The notes: generated from the letters alone by a model not told the origin. A DNA stretch of 64,000 nt from Spirochaetota bacterium (GCA_022703505.1 JAKLDN010000002.1:310001-374000); one strand, 5' to 3'. Shown: positions 1-64,000, counted from the first letter of the stretch. Translations and numbers: made by a program.

Positions 1-178
1 CCAGGCCGGTGCCCCCGTGGGACCCGTGAACGTCATCACCCTGAACATCTACAACACCGCCATGCGGGACTTGAACCTGGGCCGGGCCAGCGTGATGAGC
101 ACCTTGTTGTTCTTGTTCATGCTGGGCCTCACCTGGGTCCAGCTTCGGTTCTCCCGCCGGGACGAGGTGGAGCTGTGA
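1..178 (+). CDS. Sugar ABC transporter permease, C-terminal fragment (MalF/UgpA type)
   Basis: Only the last 58 codons are in the window; the reading frame starts at base 2 and ends with TGA at 176-178. The fragment carries the typical end of a carbohydrate ABC permease of the MalF/UgpA family: a conserved segment containing LNIYNTAMRDLNLG, a final membrane helix (about LLFLFMLGLTW) and a short basic cytoplasmic end (QLRFSRRDEVEL). It would form the inner-membrane channel with the permease that follows, whose GTG start overlaps this stop codon by 4 bp, indicating translational coupling. The substrate cannot be read from the sequence. The binding protein and ATPase that normally go with it are not visible and may lie upstream. 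Confidence 0.85.
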   Translation, partial: QAGAPVGPVNVITLNIYNTAMRDLNLGRASVMSTLLFLFMLGLTWVQLRFSRRDEVEL

Positions 179-1038
179 GGGCCCGGGTCGGGGTCTCCCG
201 CGTCGCGGAGGCCGCCGGGGGGGCGGCTGCCCTGGCCTTCCTGGCCGCCGCGTGCCTCCTGGTGCTGGTGCCCCTGGCCTTCATGGCGGGGGCCTCCTTC
301 ATGCCCGCCCTGGACATCATGAAGATGCCCTACCGCTGGATACCCGAGACCTGGAAACCCGCGAACTACCTTCGGGCCCTGGCGGGCAACGACGGGAACT
401 GGATGTACCTGCGGAACATCCTGAATTCCCTCGTCGTCTCCTCCAGCATCGCCGTATCCACGGTCTTCCTCTCCTCCCTGGTGGGCTACGGCCTGGCCAA
501 GTTCCGGTTCAAGGGAAACCAGGTCGTATTCCTCCTTATAATGGCCACCATGATGATCCCCTTCGAGACGGTGATGATCCCCCTGTACATGATCATCGTG
601 AAGCTGGGCCTCCAGGACAGCTACGCGGGGCTGATCGTGCCCTTTCTGATGAACGCCTTCGGGGTCTTCCTGATGCGTCAGTACCTGATCACCTTCCCCG
701 GGGAGATCCTGGACGCAGCCCGGATCGACGGGTGCTCGGAGCCCCGGATCTTCCGGGAGATCGTGTTCCGGAACGCCGGCCCCGCGGCCGCGACCCTGGC
801 GGTGCTCTCCTTCCGCCAGCAGTGGGACAACCTCCTGTGGCCCCTCCTGGTGGCCCAGCGGGAGGAGATGAAGACCATCCCGGCCTACATCGTGAAGTTC
901 GCCGCGGAAAAGCACGCCGACGAGGGCGCCATGATGGCGGTGGCGGTGATCGCCAGCCTTCCGGTCTTCGCCCTCTTCTTCGGGCTCTCCAAGTACTTCC
1001 TGGGGGGCTCCGCGGTCTATTCGGCGGGCAAGGAATGA
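175..1038 (+). CDS. Sugar ABC transporter permease (MalG/UgpE type)
   Basis: 287-residue inner-membrane permease of the binding-protein-dependent carbohydrate uptake family. It has an N-terminal helix (about residues 16-40), further helices across the protein, and the EAA loop that contacts the ATPase at about residues 177-200 (EILDAARIDGCSEPRIF). The length is normal for MalG/UgpE. The start is taken as GTG at 175, which overlaps the stop of the preceding permease. The next gene begins with an ATGA overlap, so the three are co-transcribed. A YesM/YesN-type two-component pair of the kind that often controls sugar ABC operons lies just downstream on the other strand. The sugar is unknown. Confidence 0.92.
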   Translation: MRARVGVSRVAEAAGGAAALAFLAAACLLVLVPLAFMAGASFMPALDIMKMPYRWIPETWKPANYLRALAGNDGNWMYLRNILNSLVVSSSIAVSTVFLSSLVGYGLAKFRFKGNQVVFLLIMATMMIPFETVMIPLYMIIVKLGLQDSYAGLIVPFLMNAFGVFLMRQYLITFPGEILDAARIDGCSEPRIFREIVFRNAGPAAATLAVLSFRQQWDNLLWPLLVAQREEMKTIPAYIVKFAAEKHADEGAMMAVAVIASLPVFALFFGLSKYFLGGSAVYSAGKE

Positions 1039-1637
1039 TCGACCTGTTCGTGTTCGACCTGGGCGGGGTCCTCGTGCACGACTTCGACATCATCCCCGAG
1101 GCCGCCCGCCGCCTCGGCCTGGCGGAGGGCCGCATGCGGGACCTGGCGCATCCGGACATGGAGGACTACCTGTCCGGACGGATCGGCCCCGGGGAGTTCT
1201 GGGAGCGCTTCCGGATCCGGTCGGGACTGAGGGTTCCGGAGAACTACTGGGCCACCCTCTTCCGTCCCGTCCTTGACCCCGACATGGAGGCACTGGTCCT
1301 CTCCCTAAAAAGCTCCGGCCGGGTCGTCTGCGGGACCAACACCATCGACGTCCATTACGAGTGGCTCCGGGAGCGGGGGTTTTACTCCTGCTTCGACGCC
1401 GTCTACGCCTCCCAGCTCCTGGGGGTTTCCAAGCCCCGCGGGGAGTTCTGGCTCCGGATCCTGGAGGCCGAGGGCCGGGACCCCGGCCGGGCCTTCTTCA
1501 CGGACGACATGGAGGAGAACGTGGAGGCGGCCGGGGCTCTGGGGATCCGGTCCCACCGCTTCGAGGGGATCGGAGGGCTGGTCTCCGCCCTGGAGGAGGC
1601 CGGAATTCCCGTACCCGTCGAGAGGGCTCGGCCGTGA
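1035..1637 (+). CDS. HAD-family hydrolase (phosphatase-like)
   Basis: 200-residue haloacid dehalogenase-superfamily protein. Motif I is FDLGGVLV with the nucleophile Asp8. A motif II-like segment (GTNTID) follows, the motif III lysine is in SKPRGEFW, and the motif IV acidic pair is in FFTDDMEEN. The alpha-helical cap lies between motifs I and II, the usual arrangement for YihX/YjjG-like phosphatases. It begins with an ATGA overlap onto the permease and its own end overlaps the next gene's GTG, so it belongs to the sugar-uptake operon. A role in dephosphorylating a sugar phosphate is an inference from position only. Confidence 0.85.
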   Translation: MIDLFVFDLGGVLVHDFDIIPEAARRLGLAEGRMRDLAHPDMEDYLSGRIGPGEFWERFRIRSGLRVPENYWATLFRPVLDPDMEALVLSLKSSGRVVCGTNTIDVHYEWLRERGFYSCFDAVYASQLLGVSKPRGEFWLRILEAEGRDPGRAFFTDDMEENVEAAGALGIRSHRFEGIGGLVSALEEAGIPVPVERARP

Positions 1638-2659
1638 GGCCCGGGAGCGCGTTCGCCCTCGCCGCGGCGATCGCGGCCGCCCTGGCCTCCTGCGGCCCCC
1701 GGGCGCCGGAGCCGGCCCCGGAAGCCCCGGCGGACCTGGTGGTCTACTCGTCCCACCCCGCCGAGTTGGTCCGGGCGGTCGTCCGGGAGTTCCGGGAAAG
1801 GACCGGCCTCCGGATCCGGGTCGTCTCCGGGGGCACCGGGGAGCTCCTGGCCCGCCTGCGCTCGGGCGAACAGGCTTACCAAGCGGACCTTGTCTGGGGC
1901 GGCGGGGCCGAGAGCATGGCGGCCGCCTCGGACCTCCTGGAACCCTACGTCTCCCCCGAGGCGGCCTCGATACCGCCGGAGCTCAAGGATCCCGACGGCG
2001 CCTGGACGGGATTCACCGTCCTGCCCATGGTCATCATCGTGAACGAACGGCTCCTTCCTGCGGACCGGGCCCCCCGGTCCTGGGGGGATCTCGGCTCGGA
2101 GGCCCTCCGGGGGAGCGTGGCCTACGCGGATCCCTCGGTTTCCGGAAGCGCCTACACGATCCTCCGGACCCTGCTCCTGGCGGGAGGGGGAGGGGAGGCG
2201 GGCTGGTCGCGGATCGCCGCCTTCGCCCGGACCCTGGAAGGGAACGTGCTCCCGGAATCCTCCCAGGTCTTCCGGGGCGTGGCCTCCGGGGAGTACCTCG
2301 CCGGGCTCACCTTCGAGACGGCGGTCACGGACGCGGGCCGCTCGGGCTCGGACGTGCGGGTGGTGTACCCCGAGGACGGGACCTCCGCCATCCCGGACTG
2401 CGTGGCCCTGGTCCGGGGAGCCCCGCACCCCGAGGCCGCCCGGGCATTCGTGGACTTCGTCCTGGGTCCCGACGTGGCCTCCGTCGTGGTCGGCCGGTTC
2501 GGGCGCAGGTCGGCCCGGGGGGACGCCCCCGCCCCGGAGGGCCTGCCGCCCCTGTCGTCCCTGCGTATCCTGCCCTACGATCTGGAGAGCTCCGCGGCCG
2601 AGCGCGCCGCGACCCTGGCCCGGTTCCGGGACCTCCTCGCGGGCGCCGCCCGCCCCTGA
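1634..2659 (+). CDS. Extracellular solute-binding lipoprotein (Fbp/ferric-iron binding-protein fold)
   Basis: 341 residues starting at GTG 1634, which overlaps the previous stop by 4 bp. The N terminus is an alanine-rich signal peptide ending in a lipobox (LASC), so it is a probable lipoprotein. The mature part starts DLVVYSSHPAELVRAVVREF and continues with segments such as ADLVWGGGAES and a C-terminal DFVLGPDVA, which fit periplasmic binding proteins of the iron(III)/2-aminoethylphosphonate/thiamine class. It has no permease or ATPase of its own class here. It may be a sensor or accessory protein for the adjacent two-component system, as small binding proteins near YesM kinases sometimes are; that is inference. 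Confidence 0.85.
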   Translation: MRPGSAFALAAAIAAALASCGPRAPEPAPEAPADLVVYSSHPAELVRAVVREFRERTGLRIRVVSGGTGELLARLRSGEQAYQADLVWGGGAESMAAASDLLEPYVSPEAASIPPELKDPDGAWTGFTVLPMVIIVNERLLPADRAPRSWGDLGSEALRGSVAYADPSVSGSAYTILRTLLLAGGGGEAGWSRIAAFARTLEGNVLPESSQVFRGVASGEYLAGLTFETAVTDAGRSGSDVRVVYPEDGTSAIPDCVALVRGAPHPEAARAFVDFVLGPDVASVVVGRFGRRSARGDAPAPEGLPPLSSLRILPYDLESSAAERAATLARFRDLLAGAARP

Positions 2660-2694
2660 GGCGGTGATTTCCCGGTCGGAAATCCGTCCGGGGG

Positions 2695-3504
2695 TCAACG
2701 GCTCGGGGGCCGGCCTCGGCCGGAGCGGAACTCGCTGGGGGTCATCCCGACCAGGCGGCGGAAGAGGACGCTGAAGTACCGGGGATCCCGGTACCCGCAG
2801 AGGTCCGCTACCTCGCCGACCCGCACCGAGGGGTCCCGGAGCAGCTCCACGGCCCGCTGGATGCGGAACCGGGTCAGGTACTCGTTGAAGGTGTACCCCG
2901 TCCGGCGCTTGAAGATCCGGGCCAGGTGGTCCCCCGAGATCCCCAGGCGCCCCGCCGCGGCGTCCACGGTCAGGTCGGAGAGGTACCGGGCGGAGATCTC
3001 CTCCACCGCCGCCTCCACGTAGGCGTCCCCGGGCTCCCGGGTCCGGCCGGGCAGGTAGTTCCGGAAGAAGGCCAGGACCGGGTCGGAGGCGGAGGATCGC
3101 AGGAGCCCGTCCCGGGCATCCCGGCTCTCGAGCTCCGCCGCGGCCCTCCGCATCGTGCCCTCCAGGGCCTCGTCCTCCACGGGTTTGAGCAGGTAGTCGA
3201 AGGCCCCCAGGCGGACGGCCTCCTGGGCGTACCGGAAGTCCGCGTACCCCGAGACGATCACGAAGAGGGGCCGCTCCGGGAGGGGCAGGTCCGAGGCTTT
3301 CCGCATGAGCTCGATGCCGTCCACGAGGGGCATCCGGACGTCCGTGAGCACCGCCTCGGCCCTCCGGCTCCGGAGGAGGTCCCAGGCCTGGGCCCCGTCC
3401 TCGGCGGCCCCGACCAGGACGAAACCCCAGTCCGCCCAGGGGACCGTGGTCTCCAGTTCCCTGCGGAAGAGCTCCTCGTCCTCGGAGATGAGGAGCCGCC
3501 TCAC
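2695..3504 (-). CDS. AraC-type response regulator (YesN-like)
   Basis: 269 residues. The receiver domain (about 1-120) has the acidic pocket E8/D9, the phosphorylation site Asp55 (AVLTDVRMP) and the conserved Lys in DYLLKPV. The C-terminal AraC-type double helix-turn-helix (about 165-262) ends with the family signature GYRDPRYFSVLFRRLVGMTPSEFR. The start codon overlaps the stop of the upstream histidine kinase gene by 4 bp. Such YesM/YesN pairs commonly control carbohydrate ABC transporters, and one is encoded immediately to the left, convergently. The target promoter is not visible in the window because the ABC operon begins before base 1. Confidence 0.93.
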   Translation of the reverse strand: MRRLLISEDEELFRRELETTVPWADWGFVLVGAAEDGAQAWDLLRSRRAEAVLTDVRMPLVDGIELMRKASDLPLPERPLFVIVSGYADFRYAQEAVRLGAFDYLLKPVEDEALEGTMRRAAAELESRDARDGLLRSSASDPVLAFFRNYLPGRTREPGDAYVEAAVEEISARYLSDLTVDAAAGRLGISGDHLARIFKRRTGYTFNEYLTRFRIQRAVELLRDPSVRVGEVADLCGYRDPRYFSVLFRRLVGMTPSEFRSGRGRPPSR

Positions 3505-5246
3505 CGCGCCGCCTCCCGGACCCGCGCGGGGATCCGGACGACAGCCCGGAAGCCTCCCGTCCCGTCCGGGCCCGGGTGCACGCTCACCCCGTATCCGGGA
3601 CCGTACTCCAGGCGCAATCGGCGGTTCGTCCCGGCCAGCCCCATGCCGTGGTCCGAGTCCGGCAGGGAACCCTCCGCCAGGATCCGTCTTAGCCCCGCCA
3701 GGCGCTCGGCTCCGGCTCCGGGCCCGTCATCCTCCACGGAGATCAACGCGTCCTCGCCCTCGAGCCCGCCCTCGATCCGGAGGGTCCCGGTCCCCCTTTT
3801 CCGCTCGAGGCCGTGGGTCAGGGCGTTCTCCGCCAGGGGCTCCAGGACCAGGGGGGGGATGGGGACGGCCAGGAGGGCGGGATCCACCTCGATCCGGAAC
3901 CGGAACCGGTCCCCGAAGCGGATCCGCTCCACCGCCAGGTAGTCCCGGACCAGGTCCAGGCTCTCCCCCACGGTCGTGAACTCCTCCCGCCGGGAAGCTC
4001 CCGCCCGCAGGATCTTGCCCAGCCGGGCCGCCGCCTCCGCGGCCTCCGTGTTCCGCCCCAGCTTGGCCAGGGACTTGATGGCCGCCAGGGTGTTGTGCAG
4101 GAAGTGGGGGTTCATCTGGGCGGCCAGGGCCCGGAGCTCGGCCTCCCGTAGGAGCTCCTGACGCTCCACGGCGTTCCGGAGGAGCTCGGCCAGCTCCTCC
4201 GTCATGGCGTTGAAGGACCGGGCCAGGTCCCCGAGTTCGTCGTTCCCGGAGGGTTCCACCCGGATCGAGAGGTCCCCCTCCTCCACCTCCCGCATGGACC
4301 GGGCCAGGCGCAGGACCGGACCCGTCACGGCCCGGGATGCCGGAAAGGCGAGGGCGGCGGCGACCAGGACGGAGCCCAGGAGGCCCAGGACCGCCACGGT
4401 CCGGGCCGTCCGGTCGAACCCGTCGTAGAGCCCCGCGGGCAGGGCGATCCGGACCCGGTATCCCGAGGCGGCCCCGGGGATCGGGGCTTCCGGAGCCGGT
4501 CCGCCCCCGGAATTCCAGGGAGCCAGTTCGTCCTCGAAGTAGCCCTCCCGCCCGGGATCCGCCAGGTCGAAGACGACGTTCCCACGGGGATCCAGGACCT
4601 CCGCGCCGGCGGGAATGCGGCTCCGCTCCGCCGCCCGGACCAGGGCCGAGCGGCGGAGGTCGGCGACCGCGTACCCCAGGACCTCGCCTCCCGGGGCCGC
4701 GACGGTCCGGGCCAGGGACAGGATGGTGGTTTCCCCGTCCTCCGCGGTCCCCCTGCGGCCCAGGACGGCCAGGTCCCCGGGCCGCTCCCGGAGCAGGCGG
4801 AAGAGCCCCCAGGACCCGTAGACCTCCGGGTCGCGGTCCGCCGCGGCCCCTCCGGGCGTGAGGGTCGGGGAACCCCGGAGCCCCAGGACCGAGCCCTCCG
4901 CCTCCCGGTTGTCCCGGGAGAAGAGGGTCTGGACGCGCCGGGCGGCCCGGGCCGAGCGGGCCGGATCCGCGGAGGTTTCCGAGAGGAGGGACTGGATGTC
5001 CGGGTCCGCGGCGAGCAGGGCCAGGCTTTCCGCGGCCCGGTCCGCGATCTCCCCCACCGCGGCCGCGAAGGAGGCCGCGTCGGCGCGCGCCCGGGATTCC
5101 GCCTCCCGCCGGAGGGCCGCGCCGGCGGTGGAGGAGTAGACCAGGGAAACCGCAAGGGCCGGGGCGATGGCCGCGGCCAGGAAGAGACGGAAGATGTGGG
5201 CGAAATACCCGCCCCGGAATCGGGGCCGTCCGCCGTTCCCCGGCAT
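3501..5246 (-). CDS. Sensor histidine kinase (YesM-like, His_kinase family)
   Basis: 581 residues. One transmembrane helix lies near residues 17-40 and a second at about 282-304, enclosing an extracytoplasmic sensor domain of roughly 240 residues. A HAMP linker follows (about 305-358), then the LytS/YesM-type kinase core with the phospho-acceptor His381 in MNPHFLHNTL, and the ATPase domain with the N-box (PLAENALTHGL) and G-boxes (DDGPG, GMGLAG). It phosphorylates the AraC-type regulator encoded with a 4-bp overlap downstream. It starts two bases after the ispH stop, so the pair is probably transcribed with ispH. The ligand is unknown. Confidence 0.93.
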   Translation of the reverse strand: MPGNGGRPRFRGGYFAHIFRLFLAAAIAPALAVSLVYSSTAGAALRREAESRARADAASFAAAVGEIADRAAESLALLAADPDIQSLLSETSADPARSARAARRVQTLFSRDNREAEGSVLGLRGSPTLTPGGAAADRDPEVYGSWGLFRLLRERPGDLAVLGRRGTAEDGETTILSLARTVAAPGGEVLGYAVADLRRSALVRAAERSRIPAGAEVLDPRGNVVFDLADPGREGYFEDELAPWNSGGGPAPEAPIPGAASGYRVRIALPAGLYDGFDRTARTVAVLGLLGSVLVAAALAFPASRAVTGPVLRLARSMREVEEGDLSIRVEPSGNDELGDLARSFNAMTEELAELLRNAVERQELLREAELRALAAQMNPHFLHNTLAAIKSLAKLGRNTEAAEAAARLGKILRAGASRREEFTTVGESLDLVRDYLAVERIRFGDRFRFRIEVDPALLAVPIPPLVLEPLAENALTHGLERKRGTGTLRIEGGLEGEDALISVEDDGPGAGAERLAGLRRILAEGSLPDSDHGMGLAGTNRRLRLEYGPGYGVSVHPGPDGTGGFRAVVRIPARVREAAR

Positions 5247-5247
5247 C

Positions 5248-6114
5248 CTAGCCCTCCGCTTTCCGCCCGGCCCGGCCCGGATCCAGCAAGGCTTCCTCCA
5301 CCTCGGCTATGATCGAGTCCGGGGTGCTGGCCCCCGCGGTCAGTCCCACGACGCCGAATCCGAAGACCTCGGGGGGGAGCTCCCGGGCGGTCTCGATGTG
5401 CCACGCGGGGCGGCCCAGGGCCCGGGCCGCCCGGAACAGGCGGGCGGTGTTGGCGGAGGACCGGCCTCCCACGATCACGATCGCCTCCGCCCGGGCGGCC
5501 AGGCGGGCCAGGGACTCCTGGCGCTCCCGGGTGGCCGGGCAGATGGTGTCCACGATCGCAAGGCGGGAGTACCGGGCCCGGAGGACCCGGCAGACCGCGT
5601 CGTATTCCTCCTCGGTCACCGTGGTCTGGGCCAGGACGCCCACGGGTTCGGCGAGGTCCAGGGCTTCCGCTTCGGCGGGGGATCCCACCACGGAGCAGCC
5701 CGGGGCGCAGCCGGTCACGGCCACGATCTCCCCGTGGTTCCGGTCCCCCACCAGGACCACGGAGTAGCCGGCTTCGTGGAAACGACGGGCCCGGCGCTGG
5801 CTGGCCAGGACCCGGGGGCAGGTGGCGTCCGAAAGACGGGCGCCCAGGGTTTCCAGGCGTGTCCGGAGCTCCGGGGAGACCCCGTGGGCCCGCAGGATGA
5901 CGGTGCGGCCCGCGATCCGGGCGTCCGCCTCCCCCTCCGGAAGCACTTCCACCCCCCGGCGCCGGAGGTCCTCCAGGGCCTGGGGATTGTGGATGAGGGG
6001 ACCCAGGGTGTAGATGGGACGGCCGGCTTCCGTTTCCGCGGTCCGGACGGCCAGGTCCATGGCTCGGCGTACGCCCATGCAGTACCCCAGGGTGTCGGCT
6101 CTCAGGACGATCAT
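5248..6114 (-). CDS. ispH: 4-hydroxy-3-methylbut-2-enyl diphosphate reductase
   Basis: 288 residues, the normal length for IspH, last enzyme of the MEP isoprenoid pathway, which reduces HMBPP to IPP and DMAPP using a [4Fe-4S] cluster. The three cluster cysteines are visible as Cys12 (GYCMGV), Cys99 (DATCPRV) and Cys192 (DTICPAT). The substrate-binding histidines appear as His41 (LIHNP), His77 (RAHG) and His127 (RNHGE). It is the first gene of a minus-strand unit that continues into the sensor kinase and response regulator. A -10-like TATCAT lies only 6 nt upstream of the ATG with no Shine-Dalgarno, so the mRNA may be leaderless. Confidence 0.97.
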   Translation of the reverse strand: MIVLRADTLGYCMGVRRAMDLAVRTAETEAGRPIYTLGPLIHNPQALEDLRRRGVEVLPEGEADARIAGRTVILRAHGVSPELRTRLETLGARLSDATCPRVLASQRRARRFHEAGYSVVLVGDRNHGEIVAVTGCAPGCSVVGSPAEAEALDLAEPVGVLAQTTVTEEEYDAVCRVLRARYSRLAIVDTICPATRERQESLARLAARAEAIVIVGGRSSANTARLFRAARALGRPAWHIETARELPPEVFGFGVVGLTAGASTPDSIIAEVEEALLDPGRAGRKAEG

Positions 6115-6120
6115 GGTTCC

Positions 6121-6126
6121 ATGATA
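6121..6126 (-). promoter_or_regulatory. Probable -10 element of ispH (leaderless start)
   Basis: Read on the minus strand the sequence is TATCAT-GGAACC-ATG, placing the hexamer 6 nt before the ispH start codon. No good -35 hexamer is seen at 16-18 nt. The same close spacing recurs at other genes in the window. Confidence 0.45.
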
Positions 6127-6188
6127 CCGCGAAATCGCCCGGACAGCCCAGCGGGCCGCCGGGATCCGGCCCGGGATCCGGCGGTATA

Positions 6189-6217
6189 TTGTTCGGAACC
6201 GTAAGAACCTATATACT
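6189..6217 (+). promoter_or_regulatory. Sigma70-type promoter for arcC
   Basis: TTGTTC at 6189-6194 and TATACT at 6212-6217 are separated by 17 bp. The predicted transcript would carry a leader of about 45 nt with a purine-rich ribosome site (AAAAAAGGAAGG) before the ATG at 6270. Confidence 0.7.
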
Positions 6218-6269
6218 GACCCTCCGTTTCTCTATCCGGCGTGGCTCGCGCCCAAAAAAGGAAGGTACT

Positions 6270-7211
6270 ATGAGCAAGAAGACCATCGTCGTGGCCCTGG
6301 GAGGCAACGCCCTGATCGAAGAGGGCACCGAGGGCACGATGGAGCAGCAGTTCGAGAACACCCGCAAGAGCATGGCCGCCATCGTGGGACTGATCCAGGA
6401 AGGCCACCGGGTGGTCCTGACCCACGGGAACGGCCCCCAGGCCGGGGTGCACCTGATCCGCAACGAGGCGGCCTCCGCCAAGGTACCCCCGAGTTCCCTG
6501 AACGTCATCGTCGCGGACACCCAGGGCTCCATCGGGTACATGATCCAGCAGTCCCTGGTGAACGCCCTGATCAAGGCGGGGGTCGAAAAGAGCGTCGTGA
6601 CCGTGGTCACCCAGGTGGTGGTGGACAAGAACGACCCCTCCATGCTCAACCCGACCAAGTACGTGGGGCCCTTCATCCGTCCCGAGCAGGTCGAGGAGTG
6701 CCGGGCCAAGGGCTGGGTGGTCAAGGAGGATCCGGGCCGGGGACACCGGCGCGTGGTCGCCTCCCCCATACCGACGGGCATCGTCGAGACCGAGGTCATA
6801 CGGGACCTCCTTCACGACGGCCTGGTGGTGATCGCGGTGGGCGGCGGCGGCATCCCGGTGTGCAGGAACGCCGACGGCACCTACGAGGGCGTGGACGCCG
6901 TGATCGACAAGGACCGGGCCAGCGCCCTGCTCGCGAACCTCCTCGAGGCGGACGAACTCCTCATCCTGACCGGGGTGGAGAAGGTGGCCGTCAACTTCCG
7001 CAAGCCCGACCAGAAGGTCCTGGACGTCATGACCGTCGCGGAGGCGGAGAAGTACATGGCCGAAGGCCAGTTCCCCAAGGGCTCCATGGGCCCCAAGATC
7101 GAGGCGGCCGTGGACTTCATAAAGCGCGGAGGCTCCCAGGTGGTCATCACGGACCTGGAGCACGCCCAGGCCGGCGCGGCCGGCAAGGCGGGGACGAGGG
7201 TGGTGAAGTAA
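6270..7211 (+). CDS. arcC: Carbamate kinase
   Basis: 313 residues, typical of ArcC, which transfers phosphate from carbamoyl phosphate to ADP to make ATP, ammonia and CO2. Signature segments are VVALGGNALIEEG at the N terminus, THGNGPQAG, and the C-terminal FPKGSMGPKIEAAVDFI. The ATG at 6270 was chosen over upstream in-frame codons because it is preceded by AAGGAAGG and fits the family start. No arginine deiminase or ornithine carbamoyltransferase gene lies nearby, so its carbamoyl phosphate source is elsewhere. It is a single-gene unit bounded by its own promoter and by the 8-bp tandem repeats after its stop. Confidence 0.96.
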   Translation: MSKKTIVVALGGNALIEEGTEGTMEQQFENTRKSMAAIVGLIQEGHRVVLTHGNGPQAGVHLIRNEAASAKVPPSSLNVIVADTQGSIGYMIQQSLVNALIKAGVEKSVVTVVTQVVVDKNDPSMLNPTKYVGPFIRPEQVEECRAKGWVVKEDPGRGHRRVVASPIPTGIVETEVIRDLLHDGLVVIAVGGGGIPVCRNADGTYEGVDAVIDKDRASALLANLLEADELLILTGVEKVAVNFRKPDQKVLDVMTVAEAEKYMAEGQFPKGSMGPKIEAAVDFIKRGGSQVVITDLEHAQAGAAGKAGTRVVK

Positions 7212-7214
7212 GAA

Positions 7215-7310
7215 GTGAATGGGTGAATGGGTGAATGGGTGAATGGGTGAATGGGTGAATGGGTGAATGGGTGAATTAAGCAGCCCCCTATTCACTATTC
7301 ACCCATTCAC
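7215..7310. repeat. Seven-fold GTGAATGG tandem repeat with an inverted partner
   Basis: Seven exact copies of the 8-bp unit GTGAATGG run from 7215 to 7270, followed by a partial copy. After a 12-bp spacer, 7290-7310 reads ATTCACTATTCACCCATTCAC-like sequence, the reverse complement of the units. The RNA could form one long hairpin in several registers just after the arcC stop codon. A degenerate version of the same arrangement lies between serA and serC. Confidence 0.85.
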
Positions 7311-7326
7311 CGTCTTTCTCCACGGA

Positions 7327-7355
7327 TTGACCAAGCCCCCCTTCCGTGGTACCTT
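7327..7355 (+). promoter_or_regulatory. Sigma70-type promoter for yajC-secD-secF
   Basis: TTGACC at 7327-7332 and TACCTT at 7350-7355 are separated by exactly 17 bp, 32 nt before the yajC ATG. Confidence 0.6.
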
Positions 7356-7387
7356 TCGACAACTCTGTCTCTTTAAGGAAAGCGCTC

Positions 7388-7780
7388 ATGAATACCCTGC
7401 TTACCTCCCTTCCCGTCCTCCAGGCCCCGGCCGGAACCACGGGATCCATGATGTCCACCATCGTGATGTTCGGCCTCATCTTCGTGATCTTCTACTTCCT
7501 CATCATCCGGCCCCAGAACAAGAAGCAGAAGGAACTCCAGAAGATGCTCGCGGGCATCCAGAAGGGCGACAAGGTCGTCACCATCGGCGGCGTCCACGGG
7601 GTCGTCCACGCCGTGAAGGAAGGCGGAACCGTGGTCATCAAGGTGGACGACACCTGCAAGATCGAGTTCTCCAAATCCGCGGTCGCGACGATCCTGAACC
7701 GCGACTCCTCCAAGGAATCCTCCGAGAAGGCCCCCTCCGAGAAGTCGGGCGCCGACAAGGGCGAGGAAGCCGCGAAGTAA
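7388..7780 (+). CDS. yajC: Preprotein translocase subunit YajC
   Basis: 130 residues. One membrane helix (about residues 20-40) is followed by the family signature IIRPQNKKQKELQKML and a cytoplasmic domain with KGDKVVTIGGVHGVV. YajC associates with SecDF and the SecYEG translocon in the inner membrane. The ATG at 7388 has AAGGAAAG upstream and was preferred to in-frame codons further up. The last 25 residues are Lys/Glu/Ser-rich and probably disordered. It is followed by secD and secF, the usual arrangement, from a promoter at 7327-7355. Confidence 0.96.
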   Translation: MNTLLTSLPVLQAPAGTTGSMMSTIVMFGLIFVIFYFLIIRPQNKKQKELQKMLAGIQKGDKVVTIGGVHGVVHAVKEGGTVVIKVDDTCKIEFSKSAVATILNRDSSKESSEKAPSEKSGADKGEEAAK

Positions 7781-7846
7781 TCCCGCCGGGGCGCCTCCGC
7801 GGCGCCCCCCGCGGCACCCCATCCTCGTGACGACTGGAGTTTTCGA

Positions 7847-9571
7847 ATGAACAAAGCGAAGCGCTCACTCATCGTGCTCGTCGTGCTGGCGCTGGCCGCC
7901 CTGTTCCTGCTTCCCTCGATCCGGTGGTATTTCTTCACCCCCAAGGACGAGAAGATCCTGGCCACGGGTTCCAGCGAACAGATCCGGGAATACGCCTGGC
8001 GCATGGCCCGGAACGACCTGGCCGAGCTGGAGAAGGCCGCCCGGGCGCCCGGGGACGAGCCCCTGCCGGCGGGCATCGAGTGGATGGCCGATCGCGCCAA
8101 GAAGCTGTACAAGGAGCTCGGCAAGGCCGCCCCCTCGTCCTGGACCGCGAAAAGCGTCCTGGCGGCCTACGATTCCCGGAAGACCGCGATGTCCGACATC
8201 GAGGATCACTACCGGACCCGGATCCTCAAGATCAAGAACCTGCAGAACACCGTGGTCCAGCTGGGCCTGGACCTCTCCGGCGGCATGAGCGTGGTCATTC
8301 GCGCCGACCTGCCGGCCCTGGAGGCCAAGCTCGGCCATTCGCTCTCCCTCTCGGAGCGCGAGGAAGCCATGTCCCGGGCCCTGGAAGTCCTGAACAACCG
8401 CATCGACAAGTTCGGCCTGACCGAGCCGGTCATCCGCCGGCAGGGCGAGGACGGGATCTACGTGGAGATCCCCGGCGCGGCGGACCCCGAGCGGATCAAC
8501 TCCATCATCATGGGGCGGGGTCGGCTGGCCTTCCACATCGTGGACGACGAGGCCACCGCGCGGCTGGACGACTACCTGACCACCAATCCCGCGGGAATCG
8601 GCGCGGACCTCAAGGTGGCGGATCCCTCCATCGTGCCGGCGGGCTACGTGGTCCGGAAGTTCTACAAGAAGGACAAGTACGGCCTGGACGAGTGGACGGG
8701 CCGCTACCTGGTGATCACCGAGCAGCCCGGCCTGGACGGCAACACCATCCAGCGGGCCGAGCGGACCAACGACCCGATCACCGGGGAGCCCAACATCATC
8801 TTCGTGCTGGACAACGAGGGCGGTGAGATCTTCTACGCCCTGACCAGCGCCAACGTGGGCAAGACCCTGGCGGTGGTCCTGGACGACCGTATCAAGGCGG
8901 GCGCCCGCATCTCCGAGGCCATCCGGGAGTCCGTCCGCATGACGGGCTTCAGCGTGGAGGAATCCGCCAACCTGGCCCTGATCCTGCGCTCCGCGGCCCT
9001 CCCTGTGGAGCTCGTCGTGGAAAGCCAGCAGGCCATCGGCGCCTCCCTGGGGGAGGACTCCATCGAGGAAGGCAAGCGTGCGGTCCTCATCGGCCTTCTG
9101 GCGGTCATGGCCTTCATGCTGGTCTACTATAAGGGCGCGGGGATCAACGCGGCCTTGGCCCAGGTGGTCAACCTCTACCTCATGCTGTCCATCCTGTCGG
9201 GCTTCAACCTGACCCTGACCCTCCCGGCCATCGCGGGCTTCGTGCTGACCGTGGGCATGTCCGTGGACGCCAACGTCATCATCTTCGAACGCATCAAGGA
9301 AGAGCTCCTGGCGGGCAAGGGCCGCAGGGCCGCGGTCGAGGCCGGCTTCGGCAAGGCCTTCTGGGCGGTCATGGACGGCAACATCACCACGATCATAGCC
9401 GCCCTCTTCCTCGCCCAGCTGGGCTCCGGCCCCATCCAGGGCTTCGCGGTCAGCCTGGCCATCGGCAACCTCTCCTCCTTGTTCACCGCCCTCTTCGTGT
9501 CCCGGCTCCTGTTCGACTTCGGTACAGACCGGGGGCTCAAGGGCGTTTCCATCAGCTGGAGGATCAAATGA
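7847..9571 (+). CDS. secD: Protein translocase subunit SecD
   Basis: 574 residues. It has an N-terminal membrane helix, a large periplasmic P1 domain opening with GLDLSGGMSVVI, and the six-helix RND-type membrane domain with the conserved segment FVLTVGMSVDANVIIFERIKEEL. SecD and SecF use the proton or sodium gradient to complete export of proteins through SecYEG. The gene begins 66 bp after yajC, with GACTGGAG upstream of the ATG, and its end overlaps the secF start by 4 bp, so the two subunits are translated together in a 1:1 arrangement. Confidence 0.97.
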   Translation: MNKAKRSLIVLVVLALAALFLLPSIRWYFFTPKDEKILATGSSEQIREYAWRMARNDLAELEKAARAPGDEPLPAGIEWMADRAKKLYKELGKAAPSSWTAKSVLAAYDSRKTAMSDIEDHYRTRILKIKNLQNTVVQLGLDLSGGMSVVIRADLPALEAKLGHSLSLSEREEAMSRALEVLNNRIDKFGLTEPVIRRQGEDGIYVEIPGAADPERINSIIMGRGRLAFHIVDDEATARLDDYLTTNPAGIGADLKVADPSIVPAGYVVRKFYKKDKYGLDEWTGRYLVITEQPGLDGNTIQRAERTNDPITGEPNIIFVLDNEGGEIFYALTSANVGKTLAVVLDDRIKAGARISEAIRESVRMTGFSVEESANLALILRSAALPVELVVESQQAIGASLGEDSIEEGKRAVLIGLLAVMAFMLVYYKGAGINAALAQVVNLYLMLSILSGFNLTLTLPAIAGFVLTVGMSVDANVIIFERIKEELLAGKGRRAAVEAGFGKAFWAVMDGNITTIIAALFLAQLGSGPIQGFAVSLAIGNLSSLFTALFVSRLLFDFGTDRGLKGVSISWRIK

Positions 9572-10830
9572 AGCGCGTGATTCGATTCGACCGTGGATTC
9601 CTCGCAGCCGTGCTCCTCTCCGTCGCCCTGATCGCCTTCGGCATCGTCGGCCTGGCCACCAAGGGCATCAACCTGGGCGTGGACTTCCAGGCGGGCATCA
9701 ACCAGTACGTCCAGCTGGTATATCCGGCCCTGGACGTCTCCTATTCCGGGACGGGCAACGCGGTCCTCTCGGTGAGCGATACCCGGGCGGTCCTGGTCTT
9801 CTCCGGGGCGGACGTGGAGAACCGGACCATCGAGTACGATCTCGCAGCCTCCGGGACCCTGTCGGACCTCGCCTCGGCCTTCTCCTCCCAGCCCGGCGTT
9901 TCCGCCCGGGTGACCGACGGGGCGGGAAAGCCCGCCGTTACCCTGGTACCGACCTACCAGGGGGACATACGCCTGGCCGCTGCCGCCGTGCGCCTCTCCC
10001 GGGAACCCGAGACCGAGACCGAGTACTTCGCGGGCATGGACAAGGTGCGGGCCGCGGCCGCCACCATCGGTTCGGTTTCCGTCCAGAGCGTCGGGGAGCG
10101 AATCCGGCAGCAGTACATCATCCGGCTTCGGGACGACGGCACCGATCCCAAGTTCAGCACCACCAGCGCGGAACGGATCCGGACCGCCCTGGAAACCGCC
10201 TTCGGGGCGGGCCGGGTGGTGGTCATGAAGACCGATTTCGTGGGAGCCCGGTTCTCCAAGGACCTGGCGGACAACGCGTGGAAGCTGACCCTGTTCACCG
10301 TGCTGGCCATCCTGGCCTACGCGACCGTGCGGTTCAAGATCCAGTACGCCATGGGAGCGGTCCTGGCCATCCTCCACGACGCCCTCATCATGATCGCCTT
10401 CATCGTCTGGACCCGGATCGAGTTCAACACTTCCACCCTGGCGGCCATCCTGACGATCCTGGGCTACTCCATCAACGACACCATCGTCATCTTCGACCGC
10501 ATACGGGAGGACCGGCGCTTGCTGCCCACGGAGCCTTTCCACACGGTGCTGAACAAGTCCATCACCGAGACCCTCGGGCGCACCGTGATCACCACGATCA
10601 CCACGATGCTCGCCGTGCTGTCCATCTTCTTCTTCACCTCCGGGAGCATCAAGGACTTCGCGCTGACCCTCTTCGTCGGCATGGTGTCCGGGACGTATTC
10701 CACGATCTTCATCGCCACCGCCTTCGTGGCCTTCTGGAACGACCAGGCGGAGAAGCGCAAGAAGGCGCAGGGCACGGCGCCGACGGCCAAGAAGCCCGGA
10801 ACCGCTCCGGTTCTCAAGCCGGCCAAGTAG
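9568..10830 (+). CDS. secF: Protein translocase subunit SecF
   Basis: 420 residues, somewhat longer than the roughly 300-320 typical of enteric SecF. The extra length is in the periplasmic region after the first helix: an acidic/Ser-rich stretch of about 80 residues follows GINLGVDFQAG before the RND-like domain. The membrane part has ILGYSINDTIVIFDRIRED, the SecF counterpart of the SecD motif. It forms a complex with SecD in the inner membrane. It starts with an ATGA overlap on secD and ends in a Lys/Ala/Pro-rich tail, followed directly by a strong terminator. Confidence 0.97.
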   Translation: MKRVIRFDRGFLAAVLLSVALIAFGIVGLATKGINLGVDFQAGINQYVQLVYPALDVSYSGTGNAVLSVSDTRAVLVFSGADVENRTIEYDLAASGTLSDLASAFSSQPGVSARVTDGAGKPAVTLVPTYQGDIRLAAAAVRLSREPETETEYFAGMDKVRAAAATIGSVSVQSVGERIRQQYIIRLRDDGTDPKFSTTSAERIRTALETAFGAGRVVVMKTDFVGARFSKDLADNAWKLTLFTVLAILAYATVRFKIQYAMGAVLAILHDALIMIAFIVWTRIEFNTSTLAAILTILGYSINDTIVIFDRIREDRRLLPTEPFHTVLNKSITETLGRTVITTITTMLAVLSIFFFTSGSIKDFALTLFVGMVSGTYSTIFIATAFVAFWNDQAEKRKKAQGTAPTAKKPGTAPVLKPAK

Positions 10831-10847
10831 ACATCTGTCCGAAAGAC

Positions 10848-10881
10848 GACGGCCGCCCCGACGGGCGGCCGTCCTGTTTTT
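10848..10881 (+). terminator. Rho-independent terminator after secF
   Basis: Perfect 11-bp stem (GACGGCCGCCC with its complement), loop CGAC, then CTGTTTTT. It lies 17 bp after the secF stop. Confidence 0.9.
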
Positions 10882-10970
10882 GGCTGCCGCCCGAAGGCTT
10901 TACAAAAGGCCCTTTTTTTCGTATATTCAGTCGGCGCATGGCGCATGGCGCATGGCGCCGGGCGGCAGTA

Positions 10971-11089
10971 GCCGCGCGGCGAGAGGAAGTGATTATAAAA
11001 TGTGCTATCGCGCATGGCGCCGTCCGTCCGAGTACGGCCGGGCGGCGCAAGGAAGCGATTGTAGTATGTGCTAACGCACATGGCGCCGT
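10971..11089 (+). repeat. Tandem copies of the tRNA-Cys upstream region and 5' end
   Basis: Two 53-bp copies, 10971-11023 and 11037-11089 (period 66 bp), agree at about 44 of 53 positions. Each has a -10-like hexamer (TATAAA, TAGTAT) followed by CGCATGGCGCCGT, the last bases being the first bases of the tRNA. A still shorter copy with TATATT and CGCATGGCGCCG lies at 10921-10960. Only the last copy leads into a full tRNA, and its TAGTAT at 11062-11067 is the likely promoter -10. Confidence 0.75.
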
Positions 11090-11153
11090 ACCCAAGCGGT
11101 AAGGGAGAGGTCTGCAAAACCTTCATGCGGCGGTTCGATTCCGCCCGGCGCCT
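11082..11153 (+). tRNA. tRNA-Cys (GCA)
   Basis: A 72-nt cloverleaf can be drawn by hand. The acceptor stem GGCGCCG pairs with CGGCGCC, the D-arm uses CCC/GGG, and the anticodon stem GAGGT/ACCTT has the loop CTGCAAA (anticodon GCA). The T-arm is GGCGG-TTCGATT-CCGCC and the discriminator base is T, as expected for cysteine. The 3' CCA is not encoded. The 3' acceptor strand and discriminator are also part of the downstream terminator hairpin, which is unusual. Confidence 0.95.
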
Positions 11154-11200
11154 AAACGAAAAGCCCCCGTCAGGGGGCTTTTCGTTTAGGCGCACTACAA
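11136..11200 (+). repeat. tRNA-Cys 3' end plus terminator, copy 1
   Basis: 65 bp from the T-loop of tRNA-Cys to CACTACAA. It is repeated at 11414-11478 with only 3 differences. Two of the differences are compensatory (C-G to T-A) within the hairpin, so the structure is conserved. Confidence 0.85.
11148..11193 (+). terminator. Long perfect hairpin overlapping the tRNA-Cys acceptor strand
   Basis: Two 21-bp perfectly complementary arms (11148-11168 and 11173-11193) enclose the loop GTCA. The first six bases of the arm are the tRNA's own 3' acceptor strand and discriminator. The central part (AAAAGCCCCC/GGGGGCTTTT) is a typical terminator stem with its U-tract inside the stem. Confidence 0.8.
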
Positions 11201-11250
11201 CAAATTCCTTTCGGAAAACGGCCCGAAGGGCCGTATGGAGCCCGGCGCCT

Positions 11251-11287
11251 AAAACAACAGCCGCCCCGAAGGGGCGGCTGTTGTTTT
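11251..11287. terminator. Bidirectional hairpin terminator
   Basis: Perfect 17-bp arms beginning AAAACAACAGCC and ending GGCTGTTGTTTT, loop GAA. T-runs lie on both strands. Confidence 0.7.
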
Positions 11288-11413
11288 ATCGAGGCGAGGG
11301 CGGAATCGAAGGGTCCGAGCGCGGCGCGATAGCGCCGAAGAGGCGCCAAGGAAGGCGCCGGAAGCGAGGACCCCGGCCCGGAGAACCGAGCCAGGAGGGC
11401 GAGGTTCGCAGGG

Positions 11414-11478
11414 CGATTCCGCCCGGCGCCTAAATGAAAAGCCCCCGTGAGGGGGCTTTTCATTTAGGCGCACTACAA
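11414..11478. repeat. Displaced copy of tRNA-Cys 3' end plus terminator
   Basis: This is the second copy of the 65-bp block at 11136-11200, but no tRNA body precedes it. Upstream, 11299-11308 is the inverse of its first ten bases (CGATTCCGCC). Similarity continues past the block (CCTTTCGGAAA, GGAGCCCGGCGCCT and a further hairpin). About 280 bp has therefore been duplicated, or the gene between has been lost. Confidence 0.75.
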
Positions 11479-11527
11479 TCGTTACCTTTCGGAAAGGGGC
11501 ACGAAGCGCCATGGAGCCCGGCGCCTG

Positions 11528-11561
11528 AAACGACGGCCGCCCTTCGGAGCGGCCGTCGTTT
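11528..11561. terminator. Hairpin terminator at the end of the small Cys-protein gene
   Basis: Perfect 13-bp arms AAACGACGGCCGC and complement with loop CCTTCGGA. On the minus strand it ends in a T-run, and it touches the stop codon of the 11561-11821 gene. Confidence 0.7.
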
Positions 11562-11821
11562 TAGGCCCAGATCCCTCCGTTCTCCGAGCCCGCATCGCCG
11601 CTCCCGCCCGGACGGGGCCCTTCCCGGCGTTCCATCGGTTCGATCGCCTCGAAGGCCGGACAGTGCAGGCCCGTCGCGGCGAAGACCTCCGCGGAGGGGA
11701 GGTTCCGGGACTTGATCCCGAAGACCTCGCAGCCCCGGGGATACGCGGGTTCCCAGGTCACGATGAAGTGTCGGCAGGCCAGGCAGTTCGGCGCGCGATC
11801 CGGGGGCAGTCCTTGGGGCAT
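11561..11821 (-). CDS. Small conserved cysteine-rich protein
   Basis: 86 residues. The start at 11821 is chosen because CGGAGAG precedes it and the conserved part begins just after it. Cys13, Cys16, Cys31 and Cys54 in the pattern NCLACRHF, PRGCEVFGIKSR and GLHCPAFE look like a zinc or Fe-S site. Short proteins with this CxxCRHF...GxKSRxxPS...CxxFE pattern occur in several phyla and I know of no firm function. It is transcribed divergently from the rhomboid gene and ends in a bidirectional terminator. The C-terminal 20 residues are Gly/Arg/Pro-rich and probably not conserved. Confidence 0.7.
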   Translation of the reverse strand: MPQGLPPDRAPNCLACRHFIVTWEPAYPRGCEVFGIKSRNLPSAEVFAATGLHCPAFEAIEPMERREGPRPGGSGDAGSENGGIWA

Positions 11822-11846
11822 CGGGCTCTCCGAGGTTCCGGCCGGG

Positions 11847-11875
11847 TTGAACCGACCGTGGATTCTCCGTACATT
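11847..11875 (+). promoter_or_regulatory. Promoter of the rhomboid gene
   Basis: TTGAAC at 11847-11852 and TACATT at 11870-11875 are 17 bp apart. The -10 ends 7 nt before the ATG at 11883 and no Shine-Dalgarno is visible, so the transcript is probably leaderless. Confidence 0.55.
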
Positions 11876-11882
11876 ATAGACC

Positions 11883-12521
11883 ATGAACAGCCGATCGGTC
11901 CTTCGCCGTCCCTTCCGATACCAGTTCCACAACGCGACCCTGGTCCTGATCGCGGTCAACGTGGGAGTCTTTTTCCTGACCCAGATCTCCCCCGATTTCC
12001 TGGTCAACCTGGCCATGGTGCCCGCCTATGTGGTCCGGGGGCGGTTCTGGCTGCTCTTCACCTACATGTTCGCCCACGGGGGGATCTCCCACCTCTTCTT
12101 CAACATGCTCGGGCTCTTCTTCTTCGGCACCCATGTGGAACGCGAGTTGGGTTCCTGCGAGTTCCTGCTGTTCTACCTCCTGACCGGTGTCCTGGCGGGA
12201 GCCTTCTCCTTCGCGGCCTACGCGGCCACGGGAGCCTGGATCACCTTCCTGATCGGTGCCTCCGGGGCCATCTTCGCGGTGCTGCTGGCCTTCGCGGCCC
12301 TCTTCCCGGGATCGATCATCCACGTCTGGGGGATCCTGCCCGTTCGGGCCCCGGTCCTGGTCCTGGCGTACACGGCCATCGAGATCGCGTCCCAGCTCTT
12401 CTCCTTCCGGAGCGGGGTGGCCCACCTGACCCACCTGGCCGGGTTCGGGTTCGCCTACCTCTACCTCCTCGTCCGCTTGGACATCAACGCGTTCCGTAGG
12501 TTCTTTCCCAGGGACCGCTGA
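11883..12521 (+). CDS. Rhomboid-family intramembrane serine protease
   Basis: 212 residues with six hydrophobic segments, matching the minimal rhomboid core. The catalytic serine is Ser127 in GASGAIF, the catalytic histidine is likely His184 in LTHLAGFGFAYLY, and the oxyanion residues are near His70/Asn74 (HLFFNMLGLFFFG). It cleaves membrane-spanning substrates inside the cytoplasmic membrane; the substrate is unknown. The short basic N terminus (SRSVLRRPFRYQF) is cytoplasmic. It is followed after about 50 bp by a Nif3-like gene that seems to have its own promoter, so it is probably monocistronic. Confidence 0.92.
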   Translation: MNSRSVLRRPFRYQFHNATLVLIAVNVGVFFLTQISPDFLVNLAMVPAYVVRGRFWLLFTYMFAHGGISHLFFNMLGLFFFGTHVERELGSCEFLLFYLLTGVLAGAFSFAAYAATGAWITFLIGASGAIFAVLLAFAALFPGSIIHVWGILPVRAPVLVLAYTAIEIASQLFSFRSGVAHLTHLAGFGFAYLYLLVRLDINAFRRFFPRDR

Positions 12522-12538
12522 TTCTCGGAAGCCTCCAT

Positions 12539-12568
12539 CTGGACCCTTCGAAGCGAGGCCGATATACT
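12539..12568 (+). promoter_or_regulatory. Promoter of the Nif3-like gene (leaderless type)
   Basis: CTGGAC at 12539-12544 and TATACT at 12563-12568 are 18 bp apart. The -10 ends 6 nt before the ATG at 12575. Confidence 0.55.
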
Positions 12569-12574
12569 GGAATC

Positions 12575-13336
12575 ATGAACCTGCCCGAACTGGACGCGTG
12601 GTGCCGCTCCTTCCTGGAGATCGAGGCGTTCAAGAAGGTCGACGACTCCCTGAACGGGATCCAGGTGGGACGGAGCGAAGGTCCCGTCACCCGGGTCGCC
12701 TTCGCGGTGGACGCCTGCGCGGAGACGATCCGCCGGGCCGCGGAGGAGAAGGCGCAGGTCCTCTTCGTCCACCATGGCCTTTTCTGGGGATCCCCGGCGC
12801 GCATCCAGGGAGCCTTGATGGAGAGGGTGCGGACCCTGCTGGACCGGGACATGGCCTTGTACGCCTGTCACCTTCCCCTGGACGCCCACCCGGAGTACGG
12901 CAACAACGCGGTCCTGGCCCGGATGCTCGGACTGTCCGGGGTGAAGCCTTTCGGGTTCTACAAAGGGATCTCCCTGGGCTTCCGGGGTGTCCTGGATCCG
13001 GCTCCGACCCTTGAGGAGGCGATCCGGAGGATCCTCCCGGACGGGAGCAAGCCCCGGGCCGTCCTGCCCTTCGGTCCCGACCGGATATCCAGCGCCGCGG
13101 TGGTCTCCGGGGGGGCGCCCCACGAGCTCTTCGAGGCCGTGGAGGAGGGGCTGGACCTGTACGTCACCGGGGAGCCTTCCCATTCCGTGTACCACGCAGC
13201 CCAGGAGTCGGGGATCAACTTCGTGGCCGCCGGACACTACGCCACCGAGGTCTGGGGTGTCCGGGCGGTGGCCGAAAAGCTGGCCCGGGAGACGGGAACG
13301 GAGACGGTGTTCGTGGAAGTCCCGACGGGGCTCTGA
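12575..13336 (+). CDS. Nif3-like dinuclear metal center protein (YbgI/YqfO family)
   Basis: 253 residues. Family signatures are DDSLNGIQVG, the metal-binding VHHGLFWG, YACHLPLDAHPEYGNN, and the C-terminal VTGEPSHSVYHAAQESGINFVAAGHYATEVWG. These supply the His and Glu/Asp ligands of a di-metal site in a toroidal hexamer. The family has been linked to GTP cyclohydrolase-like activity and to metal handling, but the physiological role remains uncertain. The lspA gene begins 23 bp downstream, so the two may be co-transcribed. The length is normal for members without the extra PII-like insert. Confidence 0.92.
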   Translation: MNLPELDAWCRSFLEIEAFKKVDDSLNGIQVGRSEGPVTRVAFAVDACAETIRRAAEEKAQVLFVHHGLFWGSPARIQGALMERVRTLLDRDMALYACHLPLDAHPEYGNNAVLARMLGLSGVKPFGFYKGISLGFRGVLDPAPTLEEAIRRILPDGSKPRAVLPFGPDRISSAAVVSGGAPHELFEAVEEGLDLYVTGEPSHSVYHAAQESGINFVAAGHYATEVWGVRAVAEKLARETGTETVFVEVPTGL

Positions 13337-13359
13337 TCATATGAACCGGGAGAGTATCG

Positions 13360-13905
13360 ATGGATAGCGACAAGCCGAACAGTCTCCGCCCCTTCCTCCT
13401 GACCGCCGGGATCCTGATCGCGGACCAGGTTTCCAAGGCCCTGATCGTGGACCTGATCCCCCGCAACACCATCGCGGTCCGTGGCCTGGGCGATTTTCTG
13501 TGGATCGTCCATGCCCGCAACACGGGCATAGCCTTCAGCATGGGGGACGGGCTTCCTCCCTGGATGCGCATGGTCCTCTTTTCCCTCCTGCCTCTGGCCT
13601 TGATCGCCGGAATCCTCATCTACTACTTCCGCACCGACGAGACCACCCCGGTGCAGCGCTGGGCCCTGGCCGCCATCGTGGGGGGAGGGCTGGGAAACGT
13701 CGTGGATCGTCTTTTCCGGCCGGAGGGAGTGGTGGATTTCGTCAGCGTGAAATTCTACGGGCTTCTCGGCATGGAACGGTGGCCGACCTTCAACGTCGCG
13801 GACTCCGCCGTCGTCCTGGGGGCCCTCCTCGTCGCGGCCACGAGCCTGCTTGCGCCCGGTCCCGGGACTCCGGTCCGGGACAAGGACGGCGGATCGGCCG
13901 GATGA
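13360..13905 (+). CDS. lspA: Lipoprotein signal peptidase (signal peptidase II)
   Basis: 181 residues with four membrane helices. The two catalytic aspartates are Asp116 in GNVVDRLF and Asp148 in FNVADSAV, and the family segment NTGIAFSM is present. It removes the signal peptide from prolipoproteins after lipidation in the inner membrane. Many lipobox-bearing proteins in this window are expected substrates. Its stop overlaps the start of the next small membrane-protein gene, so they form an operon. Confidence 0.96.
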   Translation: MDSDKPNSLRPFLLTAGILIADQVSKALIVDLIPRNTIAVRGLGDFLWIVHARNTGIAFSMGDGLPPWMRMVLFSLLPLALIAGILIYYFRTDETTPVQRWALAAIVGGGLGNVVDRLFRPEGVVDFVSVKFYGLLGMERWPTFNVADSAVVLGALLVAATSLLAPGPGTPVRDKDGGSAG

Positions 13906-14204
13906 GGGATCCGAAGGGCGATCCGGTTCCCGCCGCCCGGACCCCCGGCGCCCGGGCGCGGGGAATCCTGCTCTTCCTCGCGGCCACGATCCTGAACTTC
14001 CTGACCGCCTCGGCCTTCTTCTTTGGATTCCTGGCCCTCTGGGGACTCGTCCTGGCGCCTTGGCTCAAGCTCCCCACGTCCTCTCCGGTGATCCTCGCGG
14101 CCTTCGTCCTGGCGGTCGCGGGATCCGGCATCCTCTACCGCGCGGCGGTCAAGATCTACCTCCGGAAGACCGGCCGGGCCCCGGGCCATTTGACGAAATC
14201 CTGA
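13902..14204 (+). CDS. Small two-helix membrane protein downstream of lspA
   Basis: 100 residues starting with ATG at 13902, a 4-bp overlap with lspA. A basic, Pro-rich cytoplasmic N terminus (about 1-22) is followed by two long hydrophobic segments (about 23-52 and 57-80) and a basic C-terminal tail (KIYLRKTGRAPGHLTKS). I do not recognise a family with certainty. A similarly placed small membrane protein follows lspA in some spirochaetes, but I cannot confirm homology here. Translational coupling to lspA suggests a membrane-related accessory role; the function is unknown. Confidence 0.7.
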   Translation: MRDPKGDPVPAARTPGARARGILLFLAATILNFLTASAFFFGFLALWGLVLAPWLKLPTSSPVILAAFVLAVAGSGILYRAAVKIYLRKTGRAPGHLTKS

Positions 14205-14255
14205 TTCGGCTGCATACTCGAATCCCCCCATCACGATCACGCAAGGAGTCTTCAT

Positions 14256-15593
14256 ATGGCGTCGTTCGAGGATAAGCTCGCCTTGGCGGGCGTGCGAGTG
14301 CCGGAGGTCCGCCTGCCCGCCCGCGGCGCGGACTGGGAGGCCTGGGCCGTGGTGGCCTGCGATCAGTACTCCAGCGAGCGGGAGTACTGGGAAGGCGTCA
14401 AGGACCGCATCGGCGGCAAGCCTTCGACCCTGAACCTCATTTTCCCGGAATGCTACCTGGAGGACTCGGACAAGGACGAGCGGATCCTGCGCATCCAGGC
14501 GGCCATGCGGGACTACCTGGACCGCGGCGTGCTCGAAAGCGCCGGAGAGGGCTTCATCCTGGTCGAGCGCCGGACCCCCTTCGAGGCGGAGCCCCGCAAG
14601 GGCCTCATGATCGCCGTGGACCTGGAGAAGTACGAGTACGGCAAGGGCTCGGCCTCCCTCATCCGCCCGACCGAGGGAACCATCGTGGAGCGCCTGCCCC
14701 CGCGCATGAAGATCCGCCGGGGGGCTCCCCTGGAGCTCCCGCACATCATGCTCCTGATCGACGACCCCGGCCGGACGGTCATCGAGCCCGTGTACGAGGC
14801 CCGGGAGACCCTGAAGCCGATCTACGATTTCGAGCTGATGACCGGCTCCGGCCATGTCCGGGGCTGGCAGGTCCGGGGCGAGGCGGCCCTGGGCGGGATC
14901 GCGGACGCCCTGACCCGCCTGGCCGATCCGGCGGCGTACAAGCGGAAATACGGCAAGGACGGGGTCCTCCTGTTCGCGGTGGGGGACGGCAACCACTCCC
15001 TGGCCACGGCCAAGGCGGTCTGGGAGGAGATCAAGGGGGCGAACGCCGGGAAGCCCGGGATCGAGCGCCATCCCGCCCGCTGGGCCCTGGTGGAGCTGGT
15101 CAACATCTACGACGAGGGTCTGCCCTTCCACCCGATCCACCGGGTCCTCTTCCAGGCCGACGAGAAGACCTTCCTGGCGGAGCTGGCCGCGCACGGGGAC
15201 TGCCGGGTCGAGGAGGCCTCCAAGGCCGCGGCGTTCGCGGCCGTGGACGAGGGGGCCGCGGAGCACCGCTTCGCCATCCTGACCGCGGGCGGGACCCGGC
15301 TGGTCCGCTTCCCCCGGCCCAAGGCCAACCTGGCCGCCGGGACCATCCAGGAGTTCCTGGACGGGTACCTGGCGAGGCACCCCGGGACCGGCATCGACTA
15401 CATCCACGGCCGGGAAAGCCTGGAAACCCTGGCGGCCAAGCCCGGGAACCTCGGCATCTACCTGCCCCCCATCGACAAGGCCGGGTTCTTCGGCACCGTC
15501 ATCCGGGACGGGGTGATGCCCAGAAAAACCTTCTCCATGGGCGAGGCGCCGGAAAAGCGGTTCTACATCGAGGCGCGGAAGATACTGCCGTAG
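14256..15593 (+). CDS. DUF1015 family protein
   Basis: 445 residues, full length for DUF1015. Characteristic features are the N-terminal VPEVRLPARG segment, VVACDQYSS, the central VGDGNHSLATAKAVWEEI and the C-terminal PPIDKAGFFGTVIRDGVMPRKTFSMGEAPEKRFYIEAR. Members are frequently encoded next to serine biosynthesis genes, as here, where serA and serC follow on the same strand. The biochemical role is not established. The ATG at 14256 is preceded by CAAGGAGTC at good spacing. A promoter with a clear -35/-10 pair separates it from serA, so the serine genes can also be expressed independently. Confidence 0.92.
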   Translation: MASFEDKLALAGVRVPEVRLPARGADWEAWAVVACDQYSSEREYWEGVKDRIGGKPSTLNLIFPECYLEDSDKDERILRIQAAMRDYLDRGVLESAGEGFILVERRTPFEAEPRKGLMIAVDLEKYEYGKGSASLIRPTEGTIVERLPPRMKIRRGAPLELPHIMLLIDDPGRTVIEPVYEARETLKPIYDFELMTGSGHVRGWQVRGEAALGGIADALTRLADPAAYKRKYGKDGVLLFAVGDGNHSLATAKAVWEEIKGANAGKPGIERHPARWALVELVNIYDEGLPFHPIHRVLFQADEKTFLAELAAHGDCRVEEASKAAAFAAVDEGAAEHRFAILTAGGTRLVRFPRPKANLAAGTIQEFLDGYLARHPGTGIDYIHGRESLETLAAKPGNLGIYLPPIDKAGFFGTVIRDGVMPRKTFSMGEAPEKRFYIEARKILP

Positions 15594-15602
15594 GGGTCGT
15601 CC

Positions 15603-15630
15603 TTGACACCCCGCGGCGGCATGGTAAGAT
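15603..15630 (+). promoter_or_regulatory. Strong promoter for serA
   Basis: TTGACA at 15603-15608 and TAAGAT at 15625-15630 are 16 bp apart, directly after the DUF1015 stop codon. It gives a leader of about 130 nt before serA. Confidence 0.75.
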
Positions 15631-15636
15631 GGATCG

Positions 15637-15767
15637 ATAAAGGGAAGAACCAACCGATCTCCAGGGATGGCCCGCGTACCGGAGCCCGAGGCTCCGGGGC
15701 GCTTCGGCCGCCCCGGACGGCCGTCTTTCCTTGATCAGTATCAAGCATCGAGTTCCAGGAGGTTTTC
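15637..15767 (+). promoter_or_regulatory. Structured 5' leader of serA (possible attenuator)
   Basis: The leader has a 9-bp stem TCCGGGGCG / CGCCCCGGA (15693-15717, loop CTTCGGC). This is followed by an overlapping pairing option (CGGCCG...CGGCCG) and CGTCTTTCCTT, which resembles a weak terminator tract. A long leader is rare in this window, where most promoters lie close to the start codon. I do not recognise a known riboswitch class. Confidence 0.4.
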
Positions 15768-16640
15768 ATGGTTATCCTGCTTGCGGACGCCTTCCTTCCC
15801 GACCTGCCGAAGCGCCTGGCGGCCTTCGGCGAGGTGACCCAGGACATGGGCCGCGTGGGGGAGGCGGAGGTGATGATCGTCCGGTCCAAGACCAAGGTCG
15901 GGAAGGACGTGATAGACAAGGCCCCGAAGCTCAAGTTCGTCATCCGCGGCGGCGTGGGGGTGGACACCATCGACGTCCCCTACGCGGAGTCTAAGAAGAT
16001 CAAGGTGACGAACACCCCGGAAGCCTCCAGCGTGGCCGTGGCGGAGCTGGCCTTCTCCATGATGCTGGCCCTGGCCAGCCGGATCTGCGAGGCCGACGCC
16101 TCCATGAAGCAGGGCAAGTGGCTCAAGAAGGACCTGGAGCGGACGGAGCTCATGGGCAAAACCCTGGGCCTGGTCGGGATCGGCCGGATCGCCCGGGAAG
16201 TCGCCCTCCGGGCCAAGGCCTTCGGCATGGAGGTCATAGCCTTCGACAAGTTCGTGCCGAAGAGCGACGTCGCCGCGATGGTCTCCCTGGAGGAGGTCTG
16301 GGCCAAGTCGGACTACATCTCCCTCCACGTGCCCCTGACGGACGAGACCAAGGGCATGATCAACGCGGCGGCCATCGCCAAGATGAAGAAGGGCGTCCGC
16401 GTCGTGAACACCTGCCGCGGACAGGTCGTCTCCGAGGAGGACGTGGCCGCGGCCCTGGCCGACGGCCGCCTGGGCGGCTACGGGGCGGACGTGTTCTACT
16501 CCGAGCCCCCCGAGGGCTCGCCCCTGCTCTCGGCCCCCCGGACCGTCCTGGCGCCCCATCTGGGCGCCTCCACGGAGGAGAACCTGGCCCGACTGGGGGA
16601 CTGCATCGTGGACAGGATGAAGGAATACGTGAAGAAGTGA
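15768..16640 (+). CDS. serA: D-3-phosphoglycerate dehydrogenase (short type)
   Basis: 290 residues, catalytic and NAD-binding domains only, without the C-terminal ACT regulatory domain of longer SerA. The Rossmann motif is LGLVGIGRIAREVALRAKAFGMEVIAFD. Catalytic residues are the Arg in RGGVGVDTID, a Glu region near VFYSEPPEG, and the His in LAPHLGAST. It catalyses 3-phosphoglycerate to 3-phosphohydroxypyruvate, the first step of serine synthesis. The identity as SerA rather than another 2-hydroxyacid dehydrogenase is supported by serC directly downstream. Its start has AGGAGG at 15757-15762. The stop codon lies within a GTGAATAGG-type repeat. Confidence 0.92.
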   Translation: MVILLADAFLPDLPKRLAAFGEVTQDMGRVGEAEVMIVRSKTKVGKDVIDKAPKLKFVIRGGVGVDTIDVPYAESKKIKVTNTPEASSVAVAELAFSMMLALASRICEADASMKQGKWLKKDLERTELMGKTLGLVGIGRIAREVALRAKAFGMEVIAFDKFVPKSDVAAMVSLEEVWAKSDYISLHVPLTDETKGMINAAAIAKMKKGVRVVNTCRGQVVSEEDVAAALADGRLGGYGADVFYSEPPEGSPLLSAPRTVLAPHLGASTEENLARLGDCIVDRMKEYVKK

Positions 16641-16719
16641 ATAGGTGAATACGTGAATAGGAGAGGGTCGGGTTTCCGTTCGTACGCCCTATTTACCCAT
16701 TCACCTATTCACCCACCCT
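16637..16719. repeat. GTGAATAGG-type inverted repeat between serA and serC
   Basis: Three imperfect GTGAATAGG-like units (16637-16661) face CCTATTTACCCATTC and ACCTATTCACCC at 16688-16719. It is the degenerate relative of the repeat after arcC at 7215-7310. It overlaps the serA stop codon and ends about 20 bp before the serC ATG, so the mRNA would fold into a hairpin between the two genes. Confidence 0.75.
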
Positions 16720-16736
16720 ACTAGAAGGAGCCGAAT

Positions 16737-17828
16737 ATGAAACGCGTCATCAACTACAGCGCCGGACCCGCCGCAATTCCCGTCGAGGTCCTCGAGCAGG
16801 CCCGGGACGAGATGCTGGACTGGAACGGCACGGGCTGCTCCGTCATGGAGGTGTCCCACCGCGGCAAGGAGTACGACGCCCTCCACATGGAGACCATGGA
16901 CCTGTTCCGGGAGATCGCCGGCCTCGGCAAGAACTACGAGGTCCTGTTCTGCACCGGCGGGGCCAGCACCCAGTTCCTCATGCTGCCCATGAACTACCTG
17001 GGCCCGGGCAAGGAAGCGGACTACGTGGTTACCGGCAACTGGTCCAAGGCCTCGATCAAGGAGGCCAAGCGCTTCGGCAAGATCACCTTCCCCGCCAACA
17101 TGGAGCTGGAGGGTGAGCGCTTCGTGGCCATCCCTAAGCAGGGGGACCTCAAGCTGAACCCCGCGGCCGAGTACGTCCACTACACCAGCAACAACACGGT
17201 GGAAGGCACCGAGTGGCACTACATCCCCGACGTGAAGGGCAAGCCCCTGGTGTGCGACATGTCCTCGGACATCTTCAGCCGCCCCCTGGACTTCAACAAG
17301 TTCAGCCTGATCTACGCGGGCGCCCAGAAGAACCTCGGGCCCTCGGGGGTCACGGTCGTGGCGGTGCGAGACGACTTCCTGGCCAAGGCCCACGACGACC
17401 TGCCCACGATGATGTCCTACAAGGTGTTCAAGGACAAGTTCTCCATGCACAACACCCCGCCCTGCTTCTCCATCTACATCCTGAACCTGGTGCTCAAGTG
17501 GCTCAAGAAGAACGGCGGATTGGCGGCCATGGGCAAGACGAACGAGCGGAAGCAGAAGCTCCTCTACGCCGCCGTCGACGGGTCCAAGGGCTTCTACAAG
17601 GGCCTGGCGGAGGTGGATTCCCGGTCCTGGATGAACATCGACTTCAAGCTCCCCACCCCCGAGCTGGACGACAAGTTCGTCAAGGAGGCCAAGGCTGCGG
17701 GGATCGTCCAGACCAAGGGCTACCGGAGCATGGGCGGCATCCGCCTGTCCGCGTACAACGCGGTGTCCTTGAAGGACGTCGAGACCACCGTGGCGTTCAT
17801 GCAGGACTTCATGGCGAAGAACGGGTAA
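16737..17828 (+). CDS. serC: Phosphoserine aminotransferase
   Basis: 363 residues, the normal SerC length. The N terminus is INYSAGPAAIPVEVLEQA. The PLP lysine is Lys198 in YAGAQKNLGPSG, preceded by the cofactor-binding aspartate in CDMSSDIFSRP. The C-terminal GYRSMGGIRLSAYNAV carries the substrate-binding Arg. It converts 3-phosphohydroxypyruvate and glutamate to phosphoserine in the cytoplasm. It has AGAAGGAGC before the ATG and is co-directional with serA. A serine dehydratase that degrades serine is encoded elsewhere in the window, under other control. Confidence 0.97.
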   Translation: MKRVINYSAGPAAIPVEVLEQARDEMLDWNGTGCSVMEVSHRGKEYDALHMETMDLFREIAGLGKNYEVLFCTGGASTQFLMLPMNYLGPGKEADYVVTGNWSKASIKEAKRFGKITFPANMELEGERFVAIPKQGDLKLNPAAEYVHYTSNNTVEGTEWHYIPDVKGKPLVCDMSSDIFSRPLDFNKFSLIYAGAQKNLGPSGVTVVAVRDDFLAKAHDDLPTMMSYKVFKDKFSMHNTPPCFSIYILNLVLKWLKKNGGLAAMGKTNERKQKLLYAAVDGSKGFYKGLAEVDSRSWMNIDFKLPTPELDDKFVKEAKAAGIVQTKGYRSMGGIRLSAYNAVSLKDVETTVAFMQDFMAKNG

Positions 17829-17845
17829 TACGTTAGCAGGATCTC

Positions 17846-17991
17846 ACCACGGAGTCGCGCGAGGCCCGCACGGCGGGCCTCGCGGCGCCGAAGCGAGCTT
17901 CGGCGATCTTCTGTTCAACCAAACTCGGCGAAGCCCGAAGGGCTTCGCTGCCGCGAGGGCGGCTTTGCCGCCCTCGCGCGTCTCTGTGGTT
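17846..17991. repeat. Nested palindrome array after serC
   Basis: An imperfect outer inverted repeat (CACCACGGAGTCGCGCGAG against CTCGCGCGTCTCTGTGGT) encloses four smaller hairpins (GAGGCCCG/CGGGCCTC, CGCCGAAG/CTTCGGCG, AAGCCC/GGGCTT, GCGAGGGCGGC/GCCGCCCTCGC). The CACGGAG motif recurs at 44053-44110. It separates convergent genes and probably ends transcripts from both sides. Confidence 0.75.
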
Positions 17992-18006
17992 GATTCCTGA
18001 AAAATC

Positions 18007-20211
18007 CTATTTCCGGATCCTCGCGCGAAGGGCGTCGATGCGGCCGCGCAAGCGCTCGGCGTCCTCCTTGGTAGCCCGTACGAAGGGGTTGCCCTCGGGG
18101 GATCCGCACACGGCCCGCAGTTCCTCGGGATTCCGGAAGGTGGCCCGTCGGAAGGGGTTGGAATAGTCCTTGGCCCGGCTCAGGTAGACCTGCTCCTCCA
18201 CATACCGGGAACCCTCCTCCAGGAGGTCCAGGGCCTTGCCCAGCTCCCGGGGTCCGATCGAGGTCCAGCCCTCCAGGTCCCGGAGACAGGCCCAGGCGTG
18301 GCGGGCCTTGTCCACGGGGTACTCCGAGGCCAGGCGGCCGTAGGCGGCGTGGATCTCATCCCAGGATCCCAAGACCCCGGATCGTATCTCCGCGATCAGG
18401 GCTTCGACCTTGCGGGCCGGGACGATCTGGCCGCCCAGGTTCTCCCATTCGCGCTCACGGGGGCCGTCCAGGGCCTCCGCCGCGTCCGAGACCGTCATGT
18501 CCGGGCGGGCTTCGAAGTACGCGAGGATCTCCCGCACGGCATACCAGTGGAGCATCCGGCGGTAGGCCTTCCAGGCACGCCCCGCCTTGAGGATCAGGAC
18601 CGGGCGCGTGGAGTTTTCCACCCCGTAGGCGTGGACCGCGACCTTGCCGTCCTCGGGTCCGGCCAGGAGGGCCCGGCCCCGCTCCCGGAGGGCCTCCGGC
18701 CCCGGGGCGGAGGGATCGCCGCCCTCCGCGAGGACCGCCGCCGTGCCCGCCCACTCCTCCAGGAGGACCCGGGCCCGGAGGATCTCCTCCGCGGTATCCG
18801 GGGCGAGGGGGGAGAGCTCCAGGGCCTGGACCTTCGTGATCCGCCTGTCCCGGGCGGCGAACTTGGATTCGTTCCGCAGGAGGGCGTAGAGGTTGTACAT
18901 CCACCAGTACGCCGGGATCAGCTCGATCCGGTCCTTGGCGGGATTCTCGTTGACCAGGCAGAAGGGAAGGGGGATGTCCAGTTCTGCGGGGTAGTCGCCC
19001 TTGGACAGCAAGACGTAGGAGGCGAAGCGGCAGGAGTGCTTGAGGGAAGTGGACAGGCCGGGCCAGAAACCGCGGGCCGCCTGGATCTCCCCGTCGTTGG
19101 CCCGGGAATTGTGGTTCGAGCCGATGGTGCAGCCCGCGGCCAGGTTGGACTGGCCCTGGACCACGCTGGCGATCAGGAAGCTGGTGTTGTGGTGCTGTTC
19201 GTGGGCCGGGAAGATCAGGTTGTTGAGGAGTTCGCAGCAGGAGACGGTGGAGTTGTCCCCCAGGACGGAGTGGATCAGGCGGGCCCCGTACTTGAGGGCC
19301 GAGTTGTTGCCCATGATGAATCGTATGGCCTTGACCCCGTAGAAGGCCCGGCAGCCGTACCCGACGATGCCGTTGACCAGCTCCACGCCCTCCCCGATCT
19401 GGGTCCGCTCCGCCTCGCTGGAGTTGATGGTGATGTTCTTGAGCTTGTTGGCGCCCTTGATATAGGCGCAGTCCCCGATCCGGGCGTCCTTGATGATCCG
19501 GTTGTGCTTGAGCACGCTTCCCGCGCCGATCCGGCCGTAGCCGCCCCTCCGGTTCTCGAAGCCGGCCTGTGTCAGGGCCTTGAACCGTTCCATCAGGGCC
19601 GAATCGTCCCGACGCTTGGCCCATAGCCAGGCGTCGGCGCAGATCATCCCGTCGAAGGGCAGGACGGACCGGCCCCCGGCCTCGTTCATCAGGTCGATCC
19701 AGACCCGGACGGACTCCTCCTCCCCCTCCATCACGACCCCGTTGCCGAACTTGGCGTGGTTCGTGGCGTGTATTTCATTGTTGTTGAGGAGAATGCAGGA
19801 ATCCCCGATCTGGTAGTGGGCTATGTAGTCGCAGTCGTGGATAGCGCAGAGGTCCCCGATGTCGCAGGCGACTATCCGGCTGTCCGTGATGCCCGCGGGG
19901 GTCTCCAAGTCGTGGTGGGACAGCACCACCCGTTCCAGCCGCCCGATGCGGACCAGGCCGGCGAAGTCGCAGCCCCGGATCAGGTCCGGGATGAAGGGGT
20001 CCCGCACCAAGATACCCGACCAGTCCGTGCAGGTATTCCCGTTCCGGGCCAGGGTTTCGATCTCCGCGGCCCGGAGGGGGCGGTACGAGTCCAAAGGCTT
20101 TCCCAGCGTGGAATTACGAAGATGGTACTCGTCCTTGCCGGGAGGCAGGAACCCGGAGGGGATGAAGGAGCGGCCGTATCCGGTCTCGTCCGAGAGGGTG
20201 ATATCGTTCAT
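18007..20211 (-). CDS. DUF4954 family protein (left-handed beta-helix type)
   Basis: 734 residues from the ATG at 20211, chosen over an upstream extension because the conserved region (ITLSDETGYGRSFIPSGFLPPGKDEYHLRN) starts there. The middle third (about residues 70-430) has many hexapeptide-like strands such as SRIVACDIGDLCAIHDCDYIAHY, NSSALKYGARLIHSVLGD and GSNHNSRAND, typical of the acyl- and nucleotidyl-transferase beta-helix fold. The C-terminal third is alpha-helical and charged. DUF4954 proteins occur mainly in spirochaetes and Bacteroidota and have no demonstrated function. A sugar-nucleotide or acyl transfer role is only suggested by fold. Confidence 0.8.
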   Translation of the reverse strand: MNDITLSDETGYGRSFIPSGFLPPGKDEYHLRNSTLGKPLDSYRPLRAAEIETLARNGNTCTDWSGILVRDPFIPDLIRGCDFAGLVRIGRLERVVLSHHDLETPAGITDSRIVACDIGDLCAIHDCDYIAHYQIGDSCILLNNNEIHATNHAKFGNGVVMEGEEESVRVWIDLMNEAGGRSVLPFDGMICADAWLWAKRRDDSALMERFKALTQAGFENRRGGYGRIGAGSVLKHNRIIKDARIGDCAYIKGANKLKNITINSSEAERTQIGEGVELVNGIVGYGCRAFYGVKAIRFIMGNNSALKYGARLIHSVLGDNSTVSCCELLNNLIFPAHEQHHNTSFLIASVVQGQSNLAAGCTIGSNHNSRANDGEIQAARGFWPGLSTSLKHSCRFASYVLLSKGDYPAELDIPLPFCLVNENPAKDRIELIPAYWWMYNLYALLRNESKFAARDRRITKVQALELSPLAPDTAEEILRARVLLEEWAGTAAVLAEGGDPSAPGPEALRERGRALLAGPEDGKVAVHAYGVENSTRPVLILKAGRAWKAYRRMLHWYAVREILAYFEARPDMTVSDAAEALDGPREREWENLGGQIVPARKVEALIAEIRSGVLGSWDEIHAAYGRLASEYPVDKARHAWACLRDLEGWTSIGPRELGKALDLLEEGSRYVEEQVYLSRAKDYSNPFRRATFRNPEELRAVCGSPEGNPFVRATKEDAERLRGRIDALRARIRK

Positions 20212-20283
20212 GCCCGAAAGTGTATCCCGAAACGGGCGGGCTGGCCAGCGAGGCGGGCCGGTTGACAAAGAAAGCCCCTCCGG

Positions 20284-20301
20284 GACATGGTAAGCCATGT
20301 C
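20284..20301 (+). promoter_or_regulatory. Dyad across a start codon
   Basis: GACATGG-TAAG-CCATGTC is a 7-bp perfect inverted repeat whose right arm contains the ATG of the next gene. A TTGACA lies 17 bp upstream of it (20262-20267). It could be an operator or an RNA hairpin masking the start codon. Confidence 0.4.
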
Positions 20302-20872
20302 GGTTCCCGAAATCCTGGCCGAAGATCCCATCGCGGTGGACGTGGAAAAAGCCGCGTACGAGATATTCCCCCTCCTGGTGCAGGCCGAAAACAGGGTCCT
20401 CCGCGAACAATACGCCACAGCCTTCGCCAATCTCCTGGGCAACCCCGGGGAGTTCTATACCATCGTCTCCGGGTCCATGGGCGAGCGCCTGGTCCACGTG
20501 GAACGGCTTCTGCACGCCTTCCGTGAAAACGTGGAACTCCTGATCCGCAAGACCTGGGTGGAGAAGCACGACGAGAAGAGCAAGGAAAAGGTCCACGAAG
20601 ACCTCTCCGTCTTCGTACAGGAGTTCCAATCCGGGGCGGTGCGCAAGGCCTTCCCCCATTTCGTGTCCCTGAGCCTGGGTATAGCCCGGCTCCTCTTCGG
20701 GGCCCAGGCCCAGGCCCCGGACTTCCTGGAATACACCTTCCGGATCGATCCCAAGCTGGGGGTGTTCTACTGGTTTATCGGCCGCCTCAAGGAGCAGGAA
20801 TCCGCCGAGGTCGCCGAGGACCTCCGGACCCTGGAGCTCCTCCTGGGGGTCTTCGCCCTGGCCTCCTTCTAA
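20297..20872 (+). CDS. Conserved hypothetical helical protein
   Basis: 191 residues, not recognised. It has no signal peptide and no convincing membrane segment. The sequence is rich in amphipathic helices (for example VEKAAYEIFPLLVQAENRVLREQYATAFANLLGN is visible in two overlapping parts) with an acidic N terminus and a hydrophobic C-terminal end (TLELLLGVFALASF). It is divergent from the DUF4954 gene and 5 bp upstream of mtnA, so it is probably co-transcribed with mtnA. The start ATG lies within a perfect dyad and no clear Shine-Dalgarno precedes it. No function can be inferred. Confidence 0.7.
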   Translation: MSVPEILAEDPIAVDVEKAAYEIFPLLVQAENRVLREQYATAFANLLGNPGEFYTIVSGSMGERLVHVERLLHAFRENVELLIRKTWVEKHDEKSKEKVHEDLSVFVQEFQSGAVRKAFPHFVSLSLGIARLLFGAQAQAPDFLEYTFRIDPKLGVFYWFIGRLKEQESAEVAEDLRTLELLLGVFALASF

Positions 20873-20877
20873 AGCCC

Positions 20878-21939
20878 ATGCCCGACGCGGGGTCCCTCCG
20901 ATCCGTCCGCCTGGACGAGGAAGCGGGGGAACTCGAGCTCATCGACCAGACCCTCCTGCCGAACCGGACCGTCCTCCTCCGGCTCTCGGATCCCCGGGAC
21001 ATCCGGGAGGCCATCTACAGTCTCCGGGTCCGGGGCGCCCCGGCCATCGGGATAGCGGCCGCCTACGGCGTCTACCTGGCGATCCGGAGAAGCGCAGCCC
21101 GGGATTGGGATGCCCTGGCCGTGGAATTCCGGGCCGCCAAGGGGCTCCTGGCCTCGGCCCGGCCGACCGCGGTCAACCTCTCCTGGGCCCTGGACCGCAT
21201 GGAGCGGAGGCTGGATGCCGCCCGGGGCCGCCCCGTCGGAGAGGTCAAGAACGCCCTCCTCGAGGAGGCCGAGGCCGTCCGCGCCGAGGACGAGGAGGCC
21301 TGCCGCGCCATCGGGGAGAACGGGCTTTCGCTCCTGGGCCCCGGCTGGGGCATCCTGACCCACTGCAACGCGGGATGGCTGGCCACCTCCCGGTACGGGA
21401 CCGCCCTGGCGCCCCTCTACCTGGGGGCCGAACGCGGCTACGGCTTCCGGGTCTTCGCGGACGAGACCCGGCCCCTGCTCCAGGGCGCCCGGCTGACCGC
21501 CTGGGAGCTGGATCGGGCCGGGATCGACCTGACCCTGATCTGCGACAACATGGCTTCCACCGTGATGAAGCGCGGCCTGGTGAAGGCCGTCCTGACGGGC
21601 TGCGACCGGGTGGCGGCCAACGGGGATGTCGCCAACAAGATCGGGACCTCCGGGGTCGCGGTCCTTGCCCGGCACTACGGGATCCCTTTCTACGTCCTGG
21701 GGCCCGTCTCGACCGTCGACCTGGCCTGCCCGACCGGGGCGGAAATCCCCGTGGAGGAACGCCCGGCTGAGGAAGTGACGGACCGGTGGTACGTCCGGAG
21801 GATGGCCCCGGAGGGTGTGAAGGTCCTCAATCCCGCCTTCGACGTCACCGACGCCGGGCTTATAACCGCCATCGTCACGGAGCGCGGCATCGCCCGACCC
21901 CCCTACGGGGATTCCCTGGCGCGGATCGTCCAGCCGTAA
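20878..21939 (+). CDS. mtnA: S-methyl-5-thioribose-1-phosphate isomerase
   Basis: 353 residues, typical for MtnA of the eIF2B-like isomerase family. Signatures are RVRGAPAIGIAAAYGVYLA, THCNAGWLAT with the catalytic Cys, ICDNMAS with the catalytic Asp, and GCDRVAANGDVANKIGT. It converts methylthioribose-1-phosphate to methylthioribulose-1-phosphate in methionine salvage or a related 5'-deoxyribose salvage route. No other salvage genes are nearby, so the pathway variant is unclear. It follows the unknown 191-residue gene by 5 bp and is convergent with the EF-G gene, with only 2 bp between the stop codons. Confidence 0.96.
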   Translation: MPDAGSLRSVRLDEEAGELELIDQTLLPNRTVLLRLSDPRDIREAIYSLRVRGAPAIGIAAAYGVYLAIRRSAARDWDALAVEFRAAKGLLASARPTAVNLSWALDRMERRLDAARGRPVGEVKNALLEEAEAVRAEDEEACRAIGENGLSLLGPGWGILTHCNAGWLATSRYGTALAPLYLGAERGYGFRVFADETRPLLQGARLTAWELDRAGIDLTLICDNMASTVMKRGLVKAVLTGCDRVAANGDVANKIGTSGVAVLARHYGIPFYVLGPVSTVDLACPTGAEIPVEERPAEEVTDRWYVRRMAPEGVKVLNPAFDVTDAGLITAIVTERGIARPPYGDSLARIVQP

Positions 21940-21941
21940 GC

Positions 21942-23981
21942 TCAGGCCCCCTGATTGCGCTTGGGCTGGAAGTGGCTGAACTCCATGCTGAAGCCCGCCC
22001 GCCCCTGGGTCACGGAGCGCAGGGCCGTGGTGAAGCCGAACATGACGGACAGGGGAGCCTCGGCGTGGATGGTGTCGCTGGCGGCCTTGGAGTCCGTGCC
22101 GTGGATCATCCCGCCCCGCTGGCTCACCAGGCTCATCGCCTCGCCCAGGAAGTCCGAGGGGGTGACGATGTCCACCTTCATGATGGGCTCCAGGAGGACC
22201 GGGGCGGCCTTCCGGCAGGCCTCGTCGAAGCCCAGGGCCGCGGCCGCCTGGAAGGCGTAGGGGCTGGCGGTCAGCTCGTCCCATTCCAGGTCCGTCAGGG
22301 TCACCCCCACGTCCACGCAGGGGTAGCCGAACTGGATCCCACCCGCGAAGGCGTTCGTGACCGCCGTCTCCACGGCCTCCCAGATCTCGTCCGGGACCTT
22401 GGGGTTCCGGATGTCCTTCCGGTAGAGGTTGCCCTCCCCCCGGGCCCGGGGTTCCACCCGCAGGGTGAGCCGGGCCGCGTTCTCCTTGCCCGCCAGGACC
22501 TTGCGGAAGGCCTCGGTGTGCTCCACCGCCTTGGTCACGGACTCCCGGTAGGTGACTTGAGGATTGCCCACCCGGGCGTCCACCTTGTAGTCCCGGATGA
22601 TCCGGGTCACCAGGACGTCCAGGTGGAGTTCCCCCATGCCCTGGATGATGAGCTGGCCGGTCTCGTCGTTTTCCTTGCTGGTGAAGGTGGGATCCTCCAA
22701 GGACAGGAGGTCCAGGGTGGACTTGAGCTTGTCCCGGTCCGAGAGGGTCTTGGGCTCGATGGCCACGGAGATGACGGGCTCCGGGAAGTGCATCCGCTCC
22801 AGGACCACGGGCCAGCCCTCGGAGCCGATGGTGTCCCCGGTCTGGGCGGCTTTCATGCCCACGATCACGGCTATGTCCCCGGCGCCCACTTCGTCCAGGG
22901 GCTCGCTCTTGTTGGCGTGCATCCTGAGCAGGCGGGTGACCCGCTCGCGCTTCTTCTTGCCGATGTTGTAGACCGTGGAGGCGTTCTTGACGGAACCCGA
23001 GTACATCCGCACGAAGCATAGGGGACCGGCCTCCCGGTCGTACTGGACCTTGAACACGAGTCCCAGGGGATTCCCCGCGGACTCGCAGGGGACCTCGATG
23101 TCCTCCTCCTTCTTGAGGTGGAAGGCCCGGGCCGCGGGGACCTCGTGGGGGGAGGGGAGGTAGTCCACCACCGCGTCCAACAGGGCCTGGACGCCGATGT
23201 TGCGACGGCTGGCCCCGCAGAGGACCGGGACGATGTTCCGGGCCAGGGTCTGTTTCCGGATCTCCCGGCGGAGGAGTTCGGGCGGGACCTCGCCGCCGGC
23301 CAGGAAGAGCTCCGCGATCTCGTCGGACCAGGTCCCCAGGGAGTCCATCAGCTTTTCCCGCCAGGCGTCCGCCTCCGTGGCCCGCTCGGGGGACAGAGGC
23401 GTCCGGGTGATGTGCTGGCCTCCTTCGGCTGCGTCCCAGCGGAGTTCCTCCCGGGCGAGGAGGTCCACCATGCCCTCGAAGGCACCTTCCCGGCCGATCG
23501 GGATGGCCACCGGGACGGGATTGGCTCCCAGCTTGGTCCGCATGTCCTCCAGGACGGCGAAGAAATCGGCTCCCAGACGGTCCATCTTGTTCACGTAGGC
23601 GATGCGGGGGACGTGGTAGCGGTCCGCCTGGTGCCAGACCGTCTCGCTCTGGGGTTCCACGCCGCCCACGGCGCAGAATACGGCTACGGCCCCGTCCAGG
23701 ACCCGCAGGGACCGCTCCACCTCGGCGGTGAAGTCCACGTGGCCCGGGGTGTCGATGATGTTGATCTGGTGGTTCCGCCAGAAGGTGGTGGTGGCGGCGC
23801 TGGTGATCGTGATCCCCCGCTCCTGCTCCTGCTCCATCCAGTCCATGGTGGCTTCCCCGTCGTCCACCTCCCCCAGGCGGTAGGTCTTGCCGGAGTAGTA
23901 GAGGATGCGCTCGGTAGTGGTGGTCTTGCCCGCGTCGATGTGGGCCATGATGCCGATGTTGCGCGTCGTGTCGAGGTCCAT
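21942..23981 (-). CDS. fusA: Elongation factor G paralogue
   Basis: 679 residues. The G domain has P-loop [12 protein letters not shown], switch [24 protein letters not shown] and NKMDR, and domains II to V follow in normal order. The end is short ([16 protein letters not shown]). It is a translational GTPase acting in translocation or ribosome recycling. It is not in a ribosomal-protein operon, and spirochaetes often encode two EF-G forms with divided roles. Which role this one has cannot be decided by eye. A -10/-35 pair read on the minus strand lies about 75-100 bp upstream. Confidence 0.93.
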
Positions 23982-24052
23982 GGGATGCTCCAGGATAAGG
24001 ATTCCGCTCGACAGCCTCGAAAGGGAAAGCCGGCCGCGGGATAACTTACGGT

Positions 24053-24082
24053 ACTATATACGAAATACCGCAGGGTTTTCAA
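24053..24082 (-). promoter_or_regulatory. Promoter of the EF-G gene
   Basis: On the minus strand TTGAAA (24077-24082) and TATAGT (24053-24058) are 18 bp apart; TATATA at 16 bp is an alternative. The leader is about 65-70 nt long. It overlaps the divergent U32 gene's promoter region. Confidence 0.55.
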
Positions 24083-24104
24083 GGACGGGAAAGTGTGATA
24101 AGGT
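24076..24104 (+). promoter_or_regulatory. Possible leaderless promoter of the U32 gene
   Basis: TTTTCA at 24076-24081 and TAAGGT at 24099-24104 are 17 bp apart. The -10 ends 6 nt before the ATG at 24111. Confidence 0.4.
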
Positions 24105-24110
24105 GTCCCC

Positions 24111-26522
24111 ATGCCTTCTTCCCTCGAACTCCTCGCCCCCGCGGGTAACCCCGAAGCCCTGGACGCCGCCGTCGGCGAGGGCGCCGACGCCGTCTACCTG
24201 GGCCTGCGCTCCTTCAACGCCCGCATGAGGTCGGCCAACTTCGCCTACAACCAGTTCGAGGCCGCCGTGGAGGTCCTGCACAAGCAGTCCAAGCGGGTCT
24301 ACGTCACGGTGAACACCGTCTTCGAGGAACGGGAAGCGGACCGGATGTACCAGTTCCTCCAGTACCTGGACAAGGTGGGGCCCGACGGCATCATCGTCCA
24401 GGACTTCGGGGTGGTGAAGATGGCCCGGGATCATTTTCCCTCCCTGCGCCTTCACGCCTCCACCCAGATGAACGTGGCCGGCGCCGCGGGGGCCAACCAG
24501 CTTTCCCGCTGGGGCTTCAAACGGGTTGTCCTGGCCCGGGAGCTGTCCCTGGACGAGATAGCCGCCGTGCGGAGGTCCACGAACCTGGAGCTGGAGACCT
24601 TCGTGCACGGGGCCCTCTGCGTCAGCGTCTCCGGGCTCTGCCTCTTCTCCAGCTGGCTGGGGGGCAAGAGCGCCAACCGGGGAGGCTGCGCCCAGGCCTG
24701 CCGCCGCCTCTATTCCAACGACCGGGAGACGGGCTACTACTTCTCCCCCGACGACCTGGAGCTCATCGCCCGGGTGCCGGACCTGGCGGAGGCGGGGGTC
24801 TCGGCCCTCAAGATCGAGGGACGCATGAAGAGCTCCGAGTACGTCGGCACCGTGGTGGGCGCCTACCGGTACATGATCGACAACTACCGGCTCGACCCCG
24901 AGCGCGCCTTGGCCAAGGCCCAGGGGATGCTCCGCAACGACTTCGCCCGGCGCAAGACCACCTACTGGTTCGAGGGGACCGCCGCCCCCGACTTCATCCG
25001 GCCCGACCAGGCGGGGGGCACGGGCATCCCCCTGGGCAAGGTGCGGGAAGTCCGCGCCTTCGAGGGCAAGCTCGAGGGCCGCTGGGCCCTGCTCAACACC
25101 TTCGAGGGGATCGCGGAGGGCGACTCCGTCCGGGTCCATCGGGCGGACGATTCCGGCCGGGAGACCGGCAAGGTCAAGGAAGTGCTGCAGAAGGCCGAGG
25201 GGATGTATCTCCGGTTGGAGCTGCCCTTCCGCCAGAACGACCAGGTCTACCTGATCCAGACCCGCAGCATGGCCCGCAGGTACAAGAGCGTCCTGCCCTC
25301 CAGCCTGGAGCGTTTCCGGCGCTTCCCCAGCTACGACTCCGCCCCCCGGGTGGAGTTCCCCAAGCTCCCCGCGGAGCGGCTGGACTCGTTCCCCGCGGGG
25401 ATCTACGCCCTGGTCGGCCGGACGGCGGATCTCCACGTCCTCCTGGCTTCCCGGCCCGTGAAGGCCATGCTCCGGTTGAACCGGCGCACCGCCGCGGATC
25501 TTAGGGCCTCGGAGAGCGGAGCGCCTTTCAAGAAGGATTCCCTGGTACTCTGGCTGGATCCCTTCTTCCCGGAGGGCGACGCCGCGTGGCTGGCGGAGGA
25601 GTTGGACTATTGGATCTCCCGGGGTCAGCGGTTCTTCGTGGTCAACAACCTCGGCCACCTCAACCTGCTCAAGAACCGGGGGGTGGTCCTGGCCGCGGGG
25701 CCCTGGCTCTACGCCTTCAACGTACGGGCCGCCGCCTTCCTCTTCGAGAACGGGGTGGACTGCCTGATCCCGCCCCACGAGATCTCCAAGCAGGCCCTCC
25801 AGCAGATCGCCGAGGTCATCCCTCCCCGGGCGATCATGCCCCTGGCCTTCTCCTTCCCGCCCCTGTTCACGATCCGGTCCGACCTGGCTTCGGAGTACAA
25901 GTTCCGGAATTTCTCCGACAAGGAGGGGACCGCCTACGAACTCGTTCGGGACGGCACCGGGAGCGCGGTCATCCCCTCCCGGCCCCTGTCCCTGACGGAC
26001 CGGGTCCCCTTCCTGCAGAAGGACGGGTACGAGAAGTTCCTCCTGGACTTCGGACACATGGAGCTGGCCAAGCCCATGTACAAGCAGGTCTTCCAGGCCG
26101 CCCGGGAAGGCATCGTTCTGCCCGAGACGGGCCGCTTCAACTGGAAGAGCGGGTTCTGGAACCCCGACGAGGGATCCCCGGCCCGGGACGATTCCAAGGG
26201 AGGCCCGGGGCGCCGAACCGCGGGCGCGGGAACCAGGTCCGGCGGGCCGGGCCGGTCCGCGACGGCCGGGAGGGTCGGACGATCGGCCGGACGGGACGCC
26301 TCGGACCGCCCGGATGCGGCGGGGAAACCCGGAACCCGCCGGCCCCGAAGCGGGCCGGAAAGCGGGACCTCGGACAGAAAACCCGCGCGGGGCGGCCGCC
26401 GTCCCGCCGGACGGGGACCCTCGGCCGGTCCGGGGACAGGCTCCGGGTCCGGACCCTCCCGGGACCGGAAACCCCGGACCGGCCCGAAGCGCCCCGGCGC
26501 GGGCAGGAAATCCCGGGATTAG
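24111..26522 (+). CDS. U32 family peptidase-like protein with a disordered basic tail
   Basis: 803 residues. The N-terminal half is the U32 TIM-barrel (starts LELLAPAGNPEALDAAVGEGADAVYLGL) with the family signature from about residue 165 (ETFVHGALCVSVSGLC then NRGGCAQACRR), carrying Cys170, Cys177 and two more cysteines expected to bind an Fe-S cluster. The family includes TrhP and RlhA, which hydroxylate tRNA uridine and 23S rRNA cytidine. The rest (about 370-686) resembles the collagenase-like extension. The last ~117 residues are Gly/Arg/Pro/Ser-rich with RGG-like and SGPG repeats, unlike standard members, and look like an RNA-binding disordered tail. RNA modification is more likely than proteolysis; this is inference. 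Confidence 0.9.
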   Translation: MPSSLELLAPAGNPEALDAAVGEGADAVYLGLRSFNARMRSANFAYNQFEAAVEVLHKQSKRVYVTVNTVFEEREADRMYQFLQYLDKVGPDGIIVQDFGVVKMARDHFPSLRLHASTQMNVAGAAGANQLSRWGFKRVVLARELSLDEIAAVRRSTNLELETFVHGALCVSVSGLCLFSSWLGGKSANRGGCAQACRRLYSNDRETGYYFSPDDLELIARVPDLAEAGVSALKIEGRMKSSEYVGTVVGAYRYMIDNYRLDPERALAKAQGMLRNDFARRKTTYWFEGTAAPDFIRPDQAGGTGIPLGKVREVRAFEGKLEGRWALLNTFEGIAEGDSVRVHRADDSGRETGKVKEVLQKAEGMYLRLELPFRQNDQVYLIQTRSMARRYKSVLPSSLERFRRFPSYDSAPRVEFPKLPAERLDSFPAGIYALVGRTADLHVLLASRPVKAMLRLNRRTAADLRASESGAPFKKDSLVLWLDPFFPEGDAAWLAEELDYWISRGQRFFVVNNLGHLNLLKNRGVVLAAGPWLYAFNVRAAAFLFENGVDCLIPPHEISKQALQQIAEVIPPRAIMPLAFSFPPLFTIRSDLASEYKFRNFSDKEGTAYELVRDGTGSAVIPSRPLSLTDRVPFLQKDGYEKFLLDFGHMELAKPMYKQVFQAAREGIVLPETGRFNWKSGFWNPDEGSPARDDSKGGPGRRTAGAGTRSGGPGRSATAGRVGRSAGRDASDRPDAAGKPGTRRPRSGPESGTSDRKPARGGRRPAGRGPSAGPGTGSGSGPSRDRKPRTGPKRPGAGRKSRD

Positions 26523-26604
26523 CCGCGCCCCGGCCTTACAGGGTGCGGACATGCTTCGAGTTTGTCAGCACCCTGCGAATCCACACGGTTCCGAAAAAAC
26601 CTTC

Positions 26605-26633
26605 TTGACGAATATCCAAACCGGGTGTAGTCT
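26605..26633 (+). promoter_or_regulatory. Promoter of the IclR-type regulator
   Basis: TTGACG at 26605-26610 and TAGTCT at 26628-26633 are 17 bp apart, 71 nt before the ATG. Confidence 0.7.
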
Positions 26634-26662
26634 AAACCCGTTGTTTCAATAACCGATATTCA

Positions 26663-26679
26663 GTTTCTTATAGAGAAAC
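26663..26679 (+). promoter_or_regulatory. Putative operator upstream of the IclR-type gene
   Basis: GTTTCT-TATAG-AGAAAC is a perfect 6-bp inverted repeat between the promoter and the start codon, a natural place for autoregulation. IclR-family operators are often GTTTC/GAAAC-type palindromes. Confidence 0.5.
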
Positions 26680-26704
26680 AAGCCCTGTTCCCGATAGGTC
26701 GTAC

Positions 26705-27469
26705 ATGAGCGGATCCACGGTCAAGGCATTCGAGCTGCTGACATACCTCTCCCGAGCCGGAGAAGCGGTCACTCTGGCCCGGATCTCCCGGGAGACGGGC
26801 TGGGACAAGGCCACCGCCCTCCGGTACCTGGGATCCCTGGCCGAGGCCGGGGCCGTGGAGAAGCGGGAGAACGGCTGGGTCTTGGGCTTGGCCCTGATCG
26901 AGCTGGCCAGCCGGGTTCCGGTGTCGGAGAACGTCGCGGCCCGGGCCCGGGCCGTCCTGGAGCGCCTGGCCCGGGAGACCGGGGAGACTATAAACCTCGG
27001 CTCCTGGAGCAACGGCGGGGCGTATTACCTGGCCAAGGCGGACGGCGGGCGCAACCTCCGTCTGCGCACGAGCCCGGGTGACCGCCTGCCCCTCCACTGT
27101 ACCGCGGTGGGCAAGGCGATCCTGGCCACCCTGGATTCGGCCTACCTGGAGGATTTCCTCCAGCAGGCGCCGTACCCGAGGCTGACCCCCACCACCATCA
27201 CGGAGGCACAGGCCTTCCGGGAGGAGATCGGCCAGGTTCGGAACGTGGGGTACGCCATGGACCGGGAGGAGTACGAGCCGGGCCTGGTCTGCATCGCGGT
27301 GCCCATGGAAATCCCCGCCCTGGGGTTCCTGGGAGCCGTGAGCGTGTCCGGCCCCTCGGTGCGGATGCGGGACCCCTTCGGGTCCATCCTGGACCTGCTG
27401 CGGGCCGCGTCCCGGGACATCGTCGCGGCCGTCACGGCTGCCCAGACCGGGGAGGCCGGGGAGGATTGA
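26705..27469 (+). CDS. IclR-family transcriptional regulator
   Basis: 254 residues. The N-terminal winged helix-turn-helix (about 1-65) contains LARISRETGWDKATALRYLGSLAEAG. The C-terminal ligand-binding domain (about 75-245) has the family segments LHCTAVGKAILATL, GYAMDREEYEPGLVCIAVPM and FLGAVSVSGPSVRM. IclR proteins usually repress sugar- or aromatic-catabolism genes and bind a small organic acid. No obvious target gene adjoins it; the next gene is the convergent ssb. The leader holds a palindrome likely to be its own operator. Confidence 0.92.
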   Translation: MSGSTVKAFELLTYLSRAGEAVTLARISRETGWDKATALRYLGSLAEAGAVEKRENGWVLGLALIELASRVPVSENVAARARAVLERLARETGETINLGSWSNGGAYYLAKADGGRNLRLRTSPGDRLPLHCTAVGKAILATLDSAYLEDFLQQAPYPRLTPTTITEAQAFREEIGQVRNVGYAMDREEYEPGLVCIAVPMEIPALGFLGAVSVSGPSVRMRDPFGSILDLLRAASRDIVAAVTAAQTGEAGED

Positions 27470-27504
27470 GGGAGGCCGGGGCCGCGTGGACGCGCGGAGG
27501 CCCG

Positions 27505-27543
27505 GCAGGCTGTCGAAATGCTTACGTATTTCAACAACCTACT
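27505..27543. repeat. Palindromic repeat, family A (divergent copy)
   Basis: Imperfect palindrome GCAGGCTGTCGAAATGC...GTATTTCAACAACCTAC, the same family as 36595-36636, 46896-46938 and 48302-48344. It lies about 35 bp after the IclR stop. Confidence 0.65.
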
Positions 27544-27602
27544 ACGTTGTTCGGTGCGCGGGAAGGCCGTCGGCCGGCCCGCGATTCCGATAGGGGGATT
27601 CT

Positions 27603-27640
27603 GGGGGCTTCCGGACGTCGTTCGGGAGCCCCCGCTTTTT
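27603..27640. terminator. Terminator between the IclR gene and ssb
   Basis: GGGGGCT / AGCCCCC outer stem with an inner CCGG-type extension, then GCTTTTT. It closes the plus-strand IclR transcript just before the convergent ssb. Confidence 0.75.
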
Positions 27641-27651
27641 CTCCGGCGCGG

Positions 27652-28050
27652 TCAGAAGACCTCCGCCGGCTCCTCCTTGCGTGCCCGGGACGAGGGGGGA
27701 CGCTCCCCGGAGGCGTCGTCCTTCATCTGCGGCTTGAACTCCACGTGCTCCGCCACGATTTTGACCTTGTTGTGCGACTTCCCCTCCCCGTCGTTCCACC
27801 GGTCCTGCTTGAGCCTCCCAACGACCCGTACCCCCCGCCCCTTCTTGAGGGTGTCCCCACAGGTCTGGGCCAGCTTGGACCAGGCCTCCACGTCGAAGAA
27901 GGACACCTCCTTCTCCAGCTGGTCGTTCTGCTTGTACCACCGGTTGCTGGCCACCGAGAAGGTGCAGACCGGGGTTCCCGAGGGGGTGGCCTTGAGGTCC
28001 GGGTCCCTCACCAGGTTCCCTTCCAGCAGGATCGAATTCAGGTTGTTCAT
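27652..28050 (-). CDS. ssb: Single-stranded DNA-binding protein
   Basis: 132 residues from the ATG at 28050, which has GGAGAGGGC in front of it. A longer in-frame reading upstream is dismissed as a G+C artefact. The OB fold has NSILLEGNLVRDPDLKATPSGTPVCTFSVASNRWY, VSFFDVEAWSKLAQTC and KKGRGVRVVGRLKQDRW. The C-terminal tail is short and acidic (EEPAEVF) but does not match the classical DDDIPF tip exactly. It binds and protects single-stranded DNA in replication and repair. It is not adjacent to rpsF/rpsR, so this could be a second, non-replicative copy. Confidence 0.93.
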   Translation of the reverse strand: MNNLNSILLEGNLVRDPDLKATPSGTPVCTFSVASNRWYKQNDQLEKEVSFFDVEAWSKLAQTCGDTLKKGRGVRVVGRLKQDRWNDGEGKSHNKVKIVAEHVEFKPQMKDDASGERPPSSRARKEEPAEVF

Positions 28051-28246
28051 GCCCTCTCCTTCCGCGCGGCATCCGCGCGACCTGTCCCGCCCCGCGGGGC
28101 GGTCCGCCGGCCGGGGACCGGGCCCCGCGCCCCGTCCCTTTCGCCGGCGGGGTAGTACCGCCGGGAACCCCGAGTTCGCTTGCGTCCCGGAGGGAAATCG
28201 AGCCCGGCCGCTCGGGGGCGGCGGGCGGACCGAACGCCGGGGCGGC

Positions 28247-28275
28247 TTGGACGGCGCGGGCCCCCGGGCTATACT
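28247..28275 (+). promoter_or_regulatory. Leaderless promoter of the NlpC/P60-like lipoprotein gene
   Basis: TTGGAC at 28247-28252 and TATACT at 28270-28275 are 17 bp apart. The -10 ends 7 nt before the ATG at 28283, and there is no Shine-Dalgarno. Confidence 0.65.
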
Positions 28276-28282
28276 GATCCGC

Positions 28283-28999
28283 ATGGATCCATCCCGCCCC
28301 GGCCGAGCCCGGCCCCTGTCTGCCGCCCTTCGGATCGCAGTCTTCGCGGCGACCCTGGCTTCCTGCGCGGGCCGCGGCGGAAGCCCTTCCGCCAAGGACG
28401 CCGCCTACCCCTTCCCGGAGCGGGAGACCTACGCCCCCGCCGTCCCCACGAAGCTCCAGACGGCGGTGGTTTCCGGCGGGCTCTCCCTGGTCGGCAGGAG
28501 CGAACTCGTGGTGAACGGGACCCGGTACCCCATGGACTGTACGGGGGTGGTCCGGGCGGCCTACGCCTTCGGGGGGATGGACCTGGCGTACCGCTTCGCC
28601 TTTTATCCGGGCAACGGGGTGGCCCGGCTCTACGGGACCCTCCGGGACGCGGGGCTCCTGTACTCGACCCGCTATCCCGCCCCCGGGGACCTCGTGTTCT
28701 GGGACGATACCTACGACGCGAACGGGAACGGCCGGGCCGACGACCCGCTCACCCACGTGGGCATGGTCGTGGAGGTCGACGAGGAGGGGACCGTCTCCTA
28801 CCTCCACCACAACTACCGCCGGGGTCCCGTGGTGGAGCGGATGAACCTGATCCATCCCGGCGTGGAAACCCTCTTCGTGAAGGGGGTCTCCGTGACGGTC
28901 AACTCGCCGTTGCGCATGCGGGGCTCTCCCCCGGGACCGGGGACCACCGCGGGGGAGCTCTTCCGGGTCTTCGGGGCGGCGTATAAGCTTTCCCGATAA
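28283..28999 (+). CDS. NlpC/P60- or CHAP-like cysteine peptidase lipoprotein
   Basis: 238 residues. A signal peptide ends in the lipobox LASC (about residue 31). The catalytic-type Cys86 sits in YPMDCTGVVRAAYAF, and His158 in DPLTHVGMVVEV follows at the usual distance, with an acidic/His segment (YLHHNY) after it. The APGDLVFWDD segment is typical of NlpC/P60 cell-wall peptidases. It would be anchored in a membrane facing the periplasm and cut peptidoglycan peptides. A calcium-loop-like DANGNGRADD (about 150) is an unusual insertion near the active site. It is monocistronic with a leaderless promoter. Confidence 0.8.
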   Translation: MDPSRPGRARPLSAALRIAVFAATLASCAGRGGSPSAKDAAYPFPERETYAPAVPTKLQTAVVSGGLSLVGRSELVVNGTRYPMDCTGVVRAAYAFGGMDLAYRFAFYPGNGVARLYGTLRDAGLLYSTRYPAPGDLVFWDDTYDANGNGRADDPLTHVGMVVEVDEEGTVSYLHHNYRRGPVVERMNLIHPGVETLFVKGVSVTVNSPLRMRGSPPGPGTTAGELFRVFGAAYKLSR

Positions 29000-29043
29000 G
29001 TCCGACAGGATGAACAGGATGGAGTAGAATGAAGGAATTCTTC

Positions 29044-29073
29044 TTGACAGATATGTTAAAAGTAACATAGTAT
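29044..29073 (+). promoter_or_regulatory. Promoter of the PadR-hydrolase operon
   Basis: TTGACA at 29044-29049 and TAGTAT at 29068-29073 are 18 bp apart. A TATAAT at 29071-29076 would give 21 bp and is less likely. Confidence 0.7.
29053..29068 (+). promoter_or_regulatory. PadR-type operator
   Basis: ATGTTAAAAGTAACAT matches the ATGT-N8-ACAT box known for PadR-family repressors and is a perfect 6-bp inverted repeat. It fills the spacer between -35 and -10, so PadR binding would block the polymerase. Confidence 0.75.
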
Positions 29074-29102
29074 AATAATAACTAAGTTGCCAGGGGGCTA
29101 TT

Positions 29103-29669
29103 ATGTCCATCCAGCACGCGATCCTGGGCTTCCTGAGCTGGAAACCCCATACGGGGTACGAGCTCAAGAAGGTCTTCGCGGATTCCCTGTCCTTCCACTG
29201 GTCCGGGAACAACAACCAGATCTACGGGACCCTCATCAAGCTCCACCAGGAAGGCCTGGTCACCAACGAGGTGGTCTACCAGGACAAGTACCCCGCCCGC
29301 AAGGTCTATACGGTGACTCCGAAGGGCCTGGAAACCCTGCGGGCCTGGCTGGGCTCGGAGCCGGAGCTCCCGGAGCTCCGCAACGCCTTCCACATCCAGC
29401 TGGCCTGGGCGGACCTCCTGGGGGATCCGGAGCTCTACGCCCTCCTGGGGCGCTACGAAAGCGCCCTGGAAACCCGGCTGCTCATGGCCCGGGAGACGAC
29501 GCGGCGCGGCCGTCCGTCTCCGAACCGGTCTCGGAGGGAGGCCTTCCTCTGGAGGAGCATCGAGGAAAACCATCTTGGGCACCTGGAGTCCGAACTGGCC
29601 TGGGCCCGGGGCGTGCGGGAGGGGCTGGGAAACCTGCGGTACGACCCCGCCCGGGAGGGCTCGAAATGA
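29103..29669 (+). CDS. PadR-family transcriptional repressor
   Basis: 188 residues. The N-terminal winged helix (about 1-85) shows the family pattern ILGFLSWKPHTGYELKKVFADS, QIYGTLIKLHQEGLV and VYTVTPKGLETLRAWL. The C-terminal alpha-helical domain (about 95-175) resembles the VirR-type dimerisation region. Start ATG 29103 with CAGGGGG upstream. An excellent PadR box lies in its promoter, so it is probably autoregulated and controls the overlapping hydrolase gene. Inducers of PadR proteins are often phenolic acids or drugs; none can be named here. Confidence 0.93.
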   Translation: MSIQHAILGFLSWKPHTGYELKKVFADSLSFHWSGNNNQIYGTLIKLHQEGLVTNEVVYQDKYPARKVYTVTPKGLETLRAWLGSEPELPELRNAFHIQLAWADLLGDPELYALLGRYESALETRLLMARETTRRGRPSPNRSRREAFLWRSIEENHLGHLESELAWARGVREGLGNLRYDPAREGSK

Positions 29670-30526
29670 GGACGGAGCAGAAGTCGGTCTTCAAATCCGA
29701 GGAAGGCCGCCGGGCGGTGCTCGCGAAGTACGACGAGGTACTGGAGCGCTGGCCCGAGCCCGGTTCGGTCCGGGACGTCCCGACCCGCCACGGCCGGACC
29801 CGGGTCGTTCTCTCGGGCCCCGAGGGGGCCCCGCCGGCCGTCCTGCTCCACGGCTCGGCCTCCAACGCCGTGTCCTGGCTGGGGGAGGCGGAGATCCTGT
29901 CCCGGGACTTCCGGGTCATTGCGCCGGACCTGCCCGGGGAACCCGGGTACAGCGAGGAAATCCGGTTCCCCTTGGCGGGTCCGGCCCCGGAGGAGTGGCT
30001 GGACGACGTTTTAGCGGGCCTCGGCCTTGAGCGGATCCTCCTGGCGGGGATGTCCCTGGGCGGGTGGGCGGCCCTGCGCTACGCCTCCCGCCGTCCCGGG
30101 CGGGTGGAGCGCCTGGTCCTGCTCTGTCCCTCCGGGGCCGCCCCGGCCCGGGCTTCGTTCCTGCTCAAGTCCGTCCTCTATCTCGCCCAAGGCCGGAAGG
30201 GGGTGGAGAACCTGGCCCGTCTGGTCTACGGGAACGCCGAGGTCCCCCGGGAGGCGGTAGACTTCACCGTCCTCATGATGGAGTCCTTCCGGCCCCGGAT
30301 GGAGGCGCCTCCTGTCCTTGCCGACGCCGAGCTGGCCCGGATACCCTGTCCGGTCCTCTACGTCGGGGGACTGAAAGATGCCCTCCTGCGTACCCGGGAA
30401 TCCGCCGAACGCCTGGCCCGGCTCCTGCCGGACTTCCGGGCGGAACTCGACCCCGAGGCCGGCCACGTTCTTCCCGGCCGAGGCGGGCTTATTTCGAAGT
30501 TTTTCGGGGGCGATCCCTCCCCCTGA
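29666..30526 (+). CDS. Alpha/beta hydrolase
   Basis: 286 residues. The alpha/beta-hydrolase core is clear: oxyanion segment LLHGSASNAVSW, nucleophile elbow GMSLGG with Ser130, an acidic residue in VGGLKDALL, and the catalytic His267 in EAGHVLPG. A cap domain lies at about 155-210. It has no signal peptide and is probably cytoplasmic. It starts with an ATGA overlap on the PadR gene, so it is the likely target of that repressor, possibly degrading or detoxifying an ester or similar compound. The substrate is unknown. Confidence 0.92.
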   Translation: MRTEQKSVFKSEEGRRAVLAKYDEVLERWPEPGSVRDVPTRHGRTRVVLSGPEGAPPAVLLHGSASNAVSWLGEAEILSRDFRVIAPDLPGEPGYSEEIRFPLAGPAPEEWLDDVLAGLGLERILLAGMSLGGWAALRYASRRPGRVERLVLLCPSGAAPARASFLLKSVLYLAQGRKGVENLARLVYGNAEVPREAVDFTVLMMESFRPRMEAPPVLADAELARIPCPVLYVGGLKDALLRTRESAERLARLLPDFRAELDPEAGHVLPGRGGLISKFFGGDPSP

Positions 30527-30572
30527 ATCCCGAGTCCTGGGTCCTGTGTCCTGACTACCGCCGTCCTTCGCC

Positions 30573-30601
30573 TTGAAACCATCCGGGTATGAGGGTATTT
30601 T
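30573..30601 (+). promoter_or_regulatory. Promoter of the ExbB/ExbD/TonB-like operon
   Basis: TTGAAA at 30573-30578 and TATTTT at 30596-30601 are 17 bp apart. AAGGAGGAGG precedes the first ATG. Confidence 0.7.
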
Positions 30602-30618
30602 AAGAAGGAGGAGGAACC

Positions 30619-31392
30619 ATGCTGGACTTTTTGGTGAAAGGCGGCCCCGTCCTGTGGGTGATCATCGCCCTCTCGGTGGCGGGCACGGCGATAATCCTGG
30701 AGCGGCTCCTCTACTTCCGCCGGATCAACACCGACGAGGAGAAACTCTTCCTGCGCGTGAAGTCCTCGGTGGAGAAGGGTCACTTCGACGAAGCCCTGGC
30801 CATCTGCGACAACAACCTCTCCCCCCTGTCCGGGCTCATCCGGGTGGGGATCGAGCACCGGGGCTACGCCGAGACGGTCCAGAAGGATGTGCTCAAGGAC
30901 GCGGCCAACCAGGAGATCCCCCAGCTGGAGAAGAACGTCTCCGCCCTGGGCACCATCGCCCACATCGCCCCCCTGCTGGGCCTGCTGGGCACCGTGACCG
31001 GCACCATGAAGGCCTTCGGCGTCCTGGGGCAGTTCGGAGCGGTCAGCGATCCCTCGGTCCTGGCCAAGGGCGTATCCGAGGCCCTGATCACCACCGTGGC
31101 GGGGATCGTGGTGGCCGTGCCGGCGGTGATCTTCTACAACTATCTGGTGACCAAGGTGAACCTGATCCTCATCAAGATGGAGAACCAGGTGAACACTCTG
31201 ATCCTGATGATCAATTCCGTGGGCCGGCCCGCCGCCTCCGCCCGCTCCGAATCGGCCGCGAGGCCCGAATCGGCCGGCAGGCCCGAATCGGCCGGCAGGC
31301 CCGAATCGGCCGGCAGGCCGATGGACGCGTCCCGGGGGGTCTCCGCCCTTTCGGACTGGAAGACACGTAAGACCCGGGAGGGCGGCTCATGA
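30619..31392 (+). CDS. MotA/TolQ/ExbB proton channel protein
   Basis: 257 residues. Helix 1 is at about 12-30 (VLWVIIALSVAGTAIILE). The signature two-helix channel segment is GTIAHIAPLLGLLGTVTGTMKAF (about 113-135) followed by ALITTVAGIVVAVPAVIFYNYL (about 155-178). It uses the ion gradient with ExbD to energise a TonB- or TolA-like partner, encoded next. The C terminus from about residue 205 is unusual: an (E-S-A-G-R-P) hexapeptide repeated by an 18-bp tandem DNA repeat. It starts with a strong Shine-Dalgarno and its stop overlaps the exbD start. Confidence 0.93.
   Translation: MLDFLVKGGPVLWVIIALSVAGTAIILERLLYFRRINTDEEKLFLRVKSSVEKGHFDEALAICDNNLSPLSGLIRVGIEHRGYAETVQKDVLKDAANQEIPQLEKNVSALGTIAHIAPLLGLLGTVTGTMKAFGVLGQFGAVSDPSVLAKGVSEALITTVAGIVVAVPAVIFYNYLVTKVNLILIKMENQVNTLILMINSVGRPAASARSESAARPESAGRPESAGRPESAGRPMDASRGVSALSDWKTRKTREGGS
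31246..31317 (+). repeat. 18-bp tandem repeat inside the exbB-like gene
   Basis: Three exact copies of CCCGAATCGGCCGGCAGG (31264-31317) plus one degenerate copy before them encode ESAGRP repeats in the cytoplasmic tail. In-frame copy-number change would lengthen or shorten the tail without frameshift. Confidence 0.85.
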
Positions 31393-31805
31393 TCATCGAG
31401 CGGCGCCTGAAGCCCCGGCACACGGTGGACCTCACGCCCCTGATCGACGTGGTCTTCCAGCTGGTCATCTTCTTCATGATCTCCAGCACCTTCAAGGTGA
31501 CCCCGGGGATCCGGCTTGAGCTTCCCCAGTCGGCCACGGCCGAGTCCGTACCCCTGACGGAGATCCACATCCTGGCGGTGTCGGAGGGGGAGATCTACCT
31601 GAACAAGCAGCAGACCTCCCTGGAGGGCCTGCCGGTCCTCCTGGCCAAGGCGGTCGAGGGACGGGCCCCGGACCAGATGCGGGCCGTCCTGGAAGGCGAC
31701 CAGGGGACCAGCTACCAACTCATGGTGTCCGTGCTGGACGCCCTCCGGAAGAACGGGATCGAGGGGGTCGGCCTGGCAACCAAGCCGAACAAGGGGCCGA
31801 AATGA
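31389..31805 (+). CDS. ExbD/TolR family protein
   Basis: 138 residues with the standard layout: a short cytoplasmic N terminus (RRLKPRHTVDLTPLIDVVFQLVIFF) including the membrane-embedded Asp of the proton path in PLIDVVF, one helix at about 17-36, and a periplasmic domain. It pairs with the preceding ExbB-like channel in the inner membrane. It starts with an ATGA overlap and ends with an ATGA overlap onto the TonB-like gene, so all three subunits are made together. Confidence 0.93.
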   Translation: MIIERRLKPRHTVDLTPLIDVVFQLVIFFMISSTFKVTPGIRLELPQSATAESVPLTEIHILAVSEGEIYLNKQQTSLEGLPVLLAKAVEGRAPDQMRAVLEGDQGTSYQLMVSVLDALRKNGIEGVGLATKPNKGPK

Positions 31806-32728
31806 CCGCCCTGAACGCGGACCCCCGACAGGCCTACCTGCGGGCGGAGGCGAAACGCCGTTCCCTGGTTTCCTTCGGTGCCTCCGCGGTCCTGTATCTG
31901 CTGGCCCTGATGATCCTTTGGATCGCGGGACTGCTCCGCCCCGTCGAGTACTCCGAGTACGCGGGCCCCGTCCTCATCCGGCTCGGGACTCCGGAGGGAA
32001 CGGAGGTCCCCGCTCCGGCCCTGCCCCCGGTCCCCGACCCCGTGCCCGAGGCCGTCCGTCCCCCCGAGCCGACCCCGGCCCCCGCGGCCTCGGTTCCCGC
32101 GCCTTCCCCGTCCCAGACAGCCCGGGTACCGGCGGCCCAGACACCGGCCTCCCCGCCCCCGTCCCCCACCCCCATCGTCCCCTCCACCGAGGGAGCCGTC
32201 GCGGGACCCATCCGGGGGGAGGAGCACGGGAATTCCCACGAGACCACCTTCGACGCGACGGAAGGGAGGGTGGGGCGGAGCCTCTACGTGCCGATCTGGA
32301 CGTTCATGCCCCTGCCCCGGTCCGTTGAGGACCGGGTCTACAATCGTATCCAGGGGGACGGATTCCGCACGGCCGTCGAGCAGAAGACCCGGTTCCGCAA
32401 CTACTACGAGTTCGAGTCTTCGACCTGGAAGCTCAAGCAGGACGTGCCCCCGGACCAGCGCCAGGGTGTCTGGCTGATCCTCGAAGGCGCCGGCTACGAC
32501 CTTTCCCGGGCGGACTACAAGACCGGGCGGGTGCTGTCCCCGATCCAGATCCGCTTCAAGGTGGGACCCGTCCAGGGAAACCGGTCGCCGGTACTGGAAT
32601 CCGCGGAGCTCGTCGTGTCTTCCGGGGATCCCGAGATCGACACGGCCGTCCTGTTCGGCTTCCGCCGGGCTTCCTTCTCCAACGACTCCAGCCGCAGCGT
32701 GATGGGAACCTTCCTGTACAGGTTCTGA
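31802..32728 (+). CDS. TonB/TolA-like energy-transducing protein
   Basis: 308 residues. A cytoplasmic N terminus and one membrane anchor (about 24-44) are followed by a Pro/Ala-rich periplasmic spacer (about 65-135) and a C-terminal domain. The segment SAELVVSSGDPEIDTAVLFGFRRASFSN near the end resembles the TonB C-terminal pattern (SSG-P-D-A-AL-W-F). The ordered part between (about 150-270) is longer than in classical TonB. Position after exbB and exbD supports a role in coupling the proton gradient to an outer-membrane receptor. The receptor is not in the window. The stop overlaps the next start by 1 bp (TGATG). Confidence 0.75.
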   Translation: MTALNADPRQAYLRAEAKRRSLVSFGASAVLYLLALMILWIAGLLRPVEYSEYAGPVLIRLGTPEGTEVPAPALPPVPDPVPEAVRPPEPTPAPAASVPAPSPSQTARVPAAQTPASPPPSPTPIVPSTEGAVAGPIRGEEHGNSHETTFDATEGRVGRSLYVPIWTFMPLPRSVEDRVYNRIQGDGFRTAVEQKTRFRNYYEFESSTWKLKQDVPPDQRQGVWLILEGAGYDLSRADYKTGRVLSPIQIRFKVGPVQGNRSPVLESAELVVSSGDPEIDTAVLFGFRRASFSNDSSRSVMGTFLYRF

Positions 32729-33648
32729 TGCCGAGCCTTCAGGAATCCCTGTTCAGCTTCCCGTCCGCCGAACAGGTTCCCATCCTCGCCCTCTCCGGGG
32801 GCGGGGGCAAGACCACGGCCCTCTTCGGCCTGGCCGATGAACTGTCGGCACGGGGCGCCCGGGTCCTGGTGACCACGACCACCCGCATCCGGGACCCCCG
32901 GGCCGAGGGGCGGGGTTTCGACCGGTTCCTGGAGATTCCGGGCGCGTACGCTACGAGCGAGGCGACCGCCGCCGTTCCCTTGGCGGCCGGACTCGCCGCA
33001 GACCCAGCGGCTGCGGCCCCGCCGGGCCGCGGCCCGGTCACGGTCCTCTGCGCGGGGGTCGAGGGCGGGAAGCTGGTCGGCCTCGACCCGGGGATCTTCC
33101 CGGCCTTGGCCGCCTCGGGCCGCTGGGACGCGATCCTGGTCGAGGCGGACGGTGCCCGGATGCGGCCGGTCAAGGCTCCGGCTCCCTACGAACCCGTGTG
33201 GCCCGCCGGCACGACGTCGGCCCTCGGCGTGGTCGGCCTGGACTGCCTGGGCCGCCCCCTGGACGACCGCGTCGCACACCGGCCGGAACTCCTGGGGGCG
33301 CTCGTCGGCCTGGAACCCGGGGGTACGATCGAACTCGGGCACCTCCTGCGCCTGGCCCGGCATCCGGAGGGCCTCTTCCGGGGCGTGCCGGGGGGAGCCC
33401 GGCGGATCCTGGTCCTGAACAAGGCGGACCTGAGGCCGGACCTGGATCCGGGTGCCCTCGCGGACCGGACGGCGGCGGGCCTGGCGGAGCCGGGGCCGGC
33501 CGCCCCGACCGGATCGGCCCTCCGGCCCGGTCCCGGTACGCCGGGGATCGATCTCGTCCTGGTCTGTTCCCTGGGGGACCCGGATCCCCGCCGGCGGGTA
33601 CGGGCTGCGCACAAGGTTGCCGGGGTGTTCAAAAGGAGAGAACCATGA
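32728..33648 (+). CDS. yqeC: Selenium-dependent molybdenum hydroxylase maturation protein YqeC
   Basis: 306 residues. The P-loop is ILALSGGGGKTTALFGLADEL (split about residues 17-37), followed by RVLVTTTTRI, ILVEADGARMRPVKAPAPYEPVWP and LGVVGLDCLGRPLDDRVAHRPE, all typical of YqeC. YqeC occurs in genomes that use the labile-selenium molybdenum hydroxylases together with yqeB and xdhC, as here. Its exact biochemical step is not established. It overlaps the TonB-like gene by 1 bp and the xdhC-yqeB fusion by 4 bp, which ties cofactor maturation to the energised uptake operon. The final ~60 residues are Pro/Gly-rich before a conserved VCSLGDPDPRRR. Confidence 0.88.
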   Translation: MPSLQESLFSFPSAEQVPILALSGGGGKTTALFGLADELSARGARVLVTTTTRIRDPRAEGRGFDRFLEIPGAYATSEATAAVPLAAGLAADPAAAAPPGRGPVTVLCAGVEGGKLVGLDPGIFPALAASGRWDAILVEADGARMRPVKAPAPYEPVWPAGTTSALGVVGLDCLGRPLDDRVAHRPELLGALVGLEPGGTIELGHLLRLARHPEGLFRGVPGGARRILVLNKADLRPDLDPGALADRTAAGLAEPGPAAPTGSALRPGPGTPGIDLVLVCSLGDPDPRRRVRAAHKVAGVFKRREP

Positions 33649-35276
33649 ACCTGTACCGCATCGCCGCGGACCTGGAGGACCGGAACCGGCCCTTCGTCCT
33701 GGCCACGATCGTCGAATCCTCGGGGTCCACGCCCCGGAGCCGCGCCAAGATGATCATCGAAGCCGACGGGACCTGCCACGGGACCATCGGCGGGGGCCGG
33801 GTGGAGTCCCGGGTGATCGAGGAGGCCCGGGCCTGCATGGCCTCGGGGAGGCCGAGGACCCTGGAGTTCGACCTGACCGGATCCGGCCCGGACCCGGATC
33901 CGATGATCTGCGGGGGGAGGATGACGGTCCTCCTGGAGCCCGGGGACCGGAAGCCCCGGCTCCTCCTGGTCGGCGCGGGACACGTGAACCTGGCGGTGGC
34001 CCGGGCGGCGGCCCCCCTGGGCTTCCGGATCGCCGTGGTCGACGACCGGCCGGACCTGGTCACGGCGGAACGCTTTCCCATGGCCTCGGAATTGTTCTCG
34101 GGTCCGACCCTCCGGGAAGCCCTGGGGGCCGCGCTCCCGGCCGACTCGGCCCTCGCCGCCTCGGTTCCGGCCGAGGGGAACTCCGTGCTCATCGCCACGG
34201 CCTCCCACGCCTCGGACGAGGAGGCCCTGCGCCATTGTATCGACAAGCCCTGCGCCTACCTGGGCATGCTGGGGAGCCGCCGAAAGACCCGGGTCCTTCT
34301 GTCCCGCCTGGCGGAATCCGGCGTCCCCGAGGAGGCCCTGGCCCGGGTCCGGGCCCCCGTGGGCCTGGACATCGGGGCGGAAACCCCCGAGGAGATCGCG
34401 GTCTCCATCCTGGGGGAGATCCTGGCGGAGCGCTCCGGCCGGGGCGGGGGTCCCCTGGCGGGCCGGGAGGGCGACCTGGTCGTGGTGCGCGGGGCCGGGG
34501 ACCTGGCCACGGGGGTCATCCTGCGGCTGGTCCGCTCGGGATTTCGGGTGGTCGCCCTGGAGTCGCCCCGGCCCACGGCCATCCGCAGGACCGTGGCCTT
34601 CTCGGAGGCGGTCTACGACGGGTCCGCGGAGGTCGAGGGATTGCGGGCCCGCCGTGCCGAGGGCCTGGCGGAAGTCCGGGCCGCCCTGGCGGAGGGGGTG
34701 GTGCCGGTCGTGGTGGACCCCGAGGCCGCCCTGGTCCCGGCCCTCCGCCCGGCTGTCCTGGTGGACGCCATCCTGGCCAAGCGGAACCTGGGCACCCGGG
34801 TCGGCCAGGCCCCCGCGGTGATCGCCCTGGGCCCCGGCTTCGAGGCGGGCCGGGACGCGGACGCGGTCGTGGAGACCGCCCGCGGGCACGACCTGGGCCG
34901 GGTCATCCTTTCCGGTTCCGCGGCCCCGAACACGGGGGTCCCCGGGGAGGTCGGGGGCAAGTCCGCCGAGAGGGTAGTCCGTGCCCCTGTAGCCGGGGAG
35001 GTGATCGCGGTTCGTTCCATCGGGGATCCGGTCCGGGCGGGGGAACCCCTCCTCCTGATCGAGACCCCTTCGGGCCGTGTTTCCGTGCCCTCCCCCCTGG
35101 ACGGGACCCTGCGGGGCCTCATACGCCCGGGGATCGAGGCGGCCGAGGGGGAGAAGATCGCGGACGTGGACCCCCGGGGCCGGCCGGAGTACTGCCGCAC
35201 CGTGTCCGACAAGGCCCGGGCCGTGGCGGGCGGGGTCCTGGAGGCCCTGTTGTACCTGCGGGGGCGGACGAAATAG
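33645..35276 (+). CDS. Fused XdhC-YqeB protein
   Basis: 543 residues joining two families. Residues 1 to about 265 are XdhC: PFVLATIVESSGSTPRSRAKMII, GTIGGGRVES, the Rossmann segment LLLVGAGHVNLAVARAAAPLG and AYLGMLGSRRKTR, with GLDIGAETPEEIAVSILGEILAER. Residues about 275 to 543 are YqeB: LVVVRGAGDLATGVILRLVRSGFRVVALE, RRTVAFSEAVYDG and VIALGPGFEAG, then a biotinyl/lipoyl-like end (RAPVAGEVIAVRSIGDPVRAGEPLLLIETPSG). XdhC inserts sulfurated molybdenum cofactor; YqeB is tied to selenium-dependent hydroxylases. I know these mainly as separate genes, so the fusion is notable. A repeat-free junction and constant frame argue against a sequencing artefact. Confidence 0.88.
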   Translation: MNLYRIAADLEDRNRPFVLATIVESSGSTPRSRAKMIIEADGTCHGTIGGGRVESRVIEEARACMASGRPRTLEFDLTGSGPDPDPMICGGRMTVLLEPGDRKPRLLLVGAGHVNLAVARAAAPLGFRIAVVDDRPDLVTAERFPMASELFSGPTLREALGAALPADSALAASVPAEGNSVLIATASHASDEEALRHCIDKPCAYLGMLGSRRKTRVLLSRLAESGVPEEALARVRAPVGLDIGAETPEEIAVSILGEILAERSGRGGGPLAGREGDLVVVRGAGDLATGVILRLVRSGFRVVALESPRPTAIRRTVAFSEAVYDGSAEVEGLRARRAEGLAEVRAALAEGVVPVVVDPEAALVPALRPAVLVDAILAKRNLGTRVGQAPAVIALGPGFEAGRDADAVVETARGHDLGRVILSGSAAPNTGVPGEVGGKSAERVVRAPVAGEVIAVRSIGDPVRAGEPLLLIETPSGRVSVPSPLDGTLRGLIRPGIEAAEGEKIADVDPRGRPEYCRTVSDKARAVAGGVLEALLYLRGRTK

Positions 35277-35309
35277 CGGCCGACGGTTCCCCCGGCTTGG
35301 GAATCTCGC

Positions 35310-35315
35310 TATACT
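35310..35315 (+). promoter_or_regulatory. Probable -10 of the FAD oxidoreductase gene
   Basis: TATACT ends 10 nt before the ATG at 35326. No convincing -35 is seen at 17 bp, and there is no Shine-Dalgarno. Confidence 0.4.
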
Positions 35316-35325
35316 GCCATTCCGT

Positions 35326-36606
35326 ATGGACACCTTCGACGTAGTCATCGTGGGCTCCGGGCCCGCGGGCCTGGGGGCCGCCTTCGAGATCTCTTCCCGT
35401 GACCCGGGGCGCTCGATCCTCATGATCGACAAGGAGCCCTTCTCCACCGGGGGCCTGCGGAACGACTGCAAGATGAACTTCACCTGGCCCATCGGCTTTC
35501 CGGAGAACGTCTGGACCGAGGCCGACGGGCTTTCCTACCTGGCCCGGGTGGAGTCCTTCCTGAAGCCGGACCTGATGGACCGGCGGAACATGGACATCTA
35601 CGCACGGAGGGCCTCCAAGCTGGGGGTCCGGCTTCTGGAGGTCCGCCAGGCCCACCTGGGCACGGACGGGGGGCTGGCCCTGATCAAGGACCTGACCGCG
35701 GAGCTGGCCCGCCGGGGGGTGTCCATCTCCCTGGGGGAGACCGCCGGGCGCGTCGAGGCCGAGGGCCGGATCCTGGTGACGGACAGGCGGGAGGTCGGGT
35801 ACCGGGACCTCATCCTGGCCCCGGGCCGGGGGGGCTTCTCCTTCCTTCGGCACATGATGAACGACCTGGGGATCCCCTTCCAGGACAACGCCGTGGACAT
35901 CGGGGTCCGGGTGGAGCTCAAGGAGGAGCGGTACGCCATCGTCCGGGACTACTACGACCCCAAGTTCCTCTTCCCCAAGAAGACCCGCACCTTCTGCACG
36001 AACTCCCGCTGCGCCCACGTGGTCCAGGAAAAATACGTCACCGACGACGGGAGGATCTGGTACTCCGCCAACGGCCACGCGTACTCCGCATCCCGGCCGG
36101 CCAACGGCTTGGCGAACTTCGCCCTCCTCAAGACCGTCACCCTGACCCAACCCCTGGCCTCGGGCCAGGACTACGCCTCCATGCTGGGGGTCCAGGCCTC
36201 CCTGATCGGGGGCGGGCATCCCATCATGCAGAGGGTGGGGGACTTCCGCCTGGGCAAGCGCTCCACCCGGGAGGGCTTTTCCGGGGACCTCTACGACTTC
36301 GAGCCGACCCTGCCCTCCGCCTGCCCCGGAGACCTGGGGCTCTCGGTCCCCGCCAAGGTACTGCGGTCCGTCTGGAACGCCCTGAAGCTCCTGGACACCA
36401 TCGTGCCCGGGGTCCTGCACCCCAGCACCATCCTCTACTACCCGGAGATCAAGCTGTACGCCAACCGACCTGTCTTCCGGGACGACTCGTTCCAGGCGGC
36501 CCCGGGGATCCGACTGGTCGGGGACGGGGCGGGGACCAGCCGGGGCATCACCGGGGCCTGGGCCTCGGGGATCCGGGCGGCGGACGGGATCCTCGCAGGT
36601 TGTTGA
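35326..36606 (+). CDS. FAD-dependent oxidoreductase (COG2509-like)
   Basis: 426 residues. The dinucleotide-binding motif is at the N terminus (DVVIVGSGPAGLGAAFEI, about residues 5-22), the second FAD contact is near LILAPGRGGFSFL, and the C-terminal closing motif is IRLVGDGAGTSRGITGAWASGIRAADGIL. It resembles the uncharacterised FAD-dependent dehydrogenases of the COG2509 group. A Cys-containing segment CTNSRCAHVVQEKY in the middle is typical of the group. It follows the xdhC-yqeB gene by 49 bp with a possible own -10. The last codons (GCA GGT TGT TGA) are formed by a family A palindromic repeat. Confidence 0.85.
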   Translation: MDTFDVVIVGSGPAGLGAAFEISSRDPGRSILMIDKEPFSTGGLRNDCKMNFTWPIGFPENVWTEADGLSYLARVESFLKPDLMDRRNMDIYARRASKLGVRLLEVRQAHLGTDGGLALIKDLTAELARRGVSISLGETAGRVEAEGRILVTDRREVGYRDLILAPGRGGFSFLRHMMNDLGIPFQDNAVDIGVRVELKEERYAIVRDYYDPKFLFPKKTRTFCTNSRCAHVVQEKYVTDDGRIWYSANGHAYSASRPANGLANFALLKTVTLTQPLASGQDYASMLGVQASLIGGGHPIMQRVGDFRLGKRSTREGFSGDLYDFEPTLPSACPGDLGLSVPAKVLRSVWNALKLLDTIVPGVLHPSTILYYPEIKLYANRPVFRDDSFQAAPGIRLVGDGAGTSRGITGAWASGIRAADGILAGC

Positions 36607-36636
36607 AGTACTCGAAGCATTTCAACACCCTGCTAG
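36595..36636. repeat. Palindromic repeat, family A, supplying a stop codon
   Basis: GCAGGTTGTTGAAGTACTCG...CATTTCAACACCCTGCTAG. The TGA of its left arm is the stop codon of the FAD oxidoreductase (36604-36606), and Ala-Gly-Cys at the protein end are encoded by the repeat. Confidence 0.8.
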
Positions 36637-36707
36637 GGGCCGCATAGGCGCCCCTCCCCTCGGCCGGCGTATCTGCCCCGGGGCTGGCATGCCGAGGCGG
36701 CATCCGC

Positions 36708-36713
36708 TAAGCT
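36708..36713 (+). promoter_or_regulatory. Probable -10 of the diguanylate cyclase gene (leaderless type)
   Basis: TAAGCT ends 6 nt before the ATG at 36720. CTGGCA at 36684-36689 is a weak -35 at 18 bp. Confidence 0.45.
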
Positions 36714-36719
36714 TTCCGC

Positions 36720-37817
36720 ATGGATGAATCGGCCGATCCCCGTGAGGACCCCCCGGACCCGGCCGCCGCCGTTTCGGCGCCGCGGCTTCCGAACCGGGGG
36801 GCCTGTCTCAGCGCATCCGCCCTGGCCGGCTCTTCGGCCCTGGCCGTCTACGCCTTCCTTGCGCAGGAAGGTGCGGCCCGTACGGCCTTCGGCCTGCTCC
36901 ACTCCCTGCAGACCCTGTTCTGGCTGGGCGGCCTGGCGGTCTTTCTACTCCGACCCTCGTACAACCGAAGGACGCCCTACGCGCGGTTTTCCGGCATCGC
37001 CGGGGGAGTCCTCCTCGGGATCTCCCTGGCCTACGGCGCGGCCGCAGCCTGGACCGGCGCGGGATTCCCCATCTGGGCGGCCTTCGCGGTCGCGGGCCTG
37101 TCCCTCGCCCGGCTTCCCCGGGGATACCGCGGCGCCTATGCCCTCCTGGCGGGCACGGCTCTTTCGCTCCTCTCCTTTTACCTACGTGGAGTCCAGGCCC
37201 TGCGCGCGGATCTCGTATACCTCCTGGCACCCCTGGCTCTGGGTCATGCGGCGGGATCCTTCGTGGATCGGATCCGCACGGAGGCGGACCTGTCCCTCAA
37301 GGATCTCAAGTCCCAGAACGAGGAGCTGGAGGAACTCGCCTACCGGGATCCCCTGACGGGGCTCTACAATCGACGGTTCGGGCTTGAAAGCCTCGGGAAC
37401 GCCATCTCCTTCGCGCAGCGGTATAAGCAGGAACTCCACATCTTCTTGCTGGATCTCGACCACTTCAAGAGAGTGAACGACGAACTGGGACATCCCGCGG
37501 GAGACCGGGTCCTTGTGCAGCTGGCCCAATTGCTCCGCAAGGCGCTCCGGGAGAGCGATATCGTCGCCCGGATCGGGGGGGAGGAATTCCTGGTGATCCT
37601 GCCCGTTTCCAGGGCGGAACTGGTCCATGGAGCGGCGAACCGCATCCGGGACATCACGGCCCGGACGACCTTCGAGCCGGTGCCCTGGCAGGTGACCGTG
37701 AGCATCGGGGTGACCGGCCTTCGGGAGGGCGACACCCCGGAATCGATGCTTTCCCGGGCGGACCGGTTCCTCTACGATTCCAAGCGGGGCGGCCGGAACC
37801 GGGTCACCGGCTCCTAG
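36720..37817 (+). CDS. Membrane-bound diguanylate cyclase (GGDEF)
   Basis: 365 residues. Six or so hydrophobic segments (about 25-185) form a membrane sensor without a recognised name. A short coiled region (SLKDLKSQNEELEELAYRDPLTGLYNRR) follows, then the GGDEF domain. The active-site loop is GGEEF at residues 286-290 and the upstream RESD matches an RxxD inhibitory site. It should make cyclic di-GMP at the cytoplasmic face. Start ATG 36720 sits 6 nt after a -10-like hexamer. The stop codon TAG (37815-37817) comes from the CTAG end of a family B repeat. Confidence 0.93.
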   Translation: MDESADPREDPPDPAAAVSAPRLPNRGACLSASALAGSSALAVYAFLAQEGAARTAFGLLHSLQTLFWLGGLAVFLLRPSYNRRTPYARFSGIAGGVLLGISLAYGAAAAWTGAGFPIWAAFAVAGLSLARLPRGYRGAYALLAGTALSLLSFYLRGVQALRADLVYLLAPLALGHAAGSFVDRIRTEADLSLKDLKSQNEELEELAYRDPLTGLYNRRFGLESLGNAISFAQRYKQELHIFLLDLDHFKRVNDELGHPAGDRVLVQLAQLLRKALRESDIVARIGGEEFLVILPVSRAELVHGAANRIRDITARTTFEPVPWQVTVSIGVTGLREGDTPESMLSRADRFLYDSKRGGRNRVTGS

Positions 37818-37884
37818 GAGCCTGTCGGACTTGTGCATTTTTAGCGCCGATAGGCGCTAAAAATCCCGATTATGCGGCTCCTAG
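37814..37884. repeat. 71-bp palindromic repeat, family B
   Basis: Begins CTAGGAGCCTGTCGGACTTG and ends GCGGCTCCTAG, enclosing TTTTTAGCGCC-GATA-GGCGCTAAAAA. The copy at 62433-62503 is this element in reverse complement with roughly nine in ten positions identical. The left CTAG supplies the stop codon of the diguanylate cyclase. Confidence 0.85.
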
Positions 37885-37894
37885 GTGTCCTGTT

Positions 37895-39226
37895 CTACAG
37901 GATGCGGGTCAGGATGGCCACGTAGGCCACGGCCGCGACCAGGAATAGCCCGAGGGGCGCCGCGAAGCGGCGGATGGTCCGGGGCAGGGTGGCCTTGAAG
38001 TGCTCCGCGCTCACGACCATGCAGACGTGCAGGGGGGACACCATCATCCCGGCGAACCCGAAGGCCGCGACCAGGGCCACGATGGGATCCAGGGCCAGGG
38101 AGCCGAAGGAGCCCGCCCGGAAGAGTCCCAGCACGATGGGCAGGGAAAGTCCCACGTAGCCGAACCCCACCCCGGTGACCAGCCCGGAGATCAGGGGCAG
38201 GAGAGCCGCCACAGCCAGGGGCGGGATGCCCGCGGCCGCGAGTTCGGAGGCGGCGGATTGGGCCGCTCCCCCCTCCGACAGGAGGGCGGAGAAGACGCGG
38301 ATGCCCGCCACGACCCCCGCCAGCTTCAGGGTTCCCGGGTTGAAGGTATCCTTCCAGACGGCCCGGCCGCGGTTCCGGACGGCGACGTAGGCCATGCCCG
38401 CGCCGATCCCCGTGAGGATGGGGAAGTAGCGGCCGGCCAGGGCGGAGACGGGACCGGGTAGACCCAGGGACGGCCCCAGGGCCCGCCAGGCCAGATCCAG
38501 GGCCGCATAGACCCCCAGGATCAGGATGAGGGGAGCGAACCCCGCGATCACCTCGCCCGCTCCGGTCCTCGGCGCGGCAGCGGATCCCGGACCGGTCCGC
38601 TCCGGGGAGGGCGTCCCCGCGGCGCCGCGTCCGGGGAGTTTCAGCAGGAAGAGCCAGCCCAGGAAGACCATGGTCGGGAACATGTAGAAGTTGATCAGGA
38701 CCAGCCGGGAGACCTCGAAGCCGGTCAGGGTGGCGGTCAGGATGAAGGACGGGAAGAGGGGCCACCAGACCTCCAGGGAGTGGCGGAACCAGTAGTTGGC
38801 CGCGGCCAGCCGGTCCGCCCCCAACCGCCCTTCGGGATCCAGGGCCTCCACCAGGGGGGCGGAAAAGGCGGCTCCCCCGGGCATGGGCAGGGTCCCGATC
38901 AGGACCGGGGTCAGGATGATGGAGGCGTTCCGGGACCGGGCCACCGCCTTCACGGACCGGGCGAAGTCCTCCATGGCCCCGGCCTTCCGCATGGCCCCGG
39001 ACAGGACCATGATCAGGGTGACCAGGAGGAGGAGCAGGAGGTTCTCGGCCGCCAGGAACTCTTGCAGGGAGCGCAGGACCACGCGCCCGAAGGGCAGCCC
39101 CTGCCAGAGGGCGAAGGCCCAGCCCCCGGCCAGGGCGGCCAGCCCCAGATGGAGCTTCCGGGAAGCGGCGGCCACGACGATTCCGAACACCACGAGGATC
39201 TTAACGAGGACGGGGATGGAAGCCAT
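37895..39226 (-). CDS. DUF401-family membrane transporter
   Basis: 443 residues with about ten membrane segments, matching the DUF401/TIGR00529 integral membrane family related to dicarboxylate or gluconate-type transporters. Typical segments are LPMPGGAAFSAPLVEAL near residue 118, NYWFRHSLEVWWPLFPSFIL, and SALLSEGGAAQSAASELAAAGIPPLAVAALLPLISGLVTGVGF (in parts) toward the C terminus. The substrate is unknown. The Fur-family gene lies 13 bp upstream on the same strand, so the two are co-transcribed, and the transporter may be linked to the metal or peroxide response that the regulator senses. Confidence 0.85.
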   Translation of the reverse strand: MASIPVLVKILVVFGIVVAAASRKLHLGLAALAGGWAFALWQGLPFGRVVLRSLQEFLAAENLLLLLLVTLIMVLSGAMRKAGAMEDFARSVKAVARSRNASIILTPVLIGTLPMPGGAAFSAPLVEALDPEGRLGADRLAAANYWFRHSLEVWWPLFPSFILTATLTGFEVSRLVLINFYMFPTMVFLGWLFLLKLPGRGAAGTPSPERTGPGSAAAPRTGAGEVIAGFAPLILILGVYAALDLAWRALGPSLGLPGPVSALAGRYFPILTGIGAGMAYVAVRNRGRAVWKDTFNPGTLKLAGVVAGIRVFSALLSEGGAAQSAASELAAAGIPPLAVAALLPLISGLVTGVGFGYVGLSLPIVLGLFRAGSFGSLALDPIVALVAAFGFAGMMVSPLHVCMVVSAEHFKATLPRTIRRFAAPLGLFLVAAVAYVAILTRIL

Positions 39227-39239
39227 GGTCGGACTCCTG

Positions 39240-39635
39240 TCAGGGTTTCGAGCAGGCCGGGCAGGTGCCGTGGAAGTCGAGGCGGTGGCCCCGGACCCGG
39301 AACCCTTCCCGGGCCGCGGCTTCGTCGAGTTCGGGGCGGTAGGGCAGGGGCATGTCCAGGACGGCTCCGCAGGCGTCGCAGACGAAGTGGTAGTGTGGGG
39401 ACACGTCCCCGTCGAACCGGTCCTGGGCGTTTCCGTTGCGGATGTGCAGGACCAGGCCCATCTCCTCCAGGACGTCCAGGTTGCGGTACACGGTGCCCAG
39501 GGAGAGCCGGGGTATGCGCCGCCGGGCCGCGGTGTGGAGCATGGCGGCCGTGGGATGTTCCTTCGTGGAGCGGAGGACCGCGAGGATCTCTTCCCGCTGA
39601 CGGGATCGTTTTCTCGAGCGCTCTATGCCTTCCAT
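39240..39635 (-). CDS. Fur-family regulator (PerR/Fur-like)
   Basis: 131 residues. The winged helix (about 10-75) includes HPTAAMLHTAARRRIPRLSLGTVYRNLDVLEEMG. The regulatory domain has HYHFVCDACGAVLDM and the C-terminal CPACSK, two CxxC pairs forming the structural zinc site, and Asp/His residues for a regulatory metal. The RFDGDVSPHYHF segment is more PerR-like than Fur-like. It heads a two-gene unit with the DUF401 transporter. Three long perfect hairpins fill the upstream region and no standard Fur or PerR box is evident. A ferritin-like protein at 62.5 kb could be a target. Confidence 0.9.
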   Translation of the reverse strand: MEGIERSRKRSRQREEILAVLRSTKEHPTAAMLHTAARRRIPRLSLGTVYRNLDVLEEMGLVLHIRNGNAQDRFDGDVSPHYHFVCDACGAVLDMPLPYRPELDEAAAREGFRVRGHRLDFHGTCPACSKP

Positions 39636-39655
39636 CCTGCCGCCTTAGGAGTTGA

Positions 39656-39778
39656 GCCAATTTCAAAAGTCGGTCACTTTTGAAATTGGCTTCGCGATTG
39701 CTTGCGGTTGCAACGCAACCGCAAGCAATCGCTTATTTCAAGGTAGCTTTTTCAAAACTCAGAGAGTTTTGAAAAAGC
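39656..39778. repeat. Array of three perfect A+T-rich hairpins
   Basis: Hairpin 1: 39656-39690, 15-bp arms GCCAATTTCAAAAGT, loop CGGTC. Hairpin 2: 39694-39732, 18-bp arms GCGATTGCTTGCGGTTGC, loop AAC. Hairpin 3: 39746-39778, 15-bp arms GCTTTTTCAAAACTC, loop AGA. All arms are exact complements. The stretch starts next to TTAGGAGTTG, a family B-like end, and lies between divergent genes. Confidence 0.9.
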
Positions 39779-39861
39779 CCCAGTTGTTAGGGTAAGAGGG
39801 TACAATCCATCCCGGTTTCCGTCAAGCAATCCGTGCCGCCGGCTTGCCCCGGAGCGTCAAC

Positions 39862-39890
39862 TTGCGCCCGGAAGCTCCAATCGGTACAAT
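39862..39890 (+). promoter_or_regulatory. Leaderless promoter of the adenylate cyclase gene
   Basis: TTGCGC at 39862-39867 and TACAAT at 39885-39890 are 17 bp apart. The -10 ends 8 nt before the ATG at 39899, with no Shine-Dalgarno. Confidence 0.65.
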
Positions 39891-39898
39891 CGCCCATC

Positions 39899-41989
39899 AT
39901 GGAAACCCGTGCCGTCCTTCCGGCCGCCTGTTTGGCGGTTCTCCTGACCGCGGCCTGCGGCGTCCGCGGGCCCGTCGGCCAGGCCCCCGCGGAGCCCCCC
40001 CGGGCGGTCCGGGGCCAGCTGGATCTCTCCGCCTCGAAGGAGGGCGTCGTTGCCCTGGACGGCCCGTGGGCCTTCTGGTGGGGTCGCTTCCTGGATCCCC
40101 CGGCCCTGGCCGCCGGTTCGGAGGCGGCGCCGGACGGTTTCGGGGAGGTGCCCGGGGCCTGGAACGGTTACGGTATTCCGGAGGCGGTCCGCCAGGGGCA
40201 CGGCACCTACCGCCTGACGGTCCGGGGCCTGGATCCGGCCGTCCGCTACGCCCTCCGGCTCTCGTCCTTCAATACAGCGGCCCGGGTATTCGCCAACGGC
40301 CGGGTCGTCCACCTCCAGGGGATGCCGGGCGGCTCCCGGGACCTGGAGGAGCCGGACTGGACCGCGGTCGTGGTGCCCGCGGATCCGGATTCCCGGGGCG
40401 TCCTGGACATCGTCCTTCACGTCTCCAACTACGCGGACCGCACCGGGGGCTTCGTGAACCGCGCCTTCCTGGGCCCCTACGAAGTCGTGGACACCCTGCG
40501 GGACCGGGAACGGATGACCGAGGTCTTCCTGTTCGGCGGCATCCTCCTCATGGGGTTCTACTACCTGGCCCTCTTCTTCTTCCGCCGCAAGGATCGGGCC
40601 TCCCTCTGGTTCGGGTTCCTGTGCATCGTCCTGGCGTTCCGCATCCTCTGCTACGACGAGTACCTTATCCGGGAACTCCTGCCGGGTCTGCCCTGGGTCT
40701 GGCTGTTCCGGGCGGGGTACCTGACCTTCTCCCTGGCGGTCTTCCTTATAGCGGCCTTCCTGCGGAGCCTGTTCCCGGCCTCCTGGTGGAAGCCCCTGTC
40801 CTGGGTCATCTACACAGGGGCGGCGGCGTACTCCCTGGTCGTGGCCGTCTTTCCTCCCCTGGTCTCCGGGAACCTCCTCACGGCCTTCCAGGTCTTCGCC
40901 CTGGCCTCCGGGGCGGCCCTTTTCGCGGTGCTGCTCCGGGCCCTCCTGTCCCGGGAACCCGGGGCGGCCCTCCTGGCCGGAGGGTTCGGCTGCCTCTTCG
41001 TATCGGTGGTCCACGACGTCCTAGCCTCCCAGGGGATCCTTCCGGGCCCCTTCGTGGTGCAGGTGGGCCTCCTGTTCTTCCTGTTCGCCATGTCCCTGGT
41101 GGTGACCCGCAAGTTCGCCGTATCCTTCGAAACCTCCGAGCGGCTGGCGGAGAGCCTCCGGCGTATGAACCTCTCCCTGGAGCGTTTCGTGCCCCGGGAG
41201 TTCCTCCGGTACCTGAACAAGAGCTCCCTAGACGAGATCTCCCTGGGGGACCATTCCGCCCAGCGCATGACGGTCCTCTTCTCGGATATCCGCTCCTTTT
41301 CCCGGATCTCCGAGCGGCTCTCCCCGGAGGAGACCTTCCGGTTCATCAACTCCTACCTGGAACGGGTCGTCCCCTCCATCCGGAGCCACGGGGGCTTCGT
41401 GGACAAGTACCTGGGGGACGGGGTCATGGCCCTCTTTCCCCAGGACGCGGACGCCGCCGTCCGCTGCGCCGTGGACATGCAGCGCCGCATCTCCTCCTTC
41501 AACCAGGAGCAGGCCGGGAAGTGGCTGGAACCCGTCTCCGCGGGGGTCGGCATCCACTCGGGGCTTCTCATGCTGGGGACCATCGGAGAGAACGAGCGCA
41601 TGGACGGGACGGTCATCTCCGACGCGGTCAACCTGGCCAGCCGCCTGGAGGGGCTCACCAAGGAGTACGAGATCGGCATAGCCGTCAGCGAGGAGATCGT
41701 GGAAGCCCTGACCGACCGCTCCGCCTGGAAGACTCGGTACCTGGGCAAGATCGGGGTCAAGGGCAAGCGGGAGCACGTCTCGGTCTTCGAGGTCTACGAC
41801 GGGGATCCCGAGGACCTGATCGTCCGCAAGGACTCCATCCGCGGAACCTTCGAGGAGGCCATCGCCGCCTTCTACCGCCAGGATTTCCCGTCCGCCATGG
41901 CGGGGTTCCGGTCCGTCCTGGAGATCCTGCCCCGGGACGAGGCCAGCCACTACTACATCCGGATGATCCGCAAGATGAACCTCTCCTAG
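39899..41989 (+). CDS. Class III adenylate cyclase with 7TM-DISM-type sensor
   Basis: 696 residues from the ATG at 39899, which gives a signal peptide with lipobox (LLTAAC); a longer reading upstream lacks this. An extracytoplasmic beta-rich domain (about 30-200, 7TMR-DISM-like) is followed by seven membrane helices (about 205-415) and the cyclase domain (about 450-640). Metal ligands are Asp463 (LFSDIRSF) and Asp507 (YLGDGVMALF). The purine pair Lys503/Asp575 indicates ATP as substrate, and Asn578/Arg582 stabilise the transition state. It should make cAMP in response to an external ligand. Its stop codon TAG (41987-41989) is part of a family B-like CTAGGAG. Confidence 0.92.
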   Translation: METRAVLPAACLAVLLTAACGVRGPVGQAPAEPPRAVRGQLDLSASKEGVVALDGPWAFWWGRFLDPPALAAGSEAAPDGFGEVPGAWNGYGIPEAVRQGHGTYRLTVRGLDPAVRYALRLSSFNTAARVFANGRVVHLQGMPGGSRDLEEPDWTAVVVPADPDSRGVLDIVLHVSNYADRTGGFVNRAFLGPYEVVDTLRDRERMTEVFLFGGILLMGFYYLALFFFRRKDRASLWFGFLCIVLAFRILCYDEYLIRELLPGLPWVWLFRAGYLTFSLAVFLIAAFLRSLFPASWWKPLSWVIYTGAAAYSLVVAVFPPLVSGNLLTAFQVFALASGAALFAVLLRALLSREPGAALLAGGFGCLFVSVVHDVLASQGILPGPFVVQVGLLFFLFAMSLVVTRKFAVSFETSERLAESLRRMNLSLERFVPREFLRYLNKSSLDEISLGDHSAQRMTVLFSDIRSFSRISERLSPEETFRFINSYLERVVPSIRSHGGFVDKYLGDGVMALFPQDADAAVRCAVDMQRRISSFNQEQAGKWLEPVSAGVGIHSGLLMLGTIGENERMDGTVISDAVNLASRLEGLTKEYEIGIAVSEEIVEALTDRSAWKTRYLGKIGVKGKREHVSVFEVYDGDPEDLIVRKDSIRGTFEEAIAAFYRQDFPSAMAGFRSVLEILPRDEASHYYIRMIRKMNLS

Positions 41990-42118
41990 GAGTTGTCGGG
42001 CTTGGTTCGTGCAATGCATAAATATGCGCATTTGAGCGCCGGTTTCCCTATCCTCGGAGGTATCTCGTTTCGGGCGGACGCGGTATTGCAAATTTATCCG
42101 CAATGTCCTATGGTTCGA
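41986..42118. repeat. Family B-like left end followed by a diverged inverted repeat
   Basis: Starts CTAGGAGTTGTCGGGCTTG like the other family B elements and supplies the cyclase stop codon. The remainder has facing segments (GGTTCGTGCAATGCATAAA against TTTATCCGCAATGTCC...GGTTCGAACC) that can form an imperfect long hairpin. It fills most of the gap before the PotD-like gene. Confidence 0.6.
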
Positions 42119-42162
42119 ACCGACGCGGCGGGACCGCCCGGCGCGCATAGGAGGTGCGAGGC

Positions 42163-43197
42163 ATGAAGAAAACCGCGATCGCCCTGGCTCTTTCCATGGC
42201 GATCCTGGCCCTGGCCGGATGCGGCGGGGGCAAGGCGGAGAAGAAGGTCCTGTACATCTACAACTGGACCTACTACATCCCCGACGACGTAGTGGAGGAC
42301 TTCGAGAAGGAATTCAACTGTGAAGTCGTGTACGATGTGTTCTCCTCCAACGAGGACATGTTCGCGAAGATCAAGGCCGGCGGCTCGGGATACGACGTAG
42401 TCTTCCCGGGAGCCGACTTCGTCTCCATCATGATAAAGGAGGGGATGCTCGAGCCCCTCGATCCCAAGAAGATCCCGAACCTGAAGAATCTGGATCCCGC
42501 GGTGACCTCCCGGATGAGCTTCGACCCGGGCAACAAGTACTCGGTCCCGTACTTCATGGGAGCCACGGGCATCGTGGTGAACAAGAAGATCGCCGGGAAC
42601 TTCGAGCGCAGCTGGAACATCTACGAGCGCAGGGACCTCAAGAACAAGATGACCCTCCTGGACGACCCCCGGGAGACCATCGGGGCGGCCCTCAAGTACC
42701 TGGGATACTCGGTCAACTCCGTCAATCCCGACGAGCTGGCCAAGGCGGAGGCCCAGATCAAGAAGTGGCTGGAAAACGTCCTGCGCTTCGACTCCGAGTC
42801 CTTCGGCAAGGGCTACGCCACCGGCGAGTACGCGGTTGTCCACGGCTGGGCCGAGAACGTCTTCCTGGAGCTGGACGACGCCCTGAAGGCGGACGCGGAG
42901 TTCTTCATCGCCAAGGAGGGCGGGGTCGCCTACATGGACTGCATGGCCATCCTCAAGGGCGCCAAGAACCGCGACCTGGCCCACGCCTTCATCAACTACA
43001 TCCAGCGCGACGACATCTACGCCCGCATCGCCAGCTATCTGGCCCTGCCCAGCGTGAACGTTCCCGCCCGGGCCAAGCTGACCGAGAAGCCCAACTACAC
43101 CGAGGCGGACCTGGCGCGCTGCGAGCTCAAGCTGGACATCGGGGATTCCATCACCCTGTACTCCGACCTCTGGAAGCGCCTGCGTCTGGGCGATTGA
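42163..43197 (+). CDS. potD: Spermidine/putrescine-type binding lipoprotein (PotD-like)
   Basis: 344 residues from ATG 42163, preceded by AGGAGGTG. The signal peptide ends in the lipobox LAGC (about residue 20). The mature start KVLYIYNWTYYIPDDVVEDFEKEFNC is characteristic of PotD/PotF polyamine-binding proteins, and DVVFPGADFVSIMI and ALPSVNVPARA segments agree. It would capture polyamine for an ABC importer in the periplasm. The partner genes potA, potB and potC are not adjacent, so it is an orphan or the importer is elsewhere. A strong terminator follows. Confidence 0.9.
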   Translation: MKKTAIALALSMAILALAGCGGGKAEKKVLYIYNWTYYIPDDVVEDFEKEFNCEVVYDVFSSNEDMFAKIKAGGSGYDVVFPGADFVSIMIKEGMLEPLDPKKIPNLKNLDPAVTSRMSFDPGNKYSVPYFMGATGIVVNKKIAGNFERSWNIYERRDLKNKMTLLDDPRETIGAALKYLGYSVNSVNPDELAKAEAQIKKWLENVLRFDSESFGKGYATGEYAVVHGWAENVFLELDDALKADAEFFIAKEGGVAYMDCMAILKGAKNRDLAHAFINYIQRDDIYARIASYLALPSVNVPARAKLTEKPNYTEADLARCELKLDIGDSITLYSDLWKRLRLGD

Positions 43198-43242
43198 TCC
43201 GACCTCGGCCGGTTCCCCGGCCGGGGCATCCGAGCGCACGAT

Positions 43243-43272
43243 ACGGCGGGACGAGAGTCCTGCCGTTTTTTT
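43243..43272 (+). terminator. Terminator after the PotD-like gene
   Basis: ACGGCGGGAC-GAGA-GTCCTGCCGT stem (one G-T pair) followed by seven T. Confidence 0.9.
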
Positions 43273-43380
43273 GTCCCCGACGCAAGCGCCCGGGCGATCC
43301 GCGGGCGGATGCACCTCCGCCGGGACGCGTTCCCGGCCGCCGGGCATGAGCCCGGCGCATCCGGAACAAGGAGGCGCACC

Positions 43381-44019
43381 GTGAAAAACCTGTGGATTGT
43401 CCTGGCAGCGGCCGCGGCGTTCGCGGCCCCCGCCTTCCCGCAGGAACCGGATCCCTTTGCCGGGCTCGACTCGATCGCCCCGGCCCTGGACCGCCCGGGG
43501 GACTACCGAGGGGGGGACGTGTTCATCCGGGCCAGCGCCCGCAGGGACCGGCTGGTGGTGGTGGAGATCCCCATCGACGGCCGGGGCAATGCGGGCCGGT
43601 ACGAGGTGGAAGCCCACAATCGGGTGACCGGGGGAGTGAGCGCGGATCTGATCACCAGGGATGGCAAGGTGCCCGGCTACGCGGCGGTGCCGGAAGGGTT
43701 CCCGGAGGGCACCCACCGGGTCACCTCCGTGAGCGCCCGCACGGACAAGTTCGGGCCGTATTCAATCGGCACCGACGCGGAAGGGCTGGTGGACGCGTAC
43801 AAGGTGACCAAGCAGGACGGAAAGATCGTCTCCTCCGAGTACGCGGGGAAGGTCGCGGACTACGGGTACAGCATCCACTCCAACCGGGAGAAGTCCTTCG
43901 AGACCTCCCGGTCCTGGGGCTGCATCATCGTCCGGGAGGCGGACTGCGGCAGGATTGCCCGCTCGATCCGGGCGGACCGGGCGGCGGGCGGGGACCAGTA
44001 CGTAGTGGCGGGCCGGTGA
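43381..44019 (+). CDS. Exported L,D-transpeptidase-like protein
   Basis: 212 residues beginning at GTG 43381 with AAGGAGGCG upstream; this start gives a clean signal peptide (about 1-20, ending AFPQ), whereas upstream in-frame starts do not. The C-terminal part has His166 in YSIHSN and Cys181 in SRSWGCIIV, matching the HxxG...SxGC pattern of L,D-transpeptidase-type active sites, with PYSIGTD before it. It would act on peptidoglycan in the periplasm, or be a related amidase-like enzyme. The first half (about 25-110) does not resemble a family I recognise. It is unlinked to division genes. Confidence 0.65.
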   Translation: MKNLWIVLAAAAAFAAPAFPQEPDPFAGLDSIAPALDRPGDYRGGDVFIRASARRDRLVVVEIPIDGRGNAGRYEVEAHNRVTGGVSADLITRDGKVPGYAAVPEGFPEGTHRVTSVSARTDKFGPYSIGTDAEGLVDAYKVTKQDGKIVSSEYAGKVADYGYSIHSNREKSFETSRSWGCIIVREADCGRIARSIRADRAAGGDQYVVAGR

Positions 44020-44052
44020 AGGCGTCAAAGACCGGTCCGTGTTTTTAGGAAA

Positions 44053-44110
44053 TCACCGCGGAGGACACGGAGAGCACGGAGCCCAGGCTCCCGCTCTCCG
44101 TGCGCTCCCC
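44053..44110. repeat. CACGGAG-type inverted repeat
   Basis: CACCGCGGAGGACACGGAGAGC faces GCTCTCCGTG with a perfect 10-bp stem (44066-44075/44093-44102). It is related to the outer arms of the array at 17846-17991 and lies between two exported-protein genes. Confidence 0.6.
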
Positions 44111-44146
44111 TCATTCGAAGAGGGAAACCCGAAATAGGAGGAACCC

Positions 44147-45052
44147 ATGGCGCACAAGGGATTTCGCATGACCGCGGCCCGCATCGGCCGTATCGCCCTT
44201 CTGACCGCAGGTCTGGTTGCCGGCCTGGCGGCCGGCCTTGCGGCCTGCGGCCCGGGAGCTTCGGAGCGGGCGCCCGCGGAGGCGAAGGCCCCGTCCGGTA
44301 CGTCCGGCGCCCCGGCCGCCGCTCCCTCGACCGGGGCGGGTCCGGCGTCCGGGCCCGAGGCCGCGGTCTTCGAGTATCGGTACACCTCGGTTCGGATCGA
44401 GGATCCCGGCGCCGTGCGGTACCGGGCCGAGTTCCGCTTCCATCCCGACGGGACCATCCGCCGGGCGGAACTGCGGGAAATCCGGTCCGGGACGGAGACC
44501 CTCCGGGCCTCCGCGGTGTCCGAGCCCTTGCAGGGAGGGTACAAGGTCGCCTACCGATCCTTCGGCAGGGACCCGAGGGGCTACGACTATACCCTGGGAT
44601 GGTCCGAAACGGGGCTTACGGTCACCGCGGGCGGGGAGGCGACGGGGTTCCGCTTCGACCCGGCCGGCCGGGTCTTCACGGTCCCCTGGGACAAGGGCGC
44701 GGAAACCTACTCCCCGGGGCCGGACGGCAGCGTCCTGGGGGAGCTCGTCCTGGCGGGCGAGCGGCAGTGGGGCGGACGATTGTTCAAGAGCGGGGGAAGC
44801 CTCCGGTTCGAAGACCGGTATCCCGACGGGAGCGTGGACCGGGAGTGCGTCCTCAAAGCCGCGGGCCCGGACGCCTGGTCCGTATCCTGCACGGGTTCCG
44901 CGGACTCCTTCTACGAGGGCAGCCTCACCGGGGCTTCCCTCTTCCCCCGGGGAGGCGTATACCCGGCCTCGGCCTACAACCTGATCATCGTGACGGACCT
45001 CTGGATGACCGAGGAACGGTTTCCCTTCTTCTGCCTCTCCCTGCTGGAGTGA
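44147..45052 (+). CDS. Hypothetical lipoprotein
   Basis: 301 residues. The basic N terminus and Ala/Gly/Leu-rich signal end in the lipobox LAAC with Cys34, then an Ala/Pro/Gly-rich linker (about 40-70). The remaining ~230 residues are beta-strand rich with Gly/Asp turns (for example EFRFHPDGTIRRAELRE, FRFDPAGRVFTVPWD, GSLRFEDRYPDGSVDRECV), like the MORN/beta-sheet repeat style of exported proteins. I do not recognise a family. AATAGGAGGAAC precedes the ATG. It is followed after 4 bp by a C39-like gene, so it starts a four-gene exported-protein operon. Confidence 0.7.
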   Translation: MAHKGFRMTAARIGRIALLTAGLVAGLAAGLAACGPGASERAPAEAKAPSGTSGAPAAAPSTGAGPASGPEAAVFEYRYTSVRIEDPGAVRYRAEFRFHPDGTIRRAELREIRSGTETLRASAVSEPLQGGYKVAYRSFGRDPRGYDYTLGWSETGLTVTAGGEATGFRFDPAGRVFTVPWDKGAETYSPGPDGSVLGELVLAGERQWGGRLFKSGGSLRFEDRYPDGSVDRECVLKAAGPDAWSVSCTGSADSFYEGSLTGASLFPRGGVYPASAYNLIIVTDLWMTEERFPFFCLSLLE

Positions 45053-45056
45053 GGAC

Positions 45057-45635
45057 GTGGAAGCCCTGTTCCTGGCCTGGATGATCCGGGCCGCCGTCGG
45101 CCGAGAAGCCCTGCGCTTCGAGGCGGTCCACGAGCAGGAGGGGGATCTCTCCTGCGGCCTGGCCGCGGCCGCCTCCCTGGCGGACCTGTACTGGGGGCTT
45201 CCCTGCCGGGAGGCGGACCTCCGGTCCGCCCTGGCGCCCGAGGACGGCCGGGTGGAGCGGGCGACGGATCTGGGAGAGCTCGCCGCCCTGCTCTCGGCCC
45301 GGGGTTTCGCGGTCCGGGCCGTCCGGCTGGATGCGGTCTCCGCCGCGGAGGCCCTTCGACGGGGCTACGTCCCCCTCCTCGTGCACCTCCGGGACGACGG
45401 TGGGCACTTCGCCCTCCTTTTGGCCTTGGAACGGGATGTCGTTGTCCTGGCGGATCCGGCCCGGGGCTTGTTCACCCTGGACACCGGGGAGTTTGCCGCC
45501 TCCTTTTCGGGCGGGGCCCTGGCCGTCGTCTTCCCGGGCGTCCGGGTCGATCGGGATCGGTTGGACGCCCGGACGGCCGGGGCCCTGGGAGCCCGCCGTT
45601 TCCTTGCCGGCCTGGCCGTGGGGGCCTTCCGTTGA
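45057..45635 (+). CDS. C39-like cysteine peptidase domain protein
   Basis: 192 residues starting at GTG 45057, 4 bp after the lipoprotein stop. The C39 catalytic pattern is complete: Gln27 six residues before Cys33 (EGDLSCGLAAAASL), His117 in DGGHFALLLAL and Asp133 in LADPARG, followed by the typical LDTGEF segment. C39 domains usually cut double-glycine leaders and are fused to ABC exporters. This one is free-standing, with no ABC domain, like the stand-alone C39 proteins next to exported or outer-membrane proteins. The N terminus (ALFLAWMIRAAVG) may be a weak signal or membrane anchor. Its role is unknown. Confidence 0.75.
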   Translation: MEALFLAWMIRAAVGREALRFEAVHEQEGDLSCGLAAAASLADLYWGLPCREADLRSALAPEDGRVERATDLGELAALLSARGFAVRAVRLDAVSAAEALRRGYVPLLVHLRDDGGHFALLLALERDVVVLADPARGLFTLDTGEFAASFSGGALAVVFPGVRVDRDRLDARTAGALGARRFLAGLAVGAFR

Positions 45636-46486
45636 AGACTCCCGCCCCGGCGGCCGCCCTGGCCGCGGCGGTGGCTGCCCTGACAGTCTCCGTCCCTCCC
45701 GCGGCCTGCTCGGAAGCTCCCCGCGCGCGAACCGGTTCGGAGGAGCCCCCGGCCCTGTCCTTCCTGGCGGAAGTGCGGCCGATCCCGCGGGATCTCCCGG
45801 TGGGCCGGGTACTGGACGCGGACTGGGAGTTCGGCCTGGACCTCCGCCCTCCGGGAATCCTCCGATTCTCGATCCGACTGCCCCTGTCCGTGCGGATCGG
45901 CCAGGAGGGCCCCTGGGCGGGCCGCTCGGACGCGGCCTGGGGGGACCCGGCCGTGGAGGCGGGGGCCTTTTTCCGGAAGGGCGCGGGCTTCCGGTTCCTG
46001 GGGGCCGGGTACGCGGCACCCCTGGGCCGGTGGATGCCGGATCCGGCACGACCCCTCCGCCCCGCCCCGGGTTCCGGGGCCCACCGCGCGACCCTGTCCG
46101 CGGGCCTGGGCCGGATCCGGGATCCCGCCGCCCTGAGCGCGGGGGTTTCCTGGACTGTCTCGATTCCCCGGCCGGATATTCCCGGAGCCGCCTGGCGCCC
46201 CGCGGATCTGTCCCTGTCCCTGTCCCTCGTCGAGGTCTTGAACGATCGGGCGGGGATCCTGCTGGGCCTCTCTCCCCGGCTCCGGGCTCCCGCCCGGGGG
46301 CCGGGGGCGGACCCGGAATCGGGATTCGACTGGGCCCTGGAGGCCCGGGTAGAGGTCCACCTGCGGACCGGGGGGGCCTTCTTCCGTACCGGAGTAAGCC
46401 GATCCCTGACCGAACCGGGCGCCGTCTGGGTTCCGGTCGCGGGAGTGGAATACGAGGTGCGGATACGGACGGGGGCCGGACCGTGA
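45632..46486 (+). CDS. Exported protein, probable outer-membrane beta-barrel
   Basis: 284 residues starting at TTG 45632, a 4-bp overlap with the C39-like gene. An Ala-rich signal peptide (about 1-26) precedes a chain of alternating hydrophobic/polar strands joined by short Gly/Pro turns, such as FGLDLRPPGILRFSIRLPLSVRIG, ADLSLSLSLVEVLNDRAGILLGLSPRL and ALEARVEVHLRTGGAFFRTGVSRSL (parts). It ends EYEVRIRT. The pattern fits an outer-membrane barrel of about 10-12 strands; no family is recognised. The overlap with the C39-like gene suggests that they act together at the envelope. TTG start use is rare in this window. Confidence 0.55.
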   Translation: MKTPAPAAALAAAVAALTVSVPPAACSEAPRARTGSEEPPALSFLAEVRPIPRDLPVGRVLDADWEFGLDLRPPGILRFSIRLPLSVRIGQEGPWAGRSDAAWGDPAVEAGAFFRKGAGFRFLGAGYAAPLGRWMPDPARPLRPAPGSGAHRATLSAGLGRIRDPAALSAGVSWTVSIPRPDIPGAAWRPADLSLSLSLVEVLNDRAGILLGLSPRLRAPARGPGADPESGFDWALEARVEVHLRTGGAFFRTGVSRSLTEPGAVWVPVAGVEYEVRIRTGAGP

Positions 46487-46878
46487 GGCGGGCGGGCGGC
46501 CCCCGGATGCCCGCCCGGCGGGCGGCGGTCCTTCTGGCCTCGGCGGTCCCGGTACTGATCCTCGCGGCCTGCGCGCGGGATTGGCTCCCCTCCGGGAACG
46601 CCCGGGTCCTCGGCTGGCACGACGAGGAGGTCGGGGGGATCCCTTCCTGCGTGGCGTACCTGGAGGTCTCCAACGTGGGGTCCGTCCGCATCGAGCGGAG
46701 TTCCCTCTCCCTCCGGGTCTTCACCGCGTCCCGGTCCTACTTCCGGACCCTGGTTCTGCAGACTCCCCTGCCGCCGGGCGGTCTCGTGTACGCGGAGCTC
46801 TCGGTGGCCTACGCGGACCCCGGGGAGAGCGCCGAGGCGGACGGGGGCGTGGAGCTTGTCGACTGCTTCTTCGAGTAG
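46483..46878 (+). CDS. Small hypothetical lipoprotein
   Basis: 131 residues from GTG 46483 (4-bp overlap with the barrel gene, as in the other members of the operon; ATG at 46507 is an alternative). The signal ends in the lipobox LAAC (about residue 30). The mature part (about 100 residues) has an immunoglobulin-like strand pattern: GIPSCVAYLEVSNVGSVRIERSSLSLRVF and LPPGGLVYAELSVAYADP are visible in parts, resembling FxLyD-type domains that recur in bacterial lipoproteins. No function can be given. It is the last gene of the exported-protein operon. Confidence 0.65.
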   Translation: MRRAGGPRMPARRAAVLLASAVPVLILAACARDWLPSGNARVLGWHDEEVGGIPSCVAYLEVSNVGSVRIERSSLSLRVFTASRSYFRTLVLQTPLPPGGLVYAELSVAYADPGESAEADGGVELVDCFFE

Positions 46879-46895
46879 CGCCTTCCCGGCGGGTT

Positions 46896-46938
46896 TAGCA
46901 GGTTGTTGAAATACTCGAGGCGTTTCAGCACCCTGTTA
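46896..46938. repeat. Palindromic repeat, family A
   Basis: TAGCAGGTTGTTGAAATACTC...GAGGCGTTTCAGCACCCTG, about 18 bp after the lipoprotein stop codon. Confidence 0.8.
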
Positions 46939-46957
46939 AAGGGCGGCCCGCGGAGAA

Positions 46958-46994
46958 GGGGTGTCCAATAAGGGACCGACGTATTGGACACCCC
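46958..46994. repeat. Perfect 13-bp inverted repeat
   Basis: GGGGTGTCCAATA (46958-46970) and TATTGGACACCCC (46982-46994) are exact complements around an 11-nt loop. It lies 9 bp before the -35 of the aminopeptidase promoter, and could be a terminator for the left operon, an operator, or the fused ends of a lost element. Confidence 0.85.
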
Positions 46995-47003
46995 GGTTCG
47001 GCC

Positions 47004-47032
47004 TTGACGGGTCCCCGCGGCGGACCTAGGAT
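47004..47032 (+). promoter_or_regulatory. Promoter of the M29 aminopeptidase gene
   Basis: TTGACG at 47004-47009 and TAGGAT at 47027-47032 are 17 bp apart. The leader of about 20 nt contains CCGGGAG before the ATG. Confidence 0.7.
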
Positions 47033-47059
47033 GGGCTATCCTGCCCGCCGGGAGCCGCC

Positions 47060-48304
47060 ATGGACTCGTCCCTCCTCCGCGCCTACGCGAACGTCCTCCT
47101 GACCGCCGTGAACCTGCAGAAGGGCCAGTGCCTCCTGATCCGCGCCCAGCCGGTCCACCTGCCCTTCGCCGGAATCCTTGCGGAGGAAGCCTATAAACGG
47201 GGCGGCCGGTATGTGCGGTTCGACAACAACGAGGCGGACAATCCCGCCCTCTACAAGGCCCGGATCGAGCACAGCGAGGCGGAGTACCTGGAGTACGCCC
47301 CCCGGTCCCGGTACGAGCCCTACGGTACCATGATCGACGAGGACTGGGCCGTCCTGTCCATCCATGCCCCCGAGGACCCCGGCTTCCTGTCCGGCCTGGA
47401 TCCCAAACGGAACGCCCGCTGCGTCCGGGCCACCGCCGAGGCCATGAAGCCCTACCGCCGGCGCATCGTCCTGGACAACGAGGTGGCCTGGCTGGTGGCG
47501 TTCCTTCCGACGGAGAAGATGGCCGCCCGGATCCTGGGTGTCCCGGCGGGACCGGAGGCGGTCGACGAGCTCTGGAAGGTCCTGATACCGATCCTCCGGC
47601 TGGACCGGCCGGATCCCTCGAAGGCGTGGGAGGAGCACTGCCGGAACCTGGAGGCCCGGGCGGAACGGCTCAACTCCCTTTCCCTTGACTCCGTGCGGTT
47701 CCGGGGGCCGGGTACGGATCTCGCGGTCGGCCTTCTTCCGCAATCCGTCTGGAGGGGAGGGCCGGAGAGGACCGCGAAGGGGCGCCTCTTCTTCCCGAAC
47801 ATCCCCACCGAGGAGATCTTCACGTCCCCGGACTTCCGGCGGGCCGAAGGCCGGGCCGCCTTCACCCGGCCCGTCCTGGTACCCTCGATCGGGAAGGTCG
47901 TGGAGGACGGATGGGTGGAGTTCCGGGACGGACGGGCGGTCGATTGGAACGCCCGGTCCGGGAAGGACGTCCTGGACACCCTGATGTCCATGGATCCCGG
48001 GGCCAGATCCCTGGGGGAGGTCGCCCTGGTGGACGGATCCTCTCCCGTCTTCACCTCCGGCAGGGTTTTCCACAATATCCTGTTCGACGAGAACGCCGCG
48101 TCCCACGTCGCCCTGGGATCGGGTTACCCGGCCTGCGTCCGTGGCGCCGAGGGGCTGTCCGACGGGGAGCTCGCGGAGCTGGGCGTCAACGTCTCCATGG
48201 TCCATACGGACTTCATGATCGGAAGCCCCGACATGGACGTGACGGGGACGACCCGGGACGGACGGGAGGTCCGGATCATGACGCGGGGACGGTTCGAGGT
48301 CTAG
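47060..48304 (+). CDS. M29-family aminopeptidase
   Basis: 414 residues, standard for the AmpS/PepS/aminopeptidase T family of cobalt- or zinc-dependent aminopeptidases. The N-terminal half includes NLQKGQCLLIRAQPVHLPFA. The metal-binding C-terminal half shows NIPTEEIFTSPDFRRAEG with the catalytic Glu pair, the active-site His in ENAASHVALGSGYPACV, and the end MVHTDFMIGSPDMDVTG with further His/Asp ligands. It trims N-terminal residues from peptides in the cytoplasm. Its stop codon TAG (48302-48304) is the first three bases of a family A palindrome. Confidence 0.94.
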   Translation: MDSSLLRAYANVLLTAVNLQKGQCLLIRAQPVHLPFAGILAEEAYKRGGRYVRFDNNEADNPALYKARIEHSEAEYLEYAPRSRYEPYGTMIDEDWAVLSIHAPEDPGFLSGLDPKRNARCVRATAEAMKPYRRRIVLDNEVAWLVAFLPTEKMAARILGVPAGPEAVDELWKVLIPILRLDRPDPSKAWEEHCRNLEARAERLNSLSLDSVRFRGPGTDLAVGLLPQSVWRGGPERTAKGRLFFPNIPTEEIFTSPDFRRAEGRAAFTRPVLVPSIGKVVEDGWVEFRDGRAVDWNARSGKDVLDTLMSMDPGARSLGEVALVDGSSPVFTSGRVFHNILFDENAASHVALGSGYPACVRGAEGLSDGELAELGVNVSMVHTDFMIGSPDMDVTGTTRDGREVRIMTRGRFEV

Positions 48305-48344
48305 CAGGTTGTTCAAATACTTGAGGCATTTCAACAACCTGCTA
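48302..48344. repeat. Palindromic repeat, family A, supplying a stop codon
   Basis: TAGCAGGTTGTTCAAATACTTG...GCATTTCAACAACCTGCTA. The initial TAG is the aminopeptidase stop codon. Confidence 0.85.
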
Positions 48345-48345
48345 T

Positions 48346-48431
48346 GCAATTGCGCAGAGAACCTTACGGTTCTCTGCGCAATTGCGACATTCAGGAAGTG
48401 TTGAAAAAGGCTCTATAGCCTTTTTCAACAC
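48346..48431. repeat. Two perfect long hairpins next to the family A repeat
   Basis: 48346-48385 has 18-bp arms GCAATTGCGCAGAGAACC around TTAC. 48398-48431 has 15-bp arms GTGTTGAAAAAGGCT around CTAT and continues into CCCTGCTGGG, a family A end. The second hairpin encodes the last residues of the ABC-F protein on the minus strand. Confidence 0.85.
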
Positions 48432-49968
48432 CCTGCTGGGTCGGGTCCTCCCCTCCCGTCACGGAAAGGACGGTCCGGATCCCGTCCCGTTCCAGGCGCC
48501 ACCGCCCCTCGGCGACGCGGCCCGTGAAGGCCTCGTCGTGGGTGACCAGGACTACCGCTCCTTCGAAGTCCGCCAGGGCCTCCGAGAAACACGCGGCGGA
48601 TCCCGGGTCCATGTGGTTGGTGGGCTCGTCGAGGAGGACCGCCGACACTCCCCGCAGCAGGGCCAGCGCGAAGAGGAGCTTGCGGGTTTCCCCGGGACTG
48701 GGCAGGTCCGTGGACAGGAGGGACTCCGGCTCGGATCCCAGCCGATACACCGCGGACAGTACGCGGCCTCGGTCCTCCGCCCCGAGCGTCCGCAGGGCGG
48801 ACAGGGCCTCCCTCCGGCTCCGCTCGGAAAGTTCCTGCTCGAGGTACCAGACCCGATCCTCCGGAAGATCCAGGGAGCCGCGGATCCAACGGAGCAGGGA
48901 CGTCTTCCCGCTGCCGTTGGGACCGAGGATCGCCGTGCGGCCGTCGTTCCGGATCTCCAGGCGGGGATGCTCCAGGCGGACGGTCCCTCCCGCGAGATCC
49001 AGGATTCCCGGCGCCCGGTCCAGGAGCACGGGGCGCCGTTCCCTCCTGCCCGGCAGCGCGGCCCCCGACTTGCGGAGACCCGGGGCCGGCCGGGATTCGA
49101 GCTCCGCGCGGACCCGACCGGCCTGTCCGGCCAGTTTCCCGGCGGACCGTCCGGCGCGCCCGTCCTTCCCCGTCAGACGGGCGCGGTCGATCTCCGCGCG
49201 GCCCGAGGCGTCGCGGGGATCCAGGTCCCGCTTGGAGAGCCGGGCGGCTCCGGCCGCCGCCTCCCGGGTCGCGAGGATCCTCCGCCGCTCCAGGCGCCTC
49301 AGGCGCGCCTCCAGGGCGGCTCGTTCCCCCCGAAGGAAGTCGTCCTCCCGCAGGCTTTCCTGCAGCGCGGCGCCCGGCGGGCACGCGAAGGTACGGGCTC
49401 CGGATCCCGCCTCCCCGGGTGTCAGGAGGACCGTGCGGCGGCAGACCCTGTCCAGGAAGGACCGGTTGTGGGAGACCAGGATCCCGATTCCGTTGAACCG
49501 CGCGAGCTCCGCGGCCAGCAGGTCGAGGGTGTCCGCGTCGACGTGATTCGCGGGCTCGTCCAGGAGCAGGACCTCGGGTTTTCCGGCGAGGGCCGCGGCT
49601 ACCGTGCATTTGCGTTTCTCTCCGCCGCTGAGCGTTCCCCACCGCCCGGGGAAGTCCTCCCGGATCCCGAGCCGGGAGAGCAGGGCTCGGGTGTCCGGAT
49701 CCCCCATCAGTTCGGGGTCCGAGAAGAAGGCTTCGGGCATGTCCAGTCCCTGGCCGCAGACAGACGCGTCCCGGGCCGGCACCAGGCTCCCGGACTCGGG
49801 CGTGAGGCGTCCTGTGACCAGGGACAGGAGGGTGGACTTCCCGCAGCCGTTCGGCCCGACCAGGGCGGTCCAGCCCGGTGGGAAGGAGAGGGTCAGCCCG
49901 GAAAAGACGGGCCGGGGGAGGGATTCATACCGGAAGGAGACATGGTTCAGGACTATCGTTCGGGGCAT
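48391..49968 (-). CDS. ABC-F family ATPase
   Basis: 525 residues from ATG 49968 (an in-frame TTG 36 bp upstream is less likely). Two ABC domains with no membrane part. Domain 1 has Walker A GPNGCGKST, signature LSGGEKRK and Walker B VLLLDEPANHVD. Domain 2 has GPNGSGKTS, a degenerate signature PSPGETRK and VLLDEPTNHMD. A charged Arg/Gly-rich linker lies between (about 225-330). ABC-F proteins act on the ribosome in translation or antibiotic protection. The last ~15 residues (QQGVEKGYRAFFNTS) are encoded by a palindromic repeat, so the natural end was probably altered by repeat insertion. Confidence 0.9.
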   Translation of the reverse strand: MPRTIVLNHVSFRYESLPRPVFSGLTLSFPPGWTALVGPNGCGKSTLLSLVTGRLTPESGSLVPARDASVCGQGLDMPEAFFSDPELMGDPDTRALLSRLGIREDFPGRWGTLSGGEKRKCTVAAALAGKPEVLLLDEPANHVDADTLDLLAAELARFNGIGILVSHNRSFLDRVCRRTVLLTPGEAGSGARTFACPPGAALQESLREDDFLRGERAALEARLRRLERRRILATREAAAGAARLSKRDLDPRDASGRAEIDRARLTGKDGRAGRSAGKLAGQAGRVRAELESRPAPGLRKSGAALPGRRERRPVLLDRAPGILDLAGGTVRLEHPRLEIRNDGRTAILGPNGSGKTSLLRWIRGSLDLPEDRVWYLEQELSERSRREALSALRTLGAEDRGRVLSAVYRLGSEPESLLSTDLPSPGETRKLLFALALLRGVSAVLLDEPTNHMDPGSAACFSEALADFEGAVVLVTHDEAFTGRVAEGRWRLERDGIRTVLSVTGGEDPTQQGVEKGYRAFFNTS

Positions 49969-50266
49969 CGAGGGAGATCCAGATTTCGGATTCAGCCATG
50001 ACAAGCGCTGCAGGCCCGACGTATCCGGAATCTCCGGGCGGACGGGCAGGGGGAAACGGAAACCGTCACGGGAGGCCCGGCCGGTACGACGTACCTTTTA
50101 CCGGTTCTCCGCTGTTCTGTTCCGCGTTCCCTTACAGGCTCATGTCCCTTCGATCCCCCCGGTTAAAGGTTCTTTATTTTTCCGAACAGTACCGGAAGTA
50201 CGGATCCGTTGTCAAGAACGGCCCGCCGCGGCGTCCGACCGCTTCCCGCGGGGTCGGCCCAAAAAA

Positions 50267-50311
50267 GTATTTTGTTGACAGAGTAAAATACATCGCCTAC
50301 AATGTAAAATA
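50267..50311 (+). promoter_or_regulatory. Promoter and putative operator of the symporter operon
   Basis: TTGACA (50275-50280) and TACAAT (50298-50303) are 17 bp apart, a near-consensus promoter. GTATTTT (50267-50273) and AAAATAC (50285-50291) are a perfect 7-bp inverted repeat across the -35, and TGTAAAATA at 50304-50312 is a third half-site-like copy. The GntR-type regulator encoded downstream is the natural candidate to bind here. Confidence 0.65.
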
Positions 50312-50479
50312 ACGCGGAAGTAGAGTCCGATGGCCGCGTGGAAAGCCGTACCGCGACGAGCCCCTGCCGACCGCCCGTCGAGGACGATTCCCGCCCGAAG
50401 GCTCACGCGCCTTGGACTTGACGACCGGTCCCGGTATAGGGACCGGAATGATCCATTTCCTCATTTCGGGAGGTTCCAG

Positions 50480-51790
50480 ATGGCAAGCGGGGAGAAAAAG
50501 AAGGGCTGGCTCGGGTGGTATTTCAACACGCCCCTCGTGTGGAGAATCCTGACGGCCCTTGTCACGGGCGCGATCGTGGGCCTCCTGGTGGGTCCCTCGA
50601 TCTCGGTCATAGCGCCCTTGGGAAGCTTGATGATCCGGCTCCTGAAGATGATCATCCTGCCGTTGATCTTCTTCGCGATCGTGATGGGCATCGGAAGCAT
50701 GCCCGCCTCCAAGATCGGGAAGGTGGCCGGCAAGATCCTGATCTACTATTTCGGAACCACCCTGTTCGCGGCGATCTTCGGCCTGATCCTGGCGAACATC
50801 TTCAAACCCGGCCTGGGTCTTTCGTTGACCGCGACCGCCGTGAAGGCCGCCGAGGGGGCGACCGTGACCAGCCCGGCCATCGGGGACGTCTTCCTGAACA
50901 TGGTGCCGGACAACGTGGCCGCCGCGTTCGCCAAGGGAGCTTACCTCCAGGTCCTGGTGTTCGCCCTCTTCTTCGGCCTCGCCGTTTCCTTCCTGCGGGA
51001 TCACAAGGATGACCGGATCAGCGAAGCGGTCCTGACGGTGTACAGGTTCTGCGAGGGCGGGGCGGAAATCATGTTCCGCATCACCCACGCGGTCCTGCAG
51101 TTCGCGCCCATCGGTATCTTCGCGATCATCTCGGGGATCTTCGCCGTGGAGGGGACGAAGCTCATCAGCTCCGCGGCCTCCATCATAGCACTCTGCTACA
51201 CGGGGTACGCGTTCCAGCTCTTCGTCGTCTACGGGATCGCCCTGACCCTGAGCAAGCTGAACTACTTCCAGTTCCTGTCCCGGGCCAAGGATGCCACCCT
51301 GATGGCGTTCTCGACCTGCTCCAGCAGCGCGACCCTGCCCCTGACGATCAAGACCTCCGAGGAGAAGCTCGGCGTTCCCCGCAGCATCGGAGGGTTCACC
51401 CTGCCGCTCGGGTCGCAGATCAACCTGGACGGGGAAGCCTACTACCAGATCATCGCGGTGTTCACCGCGGCCTTCGCGTCCGGTATCCACCTGACCTTCG
51501 CCCAGCAGATGGTCGTCGTGTTCGTCGTGACCGTGGGCACCATGGGGACCGCCGGCATCGCCGGCTCCGGACCGGTGGTGCTGCTGGCGGTGATGGGCAT
51601 GGTGGGGTTGAACGTGGAAGCCGGCTCGATGGTGGCGGCCGTGTTCGCCCTGGTGCTCGGCATCGACGTGATCCTCGACATGGGCCGGACCGCCGTGAAC
51701 GTCACGGGCGACATGGTCGGCACCTGCATCGTGGCCAAGAGCGAGGGGCTGTTGAAGAAATGGGGCCCCAAGGGGACGTTTGTCGCCTGA
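50480..51790 (+). CDS. Dicarboxylate/amino acid:cation symporter (DAACS family)
   Basis: 436 residues from ATG 50480, with GGGAGG upstream; a longer reading is rejected. The fold has eight membrane helices and two hairpins: the serine-rich hairpin STCSSSATLPLTIKTSEEKLGV, PLGSQINLDGEAYYQIIAVFTAAFA, and NVTGDMVGTCIVAKSEG near the end with the Asp/Asn substrate site. Family members import glutamate, aspartate, C4-dicarboxylates or serine/threonine with sodium or protons. Here it leads a cluster with a serine dehydratase and a DapA-type aldolase, so serine, threonine or a hydroxy-amino acid is plausible. The leader is about 170 nt. Confidence 0.92.
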   Translation: MASGEKKKGWLGWYFNTPLVWRILTALVTGAIVGLLVGPSISVIAPLGSLMIRLLKMIILPLIFFAIVMGIGSMPASKIGKVAGKILIYYFGTTLFAAIFGLILANIFKPGLGLSLTATAVKAAEGATVTSPAIGDVFLNMVPDNVAAAFAKGAYLQVLVFALFFGLAVSFLRDHKDDRISEAVLTVYRFCEGGAEIMFRITHAVLQFAPIGIFAIISGIFAVEGTKLISSAASIIALCYTGYAFQLFVVYGIALTLSKLNYFQFLSRAKDATLMAFSTCSSSATLPLTIKTSEEKLGVPRSIGGFTLPLGSQINLDGEAYYQIIAVFTAAFASGIHLTFAQQMVVVFVVTVGTMGTAGIAGSGPVVLLAVMGMVGLNVEAGSMVAAVFALVLGIDVILDMGRTAVNVTGDMVGTCIVAKSEGLLKKWGPKGTFVA

Positions 51791-51820
51791 TCCCGGTCCG
51801 ATAGAATGATGTGAACGGAG

Positions 51821-51863
51821 GGTCATTGCAGAGGCGGGGACCTGTACCGTCTTTGCAATGACC
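51821..51863 (+). promoter_or_regulatory. Hairpin between the symporter and serine dehydratase genes
   Basis: GGTCATTGCA (51821-51830) and TGCAATGACC (51854-51863) are exact 10-bp complements around a 23-nt loop. It follows the symporter stop by 30 bp. It may be a processing or attenuation site that sets different expression for the transporter and the enzymes. Confidence 0.55.
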
Positions 51864-51925
51864 GTCTCTCGAGGCTAGCATTGTCCGGGGCATTCGCACG
51901 GGCGGATCGAGCGGGGGATAGGTCC

Positions 51926-53497
51926 ATGAACAGACTTCCGGCCAGCATTTTCAACGACGTCATCGGTCCGGTCATGCGGGGACCGTCCAGTTCCCACGTC
52001 GCGGGAGCCGCCCGGATCGGTTCCCTGGTCCGGCAGTCCCTGAGGGGAAACGTCCAAGAAGTCGAGGTGGAATTCGACGTCAACGGCTCCCTCGCGGAGT
52101 CGTACCACGGCCACGGTTCGGACATCGGCTTCGCCAGCGGTATCCTGGGGATGGAACTGACGGACGAGTCGGTGCCCCTGGCCTGCAGGATCGCGGAAGA
52201 GCGGGGGATCGACGTCCGGTACAAGGTCCTGGACTACGGAGCGGTCCATCCCGGGAATTACCGGATCACCGCGCAAGCCCCGGACGGGACCCGGATGCGC
52301 TGGGAGGCGATCTCGGTCGGCGGCGGCATGGTCAAGATGGAAAAGTTCAACGGCTTCGAGGTCGCAATCTGCGGGGATTTCCACGAATTGCTGATAACCG
52401 TCGACTCGGGAGGGCCTTCCCTGGAAGGCGTGCTGGAACGGATCAAGGAAGCGATCCCCCGGTATGAGGACATCGCCGTATGCGAGCGGTCCCCCCGGAC
52501 CCTGGTCAACATGAAGCGGAGCGCCGATATCGACGAGGGTACGCTCCAGGCCCTGAGACGGATTCCGATGGTGCTGGATGTCGTCTCCCTTGCTCCGATC
52601 CTCCCGACCCGGTCGAGCGCCGACTGCCGGGTGCCCTTCGTGACCGCGGAACAGGTCCTGGAATGGATGGCCGCGAACGGCCGGAAGGAATTGTGGGAAC
52701 TGGCGGCCCTCTACGAGGCCCGGCGCGGGGATACGGACCAGGACGACGTGATGGAGAAGATGTCCCGTCTCGTCGACATCATGAGAAAGAGCATCCGCGA
52801 CGGACTGGCGGGAACCGAGTACGCCGACAGGATCCTGGGCCCTCAGGCGTACAAGATCGACGAGGGCATCAAGAACAACCGTCTCATTCCGGGCGACATC
52901 CTGAACCGGATCATCAAGTACATCACGGCCGTCATGGAAACGAAGAGTTCCATGGGTGTCATCATCGCCGCCCCCACCGCGGGATCCTGCGGCTGCCTGC
53001 CCGGAACGATCCTGGGGGCCGGGGACGCGATGGATTTTTCCCGGGAGGAGATCACCAAGGCCATGCTGGCGGCGGGGTTGATCGGGGTGTTCGTCTCGGA
53101 AGGTGCCACGTTCTCCGCGGAGGTCGCGGGCTGCCAGGTCGAGTGCGGGGCGGGTTCCGCCATGGCGGCGGCCGGTCTGGTCCAGTTGTTCCACGGCAGC
53201 GCGGAGCAATGCCTGGACGCGGCTTCCATGGCCTTCCAGAACGTCACGGGGCTGGCCTGCGACCCCGTGGCCAACCGGGTGGAGGTCCCCTGCCTGGGAA
53301 AGAACATCATGGGAGGTTCCAACGCCGTGGCCTGCGCCAACATGGCCCTGGCGGGGTACGACAAGGTCATACCCCTGGACGAGACGATCGCCGCGGTGTA
53401 CGACATCGGCACGAAACTGCCGCTGGAGTTGCGCTGCACCTTCGGGGGGCTGGGCAAGACCAGGACCTCTCTGGACATACAAAAACGGCTTACATAA
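51926..53497 (+). CDS. Iron-sulfur L-serine dehydratase-like enzyme (fused beta-alpha)
   Basis: 523 residues from ATG 51926 with CGGGGG upstream. The N-terminal beta domain (about 1-160) has the hallmark GPVMRGPSSSHVAGAARIG. The alpha domain (about 190-520) has SMGVIIAAPTAGSCGCLPGTILGAG, AEVAGCQVECGAGSAMAAAG and ACDPVANRVEVPCLGKN, holding the cysteines of an oxygen-sensitive [4Fe-4S] cluster. The family deaminates L-serine to pyruvate and ammonia; paralogues acting on other beta-hydroxy amino acids are possible. In this cluster the product keto acid could feed the DapA-type enzyme. It is the second gene after the symporter. Confidence 0.88.
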   Translation: MNRLPASIFNDVIGPVMRGPSSSHVAGAARIGSLVRQSLRGNVQEVEVEFDVNGSLAESYHGHGSDIGFASGILGMELTDESVPLACRIAEERGIDVRYKVLDYGAVHPGNYRITAQAPDGTRMRWEAISVGGGMVKMEKFNGFEVAICGDFHELLITVDSGGPSLEGVLERIKEAIPRYEDIAVCERSPRTLVNMKRSADIDEGTLQALRRIPMVLDVVSLAPILPTRSSADCRVPFVTAEQVLEWMAANGRKELWELAALYEARRGDTDQDDVMEKMSRLVDIMRKSIRDGLAGTEYADRILGPQAYKIDEGIKNNRLIPGDILNRIIKYITAVMETKSSMGVIIAAPTAGSCGCLPGTILGAGDAMDFSREEITKAMLAAGLIGVFVSEGATFSAEVAGCQVECGAGSAMAAAGLVQLFHGSAEQCLDAASMAFQNVTGLACDPVANRVEVPCLGKNIMGGSNAVACANMALAGYDKVIPLDETIAAVYDIGTKLPLELRCTFGGLGKTRTSLDIQKRLT

Positions 53498-53535
53498 GAT
53501 GGCAGATGAATAGCCTACCATTTGGAGAGCCGACC

Positions 53536-54474
53536 ATGTCCAAAGCCGAGAAGGACTATGCCGTCACCCCGGGCAGCCTGACCGCCTATATCAGCCGGGA
53601 CCTGGAAAACCGTATCCTGTCGGGGGATCTGGAGGACGGGGATCTGTCCCTCGTGACTCTCGCCGCGCATTACAACGTCAGCATCACCCCCCTTCGGGCG
53701 GCGGTCCAGGAGTTGGTCGACAAGGGGGTCATGATCAAGTTGCCGAACCGGCGCCTGCGCGCGAATCCCGGGAAGGCCCGGAAGGCGGAGCCCCGCCGGG
53801 TCGTGGCCGTCCCCCCGACCCAGCGGGACTGGAGCGAGGTCCTGATCAAGGAAGTGGTGCGCGCCAGCCTCAGCCCCGATCCCGTCTACCTGCGGGAAGA
53901 CACGCTCGCGAAGAAGTTCGGCGTAGGCAGGTCCATCATTCGGCAGGTCCTGAGCCGCTTCGTCGGGGCGGGGCTCATCGACCACATTCCCCGCAAGGGA
54001 TGGATGGCCCACCCCTTGGGTGTGGAGGACATGAACGCCTACCTGACGGTGCGGGAGATACTGGAACTCAAGGCCCTCAAGCTGGCGCGTCCGCGGCTGG
54101 ACATGGAGGAACTCGCGAGAATCCGGGAGGTCTGCAAGAGCGGGGCGAGGGGCAACCTCAAGGACTTCGACAACAGCGTCCACGAGTGCATCATCAACGC
54201 CTCCGGGAATCGTTACATCCGCCAGTTCTTCCAGCAGCACGTCGCCCGGTATTACACGGAACTCTTCTATTTCGCGGCCCCCGAGACCGCGGTGGTGGAG
54301 GAGATGTCGAACGAGCACCTGGGCATCATCGACGCCCTTCTGGAGCGCCGCTGGCCCGCGGCGGAAAAACTTCTTTCGGCGCATATTTTCGGGCAGGCCG
54401 TCGTCCTGACGAAGCTGCTGGAAAAGGAACGGGGCGAGGCGCCCGGTCGGAACGACGCCCGGAAGCGGTTCTGA
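53536..54474 (+). CDS. GntR-family regulator with two winged-helix domains
   Basis: 312 residues from ATG 53536 (GGAGAG upstream). It shows two successive GntR-type winged helices: the first (about 12-75: AYISRDLENRILSGDLEDGD, HYNVSITPLRAAVQELVDKG) and the second (about 105-160: EDTLAKKFGVGRSIIRQVLSRFVGAGLIDHI). These precede an all-helical FCD ligand-binding domain (about 170-285) with its metal-binding Asp/His set in FDNSVHECIINASGNRYI and NEHLGIIDALLERR. One wHTH is the rule for GntR/FadR proteins, so the duplication is unusual. It probably controls its own cluster through the AAAATAC-type sites at 50267-50311. Confidence 0.85.
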   Translation: MSKAEKDYAVTPGSLTAYISRDLENRILSGDLEDGDLSLVTLAAHYNVSITPLRAAVQELVDKGVMIKLPNRRLRANPGKARKAEPRRVVAVPPTQRDWSEVLIKEVVRASLSPDPVYLREDTLAKKFGVGRSIIRQVLSRFVGAGLIDHIPRKGWMAHPLGVEDMNAYLTVREILELKALKLARPRLDMEELARIREVCKSGARGNLKDFDNSVHECIINASGNRYIRQFFQQHVARYYTELFYFAAPETAVVEEMSNEHLGIIDALLERRWPAAEKLLSAHIFGQAVVLTKLLEKERGEAPGRNDARKRF

Positions 54475-54475
54475 A

Positions 54476-54754
54476 ATGCGTGTCCGCCTGGCCGCGATGG
54501 GACAATTGGAAAAGGACTTCGGGGGCGGGAGGTTCGACTTCGAGTTCCCGCCGGATTCCACCCTAGCCGACCTGCTGGTTAAAATCGGCGACGACTTTTC
54601 CGGCCGACTGCCCGAGTCCCTGTGGAACCGGGCCGAGCGCAAATTCCGCGGCGCCGTCGTGATGATGTCCGACGGCGCGGCCCTTCGGGACCCCGCCCAA
54701 CCTCTGAAGGACGGGCAGGAAATCCTGATCTTCAAGGTACTGGTCGGCGGCTGA
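54476..54754 (+). CDS. MoaD/ThiS-like ubiquitin-fold protein
   Basis: 92 residues ending in the double glycine of the MoaD/ThiS family (FKVLVGG), with the beta-grasp pattern MRVRLAAMGQLEKDF and STLADLLVKIGDDF and GQEILIFKVL. Such proteins are adenylated and thiocarboxylated at the terminal Gly and donate sulfur to molybdopterin. A stand-alone copy next to a tungsten AOR gene is a recurrent arrangement and suggests dedicated tungstopterin synthesis. It starts 1 bp after the GntR stop and is 40 bp upstream of the AOR gene. A short hairpin (CCCCCG/CGGGGG) lies in that gap. Confidence 0.88.
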   Translation: MRVRLAAMGQLEKDFGGGRFDFEFPPDSTLADLLVKIGDDFSGRLPESLWNRAERKFRGAVVMMSDGAALRDPAQPLKDGQEILIFKVLVGG

Positions 54755-54794
54755 CGCCGAGCGAACCCCCGCCTCCGGGGGAAGGAGATGAGCG

Positions 54795-56672
54795 ATGTCC
54801 GATACACTTGGCGGATATGCCGGGAAATGCCTTCACCTGGATTTGAGCGTCCCGTCGGGCCGGACCGAGGACCTGGACCCGGAAATCCTGCGGGATTACC
54901 TGGGTGGTACGGGATACGCGGCCAGGATCCTCTATGACGGGCAGAAGCCCGGGATCGATCCGCTTTCGCCCGAGGCGATGCTGGTCGTCTCGACCGGCCC
55001 CCTGACGTTGAACGCGGTTCCCGGCGGAGGCAGCGTGGAACTCTGCTTCAAGTCTCCCCTCACGGGCGGTTGGGGCGAGTCCCGCGCCGGCAGCGACTTC
55101 GGGCCGGACCTGCGCCGGGCCGGGTTCGACCACGTCGTCATCCGGGGCAGGGCCCCGCGGCCCGTCTACGTGGTGATACGGGACGGGAAGGCCGAGTTCC
55201 GGCCCGCCGAGCATCTGGCCGGGAAGCTGGTCTCGGAAAAACTCGCGATGATCCGAAGGGAGCTTCCGGACGGGAGGTTTTCCATCGGCTGCATCGGCCC
55301 CGGCGGCGAGAACGAAGTCGCCTTCGCGGGGGTCCAGTTCGGGGATCGGGCGGCGGGCAGGGCGGGGGCCGGGGCGGTCCTCGGATCGAAGAACCTCCTG
55401 GCGATCGCGGTGGAAGGCCGGAACGAGGTCGTCGCCGCGAAGCCCGCGGAACTGAAAGAGCTCCTCCGCACGTACTTCACGCAACTGCGCTCGAACCCGG
55501 TCTCCATCGGGTTCCACGACAACGGGACCGTCGGAGACCTCGCGGCGAACGACGAGAAGGGGGACTGGCCCACGAAGAACTGGCAGTCCAATTCCTGGGG
55601 CAAGGGCGCCGTCCTGCTGGACAGCTTCGTCCGGCGCAACTTCATCAAGCCCTATCCCTGCTACCGGGGTTGCACGATTTCCTGCGGGCGGAAGGTCCGC
55701 GTTCCCGACGGAGCCTACGCGACGGTCGAGCACGGGGGAGCCGAGTACGAGTCCATTTCCTGCTTCACCGCCTACGTCCAGAACGAGGACATGGACGCCG
55801 CCGTCCATTGTTCCCACCTGTGCAACGAATACGGCGTGGACACGATCTCCGCCGGGGCGGTCATAGCCTTCGCGCTCGAATGCGCGGAAGCGGGAAGTCT
55901 CGCGGCCTCGGACATCGCCGGGCTGGACCTCTCCTGGGGCAACTCGAAGGTACTGCCCCGGCTGGTCCGGATGATCGCCCTCCGGGAGGGGATCGGCGCC
56001 GTGCTGGCCGACGGGGTTCGGGCCGCGGCCGCGAGGATCGGCAAGGGTTCCGAAGCCTTCGCCGTGCACGTGAAAGGGCTGGAAGGCCCGGCCCACGATC
56101 CCCGGTCGGGCAAGTCCCTGGCCGTCAGCTACGGGACCGGGAACCGGGGGATGTGCCACATCCACCCCGCGGAGGCCATGGCCTGGGACTCGGGCAAGAT
56201 GGATTGGGGCCTGTGCAAACACGGCCTGCCGGACCCGAACGGGGTGGACCGCTGGGACGAGCCCGGGAAGGGTTCCGCGGCCAAGCTCATCCAGGACGGC
56301 CTCAACCTGCCCGACATCCTGGGTACTTGCAAGTTCTTCATGTACGCGGGCATCGGAGTGGACGAACTGGCCGCGATGCTCTCCCTGATAACGGGACGGG
56401 ACATCGGGCCGGCCGAGCTTCTGGCGGTTTCCGAGCGGGTGATCAACCTGCAGCGCCTGTTCAACCTGCGGGAGGGATTCACCGCCGCCGACGACCTCCT
56501 GCCCGCGCGGGTCTGCGCCGTGCCCTCCTTCGGAAGGTACGCGGGGACGGCGGAGTGCGGCATCTCGGATTTCCCCGGAATGCTGAGGGAGTACTACGAG
56601 GCCCGGGGCTGGGACGCCGGTACGGGGATTCCCACGGACGCGACGCTGAAACGGATCGGCCTGCGCCGATGA
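54795..56672 (+). CDS. Tungsten-dependent aldehyde:ferredoxin oxidoreductase
   Basis: 625 residues, full length for the AOR family. Domain 1 opens GYAGKCLHLDLSVPSGRTE and includes YLGGTGYAARIL and STGPLTLNAVPGGGSVELCFKSP. The [4Fe-4S] cysteines are Cys289, Cys293, Cys297 and Cys512. The first three are spaced C-x3-C-x3-C, one residue longer than the usual C-x2-C-x3-C, which deserves notice. The tungstopterin contacts (EYESISCFT, GLDLSWGNSK) are present. It oxidises an aldehyde to the acid and reduces ferredoxin in the cytoplasm. With the neighbouring aldolase it would remove the aldehyde product. GGAAGGAGA precedes the ATG. Confidence 0.92.
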   Translation: MSDTLGGYAGKCLHLDLSVPSGRTEDLDPEILRDYLGGTGYAARILYDGQKPGIDPLSPEAMLVVSTGPLTLNAVPGGGSVELCFKSPLTGGWGESRAGSDFGPDLRRAGFDHVVIRGRAPRPVYVVIRDGKAEFRPAEHLAGKLVSEKLAMIRRELPDGRFSIGCIGPGGENEVAFAGVQFGDRAAGRAGAGAVLGSKNLLAIAVEGRNEVVAAKPAELKELLRTYFTQLRSNPVSIGFHDNGTVGDLAANDEKGDWPTKNWQSNSWGKGAVLLDSFVRRNFIKPYPCYRGCTISCGRKVRVPDGAYATVEHGGAEYESISCFTAYVQNEDMDAAVHCSHLCNEYGVDTISAGAVIAFALECAEAGSLAASDIAGLDLSWGNSKVLPRLVRMIALREGIGAVLADGVRAAAARIGKGSEAFAVHVKGLEGPAHDPRSGKSLAVSYGTGNRGMCHIHPAEAMAWDSGKMDWGLCKHGLPDPNGVDRWDEPGKGSAAKLIQDGLNLPDILGTCKFFMYAGIGVDELAAMLSLITGRDIGPAELLAVSERVINLQRLFNLREGFTAADDLLPARVCAVPSFGRYAGTAECGISDFPGMLREYYEARGWDAGTGIPTDATLKRIGLRR

Positions 56673-56709
56673 TGACCAGACGAGAATAATAACCGGGATG
56701 GAGGATGGA

Positions 56710-57594
56710 ATGAGTCTGCACGGTGTGTACGTAGTGACCGTCACTCCCTTTACGCGGGACGGGAAGGTGGATCTCGCGGGGATCGAGAAGAACGCCGACT
56801 GGCTGGTGAAGCAGGGAGTCCACGGCCTGCTCCCCCTGGGGAGCACCGGGGAATTCGCCAGCCTGGAGGAGGAGGACAAGAAGGCCATCGTCGACCGGGT
56901 CCTGAAGACCGTCGCCGGCAGGGTTCCCGTGGTGGTGGGAGCGACGGCGGAAACGACCGACAAGGCGATCCGGAACGCGCGTTACGCCGAAAGCGCGGGC
57001 GCCGCGGGGGTGCTCGTCCTCCCCCCGTACTACTACACCCCTGACCAGGAAGAGATCTACGACCATTACCGACGCATCGCGGAAGCCGTCAAGATCCCCG
57101 TGATGATCTACAACAATCCGGCCAGCTCGAAGGTCGACATCCGGGCCGACACGGTGGCCCGGCTTGCCCGGGTGCCCGGGATCGAGTGCATCAAGGAGAG
57201 CACCGGGGACATCCGCCGGATCACCGAAATACGGCTCCTGACCGAGGACAAGCTGACGGTCTTCTGCGGCTGGGAGGACATGGCCTACGAATCCTTCGTG
57301 ATGGGGGCCCGGGGCTGGGTCTGCGTCCTGGGCAACATCCTGCCCAAGGAATGCGTCGAGCTCCACGACCTGATCGTCGTGAAGAAGGACCTTCCGGCGG
57401 CCTGGACCCTGTACCGGAAGCTGCTCCCCCTGCTCCGCTACCTGGAGTACGCGGGCAAGACCCAGAAGGCCCTCAAGTACGTGCTGGACAAGACGGGCCT
57501 GGCCGGGGGCGCCTCCTCCAGCCCCAAGCGCCCTCTGGATCCGGAGGACAAGGCCGCCCTCGACAGGATGCTCGCGGACCTGGGGAAGGCGTAG
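56710..57594 (+). CDS. DapA/N-acetylneuraminate-lyase family aldolase
   Basis: 294 residues from ATG 56710, chosen because GGAGG lies 5 nt before it; ATG 56698 is an alternative. The class I aldolase Schiff-base lysine is Lys162 (CIKESTGD) and the catalytic tyrosine is Tyr134 (MIYNNP). The carboxylate-binding motif is LGSTGEF rather than the TTGE of true dihydrodipicolinate synthase. The C-terminal extension (about 270-294) is Pro/Lys-rich. Context with a tungsten AOR and serine dehydratase argues for a pyruvate-dependent aldolase making or cleaving a keto-hydroxy acid, not lysine synthesis. The exact substrate is unknown. Confidence 0.88.
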   Translation: MSLHGVYVVTVTPFTRDGKVDLAGIEKNADWLVKQGVHGLLPLGSTGEFASLEEEDKKAIVDRVLKTVAGRVPVVVGATAETTDKAIRNARYAESAGAAGVLVLPPYYYTPDQEEIYDHYRRIAEAVKIPVMIYNNPASSKVDIRADTVARLARVPGIECIKESTGDIRRITEIRLLTEDKLTVFCGWEDMAYESFVMGARGWVCVLGNILPKECVELHDLIVVKKDLPAAWTLYRKLLPLLRYLEYAGKTQKALKYVLDKTGLAGGASSSPKRPLDPEDKAALDRMLADLGKA

Positions 57595-57607
57595 AGCACC
57601 GACGAAG

Positions 57608-57642
57608 GTCTCCGCCGCGGATCCGGCGTCCTCGGCGGAGAC
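57608..57642. terminator. Terminator between the aldolase and rsgA
   Basis: Perfect 10-bp stem GTCTCCGCCG/CGGCGGAGAC around a 15-nt loop, 13 bp after the aldolase stop and just before the convergent rsgA stop. Confidence 0.65.
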
Positions 57643-57648
57643 TCCCCC

Positions 57649-58860
57649 TTACCATCCCGATTGTTTCAGGGCCTTCCGCTGTTTCGATATCTGCTTCCAC
57701 TTCCGCTCGTCCTCCCGACGGGCTCGTTCGTCGGTCCTCTTCTCCAGCCGGTCTCTCTCCCGGGACAGTTCCAGGTAGGACAGGTACCGGGAGGGTTCGA
57801 GCTCTCCCGAGTCGAGAGCCTCCAGGACCGCGCAGCCCGGCTCTCCCGAGTGGCTGCAGTCCTTGAACCGGCATCGTCCCGCCAGGGCCGCCAGTTCGGG
57901 AAAGCCTTCTTCCAAGCCCTCGACGCCTCCCCAGATCTTGAGCTCCCGGATCCCGGGACCGTCGATCAGGAGCAGGCCGGATGCGAGCCGATACAGGCGG
58001 CTTGTGGTCGTGGTGTGCCTTCCGCGGAGATCGCCGGGGCGGACTCGACCTTCCCGGGCGGACTCGTCCGAGGCCGGAGAGGAGATTCCGGTCTTCCGTA
58101 AACCTTCGTCGTGCCCGGGCTCGTCCCGGCCGCGGCGGGCAAGGGCGTTCACCAGGGCCGATTTCCCGACTCCGCTTTTCCCGAGCATTCCGATCGTCTC
58201 TCCGGGAGATAGGCGGGCTCTCAGATCTTCAAGGCCTTCCCCGGTCTTGGCGCTTACGGCCAGGACCGGAACCGAGGGAGCGGCATACGCGGCCTCCAGG
58301 AAAGCCCGTTCCCGGTCCTCCTCCGATGCCAGATCCGCTTTATTGAGGATGATGCAGGGGGCGGCGCCGGAATTGCGCGCCACCACGAGGCTCCTCTCGA
58401 GGAGCCTCGGCAGGAAATTTCGTCCCCCGTCCAGGGCGAACACCAGGAGGAGCGTGTCGATGTTGGCCGCCAGGACCTGCCCGCCGCTCTCCCTCCCCGC
58501 CCGGCCTCGCGTCAAGGCCGAGCGGCGGTGTAGAACCGATCGGATACGGATACTGTCCTCGTCCGGATCCACCAGGACCCAGTCTCCGACCACGGGATAG
58601 TCCTCGGGATCCTCCGCATCGTACCGGAAGCGGCCGCTGACGGCCACGTTCTCATGTATTCCGGCGAGACCCGGGCAGTCCGGGAATCCCGGGCGTCCGC
58701 GAAGGTCCGGAATGATCACCTCATACCGGTGGTGGCCCCGAGCCGTCACCCGGGCGGGAAGGATCCGCTTGCCCTCGCCCTGCTGTTCCATCGCCGCAGC
58801 CCAGGAAGCGTGGAATTCGGGTTTCCAGCCCCAGGATTCGGCGTCCGAGACGCGGTTCAT
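57649..58860 (-). CDS. rsgA: Ribosome small-subunit biogenesis GTPase RsgA
   Basis: 403 residues. The circularly permuted GTPase order is clear: G4 LNKADL, then G5-like VSAKTGEGL, G1 GKSGVGKSALVNAL, and G3 DGPG (usually DTPG). An N-terminal OB domain (about 30-110) and a C-terminal zinc finger, CRFKDCSHSGEPGCAV (Cys-x5-Cys-His-type), flank it, and a long basic C-terminal helix follows. It tests 30S subunit maturation. An insert of about 30 charged residues separates G1 from the G2-region RRHTTTTSRLYRL. GGAGGTG precedes the ATG and lies at the end of the RNHCP gene, so the two are co-transcribed. Confidence 0.94.
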   Translation of the reverse strand: MNRVSDAESWGWKPEFHASWAAAMEQQGEGKRILPARVTARGHHRYEVIIPDLRGRPGFPDCPGLAGIHENVAVSGRFRYDAEDPEDYPVVGDWVLVDPDEDSIRIRSVLHRRSALTRGRAGRESGGQVLAANIDTLLLVFALDGGRNFLPRLLERSLVVARNSGAAPCIILNKADLASEEDRERAFLEAAYAAPSVPVLAVSAKTGEGLEDLRARLSPGETIGMLGKSGVGKSALVNALARRGRDEPGHDEGLRKTGISSPASDESAREGRVRPGDLRGRHTTTTSRLYRLASGLLLIDGPGIRELKIWGGVEGLEEGFPELAALAGRCRFKDCSHSGEPGCAVLEALDSGELEPSRYLSYLELSRERDRLEKRTDERARREDERKWKQISKQRKALKQSGW

Positions 58861-58864
58861 CGTG

Positions 58865-59218
58865 TCACACCTCCAGAGGGAAGGGAAGCCTCGTTACGGG
58901 CTTGAGGGCAAGCTTGAGCAGGGCTCTCTCGTCGTCATCCGCGGCGATGCGGTTGGCTCGGATTACTCCACAGCGCTCGCAGCGGTGCAGTATGCTCCAT
59001 TCTCCGTCGGGCTTGACCCACACGGCGATGGGCCGCATGAGGCCCTTGCAGGGTGAACGGCGGTCACCGGTCGTTATGTCGACATGCCGGCTGGAAAGGC
59101 AGACATGGCAGTGATTGCGGTTCTTGCCCCCGATCGAGGATGGGGGAACCGGGCTGCCGCAGTTTCGGCAGACGAAGGATTCTATGCTCTCGTGTACCAC
59201 GTGTTGTGTCCTGGACAT
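58865..59218 (-). CDS. RNHCP-domain protein
   Basis: 117 residues from ATG 59218, where the homologous part begins. It matches the RNHCP domain: FVCRNCGSPVPPSS, NRNHCHVCLSSRHVD, the DRRSPCKGLMRPIAVWV segment, and LHRCERCGVIRANRIAADDD. The four CxxC-type pairs suggest two zinc sites. The domain name residue pattern is slightly altered (RNHCH instead of RNHCP). The function is unknown; zinc-ribbon proteins of this sort are often linked to translation, and rsgA lies 4 bp downstream. It is the first gene of that minus-strand unit. Confidence 0.85.
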   Translation of the reverse strand: MSRTQHVVHESIESFVCRNCGSPVPPSSIGGKNRNHCHVCLSSRHVDITTGDRRSPCKGLMRPIAVWVKPDGEWSILHRCERCGVIRANRIAADDDERALLKLALKPVTRLPFPLEV

Positions 59219-59431
59219 ACCAACGCCTTTCGGCACCGGGGCTGGAATATAAGGAGGTTCCCGGGGCCGGTGTGAATGAGTACCGCGTGGGATGATGGAC
59301 GGGGTGTTCGGCGGACGGAGGGGTGCGGAAGAGTCCGTACGGCAGGAGGGCTCGTCGGGAACCGCCCTCAAAGGAGGGTGGAGGGATCTGACGAACCAGA
59401 AACCACGGGGGCGCTTGGCCGGCCCGCGTCA

Positions 59432-59550
59432 TTCCTGCCGGAACACCGCCGTCGGATGGATCACAAGAGCGTTCGTACAGACCTCCTCGAATGCCAGGTT
59501 GAAACAAGGATACCCGCGCGGCGAGTTTAGGTCAATCGGACGGGCCGCTC
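59432..59550 (-). pseudogene. Possible remnant of a lipoate-protein ligase N terminus
   Basis: Read on the minus strand, about 25 residues (PIDLNSPRGYPCFNLAFEEV, with FNLAFEE at 59483-59503) resemble the start of lipoate-protein ligase A. The frame is then lost and ends in a stop at 59429-59431. The similarity is short, so this is tentative. The remainder of 59219-59766 contains no credible gene: it holds this relic, a terminator and a repeat element. Confidence 0.3.
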
Positions 59551-59589
59551 GGGAGGCTACGATTTTCGTCGTATCGCCGGTTCCCCGAC

Positions 59590-59628
59590 AAAAAAAACCG
59601 GGGCCCCGTCGGGACCCCGGCCTTTTCT
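59590..59628. terminator. Bidirectional terminator
   Basis: A run of eight A, then CCGGGGCCC-CGTC-GGGACCCCGG and CCTTTTCTT. The stem has one bulged A and works with a T-run on either strand. Confidence 0.8.
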
Positions 59629-59647
59629 TGCGCGGCACGGATGCCGT

Positions 59648-59755
59648 CCTGCGCGATAGCGCGGACGACTATCTTTTCCTCTCGGCAAACGGCCCGCAGG
59701 GCCGTATGCTGCGGCACAGGAAATCGCTGAAGGCGCGAAGCGCCTTCAGCGCCTA
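59648..59755. repeat. Hairpin cluster related to the tRNA-Cys downstream element
   Basis: Contains GTCCTGCGCGATAGCGCGGAC, AAACGGCCCGCAGGGCCGTATG and GCTGAAGGCGC-GAA-GCGCCTTCAGC. The middle segment matches 11217-11237 (AAACGGCCCGAAGGGCCGTATG) at all but one position, so it belongs to a dispersed repeat. Confidence 0.65.
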
Positions 59756-59766
59756 CAGGATGTAGA

Positions 59767-60648
59767 CTACTTCTTCTTCATCGCCTTGTGCTGCATGGCC
59801 AGGGCCATCTGGTAGGCGGTCTGGAGCTCCAGGGCGTAGTGCGGGAAGTCGGAGTAGGTGGCTCCCGTCACGACGTCCGCGTAGGCGAAGACCATGTCGT
59901 CCGCGGCGGTGTACTCGGCGGCCTTGGCGCCGGCGTCGACGTTCTTGTCCTCGGCGAGCGTGACCTTGGCCTTCTTCATGGTGAACGCGGCGAAGTCCGT
60001 GGTGGGATTGGCCTTGAAGAAGTCCAGGAGGAACTCGTTGTTGTAGCGGTACCCGATGGATCCGGCGTTCAGAGGCATGTACACGGAGGCCTTGTTGGCC
60101 TTGTCCATGTGGCCGTAGTGGACGGTCTGGGAGGCCTTCTTGCCGAGGGTGACCTTGAGCCCGTCGATGGTGACGTTGTAGAGGTTGTCCTCCCGGGCGG
60201 CCTTGGCGTAGGCGGCGGCGCGGATGGGGTTGGACATGAGGCCCTCGAAGTCGCGCTCGTACTGGCGGGCGGGCTTGGCGAACTTGTCCTTGCCGGGGGT
60301 GAACTGGGACCACACGTAGGTTCCGTCTTCCTTGAGGTTGTAGACGTAGAACATGTAGCCCTTGATCATCGGGTCGGGATTGGCGGTGTTGGCCAGGGGA
60401 TCCGGCACGCGCACCACGGCGCCGTCCAGGAGGGCCTTCCCGTCGGGGGAGTTGTACTCGGCCCAGCCGCCCGGACCCTGCCACTCGGCCAGAGACGCGG
60501 ACACGACGGCGCCCTTCTTGTCCACGGTCACGGTGGCTTCGCCGATGTATCCGCCCTGGTGAGCCACGAAGTACTTGGTCGCGGTCTGCCCGAACGCCGT
60601 CCAGGCGCAGAGCAGGAGCGCGATGGTGATGATTGCGATCCTCTTCAT
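59767..60648 (-). CDS. Exported FMN-binding-domain protein
   Basis: 293 residues from ATG 60648 (AGGAGGAT upstream). A signal peptide (about 1-20, ending AFGQ) precedes a first FMN-binding-like half (YIGEATVTVDKKGAVVSASLAEWQGP) and a C-terminal half ending with DVVTGATYSDF. The TGAT at residues 261-264 fits the Dxx(S/T)GAT motif flavinylated by Ftp/ApbE enzymes in RnfG/NqrC-type proteins, so Thr264 may carry covalent FMN. It would act in periplasmic electron transfer. No rnf or nqr gene adjoins it. It is probably monocistronic, ending before the repeat cluster. Confidence 0.75.
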   Translation of the reverse strand: MKRIAIITIALLLCAWTAFGQTATKYFVAHQGGYIGEATVTVDKKGAVVSASLAEWQGPGGWAEYNSPDGKALLDGAVVRVPDPLANTANPDPMIKGYMFYVYNLKEDGTYVWSQFTPGKDKFAKPARQYERDFEGLMSNPIRAAAYAKAAREDNLYNVTIDGLKVTLGKKASQTVHYGHMDKANKASVYMPLNAGSIGYRYNNEFLLDFFKANPTTDFAAFTMKKAKVTLAEDKNVDAGAKAAEYTAADDMVFAYADVVTGATYSDFPHYALELQTAYQMALAMQHKAMKKK

Positions 60649-60874
60649 GGGATCCTCCTTCAAAGTGCCCGCCTTGAATGCAGAAAGGGGGCTCCGCCTC
60701 CGGGTTCAAGGCCTCGGGGAGGTTAGTACCAATATGAATTCTCCAAATGACCGATTTAGTCAAGATGAAAATATAGATTGTAGATTATAGGTAAAAAAAT
60801 ATATAAACAGGGCTGCCTCTTTGTACATCTGCGGCAGTGGCGTGGCGCCGGATTCCGGTGTATAGTCCCTGGAA
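60649..60874. other. A+T-rich divergent intergenic region
   Basis: About 226 bp without a gene. The stretch 60735-60815 is the most A+T-rich in the window (ATATATAAAC, GATTATAGGTAAAAAAA) and holds TTGACT, TATAAT and similar hexamers on the minus strand. The promoters of the FMN-binding-protein gene are probably here, but no single pair stands out. Confidence 0.5.
60861..60866 (+). promoter_or_regulatory. Probable -10 of the cyclase-like gene (leaderless type)
   Basis: TATAGT ends 8 nt before the ATG at 60875. No clear -35 is seen at 17 bp. Confidence 0.4.
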
Positions 60875-62341
60875 ATGTTGAGATCATCCTTCCGGAAGGC
60901 GTTCCAGGCCCGCTCCCGGGAAGCGGTCCTCCTGCTGGTCCGCATGCCCCTGACCGAGGTCAACCGGCCCGCCCTGGCAGCCGCCGCGCGCCGAGCCTCC
61001 GTGGAAGCCCTCCTGGCCGTCCGGTTCCCCCTGGTCCGGCTCTGCCACGGTATCTCCGTGCTTGCCTCCGAGACCTCCGGCCCCGGCATACCCGAGGGAG
61101 CCACCCGCATCCGCGCACTCCGGGCCGCGCTGAACGCGGCGGAGGCCGAAGCCGGGCTCGCCGAAGGCTCCGGTGCCACGGCCTCCGATACACCGGGGAT
61201 GAGTCTTTCCGGCTGTCCCTGCTCCCGGGTCGTGCCCGTCCGGGGTCGGCTTCCCCTCAGTTCGTCCCTGATCCGGGCCGCTGTTTCGTCCGGAGCGGGA
61301 CTGCGGATCCTCCGGTTCCGGCCCTCGGGGCTGAAGGGAACGCCCCAGGACCTCTCGGACCGCCTTTCGGACCTCCTTCGCCGGGAGGCCCTCCTGGGGC
61401 TCTACGCGATCGCCGGCAGACGGCCCGATTCCCCGGCCCGGGAATTCGCCCTGTTCGTGCCGGACCGGCCGCCGGAGGCGTCCGGCGGGGGGAGGGGGTC
61501 CGATCCTCTGGCGGGATTCCCGGTGACCGGACGCATCCGGACCCTGGTGGACGCGGGGGCGGAGGCCCCCTCGGACCTGGCGGGCTTCGAGCTCGCCGAC
61601 GGGGATCCCGGAACGAAGCCGTCGGGACCCGCCCCGATCGGAAAGGTCGAAGGGCCGCCCGCGGAGAAGCGGCCCGCAAAGTCGGCCGCCCCGGTCCGGA
61701 GGGAAGCCCGGGTGGCGGAGTACCGGAACGCGGCGGTCCTGCGGGCGGAAATTCCGGACCTCCTCGGTGCCCTCAAGGGCATGGACCCCCGGGAGGCGGC
61801 GGCCTACCTGAACAGGGTCCTGGCCCGGTTGGCATCCTGCGTGGAAGCCGCCGGGGGGATCGTGGACTCCTGCGCGGGCGGGGGAATCCGTGCGTTCTGG
61901 GGGGCTCCGGCTTCCACGGGCCGGGATGCCGAGGCTGCCGGGAAGGCGGCCCTCGCCATGCGCCGGACGATCGGGGCCCTGAACCGGGGCCGCTTGGCCT
62001 CGGGGAAGGTCCCGCTCCGGCTTTTCTGCGCCCTGGACGCCGGCCCCGTGCTGGCCGCCCCGATCGGAGCCCCGGACCGCCCGGCCTACACGGCCGCCGG
62101 GGAGGCGCCGCGGAGAGCCGCCGGCATGGGGCACCGGAACGGCCGCCTGGGAACGGACATCCTGGTCTCCGAGTACGCCGTGCGCCTCATGGGTGCGGCC
62201 TTCCGGTTCCAGCCCGTGGACAGGCTGGAAGCCGGGGGGGAAGCCGGGACGGTGGGTATCTACGCCCTCCTGGGCCGTTCGGGGGACGCCTCGGGCCCCC
62301 GGGATCTAGGGGACCTGAGGAGACGGCTCGGGACGGTCTAG
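60875..62341 (+). CDS. Cyclase-homology protein lacking catalytic residues
   Basis: 488 residues. The C-terminal third (about 285-470) follows the class III nucleotide cyclase pattern but with every key residue replaced. The first metal Asp is Glu292 (AVLRAEIPDLLG), VDKxxGD has become VDSCAGGG (Ser332, Gly336), and the D-x-x-N-x-x-x-R set reads GEAPRRAAG. The N-terminal ~280 residues are Ala/Arg/Pro-rich with no recognised domain. It is probably a binding or scaffold protein rather than an enzyme. Its stop (62339-62341) lies in a CTAGGAG repeat end. ATG 60875 follows a -10-like hexamer by 8 nt. Confidence 0.65.
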   Translation: MLRSSFRKAFQARSREAVLLLVRMPLTEVNRPALAAAARRASVEALLAVRFPLVRLCHGISVLASETSGPGIPEGATRIRALRAALNAAEAEAGLAEGSGATASDTPGMSLSGCPCSRVVPVRGRLPLSSSLIRAAVSSGAGLRILRFRPSGLKGTPQDLSDRLSDLLRREALLGLYAIAGRRPDSPAREFALFVPDRPPEASGGGRGSDPLAGFPVTGRIRTLVDAGAEAPSDLAGFELADGDPGTKPSGPAPIGKVEGPPAEKRPAKSAAPVRREARVAEYRNAAVLRAEIPDLLGALKGMDPREAAAYLNRVLARLASCVEAAGGIVDSCAGGGIRAFWGAPASTGRDAEAAGKAALAMRRTIGALNRGRLASGKVPLRLFCALDAGPVLAAPIGAPDRPAYTAAGEAPRRAAGMGHRNGRLGTDILVSEYAVRLMGAAFRFQPVDRLEAGGEAGTVGIYALLGRSGDASGPRDLGDLRRRLGTV

Positions 62342-62503
62342 GAGAGCGTCGGCCTCCTAGGAGTTTGTCGGGCTTGCCCACCTAAAAAGTAGAAAAATCG
62401 CATTTGTGCGATTTTTCTACCTTGCAAACTCCAAAGGAGCCGCATAATCGGGATTTTTAGCGTCTATCGGCACTAAAAATCTACAAGTCCGACTGGCTCC
62501 TAG
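62338..62503. repeat. Composite family B palindromic repeat
   Basis: 62433-62503 is a 71-bp family B element, the reverse complement of 37814-37884 at about nine in ten positions. To its left are two more family B-like ends (CTAGGAGAGCGTCGGCC at 62338, CTAGGAGTTTGTCGGGCTTG at 62357) and a perfect hairpin with 14-bp arms GTAGAAAAATCGCA (62389-62420). It supplies the stop codons of both flanking convergent genes. Confidence 0.85.
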
Positions 62504-62994
62504 AACGGCTCGAAACGCTGGGCGTCGAACCAGTAGCGCTCGGCCTCGTCCTGGATGGCCAGGAGGTCCTTGTAGTGCTGCTGTTCCCAGTCCGCCAGGG
62601 TGTCGAAGAAGGTCCTCAGGGCGGGAACCACGGTTTCCTCCGCGGCCTTGCGGTAATGCCGGACCGCCTCCACCTCCAGAAGGACACCTGCCGCCACGGC
62701 GGTCACCAGGTGCTGGCTCGAACCTACCCGCTTCAGGAACTCTTCCGTCACCAGGGGGCTGCGCCCCTCCATGCCGAAGACTTCGGCGGCCAGGTTCTCG
62801 CTGGGCATCCTGCCCTGGGAAAGTTCCTTGTAATAGGAGAGGAGCCAGTTGTAGTGCCGCTGTTCCTCCTTCCCCCGCTCCCGGAAGAACTCGGCCACCG
62901 GACCGTCGGATTTCTCCGCGGCCTCCATGTAGATGGTCACGCTGTCCAGTTCGCCCTTCAGGCCCTTTTTAACGGCCGCCAATAAGTGTTCCAT
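62500..62994 (-). CDS. Ferritin-like/rubrerythrin-type di-iron protein
   Basis: 164 residues forming a four-helix bundle. The iron ligands appear as the Glu in KGELDSVTIYMEAAE, EEQRHYNW (ExxH), LEVEAVRHYRKAAE and ADWEQQHYKDLL (ExxH), two carboxylate/His pairs as in COG1633 ferritins and rubrerythrins. It lacks a C-terminal rubredoxin domain. It probably stores iron or removes peroxide in the cytoplasm. The stop codon TAG (62500-62502) is formed by the right end of the family B repeat. It is divergent from the lipid-kinase gene with 80 bp between. Confidence 0.9.
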   Translation of the reverse strand: MEHLLAAVKKGLKGELDSVTIYMEAAEKSDGPVAEFFRERGKEEQRHYNWLLSYYKELSQGRMPSENLAAEVFGMEGRSPLVTEEFLKRVGSSQHLVTAVAAGVLLEVEAVRHYRKAAEETVVPALRTFFDTLADWEQQHYKDLLAIQDEAERYWFDAQRFEPF

Positions 62995-63039
62995 CCCATC
63001 AATATACTTCCGCGGACCCGGGTTCTCAAGGGCGCGGGC

Positions 63040-63068
63040 TTGCCATTGCCGCCCTTCGGTGGTAGCGT
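63040..63068 (+). promoter_or_regulatory. Leaderless promoter of the lipid-kinase gene
   Basis: TTGCCA at 63040-63045 and TAGCGT at 63063-63068 are 17 bp apart. The -10 ends 6 nt before the ATG at 63075, with no Shine-Dalgarno. Confidence 0.5.
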
Positions 63069-63074
63069 CGCCGC

Positions 63075-64000
63075 ATGAGCATCGAGCAGTTCGCCCAGGG
63101 GGTGGCCTTCCTGGCCTCCCGGTCCCCGGTTTTCGGCGAAAAGCCCCTTTCCGTGACCCTGATCGCGAATCCCCGGGCGGGGGGGTTCACCCGTCCCTTC
63201 GTATTCTCCCGCCACCTGGGGGAGCTCAAGCTCCTGGCCCGGCGGGCCGCCGACCTTCCCGTCCGCGGCGCCCCCACGACCTTCCGGCTGCACGCCACGG
63301 CGTATCCCCGGCACGCCGCCGAGGTGACCCGGGCACTGGCGGAGGAGGCCCGGGCGGCTCCGGAGACGGAGCGCCTCGTGGTCACCGCGGGAGGGGACGG
63401 CACGACCCTGGAGGCCCTCTCGACCCTCATGGACCTGAGCGAGGCGGAGCGGAGCCGCTTCGTGGTCCTGCGCCTGCCCATGGGCACCGGGAACGACGGG
63501 GCGGATTCCCGGGAACTGCTGAGCGCCCTGGAGCTCCTCCTGGGTCCCTCCCGGTTCGACCGCCAGAGCGCCCTCCGGGTCATCCCCGCCTCGGCCGGTA
63601 AGCCCGGCGGCAGGGGGCCCTGGTGGTCCTTCAATATCGCTTCCCTGGGGGCGGACGCCTTCGTCTCGGACATGACCAACCGCCTCAAGCTGACCTTCCC
63701 GGGAGACTCCTACAAGCTCTGGGTGGAGCTGGCCACGGTCTTCTACGACGCCCTCTGGCCCACCCGGGGCTTCGAGGTCCGGGCCTGGGACGCGAAGGGG
63801 CGGGAAGTCAAGAGCTTCCGGGGTGACCTGCTCCTTCTGGCCATGGGGGTGTCGGGCCGAAGGACCTACGGGTCCAACAAGCCCATCCTGCCGGACGACG
63901 ACGACGTCTGCCTGGTGCGGCAGATGCCCCTCCTGCGGAAGCTCGTCGTGAAGGGCCCCCTGACCTCGGGACGCCACCGGGGCTACCCGGAGGTGGACCT
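63075..64000 (+). CDS. Diacylglycerol/sphingosine kinase-like lipid kinase (3' end missing)
   Basis: 308 codons are present and the frame is still open at the window end. The DAGK catalytic pattern is complete: VTLIANPRAGG at about residue 27, the nucleotide loop VVTAGGDGTTLEALS (GGDGT) at about 105-115, and LRLPMGTGNDGADS (PxGTGND) at about 135-150. A second domain with FNIASLGADAF follows. It would phosphorylate a lipid such as diacylglycerol, or be a YegS-type kinase. The start at 63075 follows a 17-bp-spaced promoter by 6 nt. It is the last gene in the window and its neighbours cannot be seen. Confidence 0.85.
   Translation, partial: MSIEQFAQGVAFLASRSPVFGEKPLSVTLIANPRAGGFTRPFVFSRHLGELKLLARRAADLPVRGAPTTFRLHATAYPRHAAEVTRALAEEARAAPETERLVVTAGGDGTTLEALSTLMDLSEAERSRFVVLRLPMGTGNDGADSRELLSALELLLGPSRFDRQSALRVIPASAGKPGGRGPWWSFNIASLGADAFVSDMTNRLKLTFPGDSYKLWVELATVFYDALWPTRGFEVRAWDAKGREVKSFRGDLLLLAMGVSGRRTYGSNKPILPDDDDVCLVRQMPLLRKLVVKGPLTSGRHRGYPEVD

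Follow-up and report, generated by a model that had tools for sequence, protein, structure and literature searches.

We propose that six consecutive genes of a Spirochaetota bacterium form an operon that takes up a hydroxylated proline, with 3,4-dihydroxyproline the likeliest, and oxidizes it to 2-oxoglutarate. We give this reading, in which the reactions, the substrate and the regulation are all predicted from sequence, a probability of roughly 40%. An SDF-family symporter would import 3,4-dihydroxyproline. The cluster of an Fe-S dehydratase of the L-serine ammonia-lyase superfamily (hereafter SDH) would then bind the 3-hydroxyl, His63 would take the alpha proton and water would leave, giving the ring imine pyrroline-4-hydroxy-2-carboxylate. 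Because the nitrogen sits in the ring, no ammonia would be lost at this step. A DapA-family enzyme, acting through a Schiff base at Lys166, would remove water and ammonia to give 2-oxoglutarate semialdehyde, which a class I tungsten aldehyde:ferredoxin oxidoreductase (AOR) would oxidize to 2-oxoglutarate, reducing ferredoxin. A putative MoaD/ThiS-like protein of the WorX type probably aids the making or insertion of the pterin cofactor, and a GntR protein probably acts as a repressor by binding a palindrome that overlaps the -10 box. The identity of the substrate is our best guess. The SDH chemistry needs a hydroxyl at C3 and the deaminase needs one at C4, so 3,4-dihydroxyproline would fit both, and the three enzymes would make a complete route. 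This compound is present in diatom cell walls (PMC5501833, PMC4557024), and the dehydratase AcnX converts 2,3-cis-3,4-cis-dihydroxyproline slowly to pyrroline-4-hydroxy-2-carboxylate (PMC5144071).

The six open reading frames lie at 50480-57594, all on the plus strand, in the window, by which we mean the whole 64,000-nt stretch of DNA that was analyzed. They encode the cation:amino acid symporter (50480..51790; PF00375, 367.8 bits), the SDH, a beta-alpha fusion that matches SDH_alpha and SDH_beta and falls below the NCBIfam cut-offs (51926..53497), a GntR/FCD regulator with two HTH domains (53536..54474), the putative WorX-type protein (54476..54754), the AOR or WorL (54795..56672; AFOR_N 216.8 and AFOR_C 367.3 bits) and the DapA/DHDPS-family Schiff-base lyase (56698..57594; PF00701, 215.2 bits). 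The gaps between them are, in operon order, 135, 38, 1, 40 and 25 bases. An earlier note on this DNA had described these six genes, in this order and on a single strand, and our gene calls bear it out. Its family assignments are supported by Pfam for five of the products (symporter, SDH, GntR, AOR and DHDPS family). The sixth, MoaD-like, has no Pfam or NCBIfam match; this 92-aa protein directly upstream of the AOR is kept in two relatives (orthologues 49-65%), and we assign its family from its size, its Gly-Gly terminus and its place. The near-consensus promoter that the note placed ahead of the genes is also there: TTGACA-N17-TACAAT, at 50275..50303 on the plus strand, has 11/12 consensus matches, and the block is kept in the orthologous loci L040 and L041. 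The two HTH domains that the note read in the regulator are borne out by PF00392 matches in two stretches beside the FCD domain (PF07729), and this regulator is conserved in two relatives. A near-palindrome, TACATCG-CCTA-CAATGTA, lies over the -10 box at about 50289-50306 with one mismatch in the window. It is perfect in L041 (TTACATTG-CCTA-CAATGTAA) and weak, only partial, in L040. We regard it as a candidate GntR operator.

The co-occurrence of the six genes claimed in the note extends to related genomes, where we looked for it and found the set whole in two. The full order is present in G022 (contig L037, equivalent to L040), with protein identities of 65-86%, and in G030 (L038, equivalent to L041), with identities of 49-88%. 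G030 belongs to another family of the same taxonomic order, and the gene order is thus kept across two families. Apart from orthologues of the six-gene locus, the AOR loci that we inspected in relatives, with flanks of ~1.5 kb, had no DapA, SDH or MoaD gene nearby. This excludes a chance association, and the view of the six genes as one conserved unit is supported. The window type of SDH is rare in the phylum, occurring in 1 of 345 sampled genomes besides G022 and G030; this rarity, together with the scattered distribution of SDH relatives, suggests horizontal spread of this type. A different arrangement is seen in a genome of the same genus (L039, G002:C133, 4838-8448), where an ABC-F fragment overlapping the AOR gene comes straight after M29 (96%), with DapA next. 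Either the first four genes have been deleted here or the arrangement stems from a join made in assembly. Downstream in the window, the minus strand encodes a 298-aa protein (59767-60663) with a signal-like N-terminus and no Pfam or NCBIfam match, which contains VVTGATYS, reminiscent of FMN-binding motifs.

We scanned named genomes for relatives of the SDH and obtained 55 loci, whose neighbouring genes, in other phyla, point to proline-type imino acids as substrates. An OCD-family gene directly adjoins the SDH relative on the same strand in L043, L047, L048, L050, L053 and L071, and a proline-racemase-family gene does so in L042, L044, L074, L080 and L086. OCD and proline-racemase genes account for 12/142 genes within 1.5 kb versus 3/276 beyond 4 kb (Fisher p=0.0003), a comparison that is indicative only, the loci being partly related. 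Three neighbours reach curated cut-offs for hydroxyproline enzymes: in L074 a racemase-family protein scores 642 bits against the 550 required of a trans-3-hydroxy-L-proline dehydratase, and the glycyl radical enzymes encoded in L051 and L087 score 1169 and 1390, respectively, against 1100 for trans-4-hydroxy-L-proline dehydratase. Xaa-Pro peptidases adjoin the SDH relatives in L063-L065 and L084, and L055 and L074 lie in clusters with DapA, an FAD oxidase, an aldehyde dehydrogenase and an ABC transporter. The roles of these proline-type neighbour genes are established (eLife 2014, PMC4113996). Homologues in Bacteroidota, Planctomycetota and Verrucomicrobiota (about 45%) mostly had no informative cluster, and one on a Serratia plasmid had no useful gene context. 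The glycyl radical enzyme of L045 was dropped as support for hydroxyproline: its sequence looks like pyruvate formate-lyase. We also dropped a D-glucosaminate-type pathway, the SDH neighbours being proline-linked, and a route from beta-hydroxyaspartate with an iminosuccinate reductase (BhcD-like OCD): the OCD neighbours fall below that cut-off, and the HypD/T3LHypD neighbours favour hydroxyproline. Indeed, these neighbours reach the cut-off of no OCD subfamily, so the presence of OCD does not by itself identify its substrate.

The DapA-type enzyme is likely a pyrroline-4-hydroxy-2-carboxylate deaminase, judging from its motifs. It has the Schiff-base Lys166 and Tyr138 (own numbering; Lys162 and Tyr134 in the earlier note). 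It passes the DHDPS model TIGR00674 (218.7 vs 206.2 bits), but this model does not discriminate because a homologue in the hydroxyproline operon of Bacillus badius passes too. That operon contains genes for an FAD oxidase, two racemase-family proteins, an aldehyde dehydrogenase and Xaa-Pro peptidases together with the DapA homologue. The window genome encodes a DHDPS elsewhere, whose score of 299.6 bits clears the family cut-off by a wide margin. The window enzyme lacks two DHDPS hallmarks, the Arg138 equivalent (YNNPASSK) and TTGE, which is replaced by GSTGE. Several hydroxyproline-operon enzymes also have GSTGE, so the LGSTGEF site alone is no sign of an aldolase. Two motifs, CGx(E/D)D (CGWED in the window) and a C-terminal LExxGK...K, are common to the window enzyme and those of the B. 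badius hydroxyproline operon, of hydroxyproline-type clusters in Paracoccus, Agrobacterium and L055, and of L042, L051 and G726; both are absent from DHDPS and from the 3NA8 group. The motif definition is our own and was derived from homologues whose clusters are hydroxyproline-type or SDH-linked. Individual positions vary, and L181 and L074, both from hydroxyproline clusters, match only partly. In a DapA tree, which included no characterized deaminase, the deep branches did not resolve, and no hydroxyproline-operon member was a firm partner of the window enzyme. Among plasmid homologues, the nearest full-length ones (about 41%) include some from uncharacterized clusters with dihydropyrimidinase. 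Two such plasmid loci, from Azospirillum and Agrobacterium (L123, L126), share a conserved cluster in which dihydropyrimidinase and DUF3830 stand with a DapA homologue, a large FAD oxidoreductase and an amino acid ABC transporter.

A linear substrate is the live rival to a cyclic one. The SDH would deaminate a 2-amino-3,4-dihydroxy acid to a 4-hydroxy-2-oxoacid, which the DapA-type enzyme would cleave to pyruvate and an aldehyde or, when starting from 2-amino-2-deoxypentonate, would dehydrate to 2-oxoglutarate semialdehyde; the AOR would oxidize the aldehyde in either case. Such a route fits the known chemistry of SDH, of DapA-family enzymes, whose Lys and Tyr are present here, and of AOR, and needs no activity on a cyclic substrate. 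It is close to the earlier note, for which the simplest account was a retro-aldol cleavage yielding pyruvate and an aldehyde. We nevertheless consider it unlikely, since the SDH relatives adjoin proline-type rather than sugar-acid genes and since the DapA motifs match those of hydroxyproline-operon enzymes, which deaminate and dehydrate rather than cleave.

The neighbourhoods also suggest how SDH relatives may work elsewhere. At OCD-linked loci, 3-hydroxyproline would be dehydrated to pyrroline-2-carboxylate and then reduced to proline. We found no OCD or proline-racemase gene in the window genome (G000), G022 or G030 (completeness 98.5%, 64% and 95%, respectively), and the 3-hydroxyproline-to-proline route appears closed to these three spirochaete genomes. 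The SDH product therefore most likely goes via DapA and AOR. One could still imagine two branches in one operon, with the SDH dehydrating 3-hydroxyproline to pyrroline-2-carboxylate and with DapA and AOR finishing the breakdown of 4-hydroxyproline, the oxidase for which would be encoded elsewhere. The OCD-linked SDHs fit 3-hydroxyproline, and another locus of the same genome, L184, has a DAO-like FAD oxidase, a ferredoxin-like protein, a second FAD oxidoreductase and DapA. We regard this arrangement as quite improbable, however: without OCD or proline-racemase genes neither branch would be complete by known enzymes, and the tight six-gene order suggests a single route. L184 (G000:C7:47000-66500, 6549-15879, minus strand) further encodes a TAXI-type TRAP transporter, an FCD-type regulator and an aspartate kinase, its DapA being read as a DHDPS, and the cluster resembles multi-subunit imino-acid dehydrogenase clusters.

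Returning to the proposed dihydroxyproline route, we consider the SDH to be a member of an uncharacterized Fe-S family and propose that it is a 3-hydroxy-imino-acid dehydratase; we know of no SDH homologue that acts on a cyclic imino acid. The SDH misses all NCBIfam serine-lyase cut-offs (213.8 vs 243.2, 149.4 vs 345.1 and 124.6 vs 161.2 bits). Its cluster cysteines, Cys403, Cys445 and Cys456, are invariant among 19 aligned homologues, and by alignment its base His63 equals His61 of the Legionella enzyme LpLSD, the catalytic His (PMC12647591). The Glu of the serine dehydratase motif ETxxGGL is replaced by Cys504 (CTFGGL), also invariant in the 19 homologues. Two further SDH_alpha genes are present in the window genome. 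Ordinary deamination of L-serine (or threonine), with DapA and AOR in unrelated roles, is very improbable: the SDH fold, cluster cysteines and base His are kept, but the missed serine-lyase models, the Cys for Glu, the two further SDH_alpha genes and the six-gene order conserved across two families all stand against it. For the first two of these reasons, and given the proline-linked neighbourhoods, we do not follow the earlier note in naming serine as a possible substrate. The sequence of reactions that it laid out, with SDH first, DapA next and AOR last on an aldehyde, remains the most coherent reading once serine and retro-aldol cleavage are removed from it.

In a tree of SDH sequences, the window protein groups with L040 and L041, and these are sister to L042 and L043 within a strongly supported group of eleven. 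The spirochaete SDHs have HPG at a motif where L042 and L043 have HPN, and the substrates of the two sets may differ. Many SDH-like family members (L046, L049, L053-L055, L074, L087 and L128), including those in hydroxyproline clusters, have Gln at the position of LpLSD His61, and their mechanism or stereochemistry may differ.

The nearest solved relatives of the AOR are 9g7j and the Pyrococcus furiosus enzyme 1aor. Equivalents of T243, E313 and H448 are kept, and His stands at the Y427 position. PMC13328260 names the Thr, Glu and His as active-site residues and gives the name WorX to the ThiS-like neighbour of class I tungsten oxidoreductases (WORs). SDH, a DapA relative and AOR occur together in two further genomes, one Bacillota-like (L042) and one from Desulfobacteraceae (L051). 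L042 has the order AOR-DapA-SDF-SDH-racemase, with a symporter 74% identical to that of the window and a racemase that has no counterpart in the window genome. In L051, DapA and AOR are divergent and about 7 kb from the SDH. The AORs and DapAs of both loci are only 34-42% identical to those of the window, which suggests that the set was assembled repeatedly and independently with non-orthologous DapA and AOR. Because the pairing recurs with non-orthologous parts, a functional link between SDH, DapA and AOR is supported. The L042 record (JAJGRE010000003.1) is titled Calditrichales, but its genome shares its class with one of Tissierellales, and this title may be in error.

The aspartate transporters GltTk and GltPh are the closest solved structures to the symporter, and equivalents of GltPh D394, R397, T398 and N401 are kept. 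The position of GltPh T314, which we take to contact the side-chain carboxylate of the substrate, is a Glu (NLDGEAYYQ), and this stretch is invariant in four orthologues. The Glu argues against a plain acidic amino acid as substrate and proves nothing. An acidic amino acid had been considered from the conserved Arg, which binds acidic side chains, and is weakened by this invariant Glu.

We tentatively suggest a wider conclusion, that anaerobes have a pathway for 3,4-dihydroxyproline that uses a new family of Fe-S imino-acid dehydratases and a ferredoxin-linked oxidation of the semialdehyde by a tungsten enzyme, and that was assembled more than once from non-orthologous parts. In the open literature, to which our search was confined, we found no description of this SDH family or pathway, or of a link between serine dehydratase and hydroxyproline or between AOR and hydroxyproline. 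If true, the proposal would give a function to an uncharacterized Fe-S family that occurs in many phyla under the annotation of serine dehydratase. It would supply the tungsten oxidoreductases with one more physiological substrate; only 5/92 clades of these enzymes contain a member with a defined role (PMC13328260). It would also reveal a means by which anaerobes gain carbon and low-potential electrons from the hydroxylated prolines in collagen and in plant or diatom walls.

We compared the proposed route with known systems. In the trans-4-hydroxyproline pathway (eLife 2014, PMC4113996), too, a deaminase of the DapA family acts before the aldehyde is oxidized to 2-oxoglutarate, as we propose here. 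The present operon differs in starting with a relative of Fe-S SDH, without an epimerase or FAD oxidase, and in having a tungsten AOR in place of an NAD(P) aldehyde dehydrogenase. No match to hydroxyproline 2-epimerase (PF05544) was found in G000, G022 or G030, and no hydroxyproline oxidase is encoded among the six genes or their immediate neighbours. AcnX (LhpI), the cis-3-hydroxy-L-proline dehydratase (PMC5144071), also converts a 3-hydroxyproline-type substrate to a ring imine, the reaction proposed for the SDH; unlike the SDH, to which it is unrelated, it belongs to the aconitase superfamily, and it acts only poorly on dihydroxyproline. The Fe-S L-serine dehydratase LpLSD (4RQO) shares its superfamily, cluster Cys triad and catalytic His with the SDH, which differs in having Cys504 for the ETxxGGL Glu, in missing the serine-lyase cut-offs and in its proline-linked neighbourhoods. 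Finally, the AOR resembles class I WORs with WorX (PMC13328260) in having WorL alone, a putative ThiS-like protein nearby and a predicted ferredoxin-type reaction, whereas here the enzyme would serve an imino-acid operon, with 2-oxoglutarate semialdehyde as the proposed aldehyde.
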